Shown here one piece after another: positions 1 through 44,439 of a DNA stretch of 44,439 nt. The stretch spans positions 1-44,439 of the forward strand of contig JAAYAC010000005.1 in the NCBI GenBank assembly GCA_012719535.1. Reading direction: 5' to 3'. Position 1 is the first letter of the stretch, and every line of letters starts with the position of its first letter. Position numbers and translations under genes: made by a program. This DNA comes from Syntrophomonadaceae bacterium. Its GTDB lineage: Bacteria; Bacillota; Syntrophomonadia; Syntrophomonadales; Syntrophothermaceae. The notes beneath the pieces were generated by a model that was given only the letters and a program-made list of their open reading frames with translations, had not been told where the DNA came from and searched no databases.

Positions 1-11
1 AGGAAGGTAGA

Positions 12-1046
12 ATGGTTATTGTAATGGAAAGGAATGCCACCGAGGAACAGGTTCACAACGTGGAGGAGAAGCTAAAACAGCAGGGTTTTACCGTCCACTT
101 ATCCAGGGGAGTGGAAAGGACCATTATTGGGGCCATTGGCGACCGCAACTGTGTTGCCCTGGAGACCCTGGAAACCCTGGCGGGGGTGCAAAAAGTAGTC
201 CCGATTCTGCAGCCTTTCAAGCTCTGCTCCCGCGAATTTCAGTCCCACGATACGGTGGTCACCGTTGGGGGACTGGAAATAGGTGGCGGCCAACTGCAAG
301 TGATTGCCGGACCGTGTGCGGTCGAGTCGCGGGACAAATTCCTGGAGGTGGCCGAGATGGTCCGGGAGGCCGGGGCTACCATGCTGAGAGGTGGAGCTTT
401 CAAACCACGCACTTCGCCCTACTCCTTCCAGGGGTTGGAAGAGGAGGGGCTGAAGATACTGCGGGAGGCCCGGGAATTGACCGGTTTACCGGTGGTCAGC
501 GAGGTGGTGGACCCGCGCCTGGTGCCCATGGTTGCCGAATACGTTGACGTGCTGCAGGTTGGGGCCCGCAATATGCAGAATTTCTTCCTTCTCCGCGAAG
601 TGGGGAAGGTTAACCGTCCGGTGATACTGAAGAGAGGTCTTTCCGCCACTATTGAGGAATGGCTGATGGCGGCGGAATACATCATTTCCAGCGGCAACAA
701 CCAGGTCATACTGTGTGAAAGATGCATCAGGACTTTTGAGAACTACACCCGCAATACCCTGGACCTGTCCGCCATACCGGTGATTAAACACCTTACCCAC
801 CTGCCGGTGCTGGTTGACCCCAGTCACGGGACCGGCAAGTGGAAACTGGTGGAACCTATGGCCAGGGCAGCAGTGGCGGCGGGGTGTGACGGCCTGATGG
901 TGGAGGTGCACCAGAACCCTGCCGAGGCCTTGTCTGACGGACCTCAGTCCCTGACCCCGAAAAACTTCGCGCACATGATGAGAAGTGTGCACCTCATAGC
1001 CGGGGCGCTGGCGGTCGGGGACTTCAAAACGCGGTTGGGGAGTTGA
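12..1046 (+). CDS. aroF: 3-deoxy-7-phosphoheptulonate (DAHP) synthase, type I-beta with N-terminal regulatory domain
   Basis: This enzyme condenses phosphoenolpyruvate and erythrose-4-phosphate in the first step of the shikimate pathway in the cytoplasm. The 344-residue protein starts at ATG with AGGAAGG just upstream. Residues 1 to about 70 look like the ferredoxin-like (ACT-like) regulatory domain found in the Thermotoga type of DAHP synthase, which in that family mediates tyrosine feedback control. The TIM-barrel core follows, with the family motifs [36 protein letters not shown] and DPSHGTGKW, which carry substrate and metal ligands. It is the first gene in the window, with tyrA seven bases downstream and then aroA, so the three are one operon that may begin outside the window. 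Identification is firm. Feedback by tyrosine or phenylalanine is inferred from the family. Confidence 0.97.
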
Positions 1047-1053
1047 CCTGAGG

Positions 1054-2136
1054 ATGACCCTTAATATAGCTATAATTGGAGTAGGACTTATCGGTGGTTC
1101 AATCGGCCTGGCCTTGCGGGGAGCACCCATGGTAAAGGGGATTACTGGTATTGATGTAAACCCGCAGGCTTTGAATAGTGCCGTCAAGATGGGGGCAATC
1201 GACAGGGGAGCACCACTGAAAGAAGGGGTGCGGGACGCCGATGTGGTTTTCATCTGTAGTCCTTTGGAGACCGTGCCGGGAATCGTGCGGGCTATCCGCA
1301 ATCACCTGAAACCTGGGTGTATAGTAACCGATGTGGGTAGTACCAAACAAAAGGTGATGGAGGCCTTTGCGGCAGAACTGCCGCCGGGCGTCCACGGCAT
1401 CGGGGGTCACCCTATGGCCGGCTCGGAGAAAGGCGGGGTGGCCGGGGCGGATCGTTACCTGTTCGAGAACGCGGTGTACGTACTCACCCCGCCGGGCAGC
1501 CCGGGACAGGAGCCGGTGGAAACCCTGGCGGCCCTGGTTGGACAAATGGGGGCACAAGTGATTATCATGGATCCATCTCGGCACGATGACCTGGTAGCCA
1601 TTATCAGCCACCTGCCGCACCTGGTGGCGGTAGCACTGGTTAACCAGGCAGCCGGAGAACCGGAAGCACTGATGCTGGCTGCGGGGGGATTTCGGGATAC
1701 GACCCGAATCGCTTCCTCTCCGCCTGAGATGTGGGAGGAGATCCTTTTCTCCAACCGGGAGGCGGTTATTCACCGCTTGGAAGGCTTAATTACGGGGCTA
1801 AATGATTTTCGCCGCTACCTGGCGGACCGGAAAAGGGAGGAGGTCAGGAGCAGGCTGGAGCAAGCCCGGGAGATAAGGGAATCCATACCCCGGAGGAAAA
1901 CAGGGTTGTTCCCCGTTACCTGCGAGTTGATCGCCATCGTACCTGATGAACCGGGAGTCATTGGTAGTATAGGGGCTACCCTCGGTGAAAAGGGTATCAA
2001 TATCGTTGACATAGAAATATTAAGGGTGCGGGAAGGTGATGGCGGGACCATCCGGCTGGGGGTACCGTCAATTGCGGATGCGGAGACAGCAGTCGAGTTG
2101 CTGAGGGAAACGGGAGTTAAGGCCTGGTTGAGGTGA
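1054..2136 (+). CDS. tyrA: Prephenate dehydrogenase with C-terminal ACT domain
   Basis: This enzyme oxidatively decarboxylates prephenate to 4-hydroxyphenylpyruvate in tyrosine synthesis, using NAD(P). The 360-residue protein opens with a Rossmann fold (GVGLIGGSIGLAL near residue 8). The conserved GGHPMAGSE and SHLPHLVAVAL motifs contain the family's catalytic and substrate-binding histidines. Residues about 288 to 360 form an ACT domain (IAIVPDEPGVIGSIG...), the usual site of tyrosine feedback in Gram-positive TyrA proteins. The start ATG follows a TGAGG sequence that overlaps the aroF stop region, and the spacing to aroA is seven bases, indicating translational coupling in an aroF-tyrA-aroA operon. 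Nothing appears broken or missing. Confidence 0.96.
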   Translation: MTLNIAIIGVGLIGGSIGLALRGAPMVKGITGIDVNPQALNSAVKMGAIDRGAPLKEGVRDADVVFICSPLETVPGIVRAIRNHLKPGCIVTDVGSTKQKVMEAFAAELPPGVHGIGGHPMAGSEKGGVAGADRYLFENAVYVLTPPGSPGQEPVETLAALVGQMGAQVIIMDPSRHDDLVAIISHLPHLVAVALVNQAAGEPEALMLAAGGFRDTTRIASSPPEMWEEILFSNREAVIHRLEGLITGLNDFRRYLADRKREEVRSRLEQAREIRESIPRRKTGLFPVTCELIAIVPDEPGVIGSIGATLGEKGINIVDIEILRVREGDGGTIRLGVPSIADAETAVELLRETGVKAWLR

Positions 2137-2143
2137 ATGAGAA

Positions 2144-3424
2144 GTGGAGGTTGTTATTAAGAAATGCCGGGAGCTGGCCGGTGAAATAGCCGTACCTTCG
2201 GATAAATCGATATCTCATCGTAGTGTTATACTGGCCGCCCTGGCCGACGGCAGGAGCAGGGTGGAGAACTTCCTGCGCGCGGCGGATACCCTGGCGACGG
2301 TCAGGTGTATACGTCATTTGGGTGTTGAGGTGAGCGGGGAAAATAACGGCCTGGTGATAGAAGGTAAGGGACTGCACGGGCTCAGCGAGCCGGGGGATGT
2401 ACTGGACTGCCGGAATTCCGGGACTACCATGCGACTGCTCACCGGGGTGCTCAGTGCGCAGCCATTCTACTCGGTCCTGACCGGGGATAATTCACTCCGC
2501 TCGCGCCCTATGGGCCGGGTGGTTGAACCATTACGGCAGATGGGTGCCCGTATCGACGGCAGGGACGATGGCCGTAAAGCCCCCCTGTGCATCCGAGGGG
2601 GGGGCCTGCAGGGCATTGATTACCGCTTGCCGGTAGCCAGTGCCCAGGTTAAGTCTGCCGTTCTCCTGGCCGGTCTGGGAGCCGAGGGAGTTACGATCCT
2701 GCGAGAACCGTCCCCATCCCGGGACCACACGGAACGAATGCTGAAGGCAATGGGAGCGGTACTCAACCGTAGCGGGAACACCATTACCTTGCAGCCCGGG
2801 GGTACACTGAGCCCCCTTGATTTTGAGGTGCCGGGCGACATATCTTCAGCGGCCTACTGGGTGGTGGCGGCGACCCTGATTCGGGGAGCGGAGATTCTCA
2901 TTAAAGGGGTAGGAGTAAATCCAACCCGAAGCGGCTTGTTGGCAGTGCTGAAGTCGATGGGAGCGCAAATTGTCCTGGAAAATCTCCGGGAGGTTAGCGG
3001 GGAGCCGGTTGCCGATCTCGTGGTTTCTGCTGCCCGGTTGAAGGGAACGGTGGTACAGGGAGACGTCATTCCGACCCTGATTGATGAAATACCGGTACTG
3101 GCAGTCGCGATGGCCCTGGCTGAGGGTGATTCGCTAGTCAGTGATGCCCGGGAACTGCGGGTAAAGGAGACCGACCGTATCGCGGCTATTTGTCACAACC
3201 TGCGGCTGCTGGGGGCGGAGGTAGAGGAACGAGAAGACGGTTTTTGGGTGCGGGGCCGGAACCGGTTGCTAGGTAGCACGGTTGATTCCTACGGTGATCA
3301 CCGTATAGCTATGGCGATGGGAATAGCCGGGATGGTGGCGGAAGGGAGTACGACGGTAACCGGAGCCGAAGCTGTGGATATTTCCTACCCCGCGTTCTGG
3401 GAAACCCTGAGAAGCTTCTGGTAA
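2144..3424 (+). CDS. aroA: 5-enolpyruvylshikimate-3-phosphate synthase
   Basis: This enzyme transfers the enolpyruvyl group of PEP to shikimate-3-phosphate, the sixth shikimate step. The protein is 426 residues, normal for the family, and starts at GTG. Motifs visible are PSDKSISHRS (N-terminal phosphate/glyphosate contact region), RNSGTTMRLLTG, SRPMGRV, SAQVKSAVLLAGL, NPTRSGLL and ETDRIAA. The DKSISHR, RPMGR, SAQVK and NPTR forms resemble the class II EPSP synthases, the group that includes naturally glyphosate-insensitive enzymes, rather than class I; this is a motif-level judgement only. It is the last gene of the aro/tyr operon and is followed by a strong intrinsic terminator. Confidence 0.97.
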   Translation: MEVVIKKCRELAGEIAVPSDKSISHRSVILAALADGRSRVENFLRAADTLATVRCIRHLGVEVSGENNGLVIEGKGLHGLSEPGDVLDCRNSGTTMRLLTGVLSAQPFYSVLTGDNSLRSRPMGRVVEPLRQMGARIDGRDDGRKAPLCIRGGGLQGIDYRLPVASAQVKSAVLLAGLGAEGVTILREPSPSRDHTERMLKAMGAVLNRSGNTITLQPGGTLSPLDFEVPGDISSAAYWVVAATLIRGAEILIKGVGVNPTRSGLLAVLKSMGAQIVLENLREVSGEPVADLVVSAARLKGTVVQGDVIPTLIDEIPVLAVAMALAEGDSLVSDARELRVKETDRIAAICHNLRLLGAEVEEREDGFWVRGRNRLLGSTVDSYGDHRIAMAMGIAGMVAEGSTTVTGAEAVDISYPAFWETLRSFW

Positions 3425-3454
3425 TTAACCTGTTTGATGAGCGCCAAACTACGC

Positions 3455-3484
3455 GAGGCTGGGTAGTCAATCCGGCCTCTTTTT
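3455..3484 (+). terminator. Intrinsic terminator after aroA
   Basis: An eight-base-pair GC-rich stem (GAGGCTGG pairing with CCGGCCTC, one G-U pair) with a nine-base loop is followed at once by a run of five T residues. It lies 31 bases after the aroA stop codon and should end the aroF-tyrA-aroA transcript. Confidence 0.85.
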
Positions 3485-3571
3485 GTAGCTTGTGTAAGGT
3501 GTAGACAGTAAACCGGTGGGCGTTTCCGCTATCTTACCGTAATATGTTGGTAAGAGCCTGCATGAAAGGAG

Positions 3572-4279
3572 GTGGGGCGCATAATTTCCATCACGGTTAT
3601 GACTTATAATATCCGAAGTGCTATGGGTAATGATGGCCGGGTGGACCTGGGCAGGATTGCCGGGGTTATTAAAGAAGTAGAACCCGACCTGGTGGCTTTG
3701 CAGGAGGTAGATCAGTTCTGGCGCCGGAGCGGTAAGGTAGACCAGGCCCGGGAGCTGGCCAGAATGCTGCATATGCATCACCGTTTCGGACCGGCCCTGG
3801 TAAGAGGCAGAGCGCGTTTCGGCAACGCGGTCCTTTCCAGGCTGGAGGAGCTCAGCTATCACCACCATTCGCTGCCCAGCAACCGGGAAAACCGGGGTAT
3901 GCTCGAAATGTATTTCGACTTTGATGGCCGGCTTATCTGCATGGCGGCTCTTCACCTGGGGCTGACACAGGCGGAGAGAAGTATGCACCTGAACTACATC
4001 CTGAACCGCCTTACTCTTATTGATATTCCCCTGCTGGTTGCCGGAGACTTTAACATGACACCGGCCAACCTGGAAATGAAACGCATAAGGTCCGTACTAC
4101 AGGACTGTTGTGACGCGGTGCAATCTGAACTCTACACCTATCCCTCGACAAATCCCACCCAACGGATTGATTACATCTTCCACTCGCCTGACTGGCAGAC
4201 CAGGGAAGTAACAACCATTCCCAGCCAGGCCTCCGACCATCTACCCCTGGTAGCTCGGCTGGCTCTGCGGAGGGAGTGA
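3572..4279 (+). CDS. Endonuclease/exonuclease/phosphatase family protein
   Basis: A metal-dependent hydrolase of the DNase I-like EEP fold; the substrate (nucleic acid, phosphoester or phospholipid) cannot be told from sequence. The 235-residue protein shows the family blocks in order: MTYNIRS near residue 10, ALQEVD near residue 46 (catalytic Glu), HLGL near 130, AGDFNMTP near 154 (Asp/Asn pair) and SDHLPLVARL at the C-terminus (catalytic Asp-His). There is no signal peptide. The start is uncertain. The GTG used here lies inside the AAAGGAGGTG ribosome-binding sequence, so initiation may really be a few codons downstream, at a non-canonical codon near 3581-3584 or at ATG 3599, which still precedes the first motif. 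It stands alone between the aroA terminator and a small repeat that overlaps its stop codon. Confidence 0.85.
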   Translation: MGRIISITVMTYNIRSAMGNDGRVDLGRIAGVIKEVEPDLVALQEVDQFWRRSGKVDQARELARMLHMHHRFGPALVRGRARFGNAVLSRLEELSYHHHSLPSNRENRGMLEMYFDFDGRLICMAALHLGLTQAERSMHLNYILNRLTLIDIPLLVAGDFNMTPANLEMKRIRSVLQDCCDAVQSELYTYPSTNPTQRIDYIFHSPDWQTREVTTIPSQASDHLPLVARLALRRE

Positions 4280-4300
4280 CAGGGGACGGTTCTCTGTCAC
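4276..4300. repeat. Short palindromic repeat, GGGACGGTTCT core (copy 1)
   Basis: Arms GTGACAG and CTGTCAC flank the 11-base core GGGACGGTTCT. The stop codon of the preceding gene (4277-4279) lies in the left arm, and CTTTTTA follows the right arm, so the element may also act as a terminator. The same core with different complementary arms recurs at 41221-41243. Confidence 0.6.
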
Positions 4301-4457
4301 GCTTTTTATCCTGATGGTGTCGGCAGGGAGGCATGAACGTGTGCGGTGAAAATAATGCCTGGAATCTTTTGCTGTACAGGGGTATGTAAGCGGTGTCGCA
4401 GGAGCACAATATTCATAGCTCGGGTCAACGATACCGATACCCCAGGAGGTGAAACAT

Positions 4458-4832
4458 TTGCAGAGACAGGAAAAATCACGGTCATGGCTTTGGAAAGGCG
4501 TATTGCTGGCGGCAGTGGGGGTAGTGGCTGCCCGGGCCGCCATGAAGTACTCGCAGCCGCTGGCCAAGAGCCGTTCCCGTGCCGTCCAGTGGGTGGCGGA
4601 TAAGGTCTATCACGCCGGTCAGGTTTTGCGGGAAGAATGGCGGCATGCGGTAAGCCAGGCCAGTATGTCGACGCCTGCGGGAATTGCCGCGGAACAACTC
4701 GATACCGTGACAGACCGGAGGGAAGACATGGTGGAGCAGCCCGGGACGATTTCCGATATGACCACCGGGTTTGGGGGAGAGATGAGGCCGAAGCGCCGGG
4801 TCTCACGTGGGCTCTACCGAAAAAAGGCGTGA
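4458..4832 (+). CDS. Small hypothetical protein with N-terminal membrane segment
   Basis: No family is recognised. The 124-residue product starts with a basic stretch, then a hydrophobic segment at about residues 13 to 27 (LLAAVGVVAARAA core) that could anchor it in the membrane. An amphipathic, basic region (residues about 28 to 62) follows, then a polar tail that ends in basic residues. The start chosen is TTG at 4458, six bases after a full AGGAGGTG ribosome binding site; the GTG at 4449 lies inside that site and is unlikely to be used. It is on the same strand as the preceding EEP gene but separated from it by 178 bases and the palindromic repeat. Function unknown; the strong ribosome binding site and regular codon pattern support a real gene. 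Confidence 0.65.
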   Translation: MQRQEKSRSWLWKGVLLAAVGVVAARAAMKYSQPLAKSRSRAVQWVADKVYHAGQVLREEWRHAVSQASMSTPAGIAAEQLDTVTDRREDMVEQPGTISDMTTGFGGEMRPKRRVSRGLYRKKA

Positions 4833-4857
4833 GCCGGAGAGGAGCAGGTTTGTTTAT

Positions 4858-4875
4858 GGAACCGGTAATGGTTCC
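4858..4875. terminator. Hairpin between convergent genes
   Basis: A perfect six-base-pair stem (GGAACC/GGTTCC, six-base loop) lies between the rightward small gene and the leftward HD-GYP gene. On the plus strand it is followed by the T-rich sequence TTAAGTTATTTATT, so it may be a weak terminator for the rightward transcript and possibly for both. Confidence 0.4.
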
Positions 4876-4884
4876 TTAAGTTAT

Positions 4885-6303
4885 TTATTCAAACTCAAAC
4901 CCGAGCTGGGTGAACAGCCGGAGACAGGAATCTACCACTTCGGGATCGTAGAGAATACCCCGGTTAAGCAGAATTTCCTCCAGTGCCCGGTCGATGCCCA
5001 GAGCGGGGCGGTATGGGCGGTGGGAAGCCATGGCTTCCACCACATCGGCTACGCCAAGAATTCTGGCTGACAGCAGAATGTCGGTTCCGGATAAGCCCAG
5101 AGGGTACCCGGACCCATCCCAGCGCTCGTGATGTTGGAGAAGGGCCCCGGACACGGAGGTCTCGAATGGTATAGAGCTGGTTATTTCATAACCGATGTTG
5201 GGATGGGTTCTGATAAGCTGCATTTCGATCTCATTCAGTTGGCCGGGTTTGCTGAGGATATCGGTGGGAAGGTGTATCTTGCCTATATCATGTAACATTG
5301 CGGCCAAGCGGATTTCTTTAATCTGTTGCTCCGTCAGATTCATCTCCCGGGCAATGGCACCGGCCAGCTGGGCTACACGCCGCTGGTGACCGGCGGTGTA
5401 CGGGTCTTTTTTCTCTGCGGTCAGGGCCAGGGCGTTTACTACCCCCTCCAGGGCATTTTGCAGCTTGACCAGGCTGTTCTGTAGTTCATCTTGCGCCCGT
5501 TTCCGCTCCGTGAGATCACGAATGGATTCAATGGCACCCACCAGATTGCCCTGGTTATCATACAATGGGGTGGCCTTCCCCCACAGGAAAGCTTCCTTTC
5601 CTCTTAGACACGGGGCCGTGGTTTCGGCTATGAGGAGATTTTTTTCCTTGGTGGTAAAGGAATAATTGTTTTCCACCTGTTCATCGGAACATAGTACCAG
5701 GTCGATGAGAATGGGTCTCCGGGTACCGTAAAACGGTAGGGCATATTCGTAGTTCCCTTTGCCCAGCATGTCCTCAGCCGGTACCCCGGTCATTTCCTCT
5801 ATAGCCTGGTTCCAAGTTATTACACTGCCATTAAGGTCTATGACGAAAGTTGCATCCGGCAAAAAGTTGATGATATCGGCTAACCGCAGCTTCCATTCCC
5901 TCAAGGCTTCTTCGACCCGTCTGTGGCTAGTGATATCAGTTACAAACGCACAGTAGAAATGAGTATTGCGACCGTGGCCAAAAACCAGGTTGATTAGTGA
6001 TTCAACCGGTACCCGTTCTCCAGCCTTGCGGACACACTCTTTCTCATAACGTTGCGGTAGTCCCGTCTGGTACAACTCCTGCGTCATTTGCTTATGAACC
6101 TCGTGCCATTCGGAAGTCATCAGGTCGTATAGCGACATGGCCAGCAGTTCCTTTTCATTGTAGCCTGTCAGTTTACAGAAGGGGGTGTTACAGCCAACTA
6201 TGTGCCAGGCCGGGTGAAGGATACAATAAGGCTGTGCAGAGCGGCGGGAGAATCGTTGCCGGCGCTGAACCTCTTCCAGCGGAACGAGTTGTTCACGAGA
6301 CAT
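4885..6303 (-). CDS. PAS-PAS-HD-GYP protein (putative c-di-GMP phosphodiesterase)
   Basis: A 472-residue soluble signalling protein. A first PAS domain spans about residues 25 to 130 and a second about 140 to 270; the HD-GYP domain spans about 285 to 470. The HD dyad is in MLHDIGKIHLP (His338-Asp339), and the diagnostic HHERWDGSGYP segment lies at 391-401, so the full HD-GYP metal site appears intact. HD-GYP proteins hydrolyse c-di-GMP. The second PAS is about two thirds identical, by eye, to the first PAS of the histidine kinase at 22891-24480, including [13 protein letters not shown]. It is the last gene of the chemosensory block, 83 bases after cheX, with a good ribosome binding site (TAGGAGG). 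That implies that c-di-GMP turnover and array expression respond to the same cue. Confidence 0.93.
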   Translation of the reverse strand: MSREQLVPLEEVQRRQRFSRRSAQPYCILHPAWHIVGCNTPFCKLTGYNEKELLAMSLYDLMTSEWHEVHKQMTQELYQTGLPQRYEKECVRKAGERVPVESLINLVFGHGRNTHFYCAFVTDITSHRRVEEALREWKLRLADIINFLPDATFVIDLNGSVITWNQAIEEMTGVPAEDMLGKGNYEYALPFYGTRRPILIDLVLCSDEQVENNYSFTTKEKNLLIAETTAPCLRGKEAFLWGKATPLYDNQGNLVGAIESIRDLTERKRAQDELQNSLVKLQNALEGVVNALALTAEKKDPYTAGHQRRVAQLAGAIAREMNLTEQQIKEIRLAAMLHDIGKIHLPTDILSKPGQLNEIEMQLIRTHPNIGYEITSSIPFETSVSGALLQHHERWDGSGYPLGLSGTDILLSARILGVADVVEAMASHRPYRPALGIDRALEEILLNRGILYDPEVVDSCLRLFTQLGFEFE

Positions 6304-6386
6304 CCCGGTTCCCTCCTATTGCCTCTTCAGAAGGATTGACATGGCACTGTCCCCGAAACCTGATGAGTCAGGTCTAATCTTTGGGA

Positions 6387-6848
6387 CTATATTTCCAAGG
6401 CGACGTTCAGTTCAAGTGTCCCCTGGGTGCCGTTGAACTGAATCGCCAGGGTTTCGACCTGGCTGACCAGGGAAATGACTTTCTTACCGTTGACCAGGGT
6501 AGGAGGGGTGATGTTAACCAGCAGACCCAGCTCTTCAAACCTGCTGACGCTGTTGCCTGCTGCCATGTTGGCCAGCTCGCAGAGCGCGCTCTTGGGCATG
6601 AGGTCGAACTGTGCAACCGGCATACCTCCCATCATGGTCGAGGCTATATTACAGGCGGTAGATTCCGGCATGGATAGGACCACGTTTCCTTTGATATCCC
6701 CGGCCAGGCCGATGATGACGTTGACATCCTTTACCGTTTGCAGCTTGGCGCGCTTGACCAGGCCGGTTCGCTGCAGGCCGGCCAGTCCCAGCATGCTGCA
6801 CACGTTTAGAAAACCCGCGATGAATGGATTTATGTACTTAACGTCCAT
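6387..6848 (-). CDS. cheX: CheX-type chemotaxis phosphatase (second of two)
   Basis: CheX dephosphorylates phospho-CheY in bacteria that lack CheZ. This 153-residue protein has the N-terminal NPFI segment and the signature glutamate/asparagine pair in CELANMAAGN (Glu91, Asn94), the residues that insert into the CheY active site, followed by the TPPTLVNGK region. Its start ATG is three bases after the stop of the upstream cheX, so the two are co-translated. Possession of two different CheX proteins fits with two separate CheY proteins and a CheB in the same operon. Confidence 0.88.
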   Translation of the reverse strand: MDVKYINPFIAGFLNVCSMLGLAGLQRTGLVKRAKLQTVKDVNVIIGLAGDIKGNVVLSMPESTACNIASTMMGGMPVAQFDLMPKSALCELANMAAGNSVSRFEELGLLVNITPPTLVNGKKVISLVSQVETLAIQFNGTQGTLELNVALEI

Positions 6849-6851
6849 GTC

Positions 6852-7331
6852 CTATTTCTTTCCCTCCTCCACGGCCACATTGATTTTTACCGGCCCGGCT
6901 TCAGTTTCCATTACCACCGACCAGGAACTGAGCCGGACATTGAACATGCTGAGAGCTTCGCCGGCGAAGACGCTGGGAGGGGTGAGACGGATGTTCAACC
7001 CTGGTTGATGGTTGTTGATGTGGGTTATGGCCCGACCACTGACGATATTCCCCAACTCGGCGCCGCATAACAGAACTTCTTCGTCAGCGAAAGACTGGTA
7101 ATCCTCTCCTGTCATCGACCTGGCCAGTTTAACGGCTGTCTCCCTCGCCATATCCAGAAAAAATCTTCCGCGTGCGCCGCCGGTAAAACCGACAATAACC
7201 GTGAATCCCCTCGATGCAAATGAATCTCCTTCGGTTTCAGGTTGCCCCCTGGTGACCGTTAGATCCAGCATCTCCTTGAAGACATCGACCGTAGCCCTGA
7301 TAAACGGTGCCATGTATATGCTGTCATTCAA
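6852..7331 (-). CDS. cheX: CheX-type chemotaxis phosphatase (first of two)
   Basis: A 159-residue CheX/CheC-family protein. The motif CGAELGNIVSGRA carries the catalytic-type Glu and Asn, and the TPPSVF block matches the equivalent segment of the neighbouring CheX. The TTG start overlaps the TGA stop of the upstream cheY (TTGA), with GAGGTGA seven bases upstream. The tight coupling to cheY strongly suggests that this CheY is its substrate. It is only distantly similar to the second CheX, so this is not a recent duplication. Confidence 0.85.
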   Translation of the reverse strand: MNDSIYMAPFIRATVDVFKEMLDLTVTRGQPETEGDSFASRGFTVIVGFTGGARGRFFLDMARETAVKLARSMTGEDYQSFADEEVLLCGAELGNIVSGRAITHINNHQPGLNIRLTPPSVFAGEALSMFNVRLSSWSVVMETEAGPVKINVAVEEGKK

Positions 7332-7732
7332 TAGGTTTCACCTCGGCTTTGCAGGATAATAAGGATTTTCTCTATAATCTGTTCGGGTTTAAAAGGCTTG
7401 GAACAAAAGTCATTAATTCCGCGTGCCCGGGCTTCGTTCAGTAAGTCGTTGTCTCCCATGGCACTCAGCATCAAGATTTTTTGGCCAGGGTTGATGTCCT
7501 TGATAGCCGCGGCGGCTTCCAACCCGTCCATCACCGGCATGGTAATATCCATGGTGATGATGTCCGGCTGAAGGTTCAGGTATAACTCCACGGCTTCCTT
7601 GCCGTTGCCCGCTTCGCCCACGACGAGAAACCCCTCGGGCTCCAGGGCCTTCTTTATCATTTTTCTGGTGACCGGGGAATCGTCCACAGCCATAACTGTT
7701 ATAGGTGTTCCGTCCGGTCGCACGCCTTTCAT
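7328..7732 (-). CDS. cheY: CheY-like response regulator
   Basis: A single receiver domain of 134 residues. The acidic pair is in MAVDDSPVTRKM, the phospho-acceptor is Asp62 in ITMDITMPVMDG, and the switch and lysine positions are in MLSAMGD and SKPFKPEQI. There is no output domain, so it probably carries the CheA signal to an effector protein. It lies between cheB and cheX, overlaps cheX by four bases, and has AGGGGGGT six bases before its ATG. It is one of two stand-alone CheY proteins in this operon; the other is next to cheA. Confidence 0.92.
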   Translation of the reverse strand: MKGVRPDGTPITVMAVDDSPVTRKMIKKALEPEGFLVVGEAGNGKEAVELYLNLQPDIITMDITMPVMDGLEAAAAIKDINPGQKILMLSAMGDNDLLNEARARGINDFCSKPFKPEQIIEKILIILQSRGETY

Positions 7733-7744
7733 TGTGATACCCCC

Positions 7745-8800
7745 CTACATGTTAACTGCCTTTACAATTTCGCGAGCGATATCCCAAATAGGAACTACAA
7801 TTTCCGCTCCCCCGCGCTTGATAGCCTCGCCCGGCATGCCGAAAACGATGGCACTTTCCTCGGACTCGGCAATGGTTGTCCCACCTGCTTGCCGGATACG
7901 AACCATGGCGTCGGCGCCGTCGCTGCCCATGCCGGTCATTATCACCCCAATGGTTTGCTTCCCGTAAACCTTGAGTACAGCATCCATCATAATGCTTACC
8001 GAAGGGATAAAGAGGTGCTCCGGTTTGGAGGGCAGCCTGATGACTACTTCCCCGGCAGAAGTATTAACCAGGGTGAGGTGTCGCCCGCCCCGCCCTACGT
8101 AGACCACCCCTGCCCTGATTTTCATACCGGCCTCTGCTTCCACCACTTCCACCTGGCAGGCTTCGTTCAACCTTTTTACATAGGTGGAGGTGAAGTTGGC
8201 AGGCATGTGCTGCACCAGAAACATGGCGGCATTGAGGTCCTTCGGTATCAGCGGCAAGACCTCGTAGATGACTTTGGGTCCACCGGTGGAAATCCCCATG
8301 GCCACTGCCTTTAACGCCTTGCCAGGCTGGCAGACCGTAATCTCGGGAACCCCGGTTGAGCGGTGGCGGACCCGGGCCAGCTTTTCGGTTATCTTACGCC
8401 GGTTTTTAAGTTGAGAGGCCGCCTTGACTTTGGCGATGAGCGCTCCGGCCACTTGTTCCAGGTTGGAGGAGACGGTACCCCCGGGTTTGGCCACGAAATC
8501 GAATGCTCCGAGTTCTAGAGCTTCGAAGGTGGTGACGGCCCCCTCCCGGGTAAGAGAGGAGACCATGACCACCGGACAGATTTTTTCCTCCACGATGTAT
8601 TGCAGGGCGGTGATACCATCCTGCTTGGGCATGTTGACGTCCATGGTTATGACGTCCGGCCGGTATTCCCTGGCCTTGGTCACCACATCTTCGCCATCCC
8701 GAGCGGCGGCCACTACCTGGATTTCCGGGTCCACCTCCAGGACCTTCTTCAGCATCTTGCGCATCAGAGCGGAATCGTCAGCGATTAATACCCTTATCAC
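7745..8800 (-). CDS. cheB: Chemotaxis response regulator and protein-glutamate methylesterase CheB
   Basis: CheB removes methyl groups from (and deamidates) receptor glutamates in the adaptation arm of chemotaxis. The 351-residue protein has a receiver domain with phospho-acceptor Asp54 (ITMDVNMP) and a linker at about 125 to 160. The methylesterase domain has a complete catalytic triad: Ser171 in GISTGG, His198 in VQHMP and Asp294 in GMGSDGADAM. It starts at GTG directly after the stop of the triple-CheW gene. Together with CheR at 18646 it shows that the array is methylation-adapting. Confidence 0.96.
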   Translation of the reverse strand: MIRVLIADDSALMRKMLKKVLEVDPEIQVVAAARDGEDVVTKAREYRPDVITMDVNMPKQDGITALQYIVEEKICPVVMVSSLTREGAVTTFEALELGAFDFVAKPGGTVSSNLEQVAGALIAKVKAASQLKNRRKITEKLARVRHRSTGVPEITVCQPGKALKAVAMGISTGGPKVIYEVLPLIPKDLNAAMFLVQHMPANFTSTYVKRLNEACQVEVVEAEAGMKIRAGVVYVGRGGRHLTLVNTSAGEVVIRLPSKPEHLFIPSVSIMMDAVLKVYGKQTIGVIMTGMGSDGADAMVRIRQAGGTTIAESEESAIVFGMPGEAIKRGGAEIVVPIWDIAREIVKAVNM

Positions 8801-8801
8801 T

Positions 8802-10346
8802 CTACTGCTCCCTGCCCTGTTTTTTCAGCTTCACCGGGGTCTCCTTCTTGGCGGTGGGCGTGGACGTGTTCATTTCTGCCACCTTTTGCCATTCTTTTTC
8901 AACCAGGATGTTGCGCAGGTCCAACAGCATAATCATCCGGCTACCCAGGTTGGCGATACCGTCCATGAAACTGTACGCCTGGTTGCCCTGCAGGATGTCC
9001 GGCGCTTCCTCCAGCAGATTCCTGGGTATCCGCAGCACCTCCATCACTTCATCGACAATAATGCCGATCTTCCGAGCGTTAATGTCACTGACGATGATAC
9101 GGGTAAACTCGGTGTAATCTTTCTGTTCGATCTCGAACCGTTTCCGCAGGTCGATGACCGGGATGACGTCTCCCCGTAAGTTAACTACCCCTTCCACAAA
9201 CCTCGGGGCCCGGGGAACCTTGGTTATCTGGGAAAGGCGATTAATCTCCTGCACCTGGGTAATGCGGAGCCCGTACTGCTCTCCTGCCAGCTTGAAGACC
9301 ACCATCTGCTCTTCATTGGTGCTGTCGGAGAAATCTTCCGTGTCCTGAGACGAGCGGTTTTCCGCTTGCTCAAAACTGATATCCTGGAGAACCTCGTTGC
9401 TTATGGTAGTCCGAGGTTCGATGAGCATCATGATGCGCCTGCCTTCCTCCAGCCGGACAATGCCTTTTAACTGTTCCCTGGCCTCGCCCACGATGGTCTG
9501 CGGGGGAGGAAAGATGGTATCCCGGCTGACACGGGCCACTTCGTTCACCTTGTCCACCACCAGGCCTACCTGCACGTTGTCGACGTCGATTACCACTACC
9601 CTGGTGTTGTCGGTGATAGTGTCGTTGCCGGTATCAAGCTTGACGCGCATGTCGACGATGGGCAATAGCCGGTCCCGCAGGGAAATGACCCCTTTAATGT
9701 AACCTGGTACGTTGGGGACCTTGACTATTTCGGGATAACGGATGATCTCCCGCACGTATTCGATCTCCAGGGCAAACTCCTCTTTCCCCAGAAGGAAGGA
9801 AACCAGTTGTGCTTCTTCTATTTTTCTGTCGTCTGTTCGGGTAACCCGGGTCTTCCCGCTCTTGCGGAAGGCAGCCGTGCTGTCACTTGCCCGGTCAATG
9901 CTGCACAAGCTGGCAGCATCGAGGATCATTACCACCTTCTTGTCTTCGTCAACCTTTACCATCCCGGCTATAGCACCGGCACCGGTTTCCCCGGACACCA
10001 TGGACGGGGCTGGTTCGATGCGGTTGGCTTCCACCCTCAATACCTCCGACACGGCGTCAACACTGAGGCCAACGGTACGCCCGCCCACGTCGACCACGAT
10101 TACCCGGCTGGAAACACCGTCCCCCGAGCTTTGCATACCGAACTTGATGCGGGTGTCTATGACCGGCAGGATGTTGCCGCGCAGGTTGGTAACCCCTTCG
10201 ACATAGGCTGGGGCTTGCGGGATGACGGTAATGGAAGGGGTGCGTATTATCTCCTGGACGTTCATGATATCGATGCCAAAGCTCTCCTTACCCAGGGTGA
10301 AGGTCACCAGCTGCATTTCCTCAGAGGAGAATATGTTGTCGCTCAT
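8802..10346 (-). CDS. Triple CheW-domain scaffold protein
   Basis: A fusion of three complete CheW domains in 514 residues, at roughly 10 to 155, 185 to 325 and 345 to 490. Each has the pattern of E-x-F/Y-G/A-L/I-x-I near the start, a VxNLRG or VISLRD hallmark, then VIDxRxKF and an I-V-D-x-V segment. The linkers are polar and rich in Ser, Asp and Glu. CheW normally bridges the CheA P5 domain and receptor tips as a single ~150-residue domain; three in tandem could cross-link several receptor trimers. The gene follows the soluble MCP (231-base gap with inverted repeats) and abuts cheB. Confidence 0.93.
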   Translation of the reverse strand: MSDNIFSSEEMQLVTFTLGKESFGIDIMNVQEIIRTPSITVIPQAPAYVEGVTNLRGNILPVIDTRIKFGMQSSGDGVSSRVIVVDVGGRTVGLSVDAVSEVLRVEANRIEPAPSMVSGETGAGAIAGMVKVDEDKKVVMILDAASLCSIDRASDSTAAFRKSGKTRVTRTDDRKIEEAQLVSFLLGKEEFALEIEYVREIIRYPEIVKVPNVPGYIKGVISLRDRLLPIVDMRVKLDTGNDTITDNTRVVVIDVDNVQVGLVVDKVNEVARVSRDTIFPPPQTIVGEAREQLKGIVRLEEGRRIMMLIEPRTTISNEVLQDISFEQAENRSSQDTEDFSDSTNEEQMVVFKLAGEQYGLRITQVQEINRLSQITKVPRAPRFVEGVVNLRGDVIPVIDLRKRFEIEQKDYTEFTRIIVSDINARKIGIIVDEVMEVLRIPRNLLEEAPDILQGNQAYSFMDGIANLGSRMIMLLDLRNILVEKEWQKVAEMNTSTPTAKKETPVKLKKQGREQ

Positions 10347-10372
10347 TTCAATCCCTCCCCGTATCTCTAATT

Positions 10373-10559
10373 GACGCTGATAACGCAGACTTTATATGAA
10401 TTACGCTGAATTCCTAAAAAGTGACCGTTCAAAACACTAGCATCAAGATAGTTGCATTGATTTTTTGTTCTTGTCAGAGCGTATCTGTGCTCACCTTCAA
10501 CCGATTTCCTTTGTCTAATTTCTGCGTTGAGTCAGACTCATTCAGCTTTGGTCTGCGTC
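10373..10559. repeat. Imperfect inverted repeat of ACGCWGA-like units in the mcp-cheW gap
   Basis: The left arm (10373-10409) has three units of the form ACGCTGA/ACGCAGA. The right arm (10521-10559) has three similar units in the opposite orientation (TCTGCGT forms). The AT-rich centre has no coding potential. The layout resembles a degraded miniature inverted-repeat element inserted in the operon, but no target-site duplication is evident. Confidence 0.4.
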
Positions 10560-10577
10560 TATTCGTTATTCTCCTCC

Positions 10578-12539
10578 TTACTGGTTGACCTGCATTTCAT
10601 CGGCGATGGAGGCGATTTCCTCAATAGAGTTGGCCAGCTCGTCAATGGCTTTCGCCTGTTCTTGGGCTATGTTGGAAGCCTCTTGCACCTGTTGCTCGGT
10701 GGAATTGATGATTTCGGTAACGGCCTTGGATACTCTGACCCCCTCCACCACGGCAGTTTCCATTTCTTTAATGGCACGGGCCAGGACCTCACGATTCTTT
10801 TGGATTTCTTCCACCTGAGCGGTAGCCAACCGGTTGGTCTGGGCGGCCACGCCCGCGGTTGCATCAGCCTTGCGCGATGCGCCTTCCGACAGGGCCAGTT
10901 CGGCGATTACTTTGCCCATCTGGGCCTGGATGTCGCGTACCAGATCCTTGATCTTGTCGGCATTTTCCGCTGATTCGGCGGCCAGGTTTCGAATGTCCCC
11001 GGCGACTACCGAGAAGCCCCGGCCATGTTCACCGGCCGTAGCGGCCTCCACAAACCCGTTAACCGCCAGCATGTTGGTCTGGATAGATACATTTTCTATG
11101 GTATCGACAATCTTTTCAATGCGGCGAATCTTTTCCTGTAGGCTTTCAATGGCCGCATTGGTGGGCCCGTACGATTCGATGCCCTTCTTGATACCGGCCC
11201 AGACCTCCCGGGCGCTGGCCCGACTCGCCTCCAGGGTTTCCGCTACTTCCGCATAGATTTTGCCGGCTGCGGTAGTGGTTTCCATTATGCTCTTCATGAG
11301 AACCTCTGCCTCTTGATTGATACCGGCCGCCTTGTCGGCTTCTTTGGCGGCTGCCCGGCTTCCGCCCGCCATCTGAGTGAGAGCGCTGGCGATCTCGGTG
11401 GCGGAGGTGTTAATTTCTTCAATGTTAGCGGACAGTTCCTCTGCGGTAGCCGCCACCTCTTCGGCGGACTTGTTTATATTGGTGGAGGTCTTAAGTTCCT
11501 CCGCCATCTCTGCCAGCTCCTGGGTGGCCAGGCTGACCTCGGCCAGGGCTTTTGTTTGTTCGGCGACTGCTTTGGCCGATTCCTGGGTACTGCTCACCAG
11601 TTGCTCGGCGGCGGAGGCGATGGCTTCGGCGGAGGCCAGCAGTTCATCCGCCTTCGCCTTCATTTCGTTGCCATGAGTTACCTCCTCTTCCACCCTCAGA
11701 GTATACTCGTTGAACAACTGTTGGGTCTTGTCAAATCCTTGATTGGTTTTTTCCAGTTCTTCCTGCAGGCGGTGGAAATCTGCCACCACCGCGTTAATAT
11801 CTTTAACGACTTCCTCCACTCCGGCGCGGATCTCATCAACCACGCCCCGGATATCCCGGGCCGACTTTTCCGAGATTTCAGCGAGGTTTCTTACTTCGTC
11901 CGCCACTACCGCGAAGCCGCGTCCGTGCTCCCCGGCCCGGGCAGCCTCGATGGCCGCGTTCAAGGCCAGCAGGTTGGTCTGGTCCGCAATCATCACCACG
12001 GCCTGGACGATATCGCCAATCTGCTGGGACTGAGCTTCCAGCTCACCTATGCGCTCGCCCGACTGTTGGTTTTTATCCACCGCCTCCTTCAGTTCTACCG
12101 CCATGTTTTGCATTCCCTTGAGAGATGCCTGGGCCGCTTCCGCGCCTTTGTGCGCAAACTGGTTAAGCTGTTCCAGGCTCTTCTGTAATTCTTCAACTGC
12201 CCTGTTAATTTGAACCGCTCCCACCCGCATCTGATCGGCGTTGCTGCCCACCTGTTCACCGTTAGCCGCGAGGTTATCCATCAACTGGGAAAACTCCTGA
12301 GCGGAAGCGTTGGCTTCTTCAATCCCGGCCAACAATTGCTCCGAAGCCGAGGCGATCCTCTCCGCCATAGCCTGTTGCTTGGCCAGGGTGCGGGCCCGGG
12401 CCTTTTCCTGGGCCATCTTGCGGGCCTGTTCCCTCTTTCTGGTAATTTCATCGTTGCTTTCATTCTTAACCGTTATGCGGGTTTTCTCTCCTGCTACCCC
12501 GGTGGTAGCGGCTGCAGGTTGCTCCAGCTTTTTAGCCAT
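10578..12539 (-). CDS. Soluble methyl-accepting chemotaxis protein with two signalling tips
   Basis: A 653-residue, almost wholly alpha-helical protein with no transmembrane segment and no recognisable ligand-binding domain. Two complete MCP hairpin tips are present, at residues about 183-221 ([20 protein letters not shown]...) and 483-521 ([20 protein letters not shown]...), exactly 300 residues apart. The long heptad regions rich in Ala, Glu and Gln between them would form the helical bundles. Tip 1 is canonical; tip 2 departs from it ([10 protein letters not shown] in place of [18 protein letters not shown] in place of NAAIEAAR). The N-terminal 60 residues are highly basic/acidic coiled coil. 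It is the only receptor in the window and sits between the Hsp70-like gene and the triple-CheW gene, so it is probably the core of a cytoplasmic array. Confidence 0.93.
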
Positions 12540-12589
12540 AGTCTTGTCCTCCTTCTTTGTGCTTAGTAGTGTTTCTGGCAGGGGACTCT

Positions 12590-14083
12590 CTACAATACTG
12601 TCAATCCTCTACCCCTGCGGTTGAGGCTCTCCTTGTTCCCGGAATACACCGCTCCTGTAATCTGAACCTGGTTGGTGGTACCGGTATCCAGATCGAGGGC
12701 CGATACGTTGAGAATGCCGTTCTTGTCGATGGCAAAGGTAACGTCGATATTGGGCTCGCCGGCTTTCGCTTTATGTATCCCTTCCAGGTGAAACCGGCCC
12801 AGGGAAACCAGGCCCTCGCTACCAGCGGTGTTCAGGTCATCCTTCTGCAGTATGTGAATTATCACCTCCTCCTGGTCATCCTCCACGGTGGTGAAGAGTT
12901 TGGATTGCACCACCGGGTAGGAAGTGTTAGCCGGAATCAAAGGAACAAACTCCCCCAGGTTATCCTCGATGCCCAGGGTGTGGGAGGTCACATCATAAAA
13001 CTCGATGTGTTCCACTGCTCCGGCGAGCATGCCCGCCTCGATGGCTGCTCCCAGTGCCACCACTTCATCGGGGTTAATGTCGGTCTTGATTTCGGCGTGT
13101 CCGAACATCTCGCTGACCATATCCCTGAATCCCGGCATGCGCGAGGCGCCCCCGGCTAGAACCACCACGTCGACCCAACGTTCTTCCACTCCCGCCTTGG
13201 CCAAAGTCTGAAGGATGAGAGACCTGATCTCGACGAAAAGGTCGGTGCATATCTTATGAAACGCTGCCCGGCTCACCACCTGGTTCAGGTGCAAGGGACC
13301 GGCTTCACCCATGGTGATGTAAGGAATCAGCACCGAGCTCTCGTTAACGGTGGAGAGGTCAACCTTGACCCGCTCCGCATTGACTTGCACCTGTTGCAGA
13401 GCAACCTTGTCCGCGGTCAGGTCCACTCCCGTCATCTCGTAAAACGTGGTCAGAATATACTGGGCGAGGCGGTTGTCAAAGTCGGTTCCGCCCAGGGTGG
13501 TGGAACCGCCGGTGCCGATGACACGGTATATTCCCTTTTCTCCTTCCATCAGGGTAATATCAAAAGTTCCACCGCCTATATCCAAAACCAGGATGTTTTC
13601 CTTTTTTTCGGACCTGATGCCGTAAGCCAGGGCCGCGGCAGTAGGTTCGTTTAGCAGTTTAAGGACCTTAAGCCCGGCCAGCTCTCCGGCCAGGAAAGTG
13701 GCCTGGCGCTGGTTGTCGTTAAAGTAGGCTGGTACTGTGATGACGGCCGCCTCAATTTCTTGACCTAGGTATTCCCGGGCGTACTGCACCAGCTTGCGCA
13801 AGATCAGAGCGGATATTTCGACCGGGGTGTAGCCCCGCTGGCTTATGAAGACCTGGTAATCCGACCCCATATGTCGCTTGATGCAGCTTACTGTCCGGTC
13901 TGCCTTGAGCACCATCTGGGAACGAGCCAGCTCGCCCACCAGCACTTCCTGATCATTCTTGAAGTACACTACCGACGGAGTCAGTCGGCTACCGCGTTCA
14001 TTGATTACGATCTCCGGTTTTCCTTCTCCGTTGATGAAGGCCACCAGGGAGTTGGTGGTTCCAAGGTCAATACCGACGATCAT
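12590..14083 (-). CDS. Hsp70/DnaK-like protein lacking the C-terminal lid
   Basis: A 497-residue Hsp70-family ATPase. The nucleotide-binding domain (about 1-360) has phosphate-1 ([11 protein letters not shown], residues 4-14), the connect and [11 protein letters not shown] segments (145-155), phosphate-2 ([12 protein letters not shown], 167-178) and the adenosine motif ([11 protein letters not shown], 308-318). A substrate-binding beta domain follows (about 366-478). The alpha-helical lid of DnaK, some 100 or more residues, is absent, and the protein ends in a short basic tail. The interdomain linker reads IEFYD instead of the hydrophobic VLLLD of DnaK, so allostery may differ. It begins 12 bases after the small TPR gene with an excellent ribosome binding site and is followed by the MCP. 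No dnaJ or grpE is nearby, so this is not the housekeeping dnaK operon; a dedicated role in the array is inferred. Confidence 0.92.
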
Positions 14084-14095
14084 TACATCTCCTCC

Positions 14096-14473
14096 TCAGC
14101 TCCTAATCATACCGAGGTTGGCACGGGCAGTGGCGTTTTCGGGGCACACTGCAACCGCGCGCTCCAATAAGCAGCGAGCGGCCTCGGGATGGTTGTTTTC
14201 AAAGAGAATGACTGCTGCGTTGTTGAGAGCTTGCGAAATCAGAGCGCGTGCTTCTGCCGAGGCGGTCTGGGGGTTTCCGAAAAGGTCGATAACCTGGCGG
14301 TAATGATGGTAGGCCTCCCAGGCATTACCCATCTCATCTTCTTTGAGGGCCAGGTCGTAGATGGACCTGGCCCGGGTAAGAAGCGCGTTCTCAGCCGCCC
14401 GGGCGGCCGGAGTACCGGCTGCCGAAAGCAAGATATCAAGTCCCATACCTAGATTTTTTCTGACCATATTCAT
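14096..14473 (-). CDS. Small TPR protein with ParB-like N-terminal peptide
   Basis: A 125-residue protein. Residues about 27 to 125 form roughly three degenerate tetratricopeptide-type helix pairs (ALKEDEMGNAWEAYHHYRQ, ALNNAAVILFENNHPEAAR, ERAVAVCPENATARANLG). The N-terminus, MNMVRKNLGMGLDILLS, resembles the basic K/R-x-G-LGxGLxALL peptide at the start of ParB/Spo0J proteins, which in that family stimulates the ATPase of ParA. A ParA-family gene lies directly upstream (102-base gap) and the Hsp70-like gene is 12 bases downstream. It therefore looks like an adaptor between the ParA ATPase and the chemosensory array or Hsp70. The TPR assignment is fairly secure; the ParA-activating role is inference from a short motif. 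Confidence 0.75.
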   Translation of the reverse strand: MNMVRKNLGMGLDILLSAAGTPAARAAENALLTRARSIYDLALKEDEMGNAWEAYHHYRQVIDLFGNPQTASAEARALISQALNNAAVILFENNHPEAARCLLERAVAVCPENATARANLGMIRS

Positions 14474-14574
14474 TCATCCGACCCTCTCTTCACAGCAGTG
14501 CAGGTTCCGTGGTGTTTCCGCTTGAAACCCGCCGCCGGGAGATTATGTGACCTTGATATCGCCGCGGCGCAGGG

Positions 14575-15360
14575 CTAAGTCAGGCTTCTGTACAGTACTT
14601 CCTCGACAACTTGTTGGTAATCACGTGCCCCCCGGCAACTAGGGGCATACTCGCTTATTGTCTTGCCGAAACTGGGAGCTTCGGCGAGTTTGATGTCATT
14701 CCGCACCGGGGGTAGCAGGCGGTCCTTACCAAAGTTTTTTTGAATTTCTTCCAGGACGCTGCGGGCCAGATTGGTTCGCCGGTCACACTTAACTGGCAGT
14801 ATGCCCATCAACCTGAGAGAAGGGTTAAACTCAGCGTTAACCCGGTACAGGATGTTCATCATCTGTGCGAGCCCATCCATGGACAGAAAAGTGGGCTCGA
14901 TGGGTACAATCAGGTAATTGGCGGCGGCCAACCCGTTAATGGTAATAAGCCCCAGCGAAGGGGGCAGGTCGATGATAATGAAATCGTAGTCCCTATCCAC
15001 TTCCAGCAACACATCGTGCAGCAGCGCTTCACGCCCCGGTGCTTGCGCGGCCTCCAATTCCACCGCTGCCAGATCCGGCTTGGAAGGAATAAGGTCGAAT
15101 GATTTGTGCGATTTGATAATAGTCGGTTCTACGTCGTGCCGTCCTTCCCGGTCTGCCAAAATGAGGTGGAATAATTCGTAGACGGTGGCGGTCAGGCGAT
15201 ACGGGAGGACCCCGCAGCTTACCGTAGCCTGTGCCTGGGAATCGGCGTCCACCAGTAGGACTCTCTTGCCCTGCCGGGCCAGCCCATCGGCGATGTTGAC
15301 GGCGCTGGTAGTTTTGCCACTGCCTCCTTTACGGTTGGCCACAACGATAGTTGATGCCAT
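14575..15360 (-). CDS. ParA/MinD-family ATPase (array partitioning type)
   Basis: A 261-residue ParA-type ATPase. It has the deviant Walker A motif KGGSGKTT at residues 11-18 (signature Lys11), the switch I DADSQAQAT and Walker B IIIDLPPSLG. ParA proteins form ATP-dependent dimers on the nucleoid and move or space cargo. Its stop-to-start context (ATG three bases after the cheA stop, ribosome binding site AGGAGGAT) ties it to cheA, and no parB or parS-like gene adjoins. The chromosomal soj is expected near the replication origin with spo0J, so this is an orphan ParA. The known relatives in this setting are ParC of Vibrio and PpfA of Rhodobacter, which position chemotaxis arrays. Function here is inferred from that parallel. 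Confidence 0.92.
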   Translation of the reverse strand: MASTIVVANRKGGSGKTTSAVNIADGLARQGKRVLLVDADSQAQATVSCGVLPYRLTATVYELFHLILADREGRHDVEPTIIKSHKSFDLIPSKPDLAAVELEAAQAPGREALLHDVLLEVDRDYDFIIIDLPPSLGLITINGLAAANYLIVPIEPTFLSMDGLAQMMNILYRVNAEFNPSLRLMGILPVKCDRRTNLARSVLEEIQKNFGKDRLLPPVRNDIKLAEAPSFGKTISEYAPSCRGARDYQQVVEEVLYRSLT

Positions 15361-15363
15361 GGG

Positions 15364-18156
15364 CTATCCTCCTATTTTGCCGAATAGCTGTATTTTGAGA
15401 AGTTGTACCGGGTTAAGGATGAGGGCTACGCTGCCATCCCCCAGGATGGTCACTCCGGCGTAAATCTTCAGACTGGCTAGCTCTTCTCCCAATGACTTGA
15501 CGAAAAACTCTTGCTGGCCCTGCAGGCGGTCAACGATGATACCGACTCTGATCCCCTCAGCATCGATAACCACGATGGGCAGGCGGTCGTCATCCGGGCT
15601 TCCCGCCGGGCTTTTGGCAAGTTCCCGCGCTTCTAGCCCCAGCAGGCGCGCCAGGTATACCAGAGGAAGTACCTCGCCGCGGATATCCGCGACCATGTGG
15701 TCCCGGTAGCTTCTGGTGTTGGCCCGGGGTAGCTTGACCGTTTCTTGAACCGCATCAAGGGGAAGGATAAATGCCTGACCGGCTGTTTGTACCATTAATC
15801 CTTGGATGATGGACATGGACAGCGGTATTTTCAGAGCGAAGGTGGTGCCGGTTCCGGGGGTGCTATTTACCTCAATGGACCCGCCCACGCGTTCCACGTT
15901 GTTTTTTACCACATCCATACCCACGCCACGTCCGGACAGCTCGCTGATCTCATCACGGGTACTGAATCCGGGAGTGAAGATGAGCTGGTAGGCCTCTTCG
16001 TTACTCATTTTCTCGATGTCATGGGGTTTTATCAGGCCCTTTTGCAGTGCCTTCAGCTTTATTTGTTCAGGATTCAAGCCTCCACCGTCGTCAGTTAATT
16101 CGATGATCGCGTGGTTGCCCTGGTAATAGGCGGCGAGGCGGACGTGACCGGAGGCGTCTTTCCCTGATGCCAGCCGTTGTTCCGGTGATTCGATGCCGTG
16201 GTCCACGGCGTTGCGCAGCATGTGGACCAAAGGGTCGTTGATGGCTTCGATCACGGCTTTGTCCAGTTCGGTGTCTTCTCCTGCGATGGTCAGTTCCACC
16301 AGCTTGTTGGCCCGCCGGGAAATATCGCGGATGGTGCGGGGGTAGCGCTGAAACAGTACGCGCAGGGGAAGCATGCGTGCCGACATGATGGCATCCTGTA
16401 GCTCGTCGGCAATGTGAGCCAGTTCGGCAGCAGCCGACTTAACCTCCCGCGCCAGGGCGGGGAGGTCGTACTGTGAGCCGATCTTGGCAGCAAGATGAAA
16501 GATGCGGTTCTTGGCAATCAGAAGCTCCCCGATCATGTTCATCAGACGATCCAGCTTTTCCTGGCTGACTCTTACGGATTGGCTGCCCGGCTCGCCGGCG
16601 GGGGTGCGGCCTTCACCGGCTTTTTCCCGCGCCTTTTCCCGGGCTGTTGCCTGCCTCTGCAAAGCGATGGCTACATCGGCGGGAGTAGCGGCACCTTCGT
16701 CTACCAGGATTTCTCCCACCCTTTTCTGCTGTTTGAGGGCCCGGTCAAGTTCCCGGGAGGTTATCTTGTTTTCGGCGATTAAGATTTCGCCCAGTCTCTT
16801 GTCGGCGTACTCGGGCGGTACCTGTTGGATCATTTCCTGAATTCCAGACACCCTGGCGCCCAGGAGCTGCTTCAGACGGTCATAACCAGTCCTGAGGAAG
16901 GATGGCACCCCGGCCAGAACCGTGTCTGATTCGGCAGTTAGTTTGTCCAGGTAGGCCAGTTGCTCGCCGCTGGCCCGGACTATATCATCAAACCCCAGGT
17001 AACTGGCTGAGGATTCAACGTTCCTGAGGGCGCGAATGTATTGTTTGAACCGTTTGCGGTTGATGGGGAGACCTTCCCTGACCGTTGCCAGGATGTTGGC
17101 CATGGATTCCAGGGCCTGGCCGGTGATATTTAGGAATGCGTTGAACCGGGCCACCAGGTCGTTGCTCCCGGAGGGCAAACACGCCGGGGTGCTGGCCGGG
17201 ATAGCTATTGTCCCCGCCAGTTTTTCCACCTGTGCCACAAGCTGGTCCGGTGAAAAGTCGGCCGGCTGTTTTTCCTGGACCAACGTAAGTAACATGGCGA
17301 CCTTGTCTACTACCTGCAGTACCAGGTCAATGACGCCCGCCGTTGGTGCGTGAGAATGGTTGCGGTAGGTTTCTACCAGGGTTTCCGTGGCATGGGTCAG
17401 GTTCTTGATCATCAGGACCGGGTCCTGGGAGTCATCCTGTTCCCGCATGCTGGAAATTAGACCGGCTGCGCCTTTTATGCTGTGGAACCCTCGCAGAATA
17501 GCATTCAATGTTTCCCGGTCCTGGGGACATTTCTCCAGTTGAACGCAATTCTGCTCGATGGTATCCAAATGCTCCCGGGTCTCCTCAAGAAAATCGGTCA
17601 GCATCTGGTCCGCCAGTGACGATAGCTCCAGTTGTGAATAGGCGGGGCTGGATTCCCAAGTCTCCCCTGCCTCCTGTACTGTTGCGGTCGGCGCCTTGCC
17701 TTCCGTCGCGCCCTCCGACCTGGTTCTCATCCGTTCCACTTCCAGCACGAATTCCTGGAAATCGCACTCCTCGATCACCACCTCGAAAGGCTCCCGCAAC
17801 GGAGTGCCTTGCACCTCCTGTATCCGGTTGGCCAGCTGTGCGATGAGGAGGCCGAGGATGTCGGCGCCCCGCAGAACCAGGTCGGTAATATCAGCGTTTA
17901 TGGCGTAAGTGCCCGTGCGCACATCGTCGAGCAAGGATTCCAGAGCGTGGGCGGTATTTTTAACGGGAACAAGGTCCACAAAACTGGCCACTCCTTTGAT
18001 GGAGTGCAGGGCGCGAAAGACCGCATCGACAAGTTGGGGGTCAAACTCCGCCTCCAGTTTTAGTATCCCTGCTTCGATTCCTTTCAGGTGCTCGGTGGAT
18101 TCCTCGACGATGCCCTGCAGTATGTCCAGGTCGTCGGGTTCAAAGGTAAACTTCAC
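15364..18156 (-). CDS. cheA: Chemotaxis histidine kinase CheA with two Hpt domains
   Basis: A 930-residue CheA, about 250 residues longer than the classical enzyme. Order of parts: Hpt domain 1 (about 5-110, phospho-acceptor His51 in ALHSIKG); Hpt domain 2 (about 180-310, His225 in GFHSIKGAAG); a third Hpt-like helical segment (about 335-440) in which the histidine position is Arg378 (ALRNVESSASYLGF). A small tandem module of the type II secretion-E N-domain kind comes next (about 450-505, KRLGEILI...RVGEILVDEG), then P3 dimerisation (about 528-620). The P4 kinase domain has N-box HMLRNAVDHG, G1 DDGGGLNPEQ and G2 GRGVGMDVVK. P5, a CheW-like domain, ends the protein (about 780-925). No typical P2 is visible. 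The GTG start has AAAGGCGGT nine bases upstream; cheY precedes and parA follows by three bases. Confidence 0.96.
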   Translation of the reverse strand: MKFTFEPDDLDILQGIVEESTEHLKGIEAGILKLEAEFDPQLVDAVFRALHSIKGVASFVDLVPVKNTAHALESLLDDVRTGTYAINADITDLVLRGADILGLLIAQLANRIQEVQGTPLREPFEVVIEECDFQEFVLEVERMRTRSEGATEGKAPTATVQEAGETWESSPAYSQLELSSLADQMLTDFLEETREHLDTIEQNCVQLEKCPQDRETLNAILRGFHSIKGAAGLISSMREQDDSQDPVLMIKNLTHATETLVETYRNHSHAPTAGVIDLVLQVVDKVAMLLTLVQEKQPADFSPDQLVAQVEKLAGTIAIPASTPACLPSGSNDLVARFNAFLNITGQALESMANILATVREGLPINRKRFKQYIRALRNVESSASYLGFDDIVRASGEQLAYLDKLTAESDTVLAGVPSFLRTGYDRLKQLLGARVSGIQEMIQQVPPEYADKRLGEILIAENKITSRELDRALKQQKRVGEILVDEGAATPADVAIALQRQATAREKAREKAGEGRTPAGEPGSQSVRVSQEKLDRLMNMIGELLIAKNRIFHLAAKIGSQYDLPALAREVKSAAAELAHIADELQDAIMSARMLPLRVLFQRYPRTIRDISRRANKLVELTIAGEDTELDKAVIEAINDPLVHMLRNAVDHGIESPEQRLASGKDASGHVRLAAYYQGNHAIIELTDDGGGLNPEQIKLKALQKGLIKPHDIEKMSNEEAYQLIFTPGFSTRDEISELSGRGVGMDVVKNNVERVGGSIEVNSTPGTGTTFALKIPLSMSIIQGLMVQTAGQAFILPLDAVQETVKLPRANTRSYRDHMVADIRGEVLPLVYLARLLGLEARELAKSPAGSPDDDRLPIVVIDAEGIRVGIIVDRLQGQQEFFVKSLGEELASLKIYAGVTILGDGSVALILNPVQLLKIQLFGKIGG

Positions 18157-18172
18157 GCCCGGTTACCGCCTT

Positions 18173-18550
18173 TCATTGCTTGCCCAGGAGCATGCGGATA
18201 TTCTCTACCAGGACTTCGGGCTCGGTAGGTTTCACGATATACACGTTAGCTCCTGCTTCAAATCCGCGCGCCTTGTCCTTCACTTCATCCTCGGTAGAAA
18301 TGATTACTATTGGTATCTCTTCGTAGGCGGGATCGTCCCGCAAACGTTCAATAAACGTATAGCCATCCATGTTAGGCATGTTGATGTCAGTCAACACCAT
18401 GACCGGGGCCTGGTCGCTGGCATATAGTTTTTCCAGGGCGTCGGCTCCGTCAACGGCGGTGATTACTTCCAGGCCGATACTTTTCAGAATGTAGCCATGA
18501 AAGTTACGCACCATTTCAGAGTCATCAACAATAAGAACCTTGTTTCTCAT
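18173..18550 (-). CDS. cheY: CheY-like response regulator (cheA-linked)
   Basis: A 125-residue single receiver domain: acidic pair Asp9-Asp10 in LIVDDSEMVR, phospho-acceptor Asp55 in VLTDINMPNMDG, then the Ser/Thr switch in VIISTEDE and lysine in IVKPTEPE. It has GGGAGG before its ATG. It lies just upstream of cheA, which makes it the most likely direct phosphoryl target; the second CheY of the operon is next to cheB and cheX. There is no DNA-binding or enzymatic output domain. Confidence 0.93.
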   Translation of the reverse strand: MRNKVLIVDDSEMVRNFHGYILKSIGLEVITAVDGADALEKLYASDQAPVMVLTDINMPNMDGYTFIERLRDDPAYEEIPIVIISTEDEVKDKARGFEAGANVYIVKPTEPEVLVENIRMLLGKQ

Positions 18551-18583
18551 AAATGTTCCCTCCCCAAGGTGTCAGGCGGAATG

Positions 18584-18615
18584 CCCTCTGCCGGGGTACG
18601 GCCCGCAGCGGAGGG
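18584..18615. other. GC-rich hairpin between cheR and cheY
   Basis: CCCTCTGC pairs with GCGGAGGG (one G-U) around an inner CGGG/CCCG stem. In the leftward direction of the operon it has no T-run, so it is more likely an mRNA processing or stability element than a terminator. Confidence 0.35.
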
Positions 18616-18645
18616 TGTCCCTTTGTTTGTTCAAGTGCAGGGTGT

Positions 18646-19485
18646 TCAAGCCTGGTATACTATATGGTTGCCCAGCCTGGTTATCCGGAAAGCCGTACTG
18701 ATGCGGCTTAATGATTCGGCATGACCCAGAAAGACGAATCCTCCCTTGTTGAGCATGGCGTAAAACCGGTCCACCACTTGCTTGCGAGAAGACTCGTCAA
18801 AGTAGATGAGTACATTGCGGCAGAAAATAAAGTCATAGTTGCTCTCATAGCGTAAGGCCCGCCGGTCCATAAGATTGAGATGTTCGAACACTACCATGTC
18901 ACGGATTTCAGGCTTTATCAGGAACTCGCCCGGAACCGGGCTGGTAAAGTACCTGGTCAAATATGGCGGTGGAACGTCTTTTACCGAACGGATGTCGTAT
19001 AGCCCGCGCCGTGCAGCGGCCAGGACTCTCTGGTCGATATCGGCGGCCTTGATCACCACATCCCAGCGGTCGAGGTCATCTATCATTTCCTTGAGGATTA
19101 TGGCCAAGGTATAAGGTTCCTCCCCGGTGGAACAACCGGCCGAAAAAACCTTGATGGTCCGCTCACCCGTAGCCAGTTTACGCTGTATCACTTCCGGCAG
19201 GCACGCTTCGGCGAACACCTGCAACTGGGAAAACTCTCGGAAGAAGTAGGTTTCATTCACGGTGAGCAGATTGATGAGTTCTTGAAACTCGCGCTGTTCG
19301 CCGTCAAAGAACTTCAGAAACCGGAAATACTCCCGGGCACTCGGGATGCCCAGTGCTTCCATGCGTTTTTGCACCCGCTTTTTCATAAAATAGACCTTGT
19401 GTTCGCCCAAATAAATGCCGGTACGGTCGTAAACCAGGTTTCTTAATTTGATGAAATCCTCGACTGGCAGATCCAAGCTTCTCAC
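18646..19485 (-). CDS. cheR: Chemotaxis protein methyltransferase CheR
   Basis: CheR methylates receptor glutamates with S-adenosylmethionine. The 279-residue protein has the alpha-helical N-terminal domain (about 1-75), the KRVQKRMEALG basic segment and NETYFFRE. The SAM-binding motif SAGCSTGEEPYTLA is near residue 116, and FDFIFCRNVLIYF and FLGHAESL lie towards the C-terminus. All are standard. The GTG start overlaps the TGA stop of the preceding REC-HEAT gene (GTGA), though a TTG nine bases further in, with GAGGTGAG in front, is an alternative. It pairs with CheB for adaptation of the soluble MCP. Confidence 0.96.
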   Translation of the reverse strand: MRSLDLPVEDFIKLRNLVYDRTGIYLGEHKVYFMKKRVQKRMEALGIPSAREYFRFLKFFDGEQREFQELINLLTVNETYFFREFSQLQVFAEACLPEVIQRKLATGERTIKVFSAGCSTGEEPYTLAIILKEMIDDLDRWDVVIKAADIDQRVLAAARRGLYDIRSVKDVPPPYLTRYFTSPVPGEFLIKPEIRDMVVFEHLNLMDRRALRYESNYDFIFCRNVLIYFDESSRKQVVDRFYAMLNKGGFVFLGHAESLSRISTAFRITRLGNHIVYQA

Positions 19486-20951
19486 CTCGCCTGCTGCAAC
19501 TGCTCTATCGCTCTGTCGATAGCCTCCAGCAGATCGTCATCAGTAACCTGGTCCCGGAGGCAGCTCAGAACGGGTATCGCCCGGCTATCGCCGAGAAGCC
19601 CCAAGCCTTCCACCGCTCCCAGGCATACCAGTTCCTGTGCCGGTTCAAGATGTTGCTCAAGCAGCGAAAAAATTTCGGCGTTACGGAATTCGCCTAGCAA
19701 AACCAGCAGTTCATACTTGTTTATGTCATTGATTCCCGAATCCAGGTAAACGGTAATTGCCGACAACAGTTCGGGAGGAAGATAGTTGCGTTCGCTGTGG
19801 CGAAGAATGCCTTCGATGGCATTGATGATTTCTTTGGCCATCAGTTTACCTTTTTCTAGGAGAAGCGAGGTGACCAGCGGCAGGTGAGTCTCGGTCCCTT
19901 TGGAGGCTACAAACTTCAAATAGGAGTACTGTTCCAGCGGGCTGATGGACTCGTAGGTGGGGTAAGCCGCGGCCACTGCTGCGACCGATTCCTGGTCGCC
20001 GATCAGAGCCATGGCCTCCAGGCAGGTACAGCGCAATAGCAGGTTGCTGGCAGAATTGAAGATACGGTTAATCTTATCGATGTGGGCGGCGGCTTCCAGG
20101 CGGCCCAGGTATTCGACGGCGGTAATTACTATATTGATATCGGGATCGTCAAGGGCCTCCGCGATCAGGTTCGCTGCGAACGGGCTGTTCAATTGAAACA
20201 TTACGTCGAGGGCAAATTTTCTCACGTCTTTGTCAGGGTCGCCCAGCAATTTCTCGAGCGGGGCCAGGGCAGTTTCGTTCTGCCGGGAGAGGATGTCTAT
20301 GGTAGCGTTACGGATGAAAGCATCGTCACTGCGCAAAAGGGGGATTACTTGTTCAACCAACTCTGTACCTTTCATGTTGCGCAAGGCATTGACGATAACC
20401 TCCCGGACAAAACGGGAAGGCTCGATCTGCAACCGTTCTACCAGGGGCCCGATGCCTTCGGTCAGATTATCATAGCCTATGTCCTCCGCGGCAAACGCTC
20501 GTTCTTTTTCATCTACGGAATTCAGTGCTGCAGTCAATGCCGCAATTTCTGGCAAAGAAGCTCCACTCCTTTCCATGGGTTGTAATACCTGGTGTGCGGC
20601 TACCTGCTCGGTTATGTTGATCAATTCCGCTATATTAATGGGTTTGTGCAGGTAGTCCAAAGCACCGGCCTGCAGGGCCTCCAGAGCTGTTTCTGAACCA
20701 CCATATCCCGTAAAGAGGACCACGTCCACGTCACTCCCTCCAGGCAGAGAGCGGATTTTACCTAGCAAGTCTAGCCCGGACATTTTCGGCATGCGTATGT
20801 CAGTCAGAACCAGCTGAAACCTTTTACGGGTGATGGCTTCCAGGGCATCAATGCCGTTAGATTTTTCCACCACGTTATGCCCCAGTTCTCTTAAAAAACC
20901 AGCTATGCTCATTCTGCTTTCTTCTTCATCGTCGACCACCAAAATATCCAC
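19482..20951 (-). CDS. Receiver domain fused to HEAT-like repeats
   Basis: A 489-residue response regulator with an unusual output. Residues 1 to about 120 form a receiver domain (acidic pair in ILVVDDEEESR, phospho-acceptor Asp51 in VLTDIRMPKMSG, lysine in LHKPINI). The rest, about 140 to 485, is a series of HEAT/PBS-lyase-type helical repeats (for example VNALRNMKGTELVEQVIPLLRS, RKFALDVMFQL), a protein-binding solenoid. The start chosen is GTG at 20951, five bases after GGAGGTG; the ATG at 20987 upstream lacks a good site. The receiver is about 60 percent identical by eye to that of the NtrC-type regulator one gene upstream, implying duplication with a change of output domain. It is the first gene after the sigma54 promoter and overlaps cheR. 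Confidence 0.88.
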   Translation of the reverse strand: MDILVVDDEEESRMSIAGFLRELGHNVVEKSNGIDALEAITRKRFQLVLTDIRMPKMSGLDLLGKIRSLPGGSDVDVVLFTGYGGSETALEALQAGALDYLHKPINIAELINITEQVAAHQVLQPMERSGASLPEIAALTAALNSVDEKERAFAAEDIGYDNLTEGIGPLVERLQIEPSRFVREVIVNALRNMKGTELVEQVIPLLRSDDAFIRNATIDILSRQNETALAPLEKLLGDPDKDVRKFALDVMFQLNSPFAANLIAEALDDPDINIVITAVEYLGRLEAAAHIDKINRIFNSASNLLLRCTCLEAMALIGDQESVAAVAAAYPTYESISPLEQYSYLKFVASKGTETHLPLVTSLLLEKGKLMAKEIINAIEGILRHSERNYLPPELLSAITVYLDSGINDINKYELLVLLGEFRNAEIFSLLEQHLEPAQELVCLGAVEGLGLLGDSRAIPVLSCLRDQVTDDDLLEAIDRAIEQLQQAR

Positions 20952-21218
20952 CAGCTCACCTCCGGCCAAGTAATTGTAGGCGATCATAACCCTTGTCGGC
21001 GCCTACAGAAAGCATTAAGGATAGTTGTTAAGCAACACGTGCCGGGGTAGGTGGTCATGGCCCCCGGTCGGGGGCTGCCGTTGAACGGGCGATAATACTG
21101 GTCCGGCACGCCTGCAGCCAAGTCAACGAGCAGGAACAATCTCAGTATGAAATTAGAATTCTTCAGCGCTTTCAGTGTCTGTTTTTGCGTCTGAGAGTCA
21201 CGGTTAACCAATCGCCAC

Positions 21219-21233
21219 GCAAAAAGCGTGCCA
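21219..21233 (-). promoter_or_regulatory. Sigma54 (-24/-12) promoter for the chemosensory operon
   Basis: Read leftwards the sequence is TGGCACG-CTTT-TTGC, matching the RpoN consensus TGGCAC-N5-TTGC, with the invariant GG and GC ten bases apart. Transcription would start near 21207 and run into the REC-HEAT, cheR, cheY, cheA genes. The gene immediately upstream encodes an NtrC-type sigma54 activator, which fits well. Confidence 0.82.
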
Positions 21234-21321
21234 ACTTGTTAAGGATAAGCGCGGCCGGCTTGCCATCCCGAAAAGACAAAAAAAGAGGACTGGTTAGTTC
21301 CCTTCTCAAGTGAACCTTTTG

Positions 21322-21345
21322 GTACACCAGATGTCTCACATGTAC
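21322..21345. promoter_or_regulatory. Candidate upstream activator site (inverted repeat)
   Basis: GTACA at 21322-21326 and TGTAC at 21341-21345 form a spaced palindrome about 115 to 140 bases upstream of the predicted sigma54 start site. The distance suits an enhancer-type site, but there is only one copy in view and the motif is short. Confidence 0.3.
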
Positions 21346-21369
21346 TTTTTCGCACGCTGTGCTCAAGAA

Positions 21370-22797
21370 CTAGGACAGGTGTTTGAGCCGGCAATAGAGA
21401 GACCGCCGGGAGATACCGAGATACCTGGCCGTTACCGCTTTGTTGTAGTTATGCATGTGCAGGGCTGCGCGAATAATATTGTTTACGTATTCTTCCAGGG
21501 GCAGCCTGTCCGCCGGAAGGGTAAAGTTGCGATAGTCTATGATGGAACTGTTGACGGTGTTGGGAAGCCCGGCCCGGCATCGCTCTGGTTCAAGCATTTC
21601 CAGGTGGCAGGGTCTCAGCTGGGTGTCATCCCACAGCAGGGCTACCCTGGCCATGACGTTCCTCAATTCCCTGACATTGCCCGGCCAGGGATAGGACAAC
21701 AGTATCCGGGCCGCCTCCTCGCTGATGGTGGCGAACTGCTTGCCTTTCTTACGGCTGAATTCATCCAGAAATATGCTGGCCAGGGGGATGATGTCTTCCG
21801 GGCGCTGCCTGAGCGGCGGAATGTGGATGCGAGCCACGTTGAGACGGTAATAAAGATCCGCCCTGAACGTACCCTGGGCCACGCATTTTTCGATGTCCTG
21901 GTTGGTGGCGCAGACGATGCGTACGTCCGTGGGTACTGTTTGCAGGCCTCCCACCCGGTAAAACTCTTTCTCCTGGATAACCCGCAGCAACTTGGCCTGA
22001 AGTGATACCGGAATCTCGGTGATCTCATCAAGGAAAAGGGTGCCGCCTTTAGCCAGGTCCAGCTTGCCTTTTTGGCCTCGGGCCAGCCCGCCGGTGTATG
22101 CTCCCGCCTCGTAGCCGAAAAGCTCGCTTTCAAACAGGGTGGGGGACAGAGCAGCACAATTAATACCGACAAACGGGAAATCGGTCTCGTCTTCGCCGTG
22201 GTGGATATACCTGGCGACAAGCTCCTTGCCGGTACCGGTTTCCCCCTCGATCAATACCGGCACCGAGCGATCGGTATGCAGTTTGCGGGCTTGGTCGATG
22301 ACTTCACGCATGGCCCCGGAGAAGAAAACCATTTTGGTGTGCGTATAGGATTCATCACGTTTAACAGCATCCCCCCCGGCAGCCGCGTTCGTGTTCTTCG
22401 CGGTATCTTCCGTTCTTTGCCGTGGGCCGGTAGACTGGCTCTTGGCCACCTGCTCGGTCAAGCGGCACAGCTCCTCGATGTCAATAGGTTTGAGCAGGTA
22501 GTCATGCGCACCGGAACGCAAGGCTTCCACCGAGGTTCTGAGATCGCCATACCCGGTAAAAAGGACTACTCTTAAGTCCTGCCCGCCCGGCAGGCTGCGG
22601 ATGTGGCGAAGAAGTTCCAGGCCGGATAGCCGGGGCATCTTGATATCAGAGAGTACCAAGTTGAACTCTTCCGTGCAAACCGATTGCAGCGCCTCGTACC
22701 CGTCGTCCTTTTCTACGACCGTGTGCCCCAGTTCGCGCAGGAACTCGGCTACATGTAACCGGCTTTCGCTTTCATCATCCACCAGCAGAATGTTCAA
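21370..22797 (-). CDS. NtrC-family sigma54-dependent response regulator
   Basis: A 475-residue activator. It has a receiver (phospho-acceptor Asp51 in VLSDIKMPRLSG), a linker, then an AAA+ domain with Walker A GETGTGKE near 185 and the sigma54-contact loop GAYTGG near 232. This loop is normally GAFTGA or GAYTGA, so the last residue is a variant. Walker B GGTLFLDEI and sensor motifs follow, and a Fis-type helix-turn-helix ends the protein (ALHMHNYNKAVTARYLGISRRSLYCRL). The probable start is TTG at 22797, which has GGAAGGTGG upstream and aligns exactly with the start of the REC-HEAT paralogue; ATG at 22830 is possible. It sits between a PAS histidine kinase and a sigma54 promoter and is the obvious activator of the chemosensory operon. 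Confidence 0.93.
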   Translation of the reverse strand: MNILLVDDESESRLHVAEFLRELGHTVVEKDDGYEALQSVCTEEFNLVLSDIKMPRLSGLELLRHIRSLPGGQDLRVVLFTGYGDLRTSVEALRSGAHDYLLKPIDIEELCRLTEQVAKSQSTGPRQRTEDTAKNTNAAAGGDAVKRDESYTHTKMVFFSGAMREVIDQARKLHTDRSVPVLIEGETGTGKELVARYIHHGEDETDFPFVGINCAALSPTLFESELFGYEAGAYTGGLARGQKGKLDLAKGGTLFLDEITEIPVSLQAKLLRVIQEKEFYRVGGLQTVPTDVRIVCATNQDIEKCVAQGTFRADLYYRLNVARIHIPPLRQRPEDIIPLASIFLDEFSRKKGKQFATISEEAARILLSYPWPGNVRELRNVMARVALLWDDTQLRPCHLEMLEPERCRAGLPNTVNSSIIDYRNFTLPADRLPLEEYVNNIIRAALHMHNYNKAVTARYLGISRRSLYCRLKHLS

Positions 22798-22890
22798 CCA
22801 TACCACCTTCCCGCTTGTAAGGTCTTGCATCCGAGTTGTAACGATTCCTTCCTGACCCTTTTTTCGGGCAAACGTCTTTACGGTTCCCGG

Positions 22891-24480
22891 TTATGGCTGC
22901 CCATCTTCTCTTCCGGGGTGGGAAAGTGCCGGCAGCGCGCCCGTGAAGGTAGACCCGCCTTCCTGGTTGTTACGCACCGACACGTGCCCGTGGCAGCTGG
23001 TTATGAAGGATTGAACAATAGCAAGTCCCAGGCCCATCCCTTCACCGGACGGCTTGGTAGAAAAAAACGGCTCAAAAATATGGGCCATGATCTCTTCCGG
23101 GACCCCGGGACCGTTGTCGCTGACCTCCAACAAGACTTGACCATTGCACAGCCGGGTGACACAGGATACTTTTTTGTCGAACCTGTCAACCGTATCCAGG
23201 GCGTGCATGGCGTTGACCACCAGGTTTATCACCACTTCTTCCAGGCGATTAGGGTGGGCTAGCACCCCGGGAAGATTTTCTTCCAATATGGTTCTGACCA
23301 AGATGCCGTGGGCTGACAGTTGACGTCTCAGCAGGCTTAGGGCCGCATTTACCGCCTCATTCAGGTTGCACGGCACTGGGGCGGGGGCGTGTTTGATAGC
23401 AGCCAGGGAACGTATGTGGTTCATGATATCACTTATACGGCCCGCCTGGGCCGAGATCTTCTTTAGCTTGTCGACAAGGGTGACTGATGGTATGGATTGG
23501 CCTTTCTTGTGCCAGTACAACATGCCGTCGGCCAGTATCTTGATGGAGTTAAGAGGCTGGGCAATCTCATGCACGATACCCGCGGACATTGCGCTCAGGG
23601 AAGCCAGGCGCTGAGCCCGCATGGTTTGTTCCTCCAGCCGTCGCCGTTCTTCTTTCAACTTTCTTTGTTCGGAAATATCTTGAAAAATGGCAAAATACTG
23701 AATTACCTCGTGCTGCTGGTTCCTGATGGCCCTTACCTGCACGGACACGGGAACCACTTGGCGGTTGTTGCGCTTACCTGAGGTTTCTCCCTGCCACTGA
23801 CCAATTTTTTGCAGGGAATCATGCATTTCCCGGTAGACTTCCACATCCCAATACTCGTCCAGCAACTGGTCCACGCGCTTGTGAATCACATCTTTCTCAT
23901 GAAGCCCGGTTATTTTAGTAAAGGCGGCGTTGGCGGACTGAATGATACCTTCAGCATCGGTGACGATTATGCCTTCGTTGATGTTTTCCAGCACATTGGC
24001 GGCCAAACTGAGTTTGTCCTGCGTCTGCTTGAAGCAGGTGATATCACGGATTGATTCGATGGCCCCCACTAGTTGACCGGTGTCATCGTAAAGGGGGGAC
24101 GCGGTGCTCCAGAGAAACGCTTTTCGGCCCCTTATCTCAAGAGCGGGGGTCTCGGCGACAATACGTCCCTTTTTTCGCCGCAGGCAAGCGTAGCCCCGTT
24201 CCACCGTCTCATCGGGCCTGAGCACCAGGTCAATAGCTATGGGCCTCCTCAATCCGTAAAATGGTAAGGCGTACTCGTAATCACCCTTACCAAGAATTGC
24301 ATCGGCTTGCACCCCTGTCATTTCTTCCATGGCCTGGTTCCAGGCAATAACCCTGGAGTTCCGGTCAATTACCAGGGTGGCGTCAGGTAAAAAATCAACG
24401 ATGTTGGCTGTCAGTTGGAACGATTCTTGAAAAAGGCCGGCGGTCCGGCACCTGCCTGTCCTGCTACCAGTCACTGACAA
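22891..24480 (-). CDS. PAS-PAS sensor histidine kinase
   Basis: A 529-residue soluble kinase with no membrane segment. PAS 1 is at about 24-150 (the [14 protein letters not shown] type shared with the HD-GYP protein of this block) and PAS 2 at about 155-275. A short coiled coil precedes the DHp domain, with phospho-acceptor His304 in [15 protein letters not shown] HATPase_c domain follows, with N-box [13 protein letters not shown]1 DNGPGVPEE and G2 GMGLGLAI. The H-box form is typical of kinases paired with NtrC-type regulators. The start is TTG with GGAGGTGA about seven bases before it. It precedes the NtrC-type gene on the same strand and is most likely its cognate kinase. The ligand or cofactor of the PAS domains is unknown. 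Confidence 0.94.
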
Positions 24481-24838
24481 CTAACGTCACCTCCACGTTC
24501 TTCCGCGTAAACAAGGCTCGACAGCATGGGCGGGCTTGCTGCCATAAACTGCATTAAATCTACAATAAACCTTTAATTCTTGGCTGTATTGATTTGTCCT
24601 GCCAAGAAATATAGAATATTTTGTCGAATCATTACTTTTCGCCCGGGTAGTAATCCCTGAAGGGAAGAGGACGTTCGGTTAAGTCGCCGCACACGATGCC
24701 GTAAGTAGCGAAGGACCATTTGTGGACCTGAGGATGCCTGCCAGAAGGGGCCGGGTGATTCTTTCCCACCGACAAAAAAGGAAATGATTTACCCAACAGC
24801 GAATAACCTAACTAGATTGAAGGGCAGGAGGGTTGCAC
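24481..24838. other. Divergent intergenic region between the sensor kinase and zapA
   Basis: No gene is seen. A weak sigma54-like sequence facing the kinase (GG-N10-GC within 24530-24544) lacks the TT of the -12 element and is not called. The AT-rich part at 24545-24640 probably holds the divergent promoters. The GC-rich part at 24626-24765 could fold (listed separately). The zapA ribosome binding site is at 24827-24832. Confidence 0.5.
24626..24765 (+). ncRNA. Possible structured RNA or leader upstream of zapA
   Basis: CGCCCGG near 24650 can pair with CCGGGTG near 24755 (one G-U), and GAATCA just outside can extend the pairing with TGATTC. This would enclose about 100 bases with several internal hairpins, such as CCCTGAAGGG. 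Size and shape recall small structured RNAs, but no known family motif (T-box, 6S, SRP) is securely recognised. It may simply be the zapA 5' leader. Confidence 0.25.
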
Positions 24839-25117
24839 TTGAGAGAGAATAAATCCGAGGTTACCAGGGTTATCGTTAATATCTTCGGCGAAGACTATGT
24901 AGTAAAGGGGACTGAGAAGCCGGAGTACATCGAAATGCTGGCGGCTTATGTCGACCGTAAAATGCAATCCATCAGCCAGAAAAGCCCTAACCTATCCGTT
25001 ACCAGGGTAGCGGTTCTGACTGCGCTGAACCTGGCGGACGAGTTAAGCAAGCTACAAGAAGATTATGACGAACTGGTGAAAACCCTGGAGGAAACTAAAA
25101 ATAGTAGGACGGGTTGA
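24839..25117 (+). CDS. zapA: Cell division protein ZapA
   Basis: ZapA binds and bundles FtsZ filaments at the division ring. The 92-residue protein has the family's N-terminal VIVNIFGEDYVVKG strand segment, the EYIEMLAAYVDRKM helix and a C-terminal coiled coil (LADELSKLQEDYDELVKTLEE). The TTG at 24839 is preferred to the TTG at 24833, which abuts the AGGAGG ribosome binding site. It is two bases upstream of polX, a conserved neighbour in Firmicutes; the usual upstream pheST genes are not here. Confidence 0.92.
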   Translation: MRENKSEVTRVIVNIFGEDYVVKGTEKPEYIEMLAAYVDRKMQSISQKSPNLSVTRVAVLTALNLADELSKLQEDYDELVKTLEETKNSRTG

Positions 25118-25119
25118 GC

Positions 25120-26793
25120 ATGGATAACAGGGAAATTGCCAGGATGCTTGACGAAACGGCCGACATCCTGGAGATCCTGGGGGAAAACCCTTTCAAGGTC
25201 CGGGCCTACCGCAAGGCGGCCAGTAACATTAACCGCCTGGAAACCGACCTACGCGAGATATGGGCCCAGGGACGGCTGGGCGAGCTCCCCGGGGTGGGCA
25301 AGGCCATACGGGCCAAGCTGGAAGAGATAATGACAACGGGCGATCTGCGGTATTACCGGGAGCTGCAAAAGAAAGTACCTCCCGGGGTCACTGAGATGCT
25401 GGCCATTCCGGGATTGGGCCCCAAGACCATTGGCAGCATTTACACGCAAACCGGGATCGACAGTCTGGAAAAACTTTACCAGGCGGCCCGGGACAAAAAG
25501 CTGCGGGAACTGCCGGGGATAGGGGCCAAGACCGAGTACAATGTGAAAAAAGGTATTGAAATGCTGCGCTCCCTGGGGGAAACTGTTACTCTAGGTACGG
25601 CCCTGCCGCTGGCGGAGGAATTCAAGGACTACCTGAAAGGATACGATTACGTGGAGGCCGTGGAGATCGTGGGCAGCATCAGGCGCGGTAAACCCCTGGT
25701 CGGGGATATTGACCTGCTGGTAGCCTCGAATAGCGAGAATCTGGTCAGGGAAGCTGTTAAAAGGTTCCGGCGGTTGCGGGAGATTGGCAAGGAGTCCCAG
25801 GGCTATATAGCCGGCAAGCTGGGCCTGGGCGTGGATTTTGAAGTTATCATCGTCAGCCCGTCCGATTTTTGCCTGGCAGTAATGTTGGCAACTGGGTCCC
25901 GTGGTCACCGGGAGAAGCTGGTGCAGGAGATGGAAGGCCTGGATGTCAGCGGTGCTTCCACCGAGGCGGACGTCTACGGCCTCTTGTCGATGCAGTTCAT
26001 ACCGCCCGAGTTGCGTGAAGACCGCGATGAAATTGAGCAGGCCCGCCAACACTGCCTTCCCGAGCTGGTAAAATTAGGCGATCTCCGGGGAGACCTGCAT
26101 ATCCATACCAGTTGGAGCGACGGGGCCAGCAGCCTCGAGGAGATGGTAGCTGCTGCGCGGCGTTTGGGTTACTCTTATATGGCGGTAACCGAGCACTCGC
26201 GTTCATTGAGCGTTTCCCGGGGTTTGGATGAGGAACGTCTTATGAACCAGGTGCGGGCCATCCAGGAAATCAACCGGTCGCTTGACGATTTTACGGTACT
26301 CACCGGCATCGAGGTGGATATACTTAAAGATGGTCGCCTGGATCTGCCGGATGAGATCCTGGAACAGCTGGATGTGGTAATAGCTTCCGTACACAGTCAT
26401 TTCCGCCTCTCCCGCCAGGAGCAAACCGAGCGCATTATTAGTGCCATCAAGAATGAACATGTAGACATAATCGGTCATTTGACCGGGCGCTTGCTGCTCC
26501 GCCGCCCCGGGTATGAAGTGGATGTGGAGGCCATTATTGAGCAGGCGCGGAAATTCCGCACCGCGCTGGAGATCAACTCCCACCCGGACCGGCTGGATAT
26601 TTCCGAGGAAGTGGCGAGATTGGCCCGGGACGCGGGAGTCAAAGTTGCCATTAACAGCGATGCTCACCACCACGCCGACATGTCCCTGGTAACCTACGGT
26701 GTGTTGGATGCACGGCGGGGCTGGCTGCGCAAAGAGGATGTCATTAATACTCTGGAAACCGGGGAGTTGCTGGCCTACCTCAGGAATAAATAG
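25120..26793 (+). CDS. polX: DNA polymerase X family protein with PHP domain
   Basis: A family-X DNA polymerase with a C-terminal PHP exonuclease/AP-endonuclease-type domain, a base-excision repair enzyme in Bacillus. In the 557-residue protein, residues 1-80 are the helical HhH-containing 8-kDa region (LGENPFKVRAYRKAA, LPGVGKAI). Further HhH motifs occur near 90 and 130, and the palm carries GSIRRGKPLVGDIDLLV near 182-198. The PHP domain runs from about 325 to 555 with metal-ligand motifs GDLHIHTSWSDG, AVTEHS, HSHF and NSDAHH. The ATG at 25120 is two bases after the zapA stop, so zapA and polX are coupled. Confidence 0.96.
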   Translation: MDNREIARMLDETADILEILGENPFKVRAYRKAASNINRLETDLREIWAQGRLGELPGVGKAIRAKLEEIMTTGDLRYYRELQKKVPPGVTEMLAIPGLGPKTIGSIYTQTGIDSLEKLYQAARDKKLRELPGIGAKTEYNVKKGIEMLRSLGETVTLGTALPLAEEFKDYLKGYDYVEAVEIVGSIRRGKPLVGDIDLLVASNSENLVREAVKRFRRLREIGKESQGYIAGKLGLGVDFEVIIVSPSDFCLAVMLATGSRGHREKLVQEMEGLDVSGASTEADVYGLLSMQFIPPELREDRDEIEQARQHCLPELVKLGDLRGDLHIHTSWSDGASSLEEMVAAARRLGYSYMAVTEHSRSLSVSRGLDEERLMNQVRAIQEINRSLDDFTVLTGIEVDILKDGRLDLPDEILEQLDVVIASVHSHFRLSRQEQTERIISAIKNEHVDIIGHLTGRLLLRRPGYEVDVEAIIEQARKFRTALEINSHPDRLDISEEVARLARDAGVKVAINSDAHHHADMSLVTYGVLDARRGWLRKEDVINTLETGELLAYLRNK

Positions 26794-26877
26794 GCCAAGT
26801 TCGGCAAAATATACTAAGGCAGACGGACGGTTGGCACCGTGAACAGAGAGTGACCGGCGGTTGTGGAGGTTGGTTTT

Positions 26878-27552
26878 GTGGCCGAATTCGTCCTGAGGGC
26901 TGTGGGCATGTATTTCCTGGCCATGCTGGCGATAAGGTTTATGGGTAAGAGAGCCCTGGGAGAACTGGGGCTTTTTGATTTTGTAGTTATGACTGGAGTA
27001 GGGCATACCCTGACTTCCATCGCTCTAGACCAGAGCTTGCCCTTCTATGAAGGAATCGCGGTTCTTGCCACCCTGGCAGGCCTGGAGTACCTGCTGGGTT
27101 ACGCCTCTCTGAAAAACCAACGTCTTGCCCGCCTGATATCCGGGGTTCCGGTAGTGTTGATCGATAACGGCCGTATAGTAAGAGAAAACCTGGCCCGAGA
27201 ACACTTCAATGTTGACGATCTGATGCAAGAGCTGCGTAAGCAAGGTATCAGGGATGTTTACGAGGTGGAAAAAGGTATTCTAGAACCTTGTGGTGGCTTC
27301 AGCGTGATCCTGAAACAGGATGCTGAGCCGGTCACCAGAGGGGATGTGGGCTTGAACTGGGAGCCTTCTGCCCACAGCATCCTGACTCTGGAACAGGAGC
27401 CTCGCCAGAAAGTGTTTCAACAATGTTGGGAGAAAGGGCAGGAAGGGGAGGAAACATCCGGTGTATCCTTACCCCGGCAGGCGGAGTTGCTTCAGGAGAT
27501 ACTCAACCGTCTCGATGACATTTCCCGCCGCCTGCCCCAGAATGGGCGCTGA
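26878..27552 (+). CDS. DUF421 (YetF/YcaP-type) membrane protein
   Basis: A 224-residue protein with three N-terminal membrane segments (about 5-25, 33-50 and 55-75) and a soluble C-terminal domain. The family hallmarks RFMGKRALGELGLFDFVVM and a segment like GVPVVLIDNGRIVRENL are clear, as is DDLMQELRKQGI. The biochemical function of the family is not well established; members in Bacillus are linked to the spore or cell envelope. The GTG at 26878 is chosen because TGGAGGT lies seven bases upstream; the GTG at 26863 falls inside that site. The C-terminal 50 residues are variable and polar. It follows polX by 84 bases. Confidence 0.9.
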   Translation: MAEFVLRAVGMYFLAMLAIRFMGKRALGELGLFDFVVMTGVGHTLTSIALDQSLPFYEGIAVLATLAGLEYLLGYASLKNQRLARLISGVPVVLIDNGRIVRENLAREHFNVDDLMQELRKQGIRDVYEVEKGILEPCGGFSVILKQDAEPVTRGDVGLNWEPSAHSILTLEQEPRQKVFQQCWEKGQEGEETSGVSLPRQAELLQEILNRLDDISRRLPQNGR

Positions 27553-27604
27553 CTCATTCTGATTAACGGCAGCTGGGCGTACGCAGCCGAAACCGCTGTG
27601 CCTG

Positions 27605-27613
27605 TGATATTAT
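27605..27613 (+). promoter_or_regulatory. Possible extended -10 promoter before the NIF3-like gene
   Basis: TG-A-TATTAT matches an extended -10 element, with no clear -35. It lies about 115 bases before the TTG start. A hairpin GGCCAA/TTGGCC at 27673-27696 lies between it and the ribosome binding site. Confidence 0.3.
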
Positions 27614-27727
27614 AGTCTTAGCCGGTGTAGGTGGCGGAGCCTGCGGTTGGCTGGTGAGCAAGATATTTCCCCGGCCAAAGGATAACATTGTTGGCCTTGG
27701 GAGCGGGATTGAAAGGGGAGGTAACTG

Positions 27728-28693
27728 TTGAAGCTGAAGGATATTTACACGCTGGCCGTAGAAATGGGCATGCGGTGCGATGTACGGGGAGAGGCGGAAC
27801 TGAAAGCCATTCTAGCCAGGGCGGAAAAGGAGTATGACAAGCTGGAGGAAGGCGAACGCGAGTTTTTCGACCGGGAGACCCTCTGGAACCCGTTTCACGA
27901 CACCCGAATTCTGGTAGGTGAGGGGGACGAGGAAGTCCGGGTAGCTTTATGTGGGGTGGATATGGAGACTCCCGAAATTCTTTTGGCGGACAGGCTCCGC
28001 GAAAAAGGCGAACCGATCGACGCGGTCATCGCTCATCACCCGGAGGGTAAAGCCCAGGCGGCCCTGCACGGGGTGATGGACCTGCAGGTCGACCTGTTAC
28101 ACCGGGCGGGAGTGCCGGTCAACGTAGCCGAGGGCCTGATGTCGGCCCGGATCAGCGAAGTGGAAAGGGCCATTGCCCCCGTCAACCACCAGCGGGCGGT
28201 GGATGCCGCCCGGTTGCTGGGGATACCATTCCTGTGCATACATACCGCAGCAGCCAACCTGGTTAACCACTTCCTGCAAAACCACCTGGACGAAGGCCGG
28301 CCGGGGACGGTGGGAGACGTGGTTGACTTGCTGTTAAAGATACCTGAGTACCACGAGGCCCGCAAGATGAAGGCAGGCCCGCGCGTGGTGGCGGGTGACA
28401 AGAAGAGGCGGGCTGGCAGGATACTGGTCGATATGACCGGCGGTACATCCGGCTCCGACCGGGCTTACGAAAAACTGGCTGCCGCCGGGGTGGGCACCGT
28501 GGTTTGCATGCATATACAGGAGAAACATCGCAAGAATGCCCAGGATAACCATGTCAACGTGGTAGTAGCGGGTCATATGGCCAGCGACTCGCTCGGGCTT
28601 AACCTGTTTCTGGATGAAATCGAGAAACAAGGAGTCCGAATTATTCCGGCTTCCGGCCTCATCCGCTGCAAACGTGGGGTCAGGCCCAATTGA
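27728..28693 (+). CDS. NIF3/DUF34-like metal-binding protein
   Basis: A 321-residue protein of the NIF3-like fold (also annotated as GTP cyclohydrolase I type 2). Likely metal-binding segments are visible at IAHHPEG (near 103), LHRAGVPVNVAE (near 126) and the C-terminal GHMASDSLGLNLFLD (near 287). Other conserved stretches are LCIHTAAANL and VDMTGGTSGSD. The exact reaction of the family is debated. It differs from the compact B. subtilis-type protein in the N-terminal 60 residues, which are helical and charged. TTG start with GGGGAGGTAACTG upstream. It lies 20 bases before the U32 peptidase gene, suggesting an operon. Confidence 0.8.
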   Translation: MKLKDIYTLAVEMGMRCDVRGEAELKAILARAEKEYDKLEEGEREFFDRETLWNPFHDTRILVGEGDEEVRVALCGVDMETPEILLADRLREKGEPIDAVIAHHPEGKAQAALHGVMDLQVDLLHRAGVPVNVAEGLMSARISEVERAIAPVNHQRAVDAARLLGIPFLCIHTAAANLVNHFLQNHLDEGRPGTVGDVVDLLLKIPEYHEARKMKAGPRVVAGDKKRRAGRILVDMTGGTSGSDRAYEKLAAAGVGTVVCMHIQEKHRKNAQDNHVNVVVAGHMASDSLGLNLFLDEIEKQGVRIIPASGLIRCKRGVRPN

Positions 28694-28713
28694 AATTTGA
28701 AGAGGTGGGTTAA

Positions 28714-31212
28714 GTGGAGCTTTTGGCTCCGGCCGGCAACTGGGAGGCTTTCCTGGCGGCCATCGAAAACGGGGCTGATGCCGTCTACCTGGGGGGGAGA
28801 CAGTTTAGTGCCCGCCAGTATGCGGACAATTTTGACCTGGACGGCATAAGGCAAGCGGTCGAGTATGCCCATGTCAGGGAAAGAAAAGTGTACGTTGCGG
28901 TGAATACCCTGATCGATGCCGGCGAGTTGCGGGAAGTTCTGGATTATGTCTTCGAACTCCAGCAGCTCGGTGTGGACGCCCTCATCATTCAGGATATAGG
29001 ACTGCTTTCAGCTCTAAGAAGAGTTTTTCCGGAGCTGCGCCTGCACGCCAGTACCCAGATGACGGTGCACAACAGCGAGGGAGTGCGTTTTCTGGCGGAA
29101 AAAGGCATAAGCAGGGTGGTACTGGCGCGTGAGCTGTCCGAACGGGATATCCGGGCTATTCGCGAGCGGGTCGGAGATGTGGAATTGGAAGTATTTGCAC
29201 ACGGTGCACTCTGCTACAGCTATTCCGGGCAGTGCCTGTTCAGCAGCGTGGTAGGGGGGAGGAGCGGCAACCGGGGGCGGTGTGCCCAACCGTGCCGCTT
29301 GGCCTACCGGTTACGGGCGGCAGGAGGTACCGGGACTAACGGTGAAGGGGGGTTCGTTATCAGCCCGGCGGACCTATGTTTAATCGAGTACCTGCCCGCC
29401 ATCCAGGCGGCGGGGGTCACTTCGCTCAAGATCGAGGGTAGAATGAAAAAGGCTGAGTATGTTGCTACCGTCACCCGTGTCTACCGGGAATGCCTGGAAC
29501 GGTTAAAGCAGGGGGATTACCGGGTTTCCGCAAAGGAGAGGGAAGAGCTGGCCGGAATATTTAACCGGAACTTCACCCGGGGCTGGTGGGCGGGCTGGAC
29601 TCCTGGGATTCTCAGCTCTACCCGCCCCAATAACCGGGGGAGCTATCTAGGCAGGATTATTGCCCAGGACGAGAATTATGTGACCCGTATCCGTTTAAAA
29701 AAGGAACTCCGCCTGGGAGATGGTATCGAGGTATGGGTTGGCCGGGGTAAGAACCCGGGAATGGTCGTCAGGGAAATGGAGGTAGAAGGTCACCCGGTGA
29801 ATGAAGCCGGGAGAGGCGAAGAGGTTGTGGTTCGCCTGCCAGGAAGAGCCTGGCCCGGTGACCGCGTTTTTAAGACGCACGACTCCCGGCTGGTGGAAAA
29901 AGCGCTTCAGACCATTAAAGCCAACCGAATGGAAGGGAGAGTTCCTGTCAAGGCCAGCGTGGAGCTGGTTGGGGGAGCGCCCCTCTGTATTACCTTGATG
30001 GATGAAGAAGGCAACCAGGCCCGGGCCTGCACCAGGTCGGTGGCTCGAACGGCTCTGACCAGCCCTTTGACCAGCGATGACTTGTATGAGAAGGTTAACC
30101 GCCTGGGAAATACGTGCTTCCGCCTGAGGGACTTCAGCCTTACCCTGGAGGAGGGCTTAATGGTGCCTTTCAGTGAAGTAAACGAGGCCAGGCGGTTGGC
30201 GGTCGCCAGGCTTTATGAAATAAGGCTGGCCCGTACCAGGCCGGCCAGCATTGACCGGCGGCAGTACCTCGAGAATTTGCGGCGGGAGGAAGCTGCAGGC
30301 GTATTGCCGGCCGGCAATGAGCCTGTTACGGCTAGACCGTTGCTATCGGTATTTGTGAGCCGGGTAGAAGATGCGCGGCTGGCCTTGGAGGCGGGCGCGG
30401 ATCGCGTTTACCTCGGGTTGGAAGGAATGGGCGGCCGGAAGAGACCGGGATTTGACGAGGTGTTCTCCCTGCGGGATCTGGCCGCGGGCTGGAAGAAGGA
30501 ATTGATATTGGCTCTACCCAGGATAACCAAACCTTTTGACCGGGTTCCCTGGGACGACATAGCCAGAATCTCTCCCGACGGGGTCCTGGCGGGAAACCTC
30601 GGAGCCTTTGCGGAAGTTAGGAAGCGGGACTTGCCGGTTTTTTGCGACTATTCTTTAAATACCTTCAACCCCCGGGCGGTCTGTTTCTGGTTGGCTGAGG
30701 GAGCTGCCGGGGTATGCCTTTCCCCGGAATTGAGCTTGCAGCAGTTGCAGAATTGGCCAGGTAAGGTGCGGGCGGCGGCAGAAGCGCTGGTCCACGGGGA
30801 ACTTGTCCTGATGGTATCGGAGTATTGCCCGCTACGTGCCAACCTGCGGTCAGAAGGCGGTGAGTCCTGCCGGAGGGTTTGCCAGGACGACAATTTCAGC
30901 CTTCAGGACCGGAAAGGGTTTATTTTTCCGCTGGAAACCGATGCTGACTGCCGGGCCTACCTGTTCAACTCTCGCACCCTGTGTATGCTCGAGGACCTGC
31001 CCCGGTTTCTCCGGCTCGGTTTCCAGAGCCTGCGTATCGAGGCCCGCCGGGGAAGCGGGCGATATATCGAGACCACCGTTCGCCTTTACCGGATGGTTCT
31101 GGATGCTTTACTCGGGGGCCGGAAGGTGGATATTGACAGGGCCAAGGCGGAACTGGGCAGGGTGGTGCCGTCGGAGTTTACCAAAATTCATTATTATCGC
31201 GGGGTATTATGA
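28714..31212 (+). CDS. Peptidase U32 family protein (RlhA-like, long form)
   Basis: U32 proteins include RlhA, which hydroxylates a cytidine of 23S rRNA, and collagenase-like relatives, so an RNA-modifying role is likely but unproven here. The 832-residue protein begins with the TIM-barrel U32 core (MELLAPAGNWEAFLAAIENGADAVYLGG) and has the conserved FAHGALCYSYSGQCLFSS with GNRGRCAQPCR (probable iron-sulfur cysteines near 170-195) and LKIEGRMKKAEYVA. The insertion/DUF3656 region spans about 310 to 530. A second barrel-like half starts near 545 (LLSVFVSRVEDARLALEAGADRVYLG) and has its own Cys cluster (EYCPLRA, ESCRRVCQD) and a RIEAR-GRYIE motif. GTG start with GAGGTGGG upstream. It overlaps mutS2 by four bases. 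Confidence 0.9.
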   Translation: MELLAPAGNWEAFLAAIENGADAVYLGGRQFSARQYADNFDLDGIRQAVEYAHVRERKVYVAVNTLIDAGELREVLDYVFELQQLGVDALIIQDIGLLSALRRVFPELRLHASTQMTVHNSEGVRFLAEKGISRVVLARELSERDIRAIRERVGDVELEVFAHGALCYSYSGQCLFSSVVGGRSGNRGRCAQPCRLAYRLRAAGGTGTNGEGGFVISPADLCLIEYLPAIQAAGVTSLKIEGRMKKAEYVATVTRVYRECLERLKQGDYRVSAKEREELAGIFNRNFTRGWWAGWTPGILSSTRPNNRGSYLGRIIAQDENYVTRIRLKKELRLGDGIEVWVGRGKNPGMVVREMEVEGHPVNEAGRGEEVVVRLPGRAWPGDRVFKTHDSRLVEKALQTIKANRMEGRVPVKASVELVGGAPLCITLMDEEGNQARACTRSVARTALTSPLTSDDLYEKVNRLGNTCFRLRDFSLTLEEGLMVPFSEVNEARRLAVARLYEIRLARTRPASIDRRQYLENLRREEAAGVLPAGNEPVTARPLLSVFVSRVEDARLALEAGADRVYLGLEGMGGRKRPGFDEVFSLRDLAAGWKKELILALPRITKPFDRVPWDDIARISPDGVLAGNLGAFAEVRKRDLPVFCDYSLNTFNPRAVCFWLAEGAAGVCLSPELSLQQLQNWPGKVRAAAEALVHGELVLMVSEYCPLRANLRSEGGESCRRVCQDDNFSLQDRKGFIFPLETDADCRAYLFNSRTLCMLEDLPRFLRLGFQSLRIEARRGSGRYIETTVRLYRMVLDALLGGRKVDIDRAKAELGRVVPSEFTKIHYYRGVL

Positions 31213-33566
31213 TGGACCTTGATTCGCTGAGACGTCTGGAGTTTGATAAGGTTCAGGGTATGTTAAAGGAGATGGCCCAGTTTTACGGGGGGGAGGAGAA
31301 GGCCTTTGCCCTATGTCCTTCCCAGGATCTGGAGTTTATCAACCAGCGCCTGGCTCAGACCGAGGAGGGCATAGCCTTGCTCCGTTTTCGAGATACCGGG
31401 TTCCTGGCAGGGCTTAAGGATATAGGCTCACACCTGCGCAAGCTTAGAGCCGCCGCCGTGCTAAGCCCCGGAGAATTGCTGGAGGTACTGCTGATCCTCA
31501 GGGCGACGCGGCTGGCACGGGAGATAACCGGGGATCATCGCTTTCCCCACCTGAGGGACCTCCTGGGAACGCTTTACCCGTATCCCGAGCTGGAAGCTGC
31601 CATCAAAGGAGCTATTGATGAGGCGGGAGAAGTGCGGGATGATGCTTCCCCGCAGTTAAAAACCATCCGTGGCCGTATCAATACGAGCCGGGCCAGGTTG
31701 AAAGAGTACCTGCGGGAGTTTGTCAGGTCGCCACAGAACCAGAAATACCTGCAGGAAACAATTATTACCGAGCGGGGCGGGAGATATGTGGTTCCGGTCA
31801 AACAGGAGTACCGCAGTGAGGTCCGGGGAATCGTCCACGACGAATCGGCCAGCGGAGCCACGGTTTTTATCGAACCGGCAGCCGTGGTGGAAGCCAATAA
31901 TGAGATTCGCCGCCTAGAAATCGAGGAACGCCGGGAGATTGACAGGATTTTGCGGCAGCTGGCCGCGTCTCTGGCACCTTATACCACCGAGCTGGAACAC
32001 AACCTGGATTTGTTGAAAGAACTGGACTTTATTCTGGCCAGAGCCAGGCTGGCTCTCAAGATGGATGCAGTGCGGCCATGCTTCAATGATCGAGGAGTTG
32101 TCAGGCTGGAAAAGGCACGGCACCCTCTCCTGGGCAATGAAGCAGTACCCATTGACATCGAACTGGGCCGCAAGTTTGACATCCTGGTCATCACCGGCCC
32201 CAATACCGGAGGCAAGACGGTTGCGTTGAAGACTTGCGGTTTACTGGTTCTCATGGGCATGTCCGGCCTCTTCATACCTGCTGCAGAGGGTAGCGAACTA
32301 TCATTGTACGATGCGGTATACGCTGATATCGGCGACGAGCAAAGCATTGAACAGTCACTTTCCACCTTTTCCTCGCATATGGGCAACATTATTCGCATCC
32401 TCGGGCGGGCCGGGGCAAGGTCCCTGGTGCTGTTGGATGAACTGGGGGCAGGTACGGATCCCCTGGAGGGGGCCTCGCTGGCCCGGGCTATACTGGAAGA
32501 GTTGCTCGCCAGAAAGGTAAAAGCGGTAGTTACCACTCACCAGAGCGAGTTGAAGGCTTTTGCTTACCAGAATGAACGCGTGGAAAACGCCAGTGTGGAG
32601 TTTGACCCGGTAACTCTCAGGCCAACCTACAAACTGTCCATAGGGATACCAGGGCAGAGTAATGCTTTTGAGATCGCCTTGCGACTGGGACTGGATCCGG
32701 CTATCGTAGACCGGGCGCGCCGTTTTGTTCCCCGGCAGGAGCAGGAACTGGGTCGCATGATTGCCGAGTTGAAAGAATCCCGTTACCGGGTGGAGGTTGA
32801 GCGGAGGGAACTCAGTGAGGCCCGCCGTCAACTGGAGGAGCAGCAGCGACAGCTCAGCCAGGAGAGAGAGCTTTTCCTGGAGGAGAAGAGGAACATTATT
32901 GAGGAGACTCGGAGAAAGGCGGACTCTTACCTGGTTAGGGTACGGAGAGAGGCCGATGATGCTCTGGAGGAAATAAAGGCAAAATTAAAGGAAAAGACCC
33001 CGCCCAAGTGGCACGAGCTGGAAAGGTCCCGGCGAAAGTTGCGCAGTTCTGAAGTGCCGGTTCCCTACGATGAGCAACCGGCCCCACCGGGGACAGAAGA
33101 CATGGGCCCCGGAACCTACGTGGAGATCAGGACGATAGGTCAGAAAGGCTATATCCTGGAGCGGCCCAACGCTCAGGGGGAGGTGCTGGTTCAGGTGGGT
33201 ATTCTTAAACTGGCAGTCAAGCAGGAGGACCTGGTGGCTATGCAGTCTCCGGAACAGGAAATCAGCCGGAAAAAAAACAACACCTTTCTGGAAAAGGCTC
33301 GGTATATTTCCTCCGAGATTGACCTGCGGGGGTTGACTGCCGATGACGCTGTCCTGCAGGTGGAAAGGTACCTGGAAGACGCCTACCTGGCCGGGTTGGA
33401 AAAGGTCAGAATTATCCATGGCAAGGGTACCGGGGCCCTGCGCAAGGCGATTCGTGATTGGCTGGCGGACTATCCCCGGGTGAAGAGATTTCAAGATGGG
33501 GACCGCCAGGAAGGAGGCGCGGGCGTCACCGTGGAGTATCTTCAATTTGGTTGCCGTTCGGACTGA
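31209..33566 (+). CDS. mutS2: MutS2 (endonuclease/ribosome-rescue MutS family)
   Basis: A 785-residue MutS2. It has the N-terminal core and clamp helices and an ATPase domain with Walker A GPNTGGKTVALKT near 334-346, Walker B LVLLDELGAGTDPLEG and the TTHQSELKAFAY loop. A long coiled coil (about 510-600) follows, then a C-terminal Smr nuclease domain from about 700 (EIDLRGLTADDA, IIHGKGTGALRKAI). It lacks the mismatch-recognition domain of MutS1, as expected. In B. subtilis MutS2 binds collided ribosomes and can split them; other members suppress recombination. The ATG overlaps the stop of the U32 gene. Confidence 0.97.
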   Translation: MMDLDSLRRLEFDKVQGMLKEMAQFYGGEEKAFALCPSQDLEFINQRLAQTEEGIALLRFRDTGFLAGLKDIGSHLRKLRAAAVLSPGELLEVLLILRATRLAREITGDHRFPHLRDLLGTLYPYPELEAAIKGAIDEAGEVRDDASPQLKTIRGRINTSRARLKEYLREFVRSPQNQKYLQETIITERGGRYVVPVKQEYRSEVRGIVHDESASGATVFIEPAAVVEANNEIRRLEIEERREIDRILRQLAASLAPYTTELEHNLDLLKELDFILARARLALKMDAVRPCFNDRGVVRLEKARHPLLGNEAVPIDIELGRKFDILVITGPNTGGKTVALKTCGLLVLMGMSGLFIPAAEGSELSLYDAVYADIGDEQSIEQSLSTFSSHMGNIIRILGRAGARSLVLLDELGAGTDPLEGASLARAILEELLARKVKAVVTTHQSELKAFAYQNERVENASVEFDPVTLRPTYKLSIGIPGQSNAFEIALRLGLDPAIVDRARRFVPRQEQELGRMIAELKESRYRVEVERRELSEARRQLEEQQRQLSQERELFLEEKRNIIEETRRKADSYLVRVRREADDALEEIKAKLKEKTPPKWHELERSRRKLRSSEVPVPYDEQPAPPGTEDMGPGTYVEIRTIGQKGYILERPNAQGEVLVQVGILKLAVKQEDLVAMQSPEQEISRKKNNTFLEKARYISSEIDLRGLTADDAVLQVERYLEDAYLAGLEKVRIIHGKGTGALRKAIRDWLADYPRVKRFQDGDRQEGGAGVTVEYLQFGCRSD

Positions 33567-33677
33567 GTACCGGGGATGAATTAACCGGTGTGACTTGAGG
33601 TTTTCGCCGATAAGGTGTCACATTAAATGTTTAGTTGTTAATATAGAAGTAGAGAGGTATCTTCTGGGGAGACCCCC

Positions 33678-33696
33678 GTGGCGCCTCAGGCGCCAC
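33678..33696. other. Perfect 8-bp hairpin upstream of the NUDIX gene
   Basis: GTGGCGCC-TCA-GGCGCCAC is a perfect stem with a three-base loop. It lies in the 191-base gap between mutS2 and the NUDIX gene. It has no T-run and so is not a standard terminator; a separate TGTGAC/GTCACA inverted repeat at about 33587-33620 followed by an AT-rich stretch may end mutS2 transcription. Confidence 0.4.
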
Positions 33697-33757
33697 CAGT
33701 AGAGGAAGAACTGAAGGAAGCATAAAGATCGTCCCCTTGCTGCCAGGAGTGGATATT

Positions 33758-34390
33758 ATGAGTATGCACGCATATGAGTTATTGAAGGGAAGGAAGGCCG
33801 GTATACTTGGACAGGGAGAACTGCAGGCCGCGGCGGTGGTTGTACCTCTGGTAGAGCATGAGGGTCAGGTTAAGGTTCTGTTTGAAGAAAGGTCTCTCAA
33901 CCTGAACCGCCAGCCGGGAGAGATCTGTTTCCCCGGGGGAGGGATAGAGCCTTCCGACATGAACCCCGCCCAGGCTGCGCTCAGAGAGACCTGCGAAGAG
34001 CTGGGCATCGGCTCGGGCGATATTGAATGTATTGCGCCGCTGGATGTGTTTCTCACTCCTTACAACCTGGTGGTATACCCCTATTTGGCGCAAATAAGGG
34101 ATTACTCGCTGATACAGCCTAATTATTCCGAGATAAAATCAGTGTTTTGCGTTCCCCTTGACTACCTGCGGTCAACCCAGCCGATTGTCCAGGAGCTCAA
34201 AGTGGTCTTGAGCCTGCCCGAAGACTTCCCCTTTGACCTGATCCCCGGCGGCCGCAATTACCCATGGAAAAACGGGGTTTATCAGGTGTACTTTTACATA
34301 TACAACGAATGGGTCATCTGGGGACTAACTGCCAGAATACTGAATAACTTCCTGACCTTGCTTGACCGCGTGGAGCAGTCATTAAAGTAA
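33758..34390 (+). CDS. NUDIX hydrolase, CoA-pyrophosphatase (NudL)-like
   Basis: A 210-residue NUDIX protein. The box is present as GGGIEPSD-containing loop and helix, ALRETCEELGI near residues 75-85, preceded by QPGEICFPGG, the form typical of the NudL/CoA diphosphatase group. These enzymes hydrolyse CoA and derivatives to phosphopantetheine and 3',5'-ADP; substrate is inferred from the motif form. ATG 33758 has CCAGGAG eight bases upstream and is preferred over the TTG at 33737. It is followed 62 bases later by a GNAT gene on the same strand. Confidence 0.88.
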   Translation: MSMHAYELLKGRKAGILGQGELQAAAVVVPLVEHEGQVKVLFEERSLNLNRQPGEICFPGGGIEPSDMNPAQAALRETCEELGIGSGDIECIAPLDVFLTPYNLVVYPYLAQIRDYSLIQPNYSEIKSVFCVPLDYLRSTQPIVQELKVVLSLPEDFPFDLIPGGRNYPWKNGVYQVYFYIYNEWVIWGLTARILNNFLTLLDRVEQSLK

Positions 34391-34452
34391 CGGACCCTGA
34401 ATGGTGTGATGCCCGGGAAGTCATTCAGCGTATGTGTCACAGGGGGGATTGC

Positions 34453-34854
34453 ATGCTGGTATATAAGGTTGACTCGCCGTGGCAGCCAATGGACAGAAAG
34501 AAGTTGGTAGATAAGGTGGTCGGGTTTATCGAAGACTGCCGACGGGCTTACGGGCTTCAGCTGCAAGCCGACAATGAGGGTGGCCTGACGGTGGTGCTGA
34601 GTTCTGAGCAGGGACAAACTGAAGATGGGTTCTACCTTCGCTTCACTCTCGACGAGGGGAAGGTATACATTGCCAATCTCCAGGTGCCTGCCGGGGTCAG
34701 ACGTCAGGGCATCGGTGCATGTTGTGTCAGATGGCTTCAGGATACGGCCCGGGAGCTGGGGCTTGGCAGTGTTTACCTGGAATCGTACCCGGAAGCGGTT
34801 GCATTTTGGAAGAAGCTGGGATTTACTCCCGCGGTTCGAGAGGAGGAATTCTGA
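34453..34854 (+). CDS. GNAT-family N-acetyltransferase
   Basis: A 133-residue acetyl-CoA-dependent acyltransferase. The acetyl-CoA binding motif A is VPAGVRRQGIGACCVRWL near residues 77-94, followed by the motif B-like region YLESYPEAVAFWKKLGF, which matches the end of the GNAT fold. The N-terminal half is variable and gives no clue to the substrate. The ATG at 34453 has AGGGGGG five bases upstream; the ATG at 34432 lies before that site. It converges on a small leftward gene whose stop is one base away. Confidence 0.85.
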   Translation: MLVYKVDSPWQPMDRKKLVDKVVGFIEDCRRAYGLQLQADNEGGLTVVLSSEQGQTEDGFYLRFTLDEGKVYIANLQVPAGVRRQGIGACCVRWLQDTARELGLGSVYLESYPEAVAFWKKLGFTPAVREEEF

Positions 34855-34855
34855 C

Positions 34856-35083
34856 TTAGCTGGAGAATTCTGCCACCAGCATTCTTGCCATGTGATCCGG
34901 AATGGTCAGCCACTGAAGGGGTTCGCCAACTGTTTCCGCTACGCCGGGCAGGAATACCTGCCACCAGTAAGCTCCCTGTCTAACCAGGCACACGGCAAAG
35001 GCTTCTGTGGCTTCCAGTTGAAAAAAATCGTTCCACATCTGGTGGTCGAACACTTTGCCCAGCGTGTTCCAGGTAATCACCAT
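34856..35083 (-). CDS. Small hypothetical protein
   Basis: A possible 75-residue acidic/aromatic protein with no recognised family. Its composition (Trp, Phe, Val, no low-complexity runs) is like a real folded protein rather than an antisense artefact, and it ends one base from the converging GNAT gene. Against it, no good ribosome binding site precedes the ATG. It might be a genuine orphan or a remnant. Confidence 0.4.
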   Translation of the reverse strand: MVITWNTLGKVFDHQMWNDFFQLEATEAFAVCLVRQGAYWWQVFLPGVAETVGEPLQWLTIPDHMARMLVAEFSS

Positions 35084-35379
35084 TTTTGCGGGGTTACATG
35101 TATCTGAACTTCGTCAGAGCGAAACTGCCGGGCCAGACCACCGCCGCTACCTTTGGCAGGGAATCCCGGTGCGGCTCGACTGGCGATGGCCGGTAACGGT
35201 GGTCGAGCTGCGGGCGTCCCGGCTGTGGCCCTGCCCGTCGTGGCCCAGGAACAGCTCAAAGGCGGGCAGTGGCAAGGAAAAAATATTGGTGCAGGAAGGA
35301 AACTTCCATCGGGTTGTCTAATAATAATGCCAAGGGAGTTGTTGTCACGTTACCACTATTGAAGGGGGCAGTGGTCAGT
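35084..35379. other. Region without a convincing gene before the PPDK regulator
   Basis: About 300 bases of mostly GC-rich sequence with only short, low-complexity open frames on both strands and no matching ribosome binding sites. The last 60 bases become AT-rich and hold the GAAGGGGG ribosome binding site of the next gene. The promoter of that gene should be here but no clear one is seen. Confidence 0.5.
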
Positions 35380-36210
35380 ATGAGTACTCTGAACATTTTT
35401 GCAGTATCAGACTCCTTGGGGGAGACTGCCGAGAGGATCGGCGTAGCCTCGGCTCTTCAGTTTAATATCGAGAGAAATCTCACCAGATTTTCACGGATAG
35501 TCAGAAAGGAACAGGTTGTTGACGTTGTCAACAAGGCCAAGCAAGCTGATGCCATTATCGTCTACACCATTGTTATTCCTGAACTATCCGAATTCATGAA
35601 GAGGATCACTACGGAGCAAGGAGTAATAGCTATTGATGCTCTGCAACCGCTGCTTGATGCTATTCAGCAAAAGACAGGGCTGGAGCCGGCGCACATAACC
35701 GGCTTGACTCACCAGATGGACGAGAGGTATTTCAACAGGATGGCTGCTATTGAGTATACTTTGGCCCATGATAACGGGCAGAACCTGGACACGCTGCCAG
35801 AGGCCGATCTGATTATCCTGGGCCTGCCCAGGACCTCAAAAACGCCGTTGTCTATGTACCTGGCCAACTTGGGACTGAAGGTAGCGAACTATCCTATTAC
35901 CCGGGATACCCAGATACCGCAGGAAATCATGGACCTCAGAGGGCAGAAGCCCATGGTCGGATTGGACCTGGATATCGAGTCCCTACTGGAAATGAAGCGT
36001 GAGCTGGCCCATAAGTTTGATCCCCCCTTGAATCTGGAGTACATTGATGAGGAACTTGAAGACGTGCTGGAAAACGCTTACCGCACCTTTGCCAAGCTCA
36101 AGTGTGAGGTTATCAACGTGGCCTCCCGCGATATTGAGGAAACCGCCAACATTATTATGGAAAAGTTTAAATTCCGCATTAGGATGGCTCACATAAAACT
36201 AGAAGAATGA
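35380..36210 (+). CDS. Pyruvate, phosphate dikinase regulatory protein (DUF299)
   Basis: A bifunctional ADP-dependent kinase/phosphorylase that inactivates and reactivates pyruvate, phosphate dikinase by threonine phosphorylation. In Firmicutes this family also contains YqfL. The 276-residue protein starts FAVSDSLGETAERIG, as the family does, and has the characteristic P-loop GLPRTSKTPLSMYLANLG near 147-164, then YPITRDTQIP and the C-terminal NVASRDIEETANII. The ATG at 35380 matches the family start; an open frame extends 37 codons upstream without homology to it. The PPDK gene itself is not in the window. A bidirectional-type terminator follows. Confidence 0.95.
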   Translation: MSTLNIFAVSDSLGETAERIGVASALQFNIERNLTRFSRIVRKEQVVDVVNKAKQADAIIVYTIVIPELSEFMKRITTEQGVIAIDALQPLLDAIQQKTGLEPAHITGLTHQMDERYFNRMAAIEYTLAHDNGQNLDTLPEADLIILGLPRTSKTPLSMYLANLGLKVANYPITRDTQIPQEIMDLRGQKPMVGLDLDIESLLEMKRELAHKFDPPLNLEYIDEELEDVLENAYRTFAKLKCEVINVASRDIEETANIIMEKFKFRIRMAHIKLEE

Positions 36211-36240
36211 AAATGGAACAGAGACAGGCAGGAAAAACGA

Positions 36241-36270
36241 CAGCCCGCCCGGGTGAAAGGGTGGGCTGTT
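36241..36270. terminator. Intrinsic terminator between the PPDK regulator and the acetate transporter
   Basis: CAGCCCGCCC pairs with GGGTGGGCTG over ten base pairs (one G-U) with an eight-base loop, followed by TTTCG. It sits between converging genes and can serve the rightward transcript; the leftward strand has TTTTTCC after the stem's complement (36233-36240 region), so it may serve both. Confidence 0.75.
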
Positions 36271-36298
36271 TCGCGTTTGGTGATTAAACCGGCCAGTA

Positions 36299-36949
36299 TT
36301 ACTTGGCCCAGGGACCGAAGGGCTTGCCCACAGGCAAAACCTCCTGACCGTAATGTGTGTTCAGTACCGAGGCTGCGGAACCATAGAAAGAGAGAATGGC
36401 AATGGCCAGCTCAGACCAGGCGGCCAGCTCGTGCCAGGCTTCGCCCCCCCATCCCAGGGTGTTCATAAAAAGGCCCAGGAAGAGCAGGTCGATGAAGAAG
36501 AAAATGAAGAATAATACCTTATGGGTTCCCATCGCCCCTACTGTCATATAAACAGTGAAGATGAAATACCCCAGGAAAGCCATTCCCAGCTGTTTGGGGT
36601 CAATCGCGGCCGCAGCAGCTTGGCCGAACATTCCCAAAGAGATCATCCAGCTCATGGCCACTCCGAACCAGAAGAAACCGTATCCACAGAAGGCCGTCGC
36701 CCCAAAGGTGTTATTGTGCTTGAAGTCAAATAACCCGGCGACGAACTGAGCTGTAGCTCCCAGGAATATGGCCCAGGGAAGGATAAAGGCTGTACCCTGG
36801 GTCAGGCCCAATTTTTGCGAGGATGCTACCAGAGTAACCATAGCCAATCCCAGCAGCCCCAGAGCTGACGGGTTGGCTACAACTTCCTGCACATGACCCA
36901 CAACTGTTACTTCCTTGACTTCATTTGCCTTAGGCGCTTGGTTTTTCAT
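36299..36949 (-). CDS. GPR1/FUN34/YaaH (SatP-type) acetate/succinate transporter
   Basis: A 216-residue membrane protein with six predicted membrane helices between about residues 30 and 200. The family signature NPSALGLLGLAMVTL is near residue 26, followed by GATAQFVAGLFDFKHNNTFGATAFCGYGFFW. The family moves acetate, and in some members succinate, with protons across the cytoplasmic membrane. The ATG has GGGAGGTAAC directly before it. It is 207 bases downstream of the KaiC/PAS operon on the same strand. No strong promoter is visible in that gap, so it could be co-transcribed, which would link the signalling module to carbon supply. Confidence 0.93.
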   Translation of the reverse strand: MKNQAPKANEVKEVTVVGHVQEVVANPSALGLLGLAMVTLVASSQKLGLTQGTAFILPWAIFLGATAQFVAGLFDFKHNNTFGATAFCGYGFFWFGVAMSWMISLGMFGQAAAAAIDPKQLGMAFLGYFIFTVYMTVGAMGTHKVLFFIFFFIDLLFLGLFMNTLGWGGEAWHELAAWSELAIAILSFYGSAASVLNTHYGQEVLPVGKPFGPWAK

Positions 36950-37156
36950 GTTACCTCCCTCAACATTCTCATAAGTAGGATATCGAGTGTTAGGCCGACT
37001 ATCTCCCCCTTTCCTGCTTCCCCAACCGGCTGCGCCAAACCGTGCCGGGGGCAGCCTTTGAGAAGGTTTTCACACACCGTCAAACAATTCGCTATCGGGT
37101 GACAAACTCCTGCTTGAGACAAGACAAAATTTGAGCCGGGTGGAGCGAGAGGGGGT

Positions 37157-37684
37157 TTACCGGTAACTCGTAGCGGTCCGGGTGAAGTCGTCAAGTAGTT
37201 CCTTCATGGTAGACAGTTCCTGGCAGATGAGTTCCAGGAACTCGCGAGGTTCTCCTCCACTTTGTGCCAGTAGCTGGCACAGGCCGTAAACCACGGTGAG
37301 GGGGTTTATCATTTCTGTCAGGGTACCAACGGCCAACTGACCGACTACCGACAAGCTTTCCGCCTTTAACAGCGTTTGTTTAAGCCGGGACGTGATTGTG
37401 TCATCCCGTAGGGTGATCATAACTTGCGGGGAATTGGTTTCCAGGCTGGTGGCGGTTGCCCAATAGACTGTTCCCTGGGACCTGAGCTGAACCAGTTTCG
37501 ACTCACCGGCTGAACCCAGCAGGCTCTGTTGCGTCAGTTCCCGCAACTCTTTGTCCAGGTGGCATTCTTCTTCCTCGTCCAGGGAGTTTAACATCTGGCG
37601 CGCGGCCTCGTTGCAGTACACCAGCTCCGCATCCTGATTGTACACAATAATTCCTAGGGGAAGCTTATCCAAAATGCAAGTCAC
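37157..37684 (-). CDS. PAS protein with a degenerate histidine-kinase DHp and no ATPase domain
   Basis: A 175-residue protein. Residues about 5-100 form a PAS domain (LPLGIIVYNQDAELVYCNEAARQML). Residues about 108-170 match the DHp dimerisation helices of histidine kinases (SLSVVGQLAVGTLTEMINPLTVVYGLCQLL), but the phospho-acceptor position, normally His in AHEINNPL, is Thr123. The ATPase domain is absent altogether: the gene ends after the second helix. It cannot autophosphorylate and may act as a dimeric sensor or as a partner that captures a kinase or response regulator. The GTG start overlaps the winged-helix gene by 20 bases. It is last in the KaiC operon. Confidence 0.85.
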   Translation of the reverse strand: MTCILDKLPLGIIVYNQDAELVYCNEAARQMLNSLDEEEECHLDKELRELTQQSLLGSAGESKLVQLRSQGTVYWATATSLETNSPQVMITLRDDTITSRLKQTLLKAESLSVVGQLAVGTLTEMINPLTVVYGLCQLLAQSGGEPREFLELICQELSTMKELLDDFTRTATSYR

Positions 37685-37958
37685 CGCTGGATATGTCTCC
37701 TTTCGGCGAGGAAAACTGGTAATCTTTTACGGAGCCAAACGAGGCCTTGAGACGGTAAATTGCCCGTTCTCCCTGGCCCACCTTGGTCAAGATACCGACC
37801 TCTAGCAATTCCTTGACAACCTCGGCCACCAGCTCGGTTTCCAGAAAGAGGCGACGGGCTAGTCCTTCCAGGGTATCCCGGGTGTGAGGATTTTTTTGAA
37901 AGAAAGCTAATACTTCTATTTTACCGATCGCGCGGGAAACATCCTGGTTATCTAGCAT
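37665..37958 (-). CDS. Small winged-helix protein
   Basis: A 97-residue protein with a winged-helix fold over about residues 8-70 (IEVLAFFQKNPHTRDTLEGLARRL, VVKELLEVGILTKVGQGERAIYRL), similar to small transcriptional regulators or protein-binding winged-helix domains. The ATG at 37958 is preceded by AGGAGGA five bases upstream; a longer open frame starting further back overlaps the V4R-like gene and has no such site. It lies between the V4R-like gene and the PAS/DHp gene and is the only candidate DNA-binding protein of this operon. Whether it binds DNA is not shown by sequence alone. Confidence 0.8.
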   Translation of the reverse strand: MLDNQDVSRAIGKIEVLAFFQKNPHTRDTLEGLARRLFLETELVAEVVKELLEVGILTKVGQGERAIYRLKASFGSVKDYQFSSPKGDISSGDLHFG

Positions 37959-37968
37959 GACAGTCCTC

Positions 37969-38946
37969 CTAGAGGTGTTTGGGCAGTACCACAAATTCGC
38001 AGCAACTGTTTCCCAGGGCTTCACATTCCATCTCTTCGCATTCCATCTCCATGTTCCAGGCCCGGCTGAAGTACGCGGCCAGCCTACCCCGGGCGCTGTC
38101 GCAAGTCATATGAGGTGTAAGGAAGAGATTATGCTTAAGAAACATCTCGGCCATGTATGAGCCGTAACCCCGAATCCGTGCCCTCTTATTAATTTCATCA
38201 AATTCCACTATCTCGTAGCGAATGACTCCCAGGTAATTGGTATGCTGCAGCAGCCACTCGATCAGCTCGCGCTTGTCGGGATAGCGAGGGTCAACCCGGT
38301 CATACTCTACCAGGCTAGCACTGTAACTGGATTGGTAAAGGACCTGGGGGAGGATCTGGGGCGCATACTGGTAGATGGCCTTCAACAGGTAGCCGTAGGT
38401 ATTAGTAGAAACCACCACGGCACGTTCGCCGGCAATGGTGATGCGGTCTCCTTTCCGAGCCAGGATGTTGTCAGCCAGCCCGGCCGGGGAAATGTAACCT
38501 ATGGAGGAATTCCCCTCCGAATTGATGGTCATCTCGACCTGATAAGGTTGGTCAGTCAAATGGGATACTACCCACTTGCAGCTGACCATGCGAGGGCAGA
38601 CAAAGGGAAGCCCTTCTTCCCGTGCTGTGGTGCAGTACTCCAGGTAAATGCACCCCTGGCGCTGGATTTCGACGCGCAGCCGGTCCCCTTCTTCCTGGAA
38701 CCGGTAGTGATGCTTGTTAACAAATCCCTGGGCATCCATGACGTCGATCCAGGCACGGCAAATATCTGCGGGTCGTTTCGAAGCGGGGGTGAAAAGATGT
38801 CTAAACTTACGAAACATCCTTTCCACCATCATCTCGGTTGACAGTTCTATCCAGTAATCTCCGCCCATGGGAACCTGGCTGGTAACCTGGCTCATTCCCA
38901 GGTAAATGTTGTTCAACATGGCATACAGAAAATCGGTGTTTGACAT
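37969..38946 (-). CDS. V4R-like sensory protein
   Basis: A 325-residue cytoplasmic protein. The second half (about 190-325) ends with the cysteine pattern CEEMECEALGNSCCEFVVLP, like the V4R (4-vinyl reductase-type) small-molecule binding domain. The first half also has a Cys-rich segment (CIYLEYCTTAREEGLPFVCPRMVSCKW near 94-120), which suggests a related domain or a metal or iron-sulfur site. V4R domains bind hydrocarbon-type or tetrapyrrole-related ligands, sometimes with metal. Its ATG is four bases after the single-KaiC gene, and GGGGGTAG precedes it. It is most likely the input sensor of the KaiC operon. Confidence 0.75.
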   Translation of the reverse strand: MSNTDFLYAMLNNIYLGMSQVTSQVPMGGDYWIELSTEMMVERMFRKFRHLFTPASKRPADICRAWIDVMDAQGFVNKHHYRFQEEGDRLRVEIQRQGCIYLEYCTTAREEGLPFVCPRMVSCKWVVSHLTDQPYQVEMTINSEGNSSIGYISPAGLADNILARKGDRITIAGERAVVVSTNTYGYLLKAIYQYAPQILPQVLYQSSYSASLVEYDRVDPRYPDKRELIEWLLQHTNYLGVIRYEIVEFDEINKRARIRGYGSYMAEMFLKHNLFLTPHMTCDSARGRLAAYFSRAWNMEMECEEMECEALGNSCCEFVVLPKHL

Positions 38947-38950
38947 GTGT

Positions 38951-39664
38951 CTACCCCCATAGTTCTTGTATTATCACAACCCCTATCTTATCGGCGATAG
39001 TATAGAAAAGCTGCGAGGAATCAAATTTGCCGCTCTTCAGTTTACCCACATGAAGTGCCCGCATCGGGCGTTCCGGTGACCCCGCATAGTACATCTTGAC
39101 GATGACATCATAAAGGTGAGAGGACACTTTGAACGCTGTATCATCGATCACCTCATCTACGATAAGATCCATGGTCAGGATGTCCTCCTTCTTGCGCAGT
39201 TTGAGACGGTACCGGTGAAACTCGAGGATTTCCTGACTGTCACGCCCCAACAAGAGGGTGGAGAGGCTGTCTACCACTAGCCGCAGAGGCTTGCCGGCTG
39301 CGGCTTTAATCACCCGGTTTTCCAGGGCCAGGTACTTCTCCAGGGGATCATCGCCGGCGAAATGGTATTTTTCCGTCGGCTCCAGGCTGTAGGCGTCCAC
39401 GAAGACCAGGCGGTCGGTTTCTTCAAAGGGCAGGGGATGCAGTCCGTATTGCTTGAGGGTTTGCCGGACCGCATGGGGGGATTCGTCGCAGCAGACGTAT
39501 ATACACGTATCTTTACAGCCCAGGCCTTCTTTGATGAACTGAGCCGCCAACACCGTTTTGCCCACCCCGCTATCGCCCCTGATCATGATCTGAGAGCCAT
39601 AAGCCATACCTTCCCCGATGATCTTGTCTACACCGCTTATCCCGAAATAACCTGATTTCTGCAC
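38951..39664 (-). CDS. Single-domain KaiC-like RecA-superfamily ATPase
   Basis: A 237-residue P-loop ATPase of the KaiC/RadA group: FGISGVDKIIGEGM, Walker A GDSGVGKTV at residues 30-38, the segment CCDESPH where KaiC has the catalytic EE (here Asp-Glu), and Walker B LRLVVDSLSTLLL near 120. The C-terminus has LHVGKLKSGKFDSS, the end-of-domain loop that acts in KaiC-like proteins. The start is GTG at 39664 with GGAAGGAG upstream, three bases after the stop of the double-KaiC gene; a longer open frame overlapping that gene is not used. Function unknown; probably forms hexamers with or beside the double KaiC. Confidence 0.88.
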   Translation of the reverse strand: MQKSGYFGISGVDKIIGEGMAYGSQIMIRGDSGVGKTVLAAQFIKEGLGCKDTCIYVCCDESPHAVRQTLKQYGLHPLPFEETDRLVFVDAYSLEPTEKYHFAGDDPLEKYLALENRVIKAAAGKPLRLVVDSLSTLLLGRDSQEILEFHRYRLKLRKKEDILTMDLIVDEVIDDTAFKVSSHLYDVIVKMYYAGSPERPMRALHVGKLKSGKFDSSQLFYTIADKIGVVIIQELWG

Positions 39665-39666
39665 GT

Positions 39667-41070
39667 TTATCTCCTTCCCAACCGGCGGAAGATCTCCATA
39701 CCCCGCTCGGAAATTTCTGCTCGGTGAGTCCCCGGGGTAAATTTTCCGCCTTTCATCTTGGTAACTTCCAGCAGCCACTTACGCCTGCCTTTTTCCACGG
39801 TCGTTGAAAGGCAGATTTCTCCCTGGACCAGTGGTTTAATAACACTTGTCAGGTAAGACGCCGGAGGCACGGTATCGTAACTCAGAATTGCCAGGGTTGT
39901 ACAACCCGTTTGGTTAAGGGCGCGGAACAGGTCGCGAAGGTACCCTTTTAAAACCAGTGGGTTTTCCACCACTTCAGCAAAACTATTGACAGAATCGATT
40001 ACCAGCCGCCGGATAGAGTTCTGCCTAACCATGGTGGTAATCTCCGCGATAACCTCCTCCGGCTCGGTACCACCGAAAAACTTGTCAAAAACCAGGATGT
40101 CTCCGTTGGTTAATGCCTCCGCCAGCTCGCCAAAATCAAAAGTTTTAGCATAAACCTGCAGGAAAGCGGTACTTTCCTCGGTAGATAACAACAGCCCTCG
40201 TTCCCCCCGCCGGGCACCTTCCAAAAGGTAGTGCAGGCCAGCCACGGTCTTGCCGGTGCCCGAATCGCCTTCCACCGTAACCGTAGTACCGCGAAGGAGT
40301 CCACCCGACAGAATACCGTCAAGACCCGCAATACCAGTACTCACCTTTTCCGGCAAAGGCATGGGTGGCTCGGACACGGATTGCTGCATACCGGAAAGCC
40401 CGGCCCGCAGTATCTTTATGCCGTCGGAGCCAAACTTGAAAGCGTGTCTACCAGTAATAAAATCCTGTCCCCGCGATTTCATTATCTCCAGATAACGTCG
40501 GCGCCGACTGGGAGATTCCATAAAGTACAGGCTAATAACCGTATCTACCACATATTCCACAAAAGAAACTTGGTTGTTGGTGTGGTCGTCCGCCTCACGT
40601 ATCAATATCGAGGTCAATCCCAGCCTTTTCAGGCCGCTGCACACACTGTACACCATGCGTCGCTGCTGGCTTTCATCGCTGATAGTCATGCTTAACTGGG
40701 TAACGCTATCAAGGACCAGCCGCCTAGCCCCTATTTCCTGAACGAGATCGTCCAGCAATCCCGCCGCTGGATCCAACACCACGTCCGGCGAGGTACAGAC
40801 CGTCCTCAGCAAACCTCGTTTTTCGAGCTCCGGCAGATCCCAACCGTAGTTGGCAGCATCCCGGTAAATCTGCTCCGGGAACTCCTCAAAAGTTATAATA
40901 ATACCTGGTTCATTCGCCTGCACTATCCCTCTATAGATAAACTCCACACCCAAGGTGGTCTTGCCTGTGCCGGGGACTCCCTTCACTAGTATGGTGCTGT
41001 TACGATGAAAACCACCATATAGCAGCTCGTCAAGGCCAGCTATACACGATTTCACCAGCAAGCTTTTCAC
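39667..41070 (-). CDS. Double-domain KaiC-like ATPase
   Basis: A 467-residue protein with two tandem KaiC/RadA-type domains, the layout of the cyanobacterial clock protein KaiC, although kaiA and kaiB are absent here. Domain 1 has Walker A GVPGTGKTT (31-39), the EE pair in TFEEFPE (62-63) and Walker B RRLVLDSVTQL. Domain 2 has Walker A GDSGTGKTV (268-276), the EE pair in STEES and Walker B RRLVIDSVNSF. The C-terminal VTKMKGGKFTPGTHRAEI loop matches the KaiC end motif. It is first in the operon, with a sigmaA-like promoter about 50 bases upstream of the ATG. In other bacteria such KaiC-like proteins take part in stress or timing pathways; here the role is unknown. Confidence 0.93.
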   Translation of the reverse strand: MKSLLVKSCIAGLDELLYGGFHRNSTILVKGVPGTGKTTLGVEFIYRGIVQANEPGIIITFEEFPEQIYRDAANYGWDLPELEKRGLLRTVCTSPDVVLDPAAGLLDDLVQEIGARRLVLDSVTQLSMTISDESQQRRMVYSVCSGLKRLGLTSILIREADDHTNNQVSFVEYVVDTVISLYFMESPSRRRRYLEIMKSRGQDFITGRHAFKFGSDGIKILRAGLSGMQQSVSEPPMPLPEKVSTGIAGLDGILSGGLLRGTTVTVEGDSGTGKTVAGLHYLLEGARRGERGLLLSTEESTAFLQVYAKTFDFGELAEALTNGDILVFDKFFGGTEPEEVIAEITTMVRQNSIRRLVIDSVNSFAEVVENPLVLKGYLRDLFRALNQTGCTTLAILSYDTVPPASYLTSVIKPLVQGEICLSTTVEKGRRKWLLEVTKMKGGKFTPGTHRAEISERGMEIFRRLGRR

Positions 41071-41125
41071 TTAGCTCATCTCGCCTTCTCAATACCTTAC
41101 GGTAACATTAATAGACATCCGTGGC

Positions 41126-41153
41126 ATTCTAAAGCAATTACCAAGCCAGTCAA
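41126..41153 (-). promoter_or_regulatory. SigmaA-type promoter of the KaiC operon
   Basis: Read leftwards: TTGACT (-35), 16-base spacer, TAGAAT (-10). The -35 matches five of six consensus bases and the -10 matches five of six. The start site would be about 50 bases upstream of the double-KaiC ATG. Confidence 0.65.
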
Positions 41154-41220
41154 GGATAATACTAGTAACCATATTTCAACATTATTGGCAAATATCCTTC
41201 CTTCTTACGTAAAATTTTTG

Positions 41221-41243
41221 AGCAAGCAGGGACGGTTCTTGCT
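41221..41243. repeat. Short palindromic repeat, GGGACGGTTCT core (copy 2)
   Basis: AGCAAG and CTTGCT form the arms of a palindrome around GGGACGGTTCT (41229-41239). The core is identical to that at 4283-4293, but the arms differ in sequence while remaining complementary. Confidence 0.6.
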
Positions 41244-41357
41244 TCTGATTTTCTGCGCAAACCCGCATGCTGGTGGTGCCGATCTATAGAACTGGTATGG
41301 AAAAAGTTTTCACTATATGTACCGTAAGGGACAATGTATACTAGTTCATAGACTGCG

Positions 41358-41384
41358 GGGCTTGCTATAAGCCCTCACATTTTT
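41358..41384 (+). terminator. Hairpin with T-run in the glgP leader (possible attenuator)
   Basis: GGGCTT-GCTAT-AAGCCC is followed after five bases by TTTTT. It lies between a possible -10 (TATACT) and the glgP ribosome binding site, so it could attenuate glgP transcription or simply terminate something upstream. Confidence 0.45.
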
Positions 41385-41424
41385 CTGTATTTATTTGTCT
41401 ATTCTATGGAGGAGAGGAGAGCGC

Positions 41425-43071
41425 ATGTCGGTAGAGAGAAGACTGCCGCGGGTGGCCTATTTCTGCATGGAATACGGCCTGCACGAAGAGTTTGCCATCT
41501 ACTCGGGAGGATTGGGAATCCTGGCCGGTGACCACCTGAAATCGGCCCGGGACCAGGGGATGCCCCTGATAGGTATAGGACTGCTGTGGAGACAGGGGTA
41601 TACCTGGCAGTTGATTGATGATAGCGGGCGTCCGTATGATGTGTTTCCCACCTATGCTTACGATTTTCTTCAAGATACCGGGGTGAAGATCACCGTTGAT
41701 ATTCGGGGGAAGGTTACACACTGCAAGGTCTGGATGGTAGACAAGTACGGAAATGCTCCCCTTTATCTCCTTGACCCTAACGTTCCTGAAAACGAGGAGC
41801 GGGAAAAATGGATTAACTTCAAACTCTACGGGGGTGACGCAGAGGCCCGGGTTGCCCAGGAAATGCTGCTGGGTATTGGAGGTGTGCGGGCGCTGCGCGC
41901 TCTGGGAGTTGAAGTGGATATTTATCATTTCAACGAAGGACACGCCGTTTTTGCCGGGACGGAGTTGCTTAGAGAGAAAATGGTCGGGGGCATGGGCTTT
42001 GAAGACGCCTGGAGGGAGGTGCGGCGGCAGATAGTATTCACCACGCACACCCCGGTTCCCGCTGGAAACGAGTCTCACCAACACGACTTGTTGCAGCATA
42101 TGGGCGCTTACAATGGTTTAGGCTACGAGCAGATGAAAAGGCTGGGCGGGGACCCGTTTGGAATGACCGTTGCCGGTCTCCGCTTAGCCCGTATTGCCAA
42201 TGCTGTATCTGAATTACACGGCAAGACCTCTCGCAACATGTGGGGGGATGTTGAAGGTGCCGCACCGATAATTCACGTTACCAATGGAGTTCACCGTGGC
42301 ACCTGGCAAAATGACGGCATCAGGAAAGCGTACGAAGAGAACGGGGACCTGTGGACTGAACACCAGCGGGCCAAGCAAGAACTTATCCAGGAGATTGGGA
42401 TGCGAACCAGCATATGGCTGAACCAGGACGCTCTACTGGTGGGCTTTGCCCGCCGAGCGGCCCCTTACAAAAGGAGTGACTTGATCCTGGACAAGCCGGA
42501 TATTGTTGAACCGTTACTGGTTTCGGGTAAGCTCCAAATAGTGTTTTCCGGGAAGGCCCACCCGCAGGACGGGAAGGGCAAGGAAATCATTTCCCACCTG
42601 GTAGCGGCAGCCCGGCGTTACCCACACAGTGTGGTTTACCTGGAGAACTATGATATGAGGCTGGGGCGGCTGTTAACCAGTGGTTGTGACGTGTGGCTCA
42701 ACAATCCTCGTCGTCCTCAGGAGGCGAGCGGGACCTCAGGCATGAAAGCTGCCATGAACGGAGTATTGAATCTCAGTATTCTGGATGGCTGGTGGCCGGA
42801 AGGTTGCCAGCATGGAGTCAACGGCTGGCAGTTCGGCGATGGATACGAGGGGCCGGAGCAAGACGAGCATGACCTCAACGCACTCTACCATGTGTTGCTA
42901 AGTGAGGTTCTCCCCACCTACTACGGTGACCGGCGCAGATGGGTGACGATGATGAAGGCCAGTATAGAGATGTCGGTGGGGAAATTCTCCAGTGAGCGCA
43001 TGCTTCAGGATTACTACCGGCTAGTCTATCAAAAAAATGACCCGGCCGGGGAGGCTACAGGCGACAACTAA
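41425..43071 (+). CDS. glgP: Alpha-glucan phosphorylase, short (archaeal-type) form
   Basis: A GT35-family enzyme that phosphorolyses glycogen or maltodextrin to glucose-1-phosphate with a PLP cofactor. At 548 residues it is the short form rather than the ~800-residue classical enzyme. Motifs: AYFCMEYGLHEEFAIYSGGLGILAGDHLK near the start, TTHTPVPAGNE near 212, and RRPQEASGTSGMKAAMNG with the PLP-binding Lys441, followed by LSILDGWWPEG. The ATG at 41425 has GAGGAGAG upstream; the ATG at 41395 precedes that site and is less likely. It stands alone, divergent from the KaiC operon, with no other glycogen genes nearby. Confidence 0.93.
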   Translation: MSVERRLPRVAYFCMEYGLHEEFAIYSGGLGILAGDHLKSARDQGMPLIGIGLLWRQGYTWQLIDDSGRPYDVFPTYAYDFLQDTGVKITVDIRGKVTHCKVWMVDKYGNAPLYLLDPNVPENEEREKWINFKLYGGDAEARVAQEMLLGIGGVRALRALGVEVDIYHFNEGHAVFAGTELLREKMVGGMGFEDAWREVRRQIVFTTHTPVPAGNESHQHDLLQHMGAYNGLGYEQMKRLGGDPFGMTVAGLRLARIANAVSELHGKTSRNMWGDVEGAAPIIHVTNGVHRGTWQNDGIRKAYEENGDLWTEHQRAKQELIQEIGMRTSIWLNQDALLVGFARRAAPYKRSDLILDKPDIVEPLLVSGKLQIVFSGKAHPQDGKGKEIISHLVAAARRYPHSVVYLENYDMRLGRLLTSGCDVWLNNPRRPQEASGTSGMKAAMNGVLNLSILDGWWPEGCQHGVNGWQFGDGYEGPEQDEHDLNALYHVLLSEVLPTYYGDRRRWVTMMKASIEMSVGKFSSERMLQDYYRLVYQKNDPAGEATGDN

Positions 43072-43309
43072 CCTGGATGGGCCGACATCGCCAAACCGGT
43101 CGCATAGGGAAAAAGTATGAGCCTGCCCCTTTACCACCCTCCATCTGGTGAAGCAAACACGTGACAGGTGCTGGGCTTTATGCCGGGTTGGTGGGAAACC
43201 ACGTGGCGTTTGTAGGGGTGTTGTTCCGGGGAAACCTCGAGAAAACCAAGCCAGGTACTGGCGAGGTTAGCTGCCGGCTATGGACGAGGGAAAACAGTAC
43301 CTGAGGGCA

Positions 43310-44365
43310 TTAGGGGTTGGCGCACATCTTCTTGGAGGTCTTCTGCTGGAACAGATTGAGATCGGCCTGCTTGAAGAGTTCCTCGGCGGTGGTACCGTCG
43401 GTCGGAAACTCGGCTATACCGATACTGAGTCCCACCTGGCCAATGACTCCCCTACGGGCCATATGGTAGTAGAAGTTGTCACTGATACGCCGGACAACTT
43501 CGTGAGTTACAGCCGCGTCGGAATAAGGAAGTATGATGGCGAATTCGTCGCCGCCCTGGCGGTATACCATATCGGAACTTCTCACGGAGTTCTTGAGGAT
43601 AGCTCCGGTATCCCGTAGTAGAGTATCTCCCATCAAGTGCCCCCGCATGTCGTTGAATACCTTGAAGTTATCCAGGTCAATGAGGATAAGGGAAAACCGA
43701 TAATTGCTTGCCCGGCCCATTTCCACACACTCCTGCAGGTCCCTCCAGAATCCACGGTAATTCAAGGTTTGAGTTAGTTCATCAGTCCGGGTGATGCGGT
43801 CCAACCTGGTTCGCTGCAAGTATTCCTGGCGCCTCAGCGAGTAATTGACCGCAATGGCTGTCAGGCAGATACCGGAAAAGATGAGGTATTCGAGGTTCTT
43901 AAAGAAGAACACGTCACTTTCGGCGCCAAAAGGCCTGTCCAGCACCAGGGAGGGAAGCAGGTAAACGCCCCAGACAGCCAACAGGTGAATCGCATATTCG
44001 CGAGGTTTCCAGGGAAAGATAACTCCCCAGAAGAGTACCAGCTCGACAAGGCCCTCCATATAGATGGATTTGTACCCCCCGGAAACTCTGACCAGGATAG
44101 CAAGTACCAAGGCTCCACCGTAGAGAATCAGGAGAAGGAAACGGTCCAACCCGGCTGGAGACAGTTGCCTTTTGCTGGTGACCAACAGCAAGGCCAGGGC
44201 TCCTCCTATGGCACAGGAGCGCAAGACCAGCGACAGTTGGAAGTAGGTCGGAATCATCAGGTAGTCAATCAGACCGCCTACCACAAAAAGCAGCACGCCG
44301 ACCAGTACGGCAACGGGCAAGAGAGACCTTTTAAGTTCGTAAGTTTCCATTTCGAAGGGTTCCAA
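43310..44365 (-). CDS. Membrane-anchored GGDEF diguanylate cyclase
   Basis: A 351-residue protein with six membrane segments in residues about 10-185 and a cytoplasmic GGDEF domain after about 195. The active-site motif RQGGDEF is intact, and RSSD five residues before it is a product-inhibition (I-site) motif, so it should make c-di-GMP under feedback control. The membrane part resembles no named sensor domain. The start is uncertain: TTG at 44365 has GGAGG nine bases upstream, whereas GTG at 44374 directly abuts it. It converges on glgP across about 240 bases with no recognised element and is a possible source of the c-di-GMP that the HD-GYP protein of the chemosensory block degrades. Confidence 0.92.
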   Translation of the reverse strand: MEPFEMETYELKRSLLPVAVLVGVLLFVVGGLIDYLMIPTYFQLSLVLRSCAIGGALALLLVTSKRQLSPAGLDRFLLLILYGGALVLAILVRVSGGYKSIYMEGLVELVLFWGVIFPWKPREYAIHLLAVWGVYLLPSLVLDRPFGAESDVFFFKNLEYLIFSGICLTAIAVNYSLRRQEYLQRTRLDRITRTDELTQTLNYRGFWRDLQECVEMGRASNYRFSLILIDLDNFKVFNDMRGHLMGDTLLRDTGAILKNSVRSSDMVYRQGGDEFAIILPYSDAAVTHEVVRRISDNFYYHMARRGVIGQVGLSIGIAEFPTDGTTAEELFKQADLNLFQQKTSKKMCANP

Positions 44366-44439
44366 TGCAGTCACCCTCCAATTAATGCTGGTATTATGAG
44401 ACGCATATGCAGGATTACTACACCCTACTATATAATATC

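Follow-up and report, generated by a model that had tools for sequence, protein, structure and literature searches.

A DosM-type double-tip receptor in a putative F9-class chemosensory cluster of a Syntrophomonadaceae bacterium

Among the closest described systems is the cytoplasmic chemosensory cluster of R. sphaeroides (TlpC, TlpT and PpfA), which, like the system reported here, combines soluble receptors with a ParA-like partitioning protein, and in which a sandwich of two baseplates has been seen. The cytoplasmic receptors of R. sphaeroides are single-tip. ParA proteins encoded in che operons have been tied to the partitioning of cytoplasmic clusters, with ppfA reported in the che operons of 77 species (PMC2829493), and N-terminal ATPase activation has been suggested for TlpT and shown for PomX (PMC7993993).

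A closer likeness is found in DosM (VC1403) of the V. cholerae F9 system, known here by description: a soluble receptor with two signalling domains, encoded beside a triple CheW. The published hallmarks of the F9 class are DosM and CheW3: full clusters were reported for 64 of the 2781 species examined, and a sensory domain is stated to be lacking in 98% of DosM proteins (PMC9321776). V. cholerae DosM has been presented as a rod spanning two CheA/CheW baseplates (PMC7534058, PMC9321776); it is apparently essential for array formation and requires partner receptors, for which 24H receptors were named as candidates (PMC7534058). The V. cholerae baseplates are reported to lie 35 nm apart, as compared with 31 nm for single-tip Tar fragments (PMC3964821). 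Both the double-tip receptor kind and its bridging mechanism are already published, and are not new. A preliminary description of the present locus held that normal MCPs have a single tip; this is true in general, but a double-tip family had already been described.

The receptor and its chemosensory cluster

The window (the whole stretch of DNA that was analysed: 44,439 nucleotides, contig JAAYAC010000005.1 of assembly GCA_012719535.1) contains a dosM-type receptor gene within the following complete chemosensory cluster:

6387–6848, minus strand: CheX-like protein
6852–7331, minus strand: CheX-like protein
7328–7732, minus strand: CheY-like receiver
7745–8800, minus strand: CheB
8802–10346, minus strand: CheW3, a single chain with three CheW domains (matched in three stretches, 350 bits)
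10578–12539, minus strand: dosM-type receptor gene (653 aa ORF)
12590–14083, minus strand: Hsp70 homologue of 497 aa, without the C-terminal lid region, directly upstream of dosM
14096–14473, minus strand: small TPR-like protein (matches below the Pfam curated cut-offs)
14575–15360, minus strand: ParA/MinD-like ATPase
15364–18156, minus strand: CheA, 930 aa, with two Hpt stretches
18173–18550, minus strand: CheY-like receiver
18646–19485, minus strand: CheR
19482–20987, minus strand: receiver and HEAT-repeat protein

The receptor ORF starts at an ATG with a strong Shine-Dalgarno match. Pfam MCPsignal (PF00015) matches the protein in two stretches (202 bits); in the whole-genome search both stretches, within one stop-free open frame, exceed the family cut-off (118.6 and 85.2 bits). 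Pfam recognised the MCP signalling domain only, with no sensory domain, and a simple hydropathy scan found no transmembrane segment (no 19-residue window over the threshold). Equivalent residues of the two tips, Q187 and Q487, lie exactly 300 positions apart. The ORF, the two PF00015 stretches, the hydropathy scan and the Q187/Q487 pair bear out the initial claim of two MCP tips, 300 residues apart, in one membrane-free chain.

Several features link the locus to known groups. Two belong to the DosM receptor family: (i) two tandem MCP signalling domains in one soluble chain, and (ii) full-length homology of the protein to double-tip receptors of other phyla. Two belong to the F9 class: (iii) a concatenated triple CheW, and (iv) the presence of CheA, CheB, CheR and CheY in the same cluster. 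A fifth, (v) a ParA-like ATPase within that cluster, is shared with PpfA/TlpT-type partitioning. Identity amounts to 38% with the Acidobacteriaceae homologue, 37% with Alteromonas, 36% with Denitrovibrio and 34% with that of a Paenibacillus MAG, in a comparison drawn without VC1403. With its two MCP domains and a neighbouring triple-CheW gene, which is the F9 signature, the window protein is almost certainly a DosM-type scaffold receptor of the F9 class. The CheW3 match recurs in 102 of the 105 homologous loci whose neighbourhoods were surveyed (60, 40 and 5 from three rounds); the exceptions are L135 and two loci on short contigs, L146 and L152.

The locus departs from the described systems in several respects. 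Set beside V. cholerae DosM as described, the host's receptor differs in having F496 and T501 in its second tip, and the host's cluster adds ParA, a TPR-like protein, a lidless Hsp70 and two CheX proteins. The window cluster has both DosM and CheW3, neither of which is mentioned in the available parts of the published R. sphaeroides description.

Other signalling features were noticed in the window. In CheA (15364–18156, minus strand), residues 454–502 score 41.2 bits against NF053729, an MshE-related motif for c-di-GMP binding (cut-off 38), which points to a possible input of c-di-GMP to the kinase. A PAS-PAS-HD-GYP protein, possibly a c-di-GMP regulator, is encoded just downstream of the CheX genes (4885–6303, minus strand). 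At 37969–41070 (minus strand) lies another signalling-like cluster: two adjacent genes for KaiC-type ATPases, of which one has two stretches, and after them a gene for a V4R-domain protein.

Tandem units and tip spacing among homologues

The receptor comprises an N-tail (residues 1–53), unit A (54–349, apex E204) and unit B (355–651, apex E504), with a break at residues 350–354 between them. Compared as family profiles, unit A (54–353) and unit B (354–651) align over 296 gap-free columns (probability 100, E 1.6e-54). When the protein is compared with itself at offset 300, identity is found at 75 of 297 positions, as against 13 to 41 at the six other offsets tried. The gap-free profile alignment and the excess of identity at offset 300 indicate that the likeness of the units is not due to chance. 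Its sequence shows the receptor to be the product of a tandem duplication, without gaps, of a single complete MCP hairpin some 300 residues long. The nearest solved structure by sequence, the cytoplasmic domain of T. maritima TM1143 (2ch7, E 4.2e-27), has one hairpin only, the size of one DosM unit, in contrast to the two units of the window receptor.

As the preliminary description had proposed, homologues with two MCP signalling domains were collected. The set comprises 154 distinct open frames from several phyla; the loci are not independent, since some genomes give several. At E 1e-60, homologues of the window protein turned up in 18 of the 63 genomes searched for the host's order, and in 42 of a sample of 398 from its phylum. 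When other DosM proteins served as queries, DosM was detected in 8 of 26 and 6 of 22 genomes of two classes in the host's own phylum, 47 of 328 Microvirga-family genomes, 20 of 323 Bradyrhizobium-family genomes, 9 of 315 genomes belonging to the same order as a Rhodocyclaceae genome, 3 of 295 belonging to that of the Alteromonas genome, and 3 of 196 genomes of the genus Vibrio (at 1e-50). Seven plasmid records match at 1e-40, four of them covering at least 80% of the query. In a search of named genomes, in which the patterns hit the common tip, four of the 80 loci (L053, L054, L055 and L065) were kept because they encode a full double-tip receptor; such a receptor is also present in each of the genomes of L056, L060 and L061.

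Tip spacing is close to constant. Measured by profile alignment, it is 300 in 140 of 153 measurable rows, 301 in seven, 297 to 299 in five and 311 in one. Among 57 distinct proteins with a chosen start codon—a count that leaves aside three further loci consisting of fragments only—it is 300 in 50, 301 in six and 402 in one; in 53 of the 57, tip 2 lies 165 or 166 residues from the C-terminus. The Vibrio DosM proteins reached, a set that does not include that of V. cholerae itself, have a spacing of 300 or 301. The spacing of 402, as against 300 in the window receptor, belongs to the DosM of a Denitrovibrio MAG (L055, 10010–12247), and arises because a CZB zinc-binding domain (Pfam 53.1 bits) is inserted in arm 2; the case is missing from the 153 profile rows presumably because the insert splits its row. 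The Denitrovibrio locus otherwise resembles that of the window, having two tips and adjoining CheW3, Hsp70 and ParA genes.

Some genomes carry extra dosM copies—four in G030, three in G062 and two in G027 (L134, L135, L141, L144, L150, L151)—some of them close together; near copy L135 no other che gene was found. Split dosM genes (L147, L149) were considered as true two-protein forms and rejected in favour of the simpler explanation of frameshift errors: they are probably assembly frameshifts, because neighbouring genes in L139 are also split. Many DosM proteins of the host's order and phylum share a short motif near the N-terminus (KKLxxP or KTLxPLP). It was not seen in the proteins of Alteromonas, Acidobacteriaceae, Vibrio or epsilonproteobacteria, and is therefore not universal.

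Differences between the two tips

The two tips lie at the following positions:

11898–11987, minus strand: tip 1, canonical (residues ~185–214)
10998–11087, minus strand: tip 2 (residues ~485–514)

Tip 2 differs from tip 1 throughout the family. Position 495 is Gly in all 152 aligned rows (Ala at the tip 1 equivalent), position 493 is Val in 145 of 152 (always Leu in tip 1), and position 486 is Ile or Val in 145 of 152 (Asp in 151 rows of tip 1). The changed sites of tip 2 correspond to Tsr L380, A382, A383 and R388. By motif spacing, the last of these is position 501 of the window receptor. None of the 22 rows of the host's order keeps Arg there, and these rows are precisely the ones that combine Phe496 with Thr501. 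The homologue of Tsr R388 is reported to form an inter-dimer ionic lock with that of E385 of a neighbouring dimer in the trimer (PMC8144572), while Tsr R394 and N405 are reported as CheA contacts (PMC6746300); the equivalents of the latter two, R507 and N518, are retained in tip 2 of the window receptor. Because the R388 equivalent is lost while those of R394 and N405 remain, the change is assigned to trimer packing. The early claim that tip 2 is altered where it contacts CheA/CheW is thus only partly correct: it holds as to alteration, including at the R388 site of the trimer salt bridge, but does not extend to the CheA-contact equivalents: by residue equivalence, tip 2 in the host's order is altered in trimer packing, and not at the CheA contacts checked.

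It is very improbable that tip 1 is the sole working signalling tip, with tip 2 a degenerate copy kept for structure. The missing Arg in every row of the host's order would suit such a degenerate copy, as would the lower conservation of tip 2 relative to tip 1; yet E498, G506, G508 and F509 of tip 2 are invariant across the 152 rows, Arg at 501 is retained in 127 of the 130 rows outside the host's order, and the CheA-contact equivalents are present in the window protein itself.

Possible placement of the receptor in the array

Between the two units lies a feature that bears on how the receptor is folded:

11478–11492, minus strand: central non-helical break at the midpoint between the two apices (residues 350–354)

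AlphaFold2 monomer models (one chain, five sequences each) were made for the window protein and for its Alteromonas homologue. Mean pLDDT is 87.8 and 90.3, respectively; both models are helical almost throughout, and in both the helix breaks at the apex midpoint (350–354 and 336–338), with a further one-residue irregularity at 456 in that of the window protein. First in the VIA-align list for the window model stands a single-chain four-helix bundle of de novo design (Z 20.1, rmsd 1.7 A, 192 of 194 residues), with a model range of 54..651; the best structural matches of the Alteromonas model span ~108..570, and the top four-helix-bundle matches of the first model do not recur in its list. A match range of 54..651 needs the first and last arms to be packed together, from which a fold-back is read for the window model. 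Going by these alignment ranges, both monomers appear folded back, with the four arms together and the tips at one end. Matches to pore-forming proteins and TTYH channels were rejected as signs of kinship and taken as common helix-bundle arrangements. Structure prediction, which had been suggested at the outset, gives two nearly fully helical units with a midpoint break, but the monomers do not show opposed tips.

At an alpha-helix rise of ~0.148 nm per residue, a straight 300-residue rod would be ~44 nm long, which fits the published baseplate spacing of 35 nm poorly; overlapping layers of the kind described for Tar fragments would account for 35 nm at least as well. To tell rod from fold-back, coevolution was analysed by mutual information and by mean-field DCA (11-letter alphabet). 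The alignment comprised 152 of the 154 sequences, L187 and L297 having been dropped for gaps; the effective number was 123 at 90% identity and 87 at 80%. Pairs at the same height in unit A and unit B were not clearly favoured; neither were the within-hairpin positive controls, and a heptad pattern was present in all classes.

Three arrangements may be weighed against this evidence. The receptor may be a long rod spanning the array, its two tips entering two opposed CheA/CheW3 baseplates and fixing their spacing, as proposed for the published homologue. Bridging of two baseplates by one chain, which the preliminary description had suggested, is in agreement with what is published for DosM of F9 and with a published average, known second hand, that favours the rod; the monomer models show no opposed tips, although a monomer cannot rule them out. 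Against the spanning rod stand the midpoint break in those models, bundle match ranges that only a fold-back would give, and a length of ~44 nm set against the 35 nm between V. cholerae baseplates (PMC3964821). By analogy with the homologue, the window receptor nevertheless probably bridges two baseplates with opposed tips.

It is unlikely that the hairpins instead lie side by side via the 350–354 loop, giving a one-chain four-helix bundle with both tips in one baseplate and two layers that meet or overlap base to base. Such a pseudo-dimer would account for the midpoint break in both proteins, the top match of the window model over 54..651 (and the Alteromonas rows over ~108..570), and a published spacing shorter than a 44 nm rod (PMC3964821); the universal differences between the tips would suit a heterodimeric bundle. 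Yet with one chain and five sequences as input the chain could only pack on itself, the fold is read from alignment ranges and not from coordinates, the leading bundle matches of the first model are missing from the second list, and the published cryo-ET reading is a spanning rod (PMC7534058). Among the best literature matches, no work on a fold-back DosM was found. An antiparallel rod dimer—a domain-swapped version of the fold-back and a special case of the bridging rod, in which each end would pair tip 1 of one chain with tip 2 of the other, so that the ends are identical—is quite unlikely. Its intra-bundle contacts would equal those of the AlphaFold2 fold-back, it agrees with the published rod (PMC7534058), and it would unite spanning with consistent tip differences such as the asymmetry at position 495 in 152 of 152 rows; but the direction of the chains is a matter of conjecture, and the 35 nm spacing is equally awkward for it. 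Taken together, spanning is more likely than a pairing of tip 1 with tip 2, be it by fold-back or in an antiparallel dimer. That DosM is a single-chain pseudo-dimer or a swapped antiparallel dimer, whose tips 1 and 2 always pair in the same baseplate with the canonical and the Gly-bearing tip dividing labour, is a tentative proposal, and one we hold to be less probable than its converse.

The window receptor is almost certainly the DosM-type scaffold of a putative F9-class cytoplasmic chemosensory array. Because Pfam recognises no sensory domain in it, signals would have to come from partner receptors, for example two short soluble MCPs encoded elsewhere in the host genome. A search of that genome (2.49 Mb, 203 contigs) gave eight MCP matches besides dosM, covered by seven stretches. 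In the measured set, which leaves aside L341 and the second L342 match, the apex is followed by 154 residues in three receptors with predicted membrane segments, by 263 in the soluble MCP L344, and by 82 in the MCPs L342 and L343, for which no membrane segment is predicted. The last figure is that expected of class 24H, and because of it L342 and L343 fit the partner candidates named for V. cholerae. By eye, L342 (contig C10; ~500 residues, with a short arm after the apex) has an N-terminal part resembling an NAD-binding dehydrogenase domain, and L344 (contig C76), with its tip near the middle, has an apparent sensory domain at the C-terminus.

The ParA-like ATPase may position or partition the soluble array in the cell, on the precedent of R. 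sphaeroides PpfA; by this analogy, we consider the chances of such a role to be evenly balanced. ParA was found in 23 of the 105 loci, including those of Alteromonas relatives and alphaproteobacteria, where it lies behind CheA. Its absence from the other 82, some of which are cut by contig ends, speaks against a positioning role, as does an N-tail about as basic in loci without ParA. The DosM N-tail was considered as a ParA activator and rejected: the first 30 residues contain on average 5.9 K/R in 13 proteins with ParA in the locus as against 5.6 in 44 without, so a ParA-specific activator role is not supported. Hsp70 occurs in 15 of the 105 loci (in one, L136, as a fragment only) and the TPR protein in 12; Hsp70 beside dosM was confined to loci of the host's order and of Denitrovibrio (L055), most F9 clusters lacking it. 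The window homologue matches DnaK models to about position 495 of ~600 and then ends, and is for this reason described as lidless. That it helps array assembly is a guess; no work on Hsp70 with DosM was found among the best literature matches, and the available text of PMC9321776 mentions neither Hsp70 nor DnaK. Considered as a whole, a DosM-type F9 scaffold that spans the array as a rod, receives its input from partner receptors and is positioned by ParA is likely to be the best explanation of the locus.

The window protein adds a member to the F9/DosM class, from a lineage whose array cluster holds ParA, a TPR-like protein and a lidless Hsp70. The near-invariant spacing of 300, the midpoint break and the universal asymmetry of the tips make the rod picture, with one tip per baseplate, directly testable, and the Denitrovibrio DosM, with its spacing of 402, is a natural test of it. 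A folded-back receptor would make F9 sandwiches a pair of overlapping layers, in the manner of Tar fragments, without 44 nm rods to hold them; a pairing of tips 1 and 2 would make DosM a receptor heterodimer with a natural link.

Follow-up and report, generated by a model that had tools for sequence, protein, structure and literature searches.

A conserved five-gene set built around KaiC-type ATPases in anaerobic bacteria appears to be a signalling system rather than a clock

Kai proteins found outside the cyanobacteria are often called circadian from annotation only. The locus studied here, in which genes for two KaiC-type ATPases stand in line with three others, raises the question of whether such a gene set encodes a clock, a signalling system, or no joint function. 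The window, i.e., the whole stretch of DNA that was analysed, comprises 44,439 nt of Syntrophomonadaceae bacterium assembly GCA_012719535.1 (contig JAAYAC010000005.1), and the operon occupies positions 37157–41070 of its minus strand. The reading frames were checked, and five ORFs, A to E, all lie on that strand (Table 1). A and B are separated by 2 nt, B and C by 4 nt and C and D by 10 nt, and D and E overlap by 20 nt, in agreement with a preliminary description of this DNA that had the genes overlapping or 2 to 10 bases apart. Upstream of A is a divergent glycogen phosphorylase-type gene, and the next gene downstream of E, on the same strand and 207 nt away, is satP. The five genes had also been said to share a sigmaA-like promoter. 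A sequence of that pattern is present, and the nearest relative (L015) has its -10 element, TAGAAT, ahead of the operon as well, but the number of promoter-type sites in the window was not above chance (6 observed vs 4.4 ± 1.9 in shuffled sequences), and the pattern match is weak evidence for a promoter.

Table 1. Positions in the window of the five genes, of domains and residues discussed in the text, and of neighbouring features
Feature	Coordinates	Strand	Size and basis
Gene A, double-domain KaiC-like ATPase	39667..41070	-	467 aa; Pfam, PDB matches, orthologue alignment
Gene B, single-domain KaiC-like ATPase	38951..39664	-	237 aa, GTG start; Pfam, alignment
Gene C, predicted tandem H-NOX/TRAPP/V4R-fold sensor	37969..38946	-	325 aa; Pfam, structure model, PDB matches
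C, N-terminal domain, residues 1-155	38482..38946	-	model, fold matches, Cys counts
C, C-terminal V4R domain, residues 175-325	37972..38424	-	alignment to CapR/DmpR, MopR
Gene D, small winged-helix protein	37665..37958	-	97 aa; weak profile and structure matches
Gene E, PAS-DHp protein, probable kinase remnant	37157..37684	-	175 aa; Pfam, full-length orthologues, codon-position pattern
E, residue 123 codon (Thr; His in operons examined outside the window's class)	37316..37318	-	alignment, 39 E homologues and window
Candidate promoter TTGACT-16-TAGAAT	41126..41153	-	pattern scan, not above chance; upstream comparison
SatP/AceTr acetate transporter gene, neighbour outside the unit	36299..36949	-	NCBIfam AceTr_1

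The preliminary description had proposed that the five families be looked for together in other genomes, and this test was passed. The genes were found in the identical order A-B-C-D-E, overlapping or nearly so, at 23 sequence-distinct loci in addition to the window, a count made after duplicates were removed and with all five genes above strict thresholds. The hosts are Pelotomaculum, Sporotomaculum, Desulfofundulus, Syntrophaceticus, Thermacetogenium and Syntrophomonadales MAGs. When GTDB genomes were scanned with the B alignment, about 30 close loci were obtained, in these hosts and in Desulfocucumis and Desulfoscipio, most of them with all five genes, and the same order was met repeatedly around C homologues in genomes of the window's order and phylum. 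Within a survey sample of 399 genomes from that single phylum, B (E<1e-40) was found in 12 and full-length C in the identical 12; D was found in 22, including, among the matches listed, at least 11 of the 12 genomes with B and full-length C. Any C homologue at all was present in just 6 of the 63 genomes of the window's order. Many of the loci come from MAGs. D was undetected by profile at G034 and G038, where its absence is not established because the G038 contig ends inside C and G034 has a run of Ns at the C/E boundary.

Since the order is kept at more than 20 other loci, chance is excluded. The flanking genes vary by clade, being glgP and satP in one, a murA-type gene upstream with argS and pyrG downstream in another, transporter genes or carB elsewhere, and others still; because they differ between lineages, the five genes are the unit rather than part of a larger syntenic block. 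The five proteins have correlated pairwise distances throughout (r 0.85–0.96), which shared descent alone would also produce. As judged by gene order and domain content, many strictly anaerobic bacteria share the five genes as a conserved unit. A related set lacking D and E, consisting of KaiC2, KaiC2, a B-type KaiC and a short V4R protein, occurs in Chloroflexi and Deltaproteobacteria MAGs (L071, L075).

A contains two KaiC domains (Pfam, 2.9e-91) and B contains one (Pfam, 4.8e-26), and Walker A is intact in all three (GVPGTGKTT and GDSGTGKTV in A, GDSGVGKTV in B), bearing out their earlier assignment as two RecA-type ATPases. The closest solved structures in the PDB are KaiC proteins for both. 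B has CDES where KaiC has FEE, and it is strongly conserved among the operons, with a mean column identity of 67% in the alignment. The genome of the window encodes other KaiC-family ATPases besides these two. In HMMER alignments the equivalents of KaiC S431 and T432 are K and P in the window A, and an orthologue alignment showed that an S/T pair is not retained in the relatives of A. One aligned chain reads E/E at the positions that we take to be S431/T432, which fits the register of the phosphosite alignment. No match to KaiB (PF07689) was found in the window's genome, which is 98% complete, as had been stated for kaiB in the preliminary description, and a KaiB search of 17 genomes with the operon or a variant of it gave one partial match over the cut-off. 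With the phosphorylation pair replaced by K/P and no KaiB, a Kai clock or oscillator is unlikely, and the oscillator pathways once named among the nearest concepts probably do not apply.

C had been regarded as a Cys-rich V4R-like sensor. A V4R domain (Pfam, 1.9e-7, just above cut-off) and conserved cysteines are indeed present, but C is not a single domain, being predicted instead to be a tandem of two related folds. The model of full-length C (pLDDT 82, pTM 0.51) matched the phenol-sensor domains of MopR, DmpR and PoxR in a PDB structure search, and for the C-terminal domain Foldseek gave a match to MopR (5kbh) with an E-value of 2.9e-8 and a TM (target) of 0.59. The zinc ligands of DmpR are Cys151, Glu172, Cys177 and Cys185 (PMC7264223). 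In HMMER alignments, C282, E305, C308 and C316 of C align with this Cys/Glu/Cys/Cys set of DmpR and MopR, and all four are present in 24/24 C proteins; the counterpart of E305 is the Glu that lies three positions ahead of the second Cys, counted along the aligned sequence, and the printed number differs from this by two. Going by these residues, the C-terminal domain keeps the zinc site of DmpR and MopR, and a metal site is predicted.

For the N-terminal domain of C no convincing Pfam family was found, and a PDB sequence search was likewise unhelpful. Modelled alone, the domain gave a pLDDT of 92.9 and a pTM of 0.87. Among its fold matches, the plausible ones were to H-NOX, TRAPPC3/Bet3 and YslB (probability near 1.00, TM about 0.45–0.66). 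Designed proteins outrank these by E-value, but with a TM near 0.3; because of this ranking, the model's placement of the domain in the same fold superfamily as the C-terminal domain is suggestive, not strong. That the two halves are recent duplicates was considered and rejected, given an hhalign probability of 0.8%; the folds alone agree. Four cysteines of the N-terminal domain (C63, C99, C105 and C117) are invariant in 24/24 operon C proteins, and a fifth, C148, is found in 23/24, the exception being the window, which has Ser. C99, C105, C117 and C148 are also retained in stand-alone paralogues of this domain, which were found in four genomes. Because the cysteines are conserved, redox sensing is possible. 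Conserved cysteines in anaerobes would fit a sensor of redox state or metal, and the V4R fold would suit a small hydrophobic ligand.

The window E contains PAS_8 and HisKA but no HATPase (Pfam), the protein ending after the DHp, and its H-box reads GTLTEMINPL, with Thr at the position of the phosphoryl-acceptor His. The preliminary description of a PAS protein with a dead DHp, at a locus without a complete kinase, is thus correct for the window; in every operon examined outside the window's class, however, E is a full kinase with its His. Outside the class, E is mostly a PAS-HisKA-HATPase kinase of 327–409 aa, and in standard operons there the H-box His was present in every one examined and the ATP-binding G boxes in nearly all. 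In the four genomes of the class where E was found, the H position is T in the window, L015 and L099 and V in L016, whose E is interrupted by a run of Ns and weighs less, and no ATPase boxes are left. The window and L015 differ by 0.43/0.29/0.66 in E at codon positions 1/2/3, compared to 0.33/0.26/0.57 in C and 0.38/0.26/0.67 in D, a purifying pattern. We considered whether E is a pseudogene and judged it unlikely, given the codon-position pattern and the parallel retention of the gene, because a pseudogene would not be expected to preserve a single reading frame and an identical end at 49% identity. The E of the window's class therefore looks to be under selection and kept as a kinase-dead stub, and the alignments identify the window E as a lineage-specific remnant of a full histidine kinase.

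D of the window has a weak match to a MarR-type winged helix (Pfam, 0.008), and its homologues weakly match HVO_A0114, MarR_2 and TrmB winged helices and AdcR/ArsR structures. These matches, all weak, agree with its earlier designation as a small winged-helix protein. D recurs as a partner of KaiC genes in other families, in the arrangements REC-D-KaiC2 (L101) and KaiC2-D-GAF-LuxR (L104) and in family f63, two genomes of which (L102, L103) have the complete set rearranged as E-D-A-B-C. Both f63 genomes have a C with an NMT1-type binding domain fused to it, and in L102, the one of the two that was scanned, E is a PAS-HK-REC-Hpt hybrid kinase. It is this extra ligand-binding domain of the f63 C that hints most clearly at C being an input. 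At two further loci D and E remain without A, B and C: a member of the window's family (L099) has D-E-SatP at this place, and L100 has only D and a kinase-type E at a locus where its relatives carry all five genes. Because the pair is retained without A-B-C in these two, D and E form a sub-unit. KaiC genes are thus linked with sensors, HTH proteins and two-component parts both in the conserved operon and in its rearranged variants.

The genes next to the unit suggested two further links. The adjacency of E and satP in the window is also found in the nearest relative (L015) and in L099, and an acetate link had been drawn from it. SatP adjoins the operon in the window's family only; operon hosts frequently have satP genes, but at other places in their genomes. 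Acetate is thus unlikely to be the general signal, because the flanks outside the window's family are unrelated, and it was rejected in that role. A connection to the Wood-Ljungdahl pathway was considered because a gene of ~556 aa that follows the operon at nine loci is FTHFS-like by length. By eye its sequence is that of an arginyl-tRNA synthetase, and it is followed at those loci by genes for an MBL-type protein, CTP synthase and a FemAB-type protein. These neighbours reflect housekeeping synteny, and the Wood-Ljungdahl link was therefore dropped.

We propose, with a probability of about 0.5, that the five genes encode one signalling module around KaiC-type ATPases, not a clock, in which C is the input, A and B are the relay and D-E is the output. 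C would read a small molecule or a redox state, the presumed signal, through a stacked pair of ligand-binding H-NOX/V4R-fold domains, of which one carries a DmpR-like zinc site and the other a cysteine set of its own. A and B would bind ATP and act as relays, with C setting their assembly or ATP state, presumably within physical complexes. At the output, the PAS-DHp protein E would hold or release D, which would then act on promoters through putative DNA binding. Most hosts have an E that keeps the catalytic residues of a histidine kinase; that of the window's class would have lost kinase chemistry and would serve by conformation alone. A more specific proposal, which we put forward tentatively, is that these genes represent a new bacterial signalling class, in which a KaiC assembly stands between a zinc/cysteine H-NOX-V4R tandem sensor and a winged-helix DNA-binding protein, coupling the two via a PAS-DHp dimer, and that in one class of operons the system is independent of phosphotransfer, the dead kinase acting as a pure conformational switch. 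On the side of doubt about the KaiC-hub model stand the points that A and B may not interact, that standard operons carry no response regulator, and that D, weakly matched to DNA-binding families, could be a protein adaptor.

Several other explanations were weighed. One is that the KaiC genes are accessories to an ordinary two-component system: in most hosts E would phosphorylate a response regulator that is not linked to the operon, with D as an accessory adaptor, and the window's class would simply be losing the system. This would account for the His and, in nearly all cases, the ATPase boxes of E outside that class, for the absence of A-B-C beside D-E in L099 and L100, and for the rarity of C homologues in the window's order. 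We consider it unlikely, given that three genomes of the window's family have retained a truncated E, that its codon-position differences from the nearest relative are similar to those of C and D, and that no response regulator is linked in standard operons. Slightly less probable still is that D is a connector docking the E dimer, through its PAS-DHp, on the KaiC assembly, with output via contacts of A and B with other machinery. D does occur with KaiC alone (L101, L104) as well as with E alone (L099, L100), and it adjoins regulators bearing their own LuxR HTH (L104, L105), but the better profile matches of D are DNA-binding winged helices, and a D-E pair without KaiC would still need an output.

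A Kai-type timer or oscillator lacking KaiA we regard as very improbable. A shares the double-KaiC architecture of clock KaiC, which is its best PDB match; against this stand the K/P residues and the loss of the S/T pair among relatives, the KaiB searches described above, and the hosts, which are anaerobes not known to live by light. Least probable of all is that the genes are neighbours without joint function. The families do exist apart, as the other KaiC-family ATPases of the genome and the stand-alone N-terminal domain of C attest, but order and adjacency are retained across several families with different flanks, f63 has the set rearranged yet complete, and the co-occurrence data already contradict the idea.

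A fixed bacterial set, with KaiC proteins lacking the clock phosphosites and with constant sensor and output partners, makes a non-clock role of KaiC directly testable, and this can be done in named species, i.e., Pelotomaculum propionicicum, Syntrophaceticus schinkii and Desulfofundulus thermosubterraneus. The change from kinase to stub within one conserved operon is a natural experiment that asks whether histidine kinase signalling can proceed without phosphate. Among the hosts are syntrophs, acetogens and sulfate reducers living near the energy limit, where energy and redox sensing are little understood.

In sum, the five genes appear to encode a hitherto undescribed system for signalling, not a clock. 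We found no description of the combination in the literature searched, including the passages on archaeal two-component systems in PMC5847659, and within that literature the preliminary description's view that it is not a described system stands. A has the CI-CII architecture and the Walker motifs of KaiC in the cyanobacterial KaiABC clock, but differs in its K/P phosphosites, in the lack of a KaiB found in the window's genome, and in the addition of V4R, wHTH and PAS partners. The C-terminal domain of C resembles the aromatic sensor domains (XylR_N-V4R) of DmpR, MopR, PoxR and XylR in its fold and zinc-ligand residues, the two features that the likeness covers; unlike those regulators, C stands alone, with a second, N-terminal domain of related fold and no AAA+ sigma54 part. 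MetOD1 of methanogen response regulators likewise has a V4R/HNOB-like fold with conserved cysteines in anaerobes (PMC5847659), and MsvR gave a weak model match to the end of C; MetOD1 is a response-regulator output domain and MsvR a transcription factor, whereas C is a tandem sensor partnered by KaiC ATPases. The nearest concept is that of KaiC-like ATPases as archaeal signal transduction hubs, proposed by Makarova, Galperin and Koonin (2017, as cited in PMC5847659). Both join KaiC-family ATPases to sensory and two-component parts. Compared via the citing paper, the present set differs in belonging to bacterial anaerobes and in being a fixed set of five genes, with single- and double-domain KaiC, a tandem V4R-fold sensor and a PAS kinase or its dead remnant. 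As far as that citing paper conveys the proposal, KaiC as a signalling hub has already been put forward for archaea, and what appears to be new is the five-gene bacterial set.

The N-terminal domain of C, the operon's tandem H-NOX/TRAPP/V4R-fold protein, also occurs on its own: four genomes from the family of the window encode it as a separate protein (about 155 aa), and the cysteine set of the domain is retained in these stand-alone copies. In the flanks fetched around the copies, the remaining operon genes were unmatched.

The winged helix D has relatives beside other regulators. The receiver-domain protein of L101, a locus in genome G080, is possibly the missing response-regulator link. At L104 and L105, a D-type winged helix adjoins LuxR-type regulators whose sensory domains are GAF and PocR, the PocR match being weak in L104. 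A SatP and PpsR-type pair similar to that downstream of the operon is present at L099, a D-E-SatP locus in the window's family. Elsewhere in the window, the chemosensory-type cluster also has CheA-, CheB-, CheR- and soluble MCP-like genes and a ParA-type ATPase gene.

Coordinates and composition of the features
Feature	Location	Strand
D-type winged helix between a receiver-domain protein and a double KaiC, all adjacent	L101, 5202-7494	
Large chemosensory-type cluster	window 6387-22830	
Triple-CheW protein in the cluster, 514 aa, three CheW domains in one chain	window 8802-10346	(-)
Hsp70-like protein in the cluster	window 12590-14083	
REC-HEAT protein in the cluster	window 19482-20987	
SatP, then convergent Kinase-PPPase (PpsR-type) gene, operon's downstream side	window 35269-36949	
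Stand-alone C N-domain copies	own genome, G000:C166:11408-11839; L018, L019, L020, L021	
Two double-KaiC, 118-137 aa protein of unknown family, B-type KaiC, short V4R	L071, L075	

A KaiC/V4R gene row without D and E is present in a Chloroflexi MAG (L071) and a Deltaproteobacteria MAG (L075). In two genomes of family f63 (L102, G137; L103, G173) the V4R protein is fused to an NMT1-type substrate-binding domain, L102 also having a REC- and Hpt-containing hybrid kinase, and the gene order is E-D-A-B-C, rearranged relative to the window operon.
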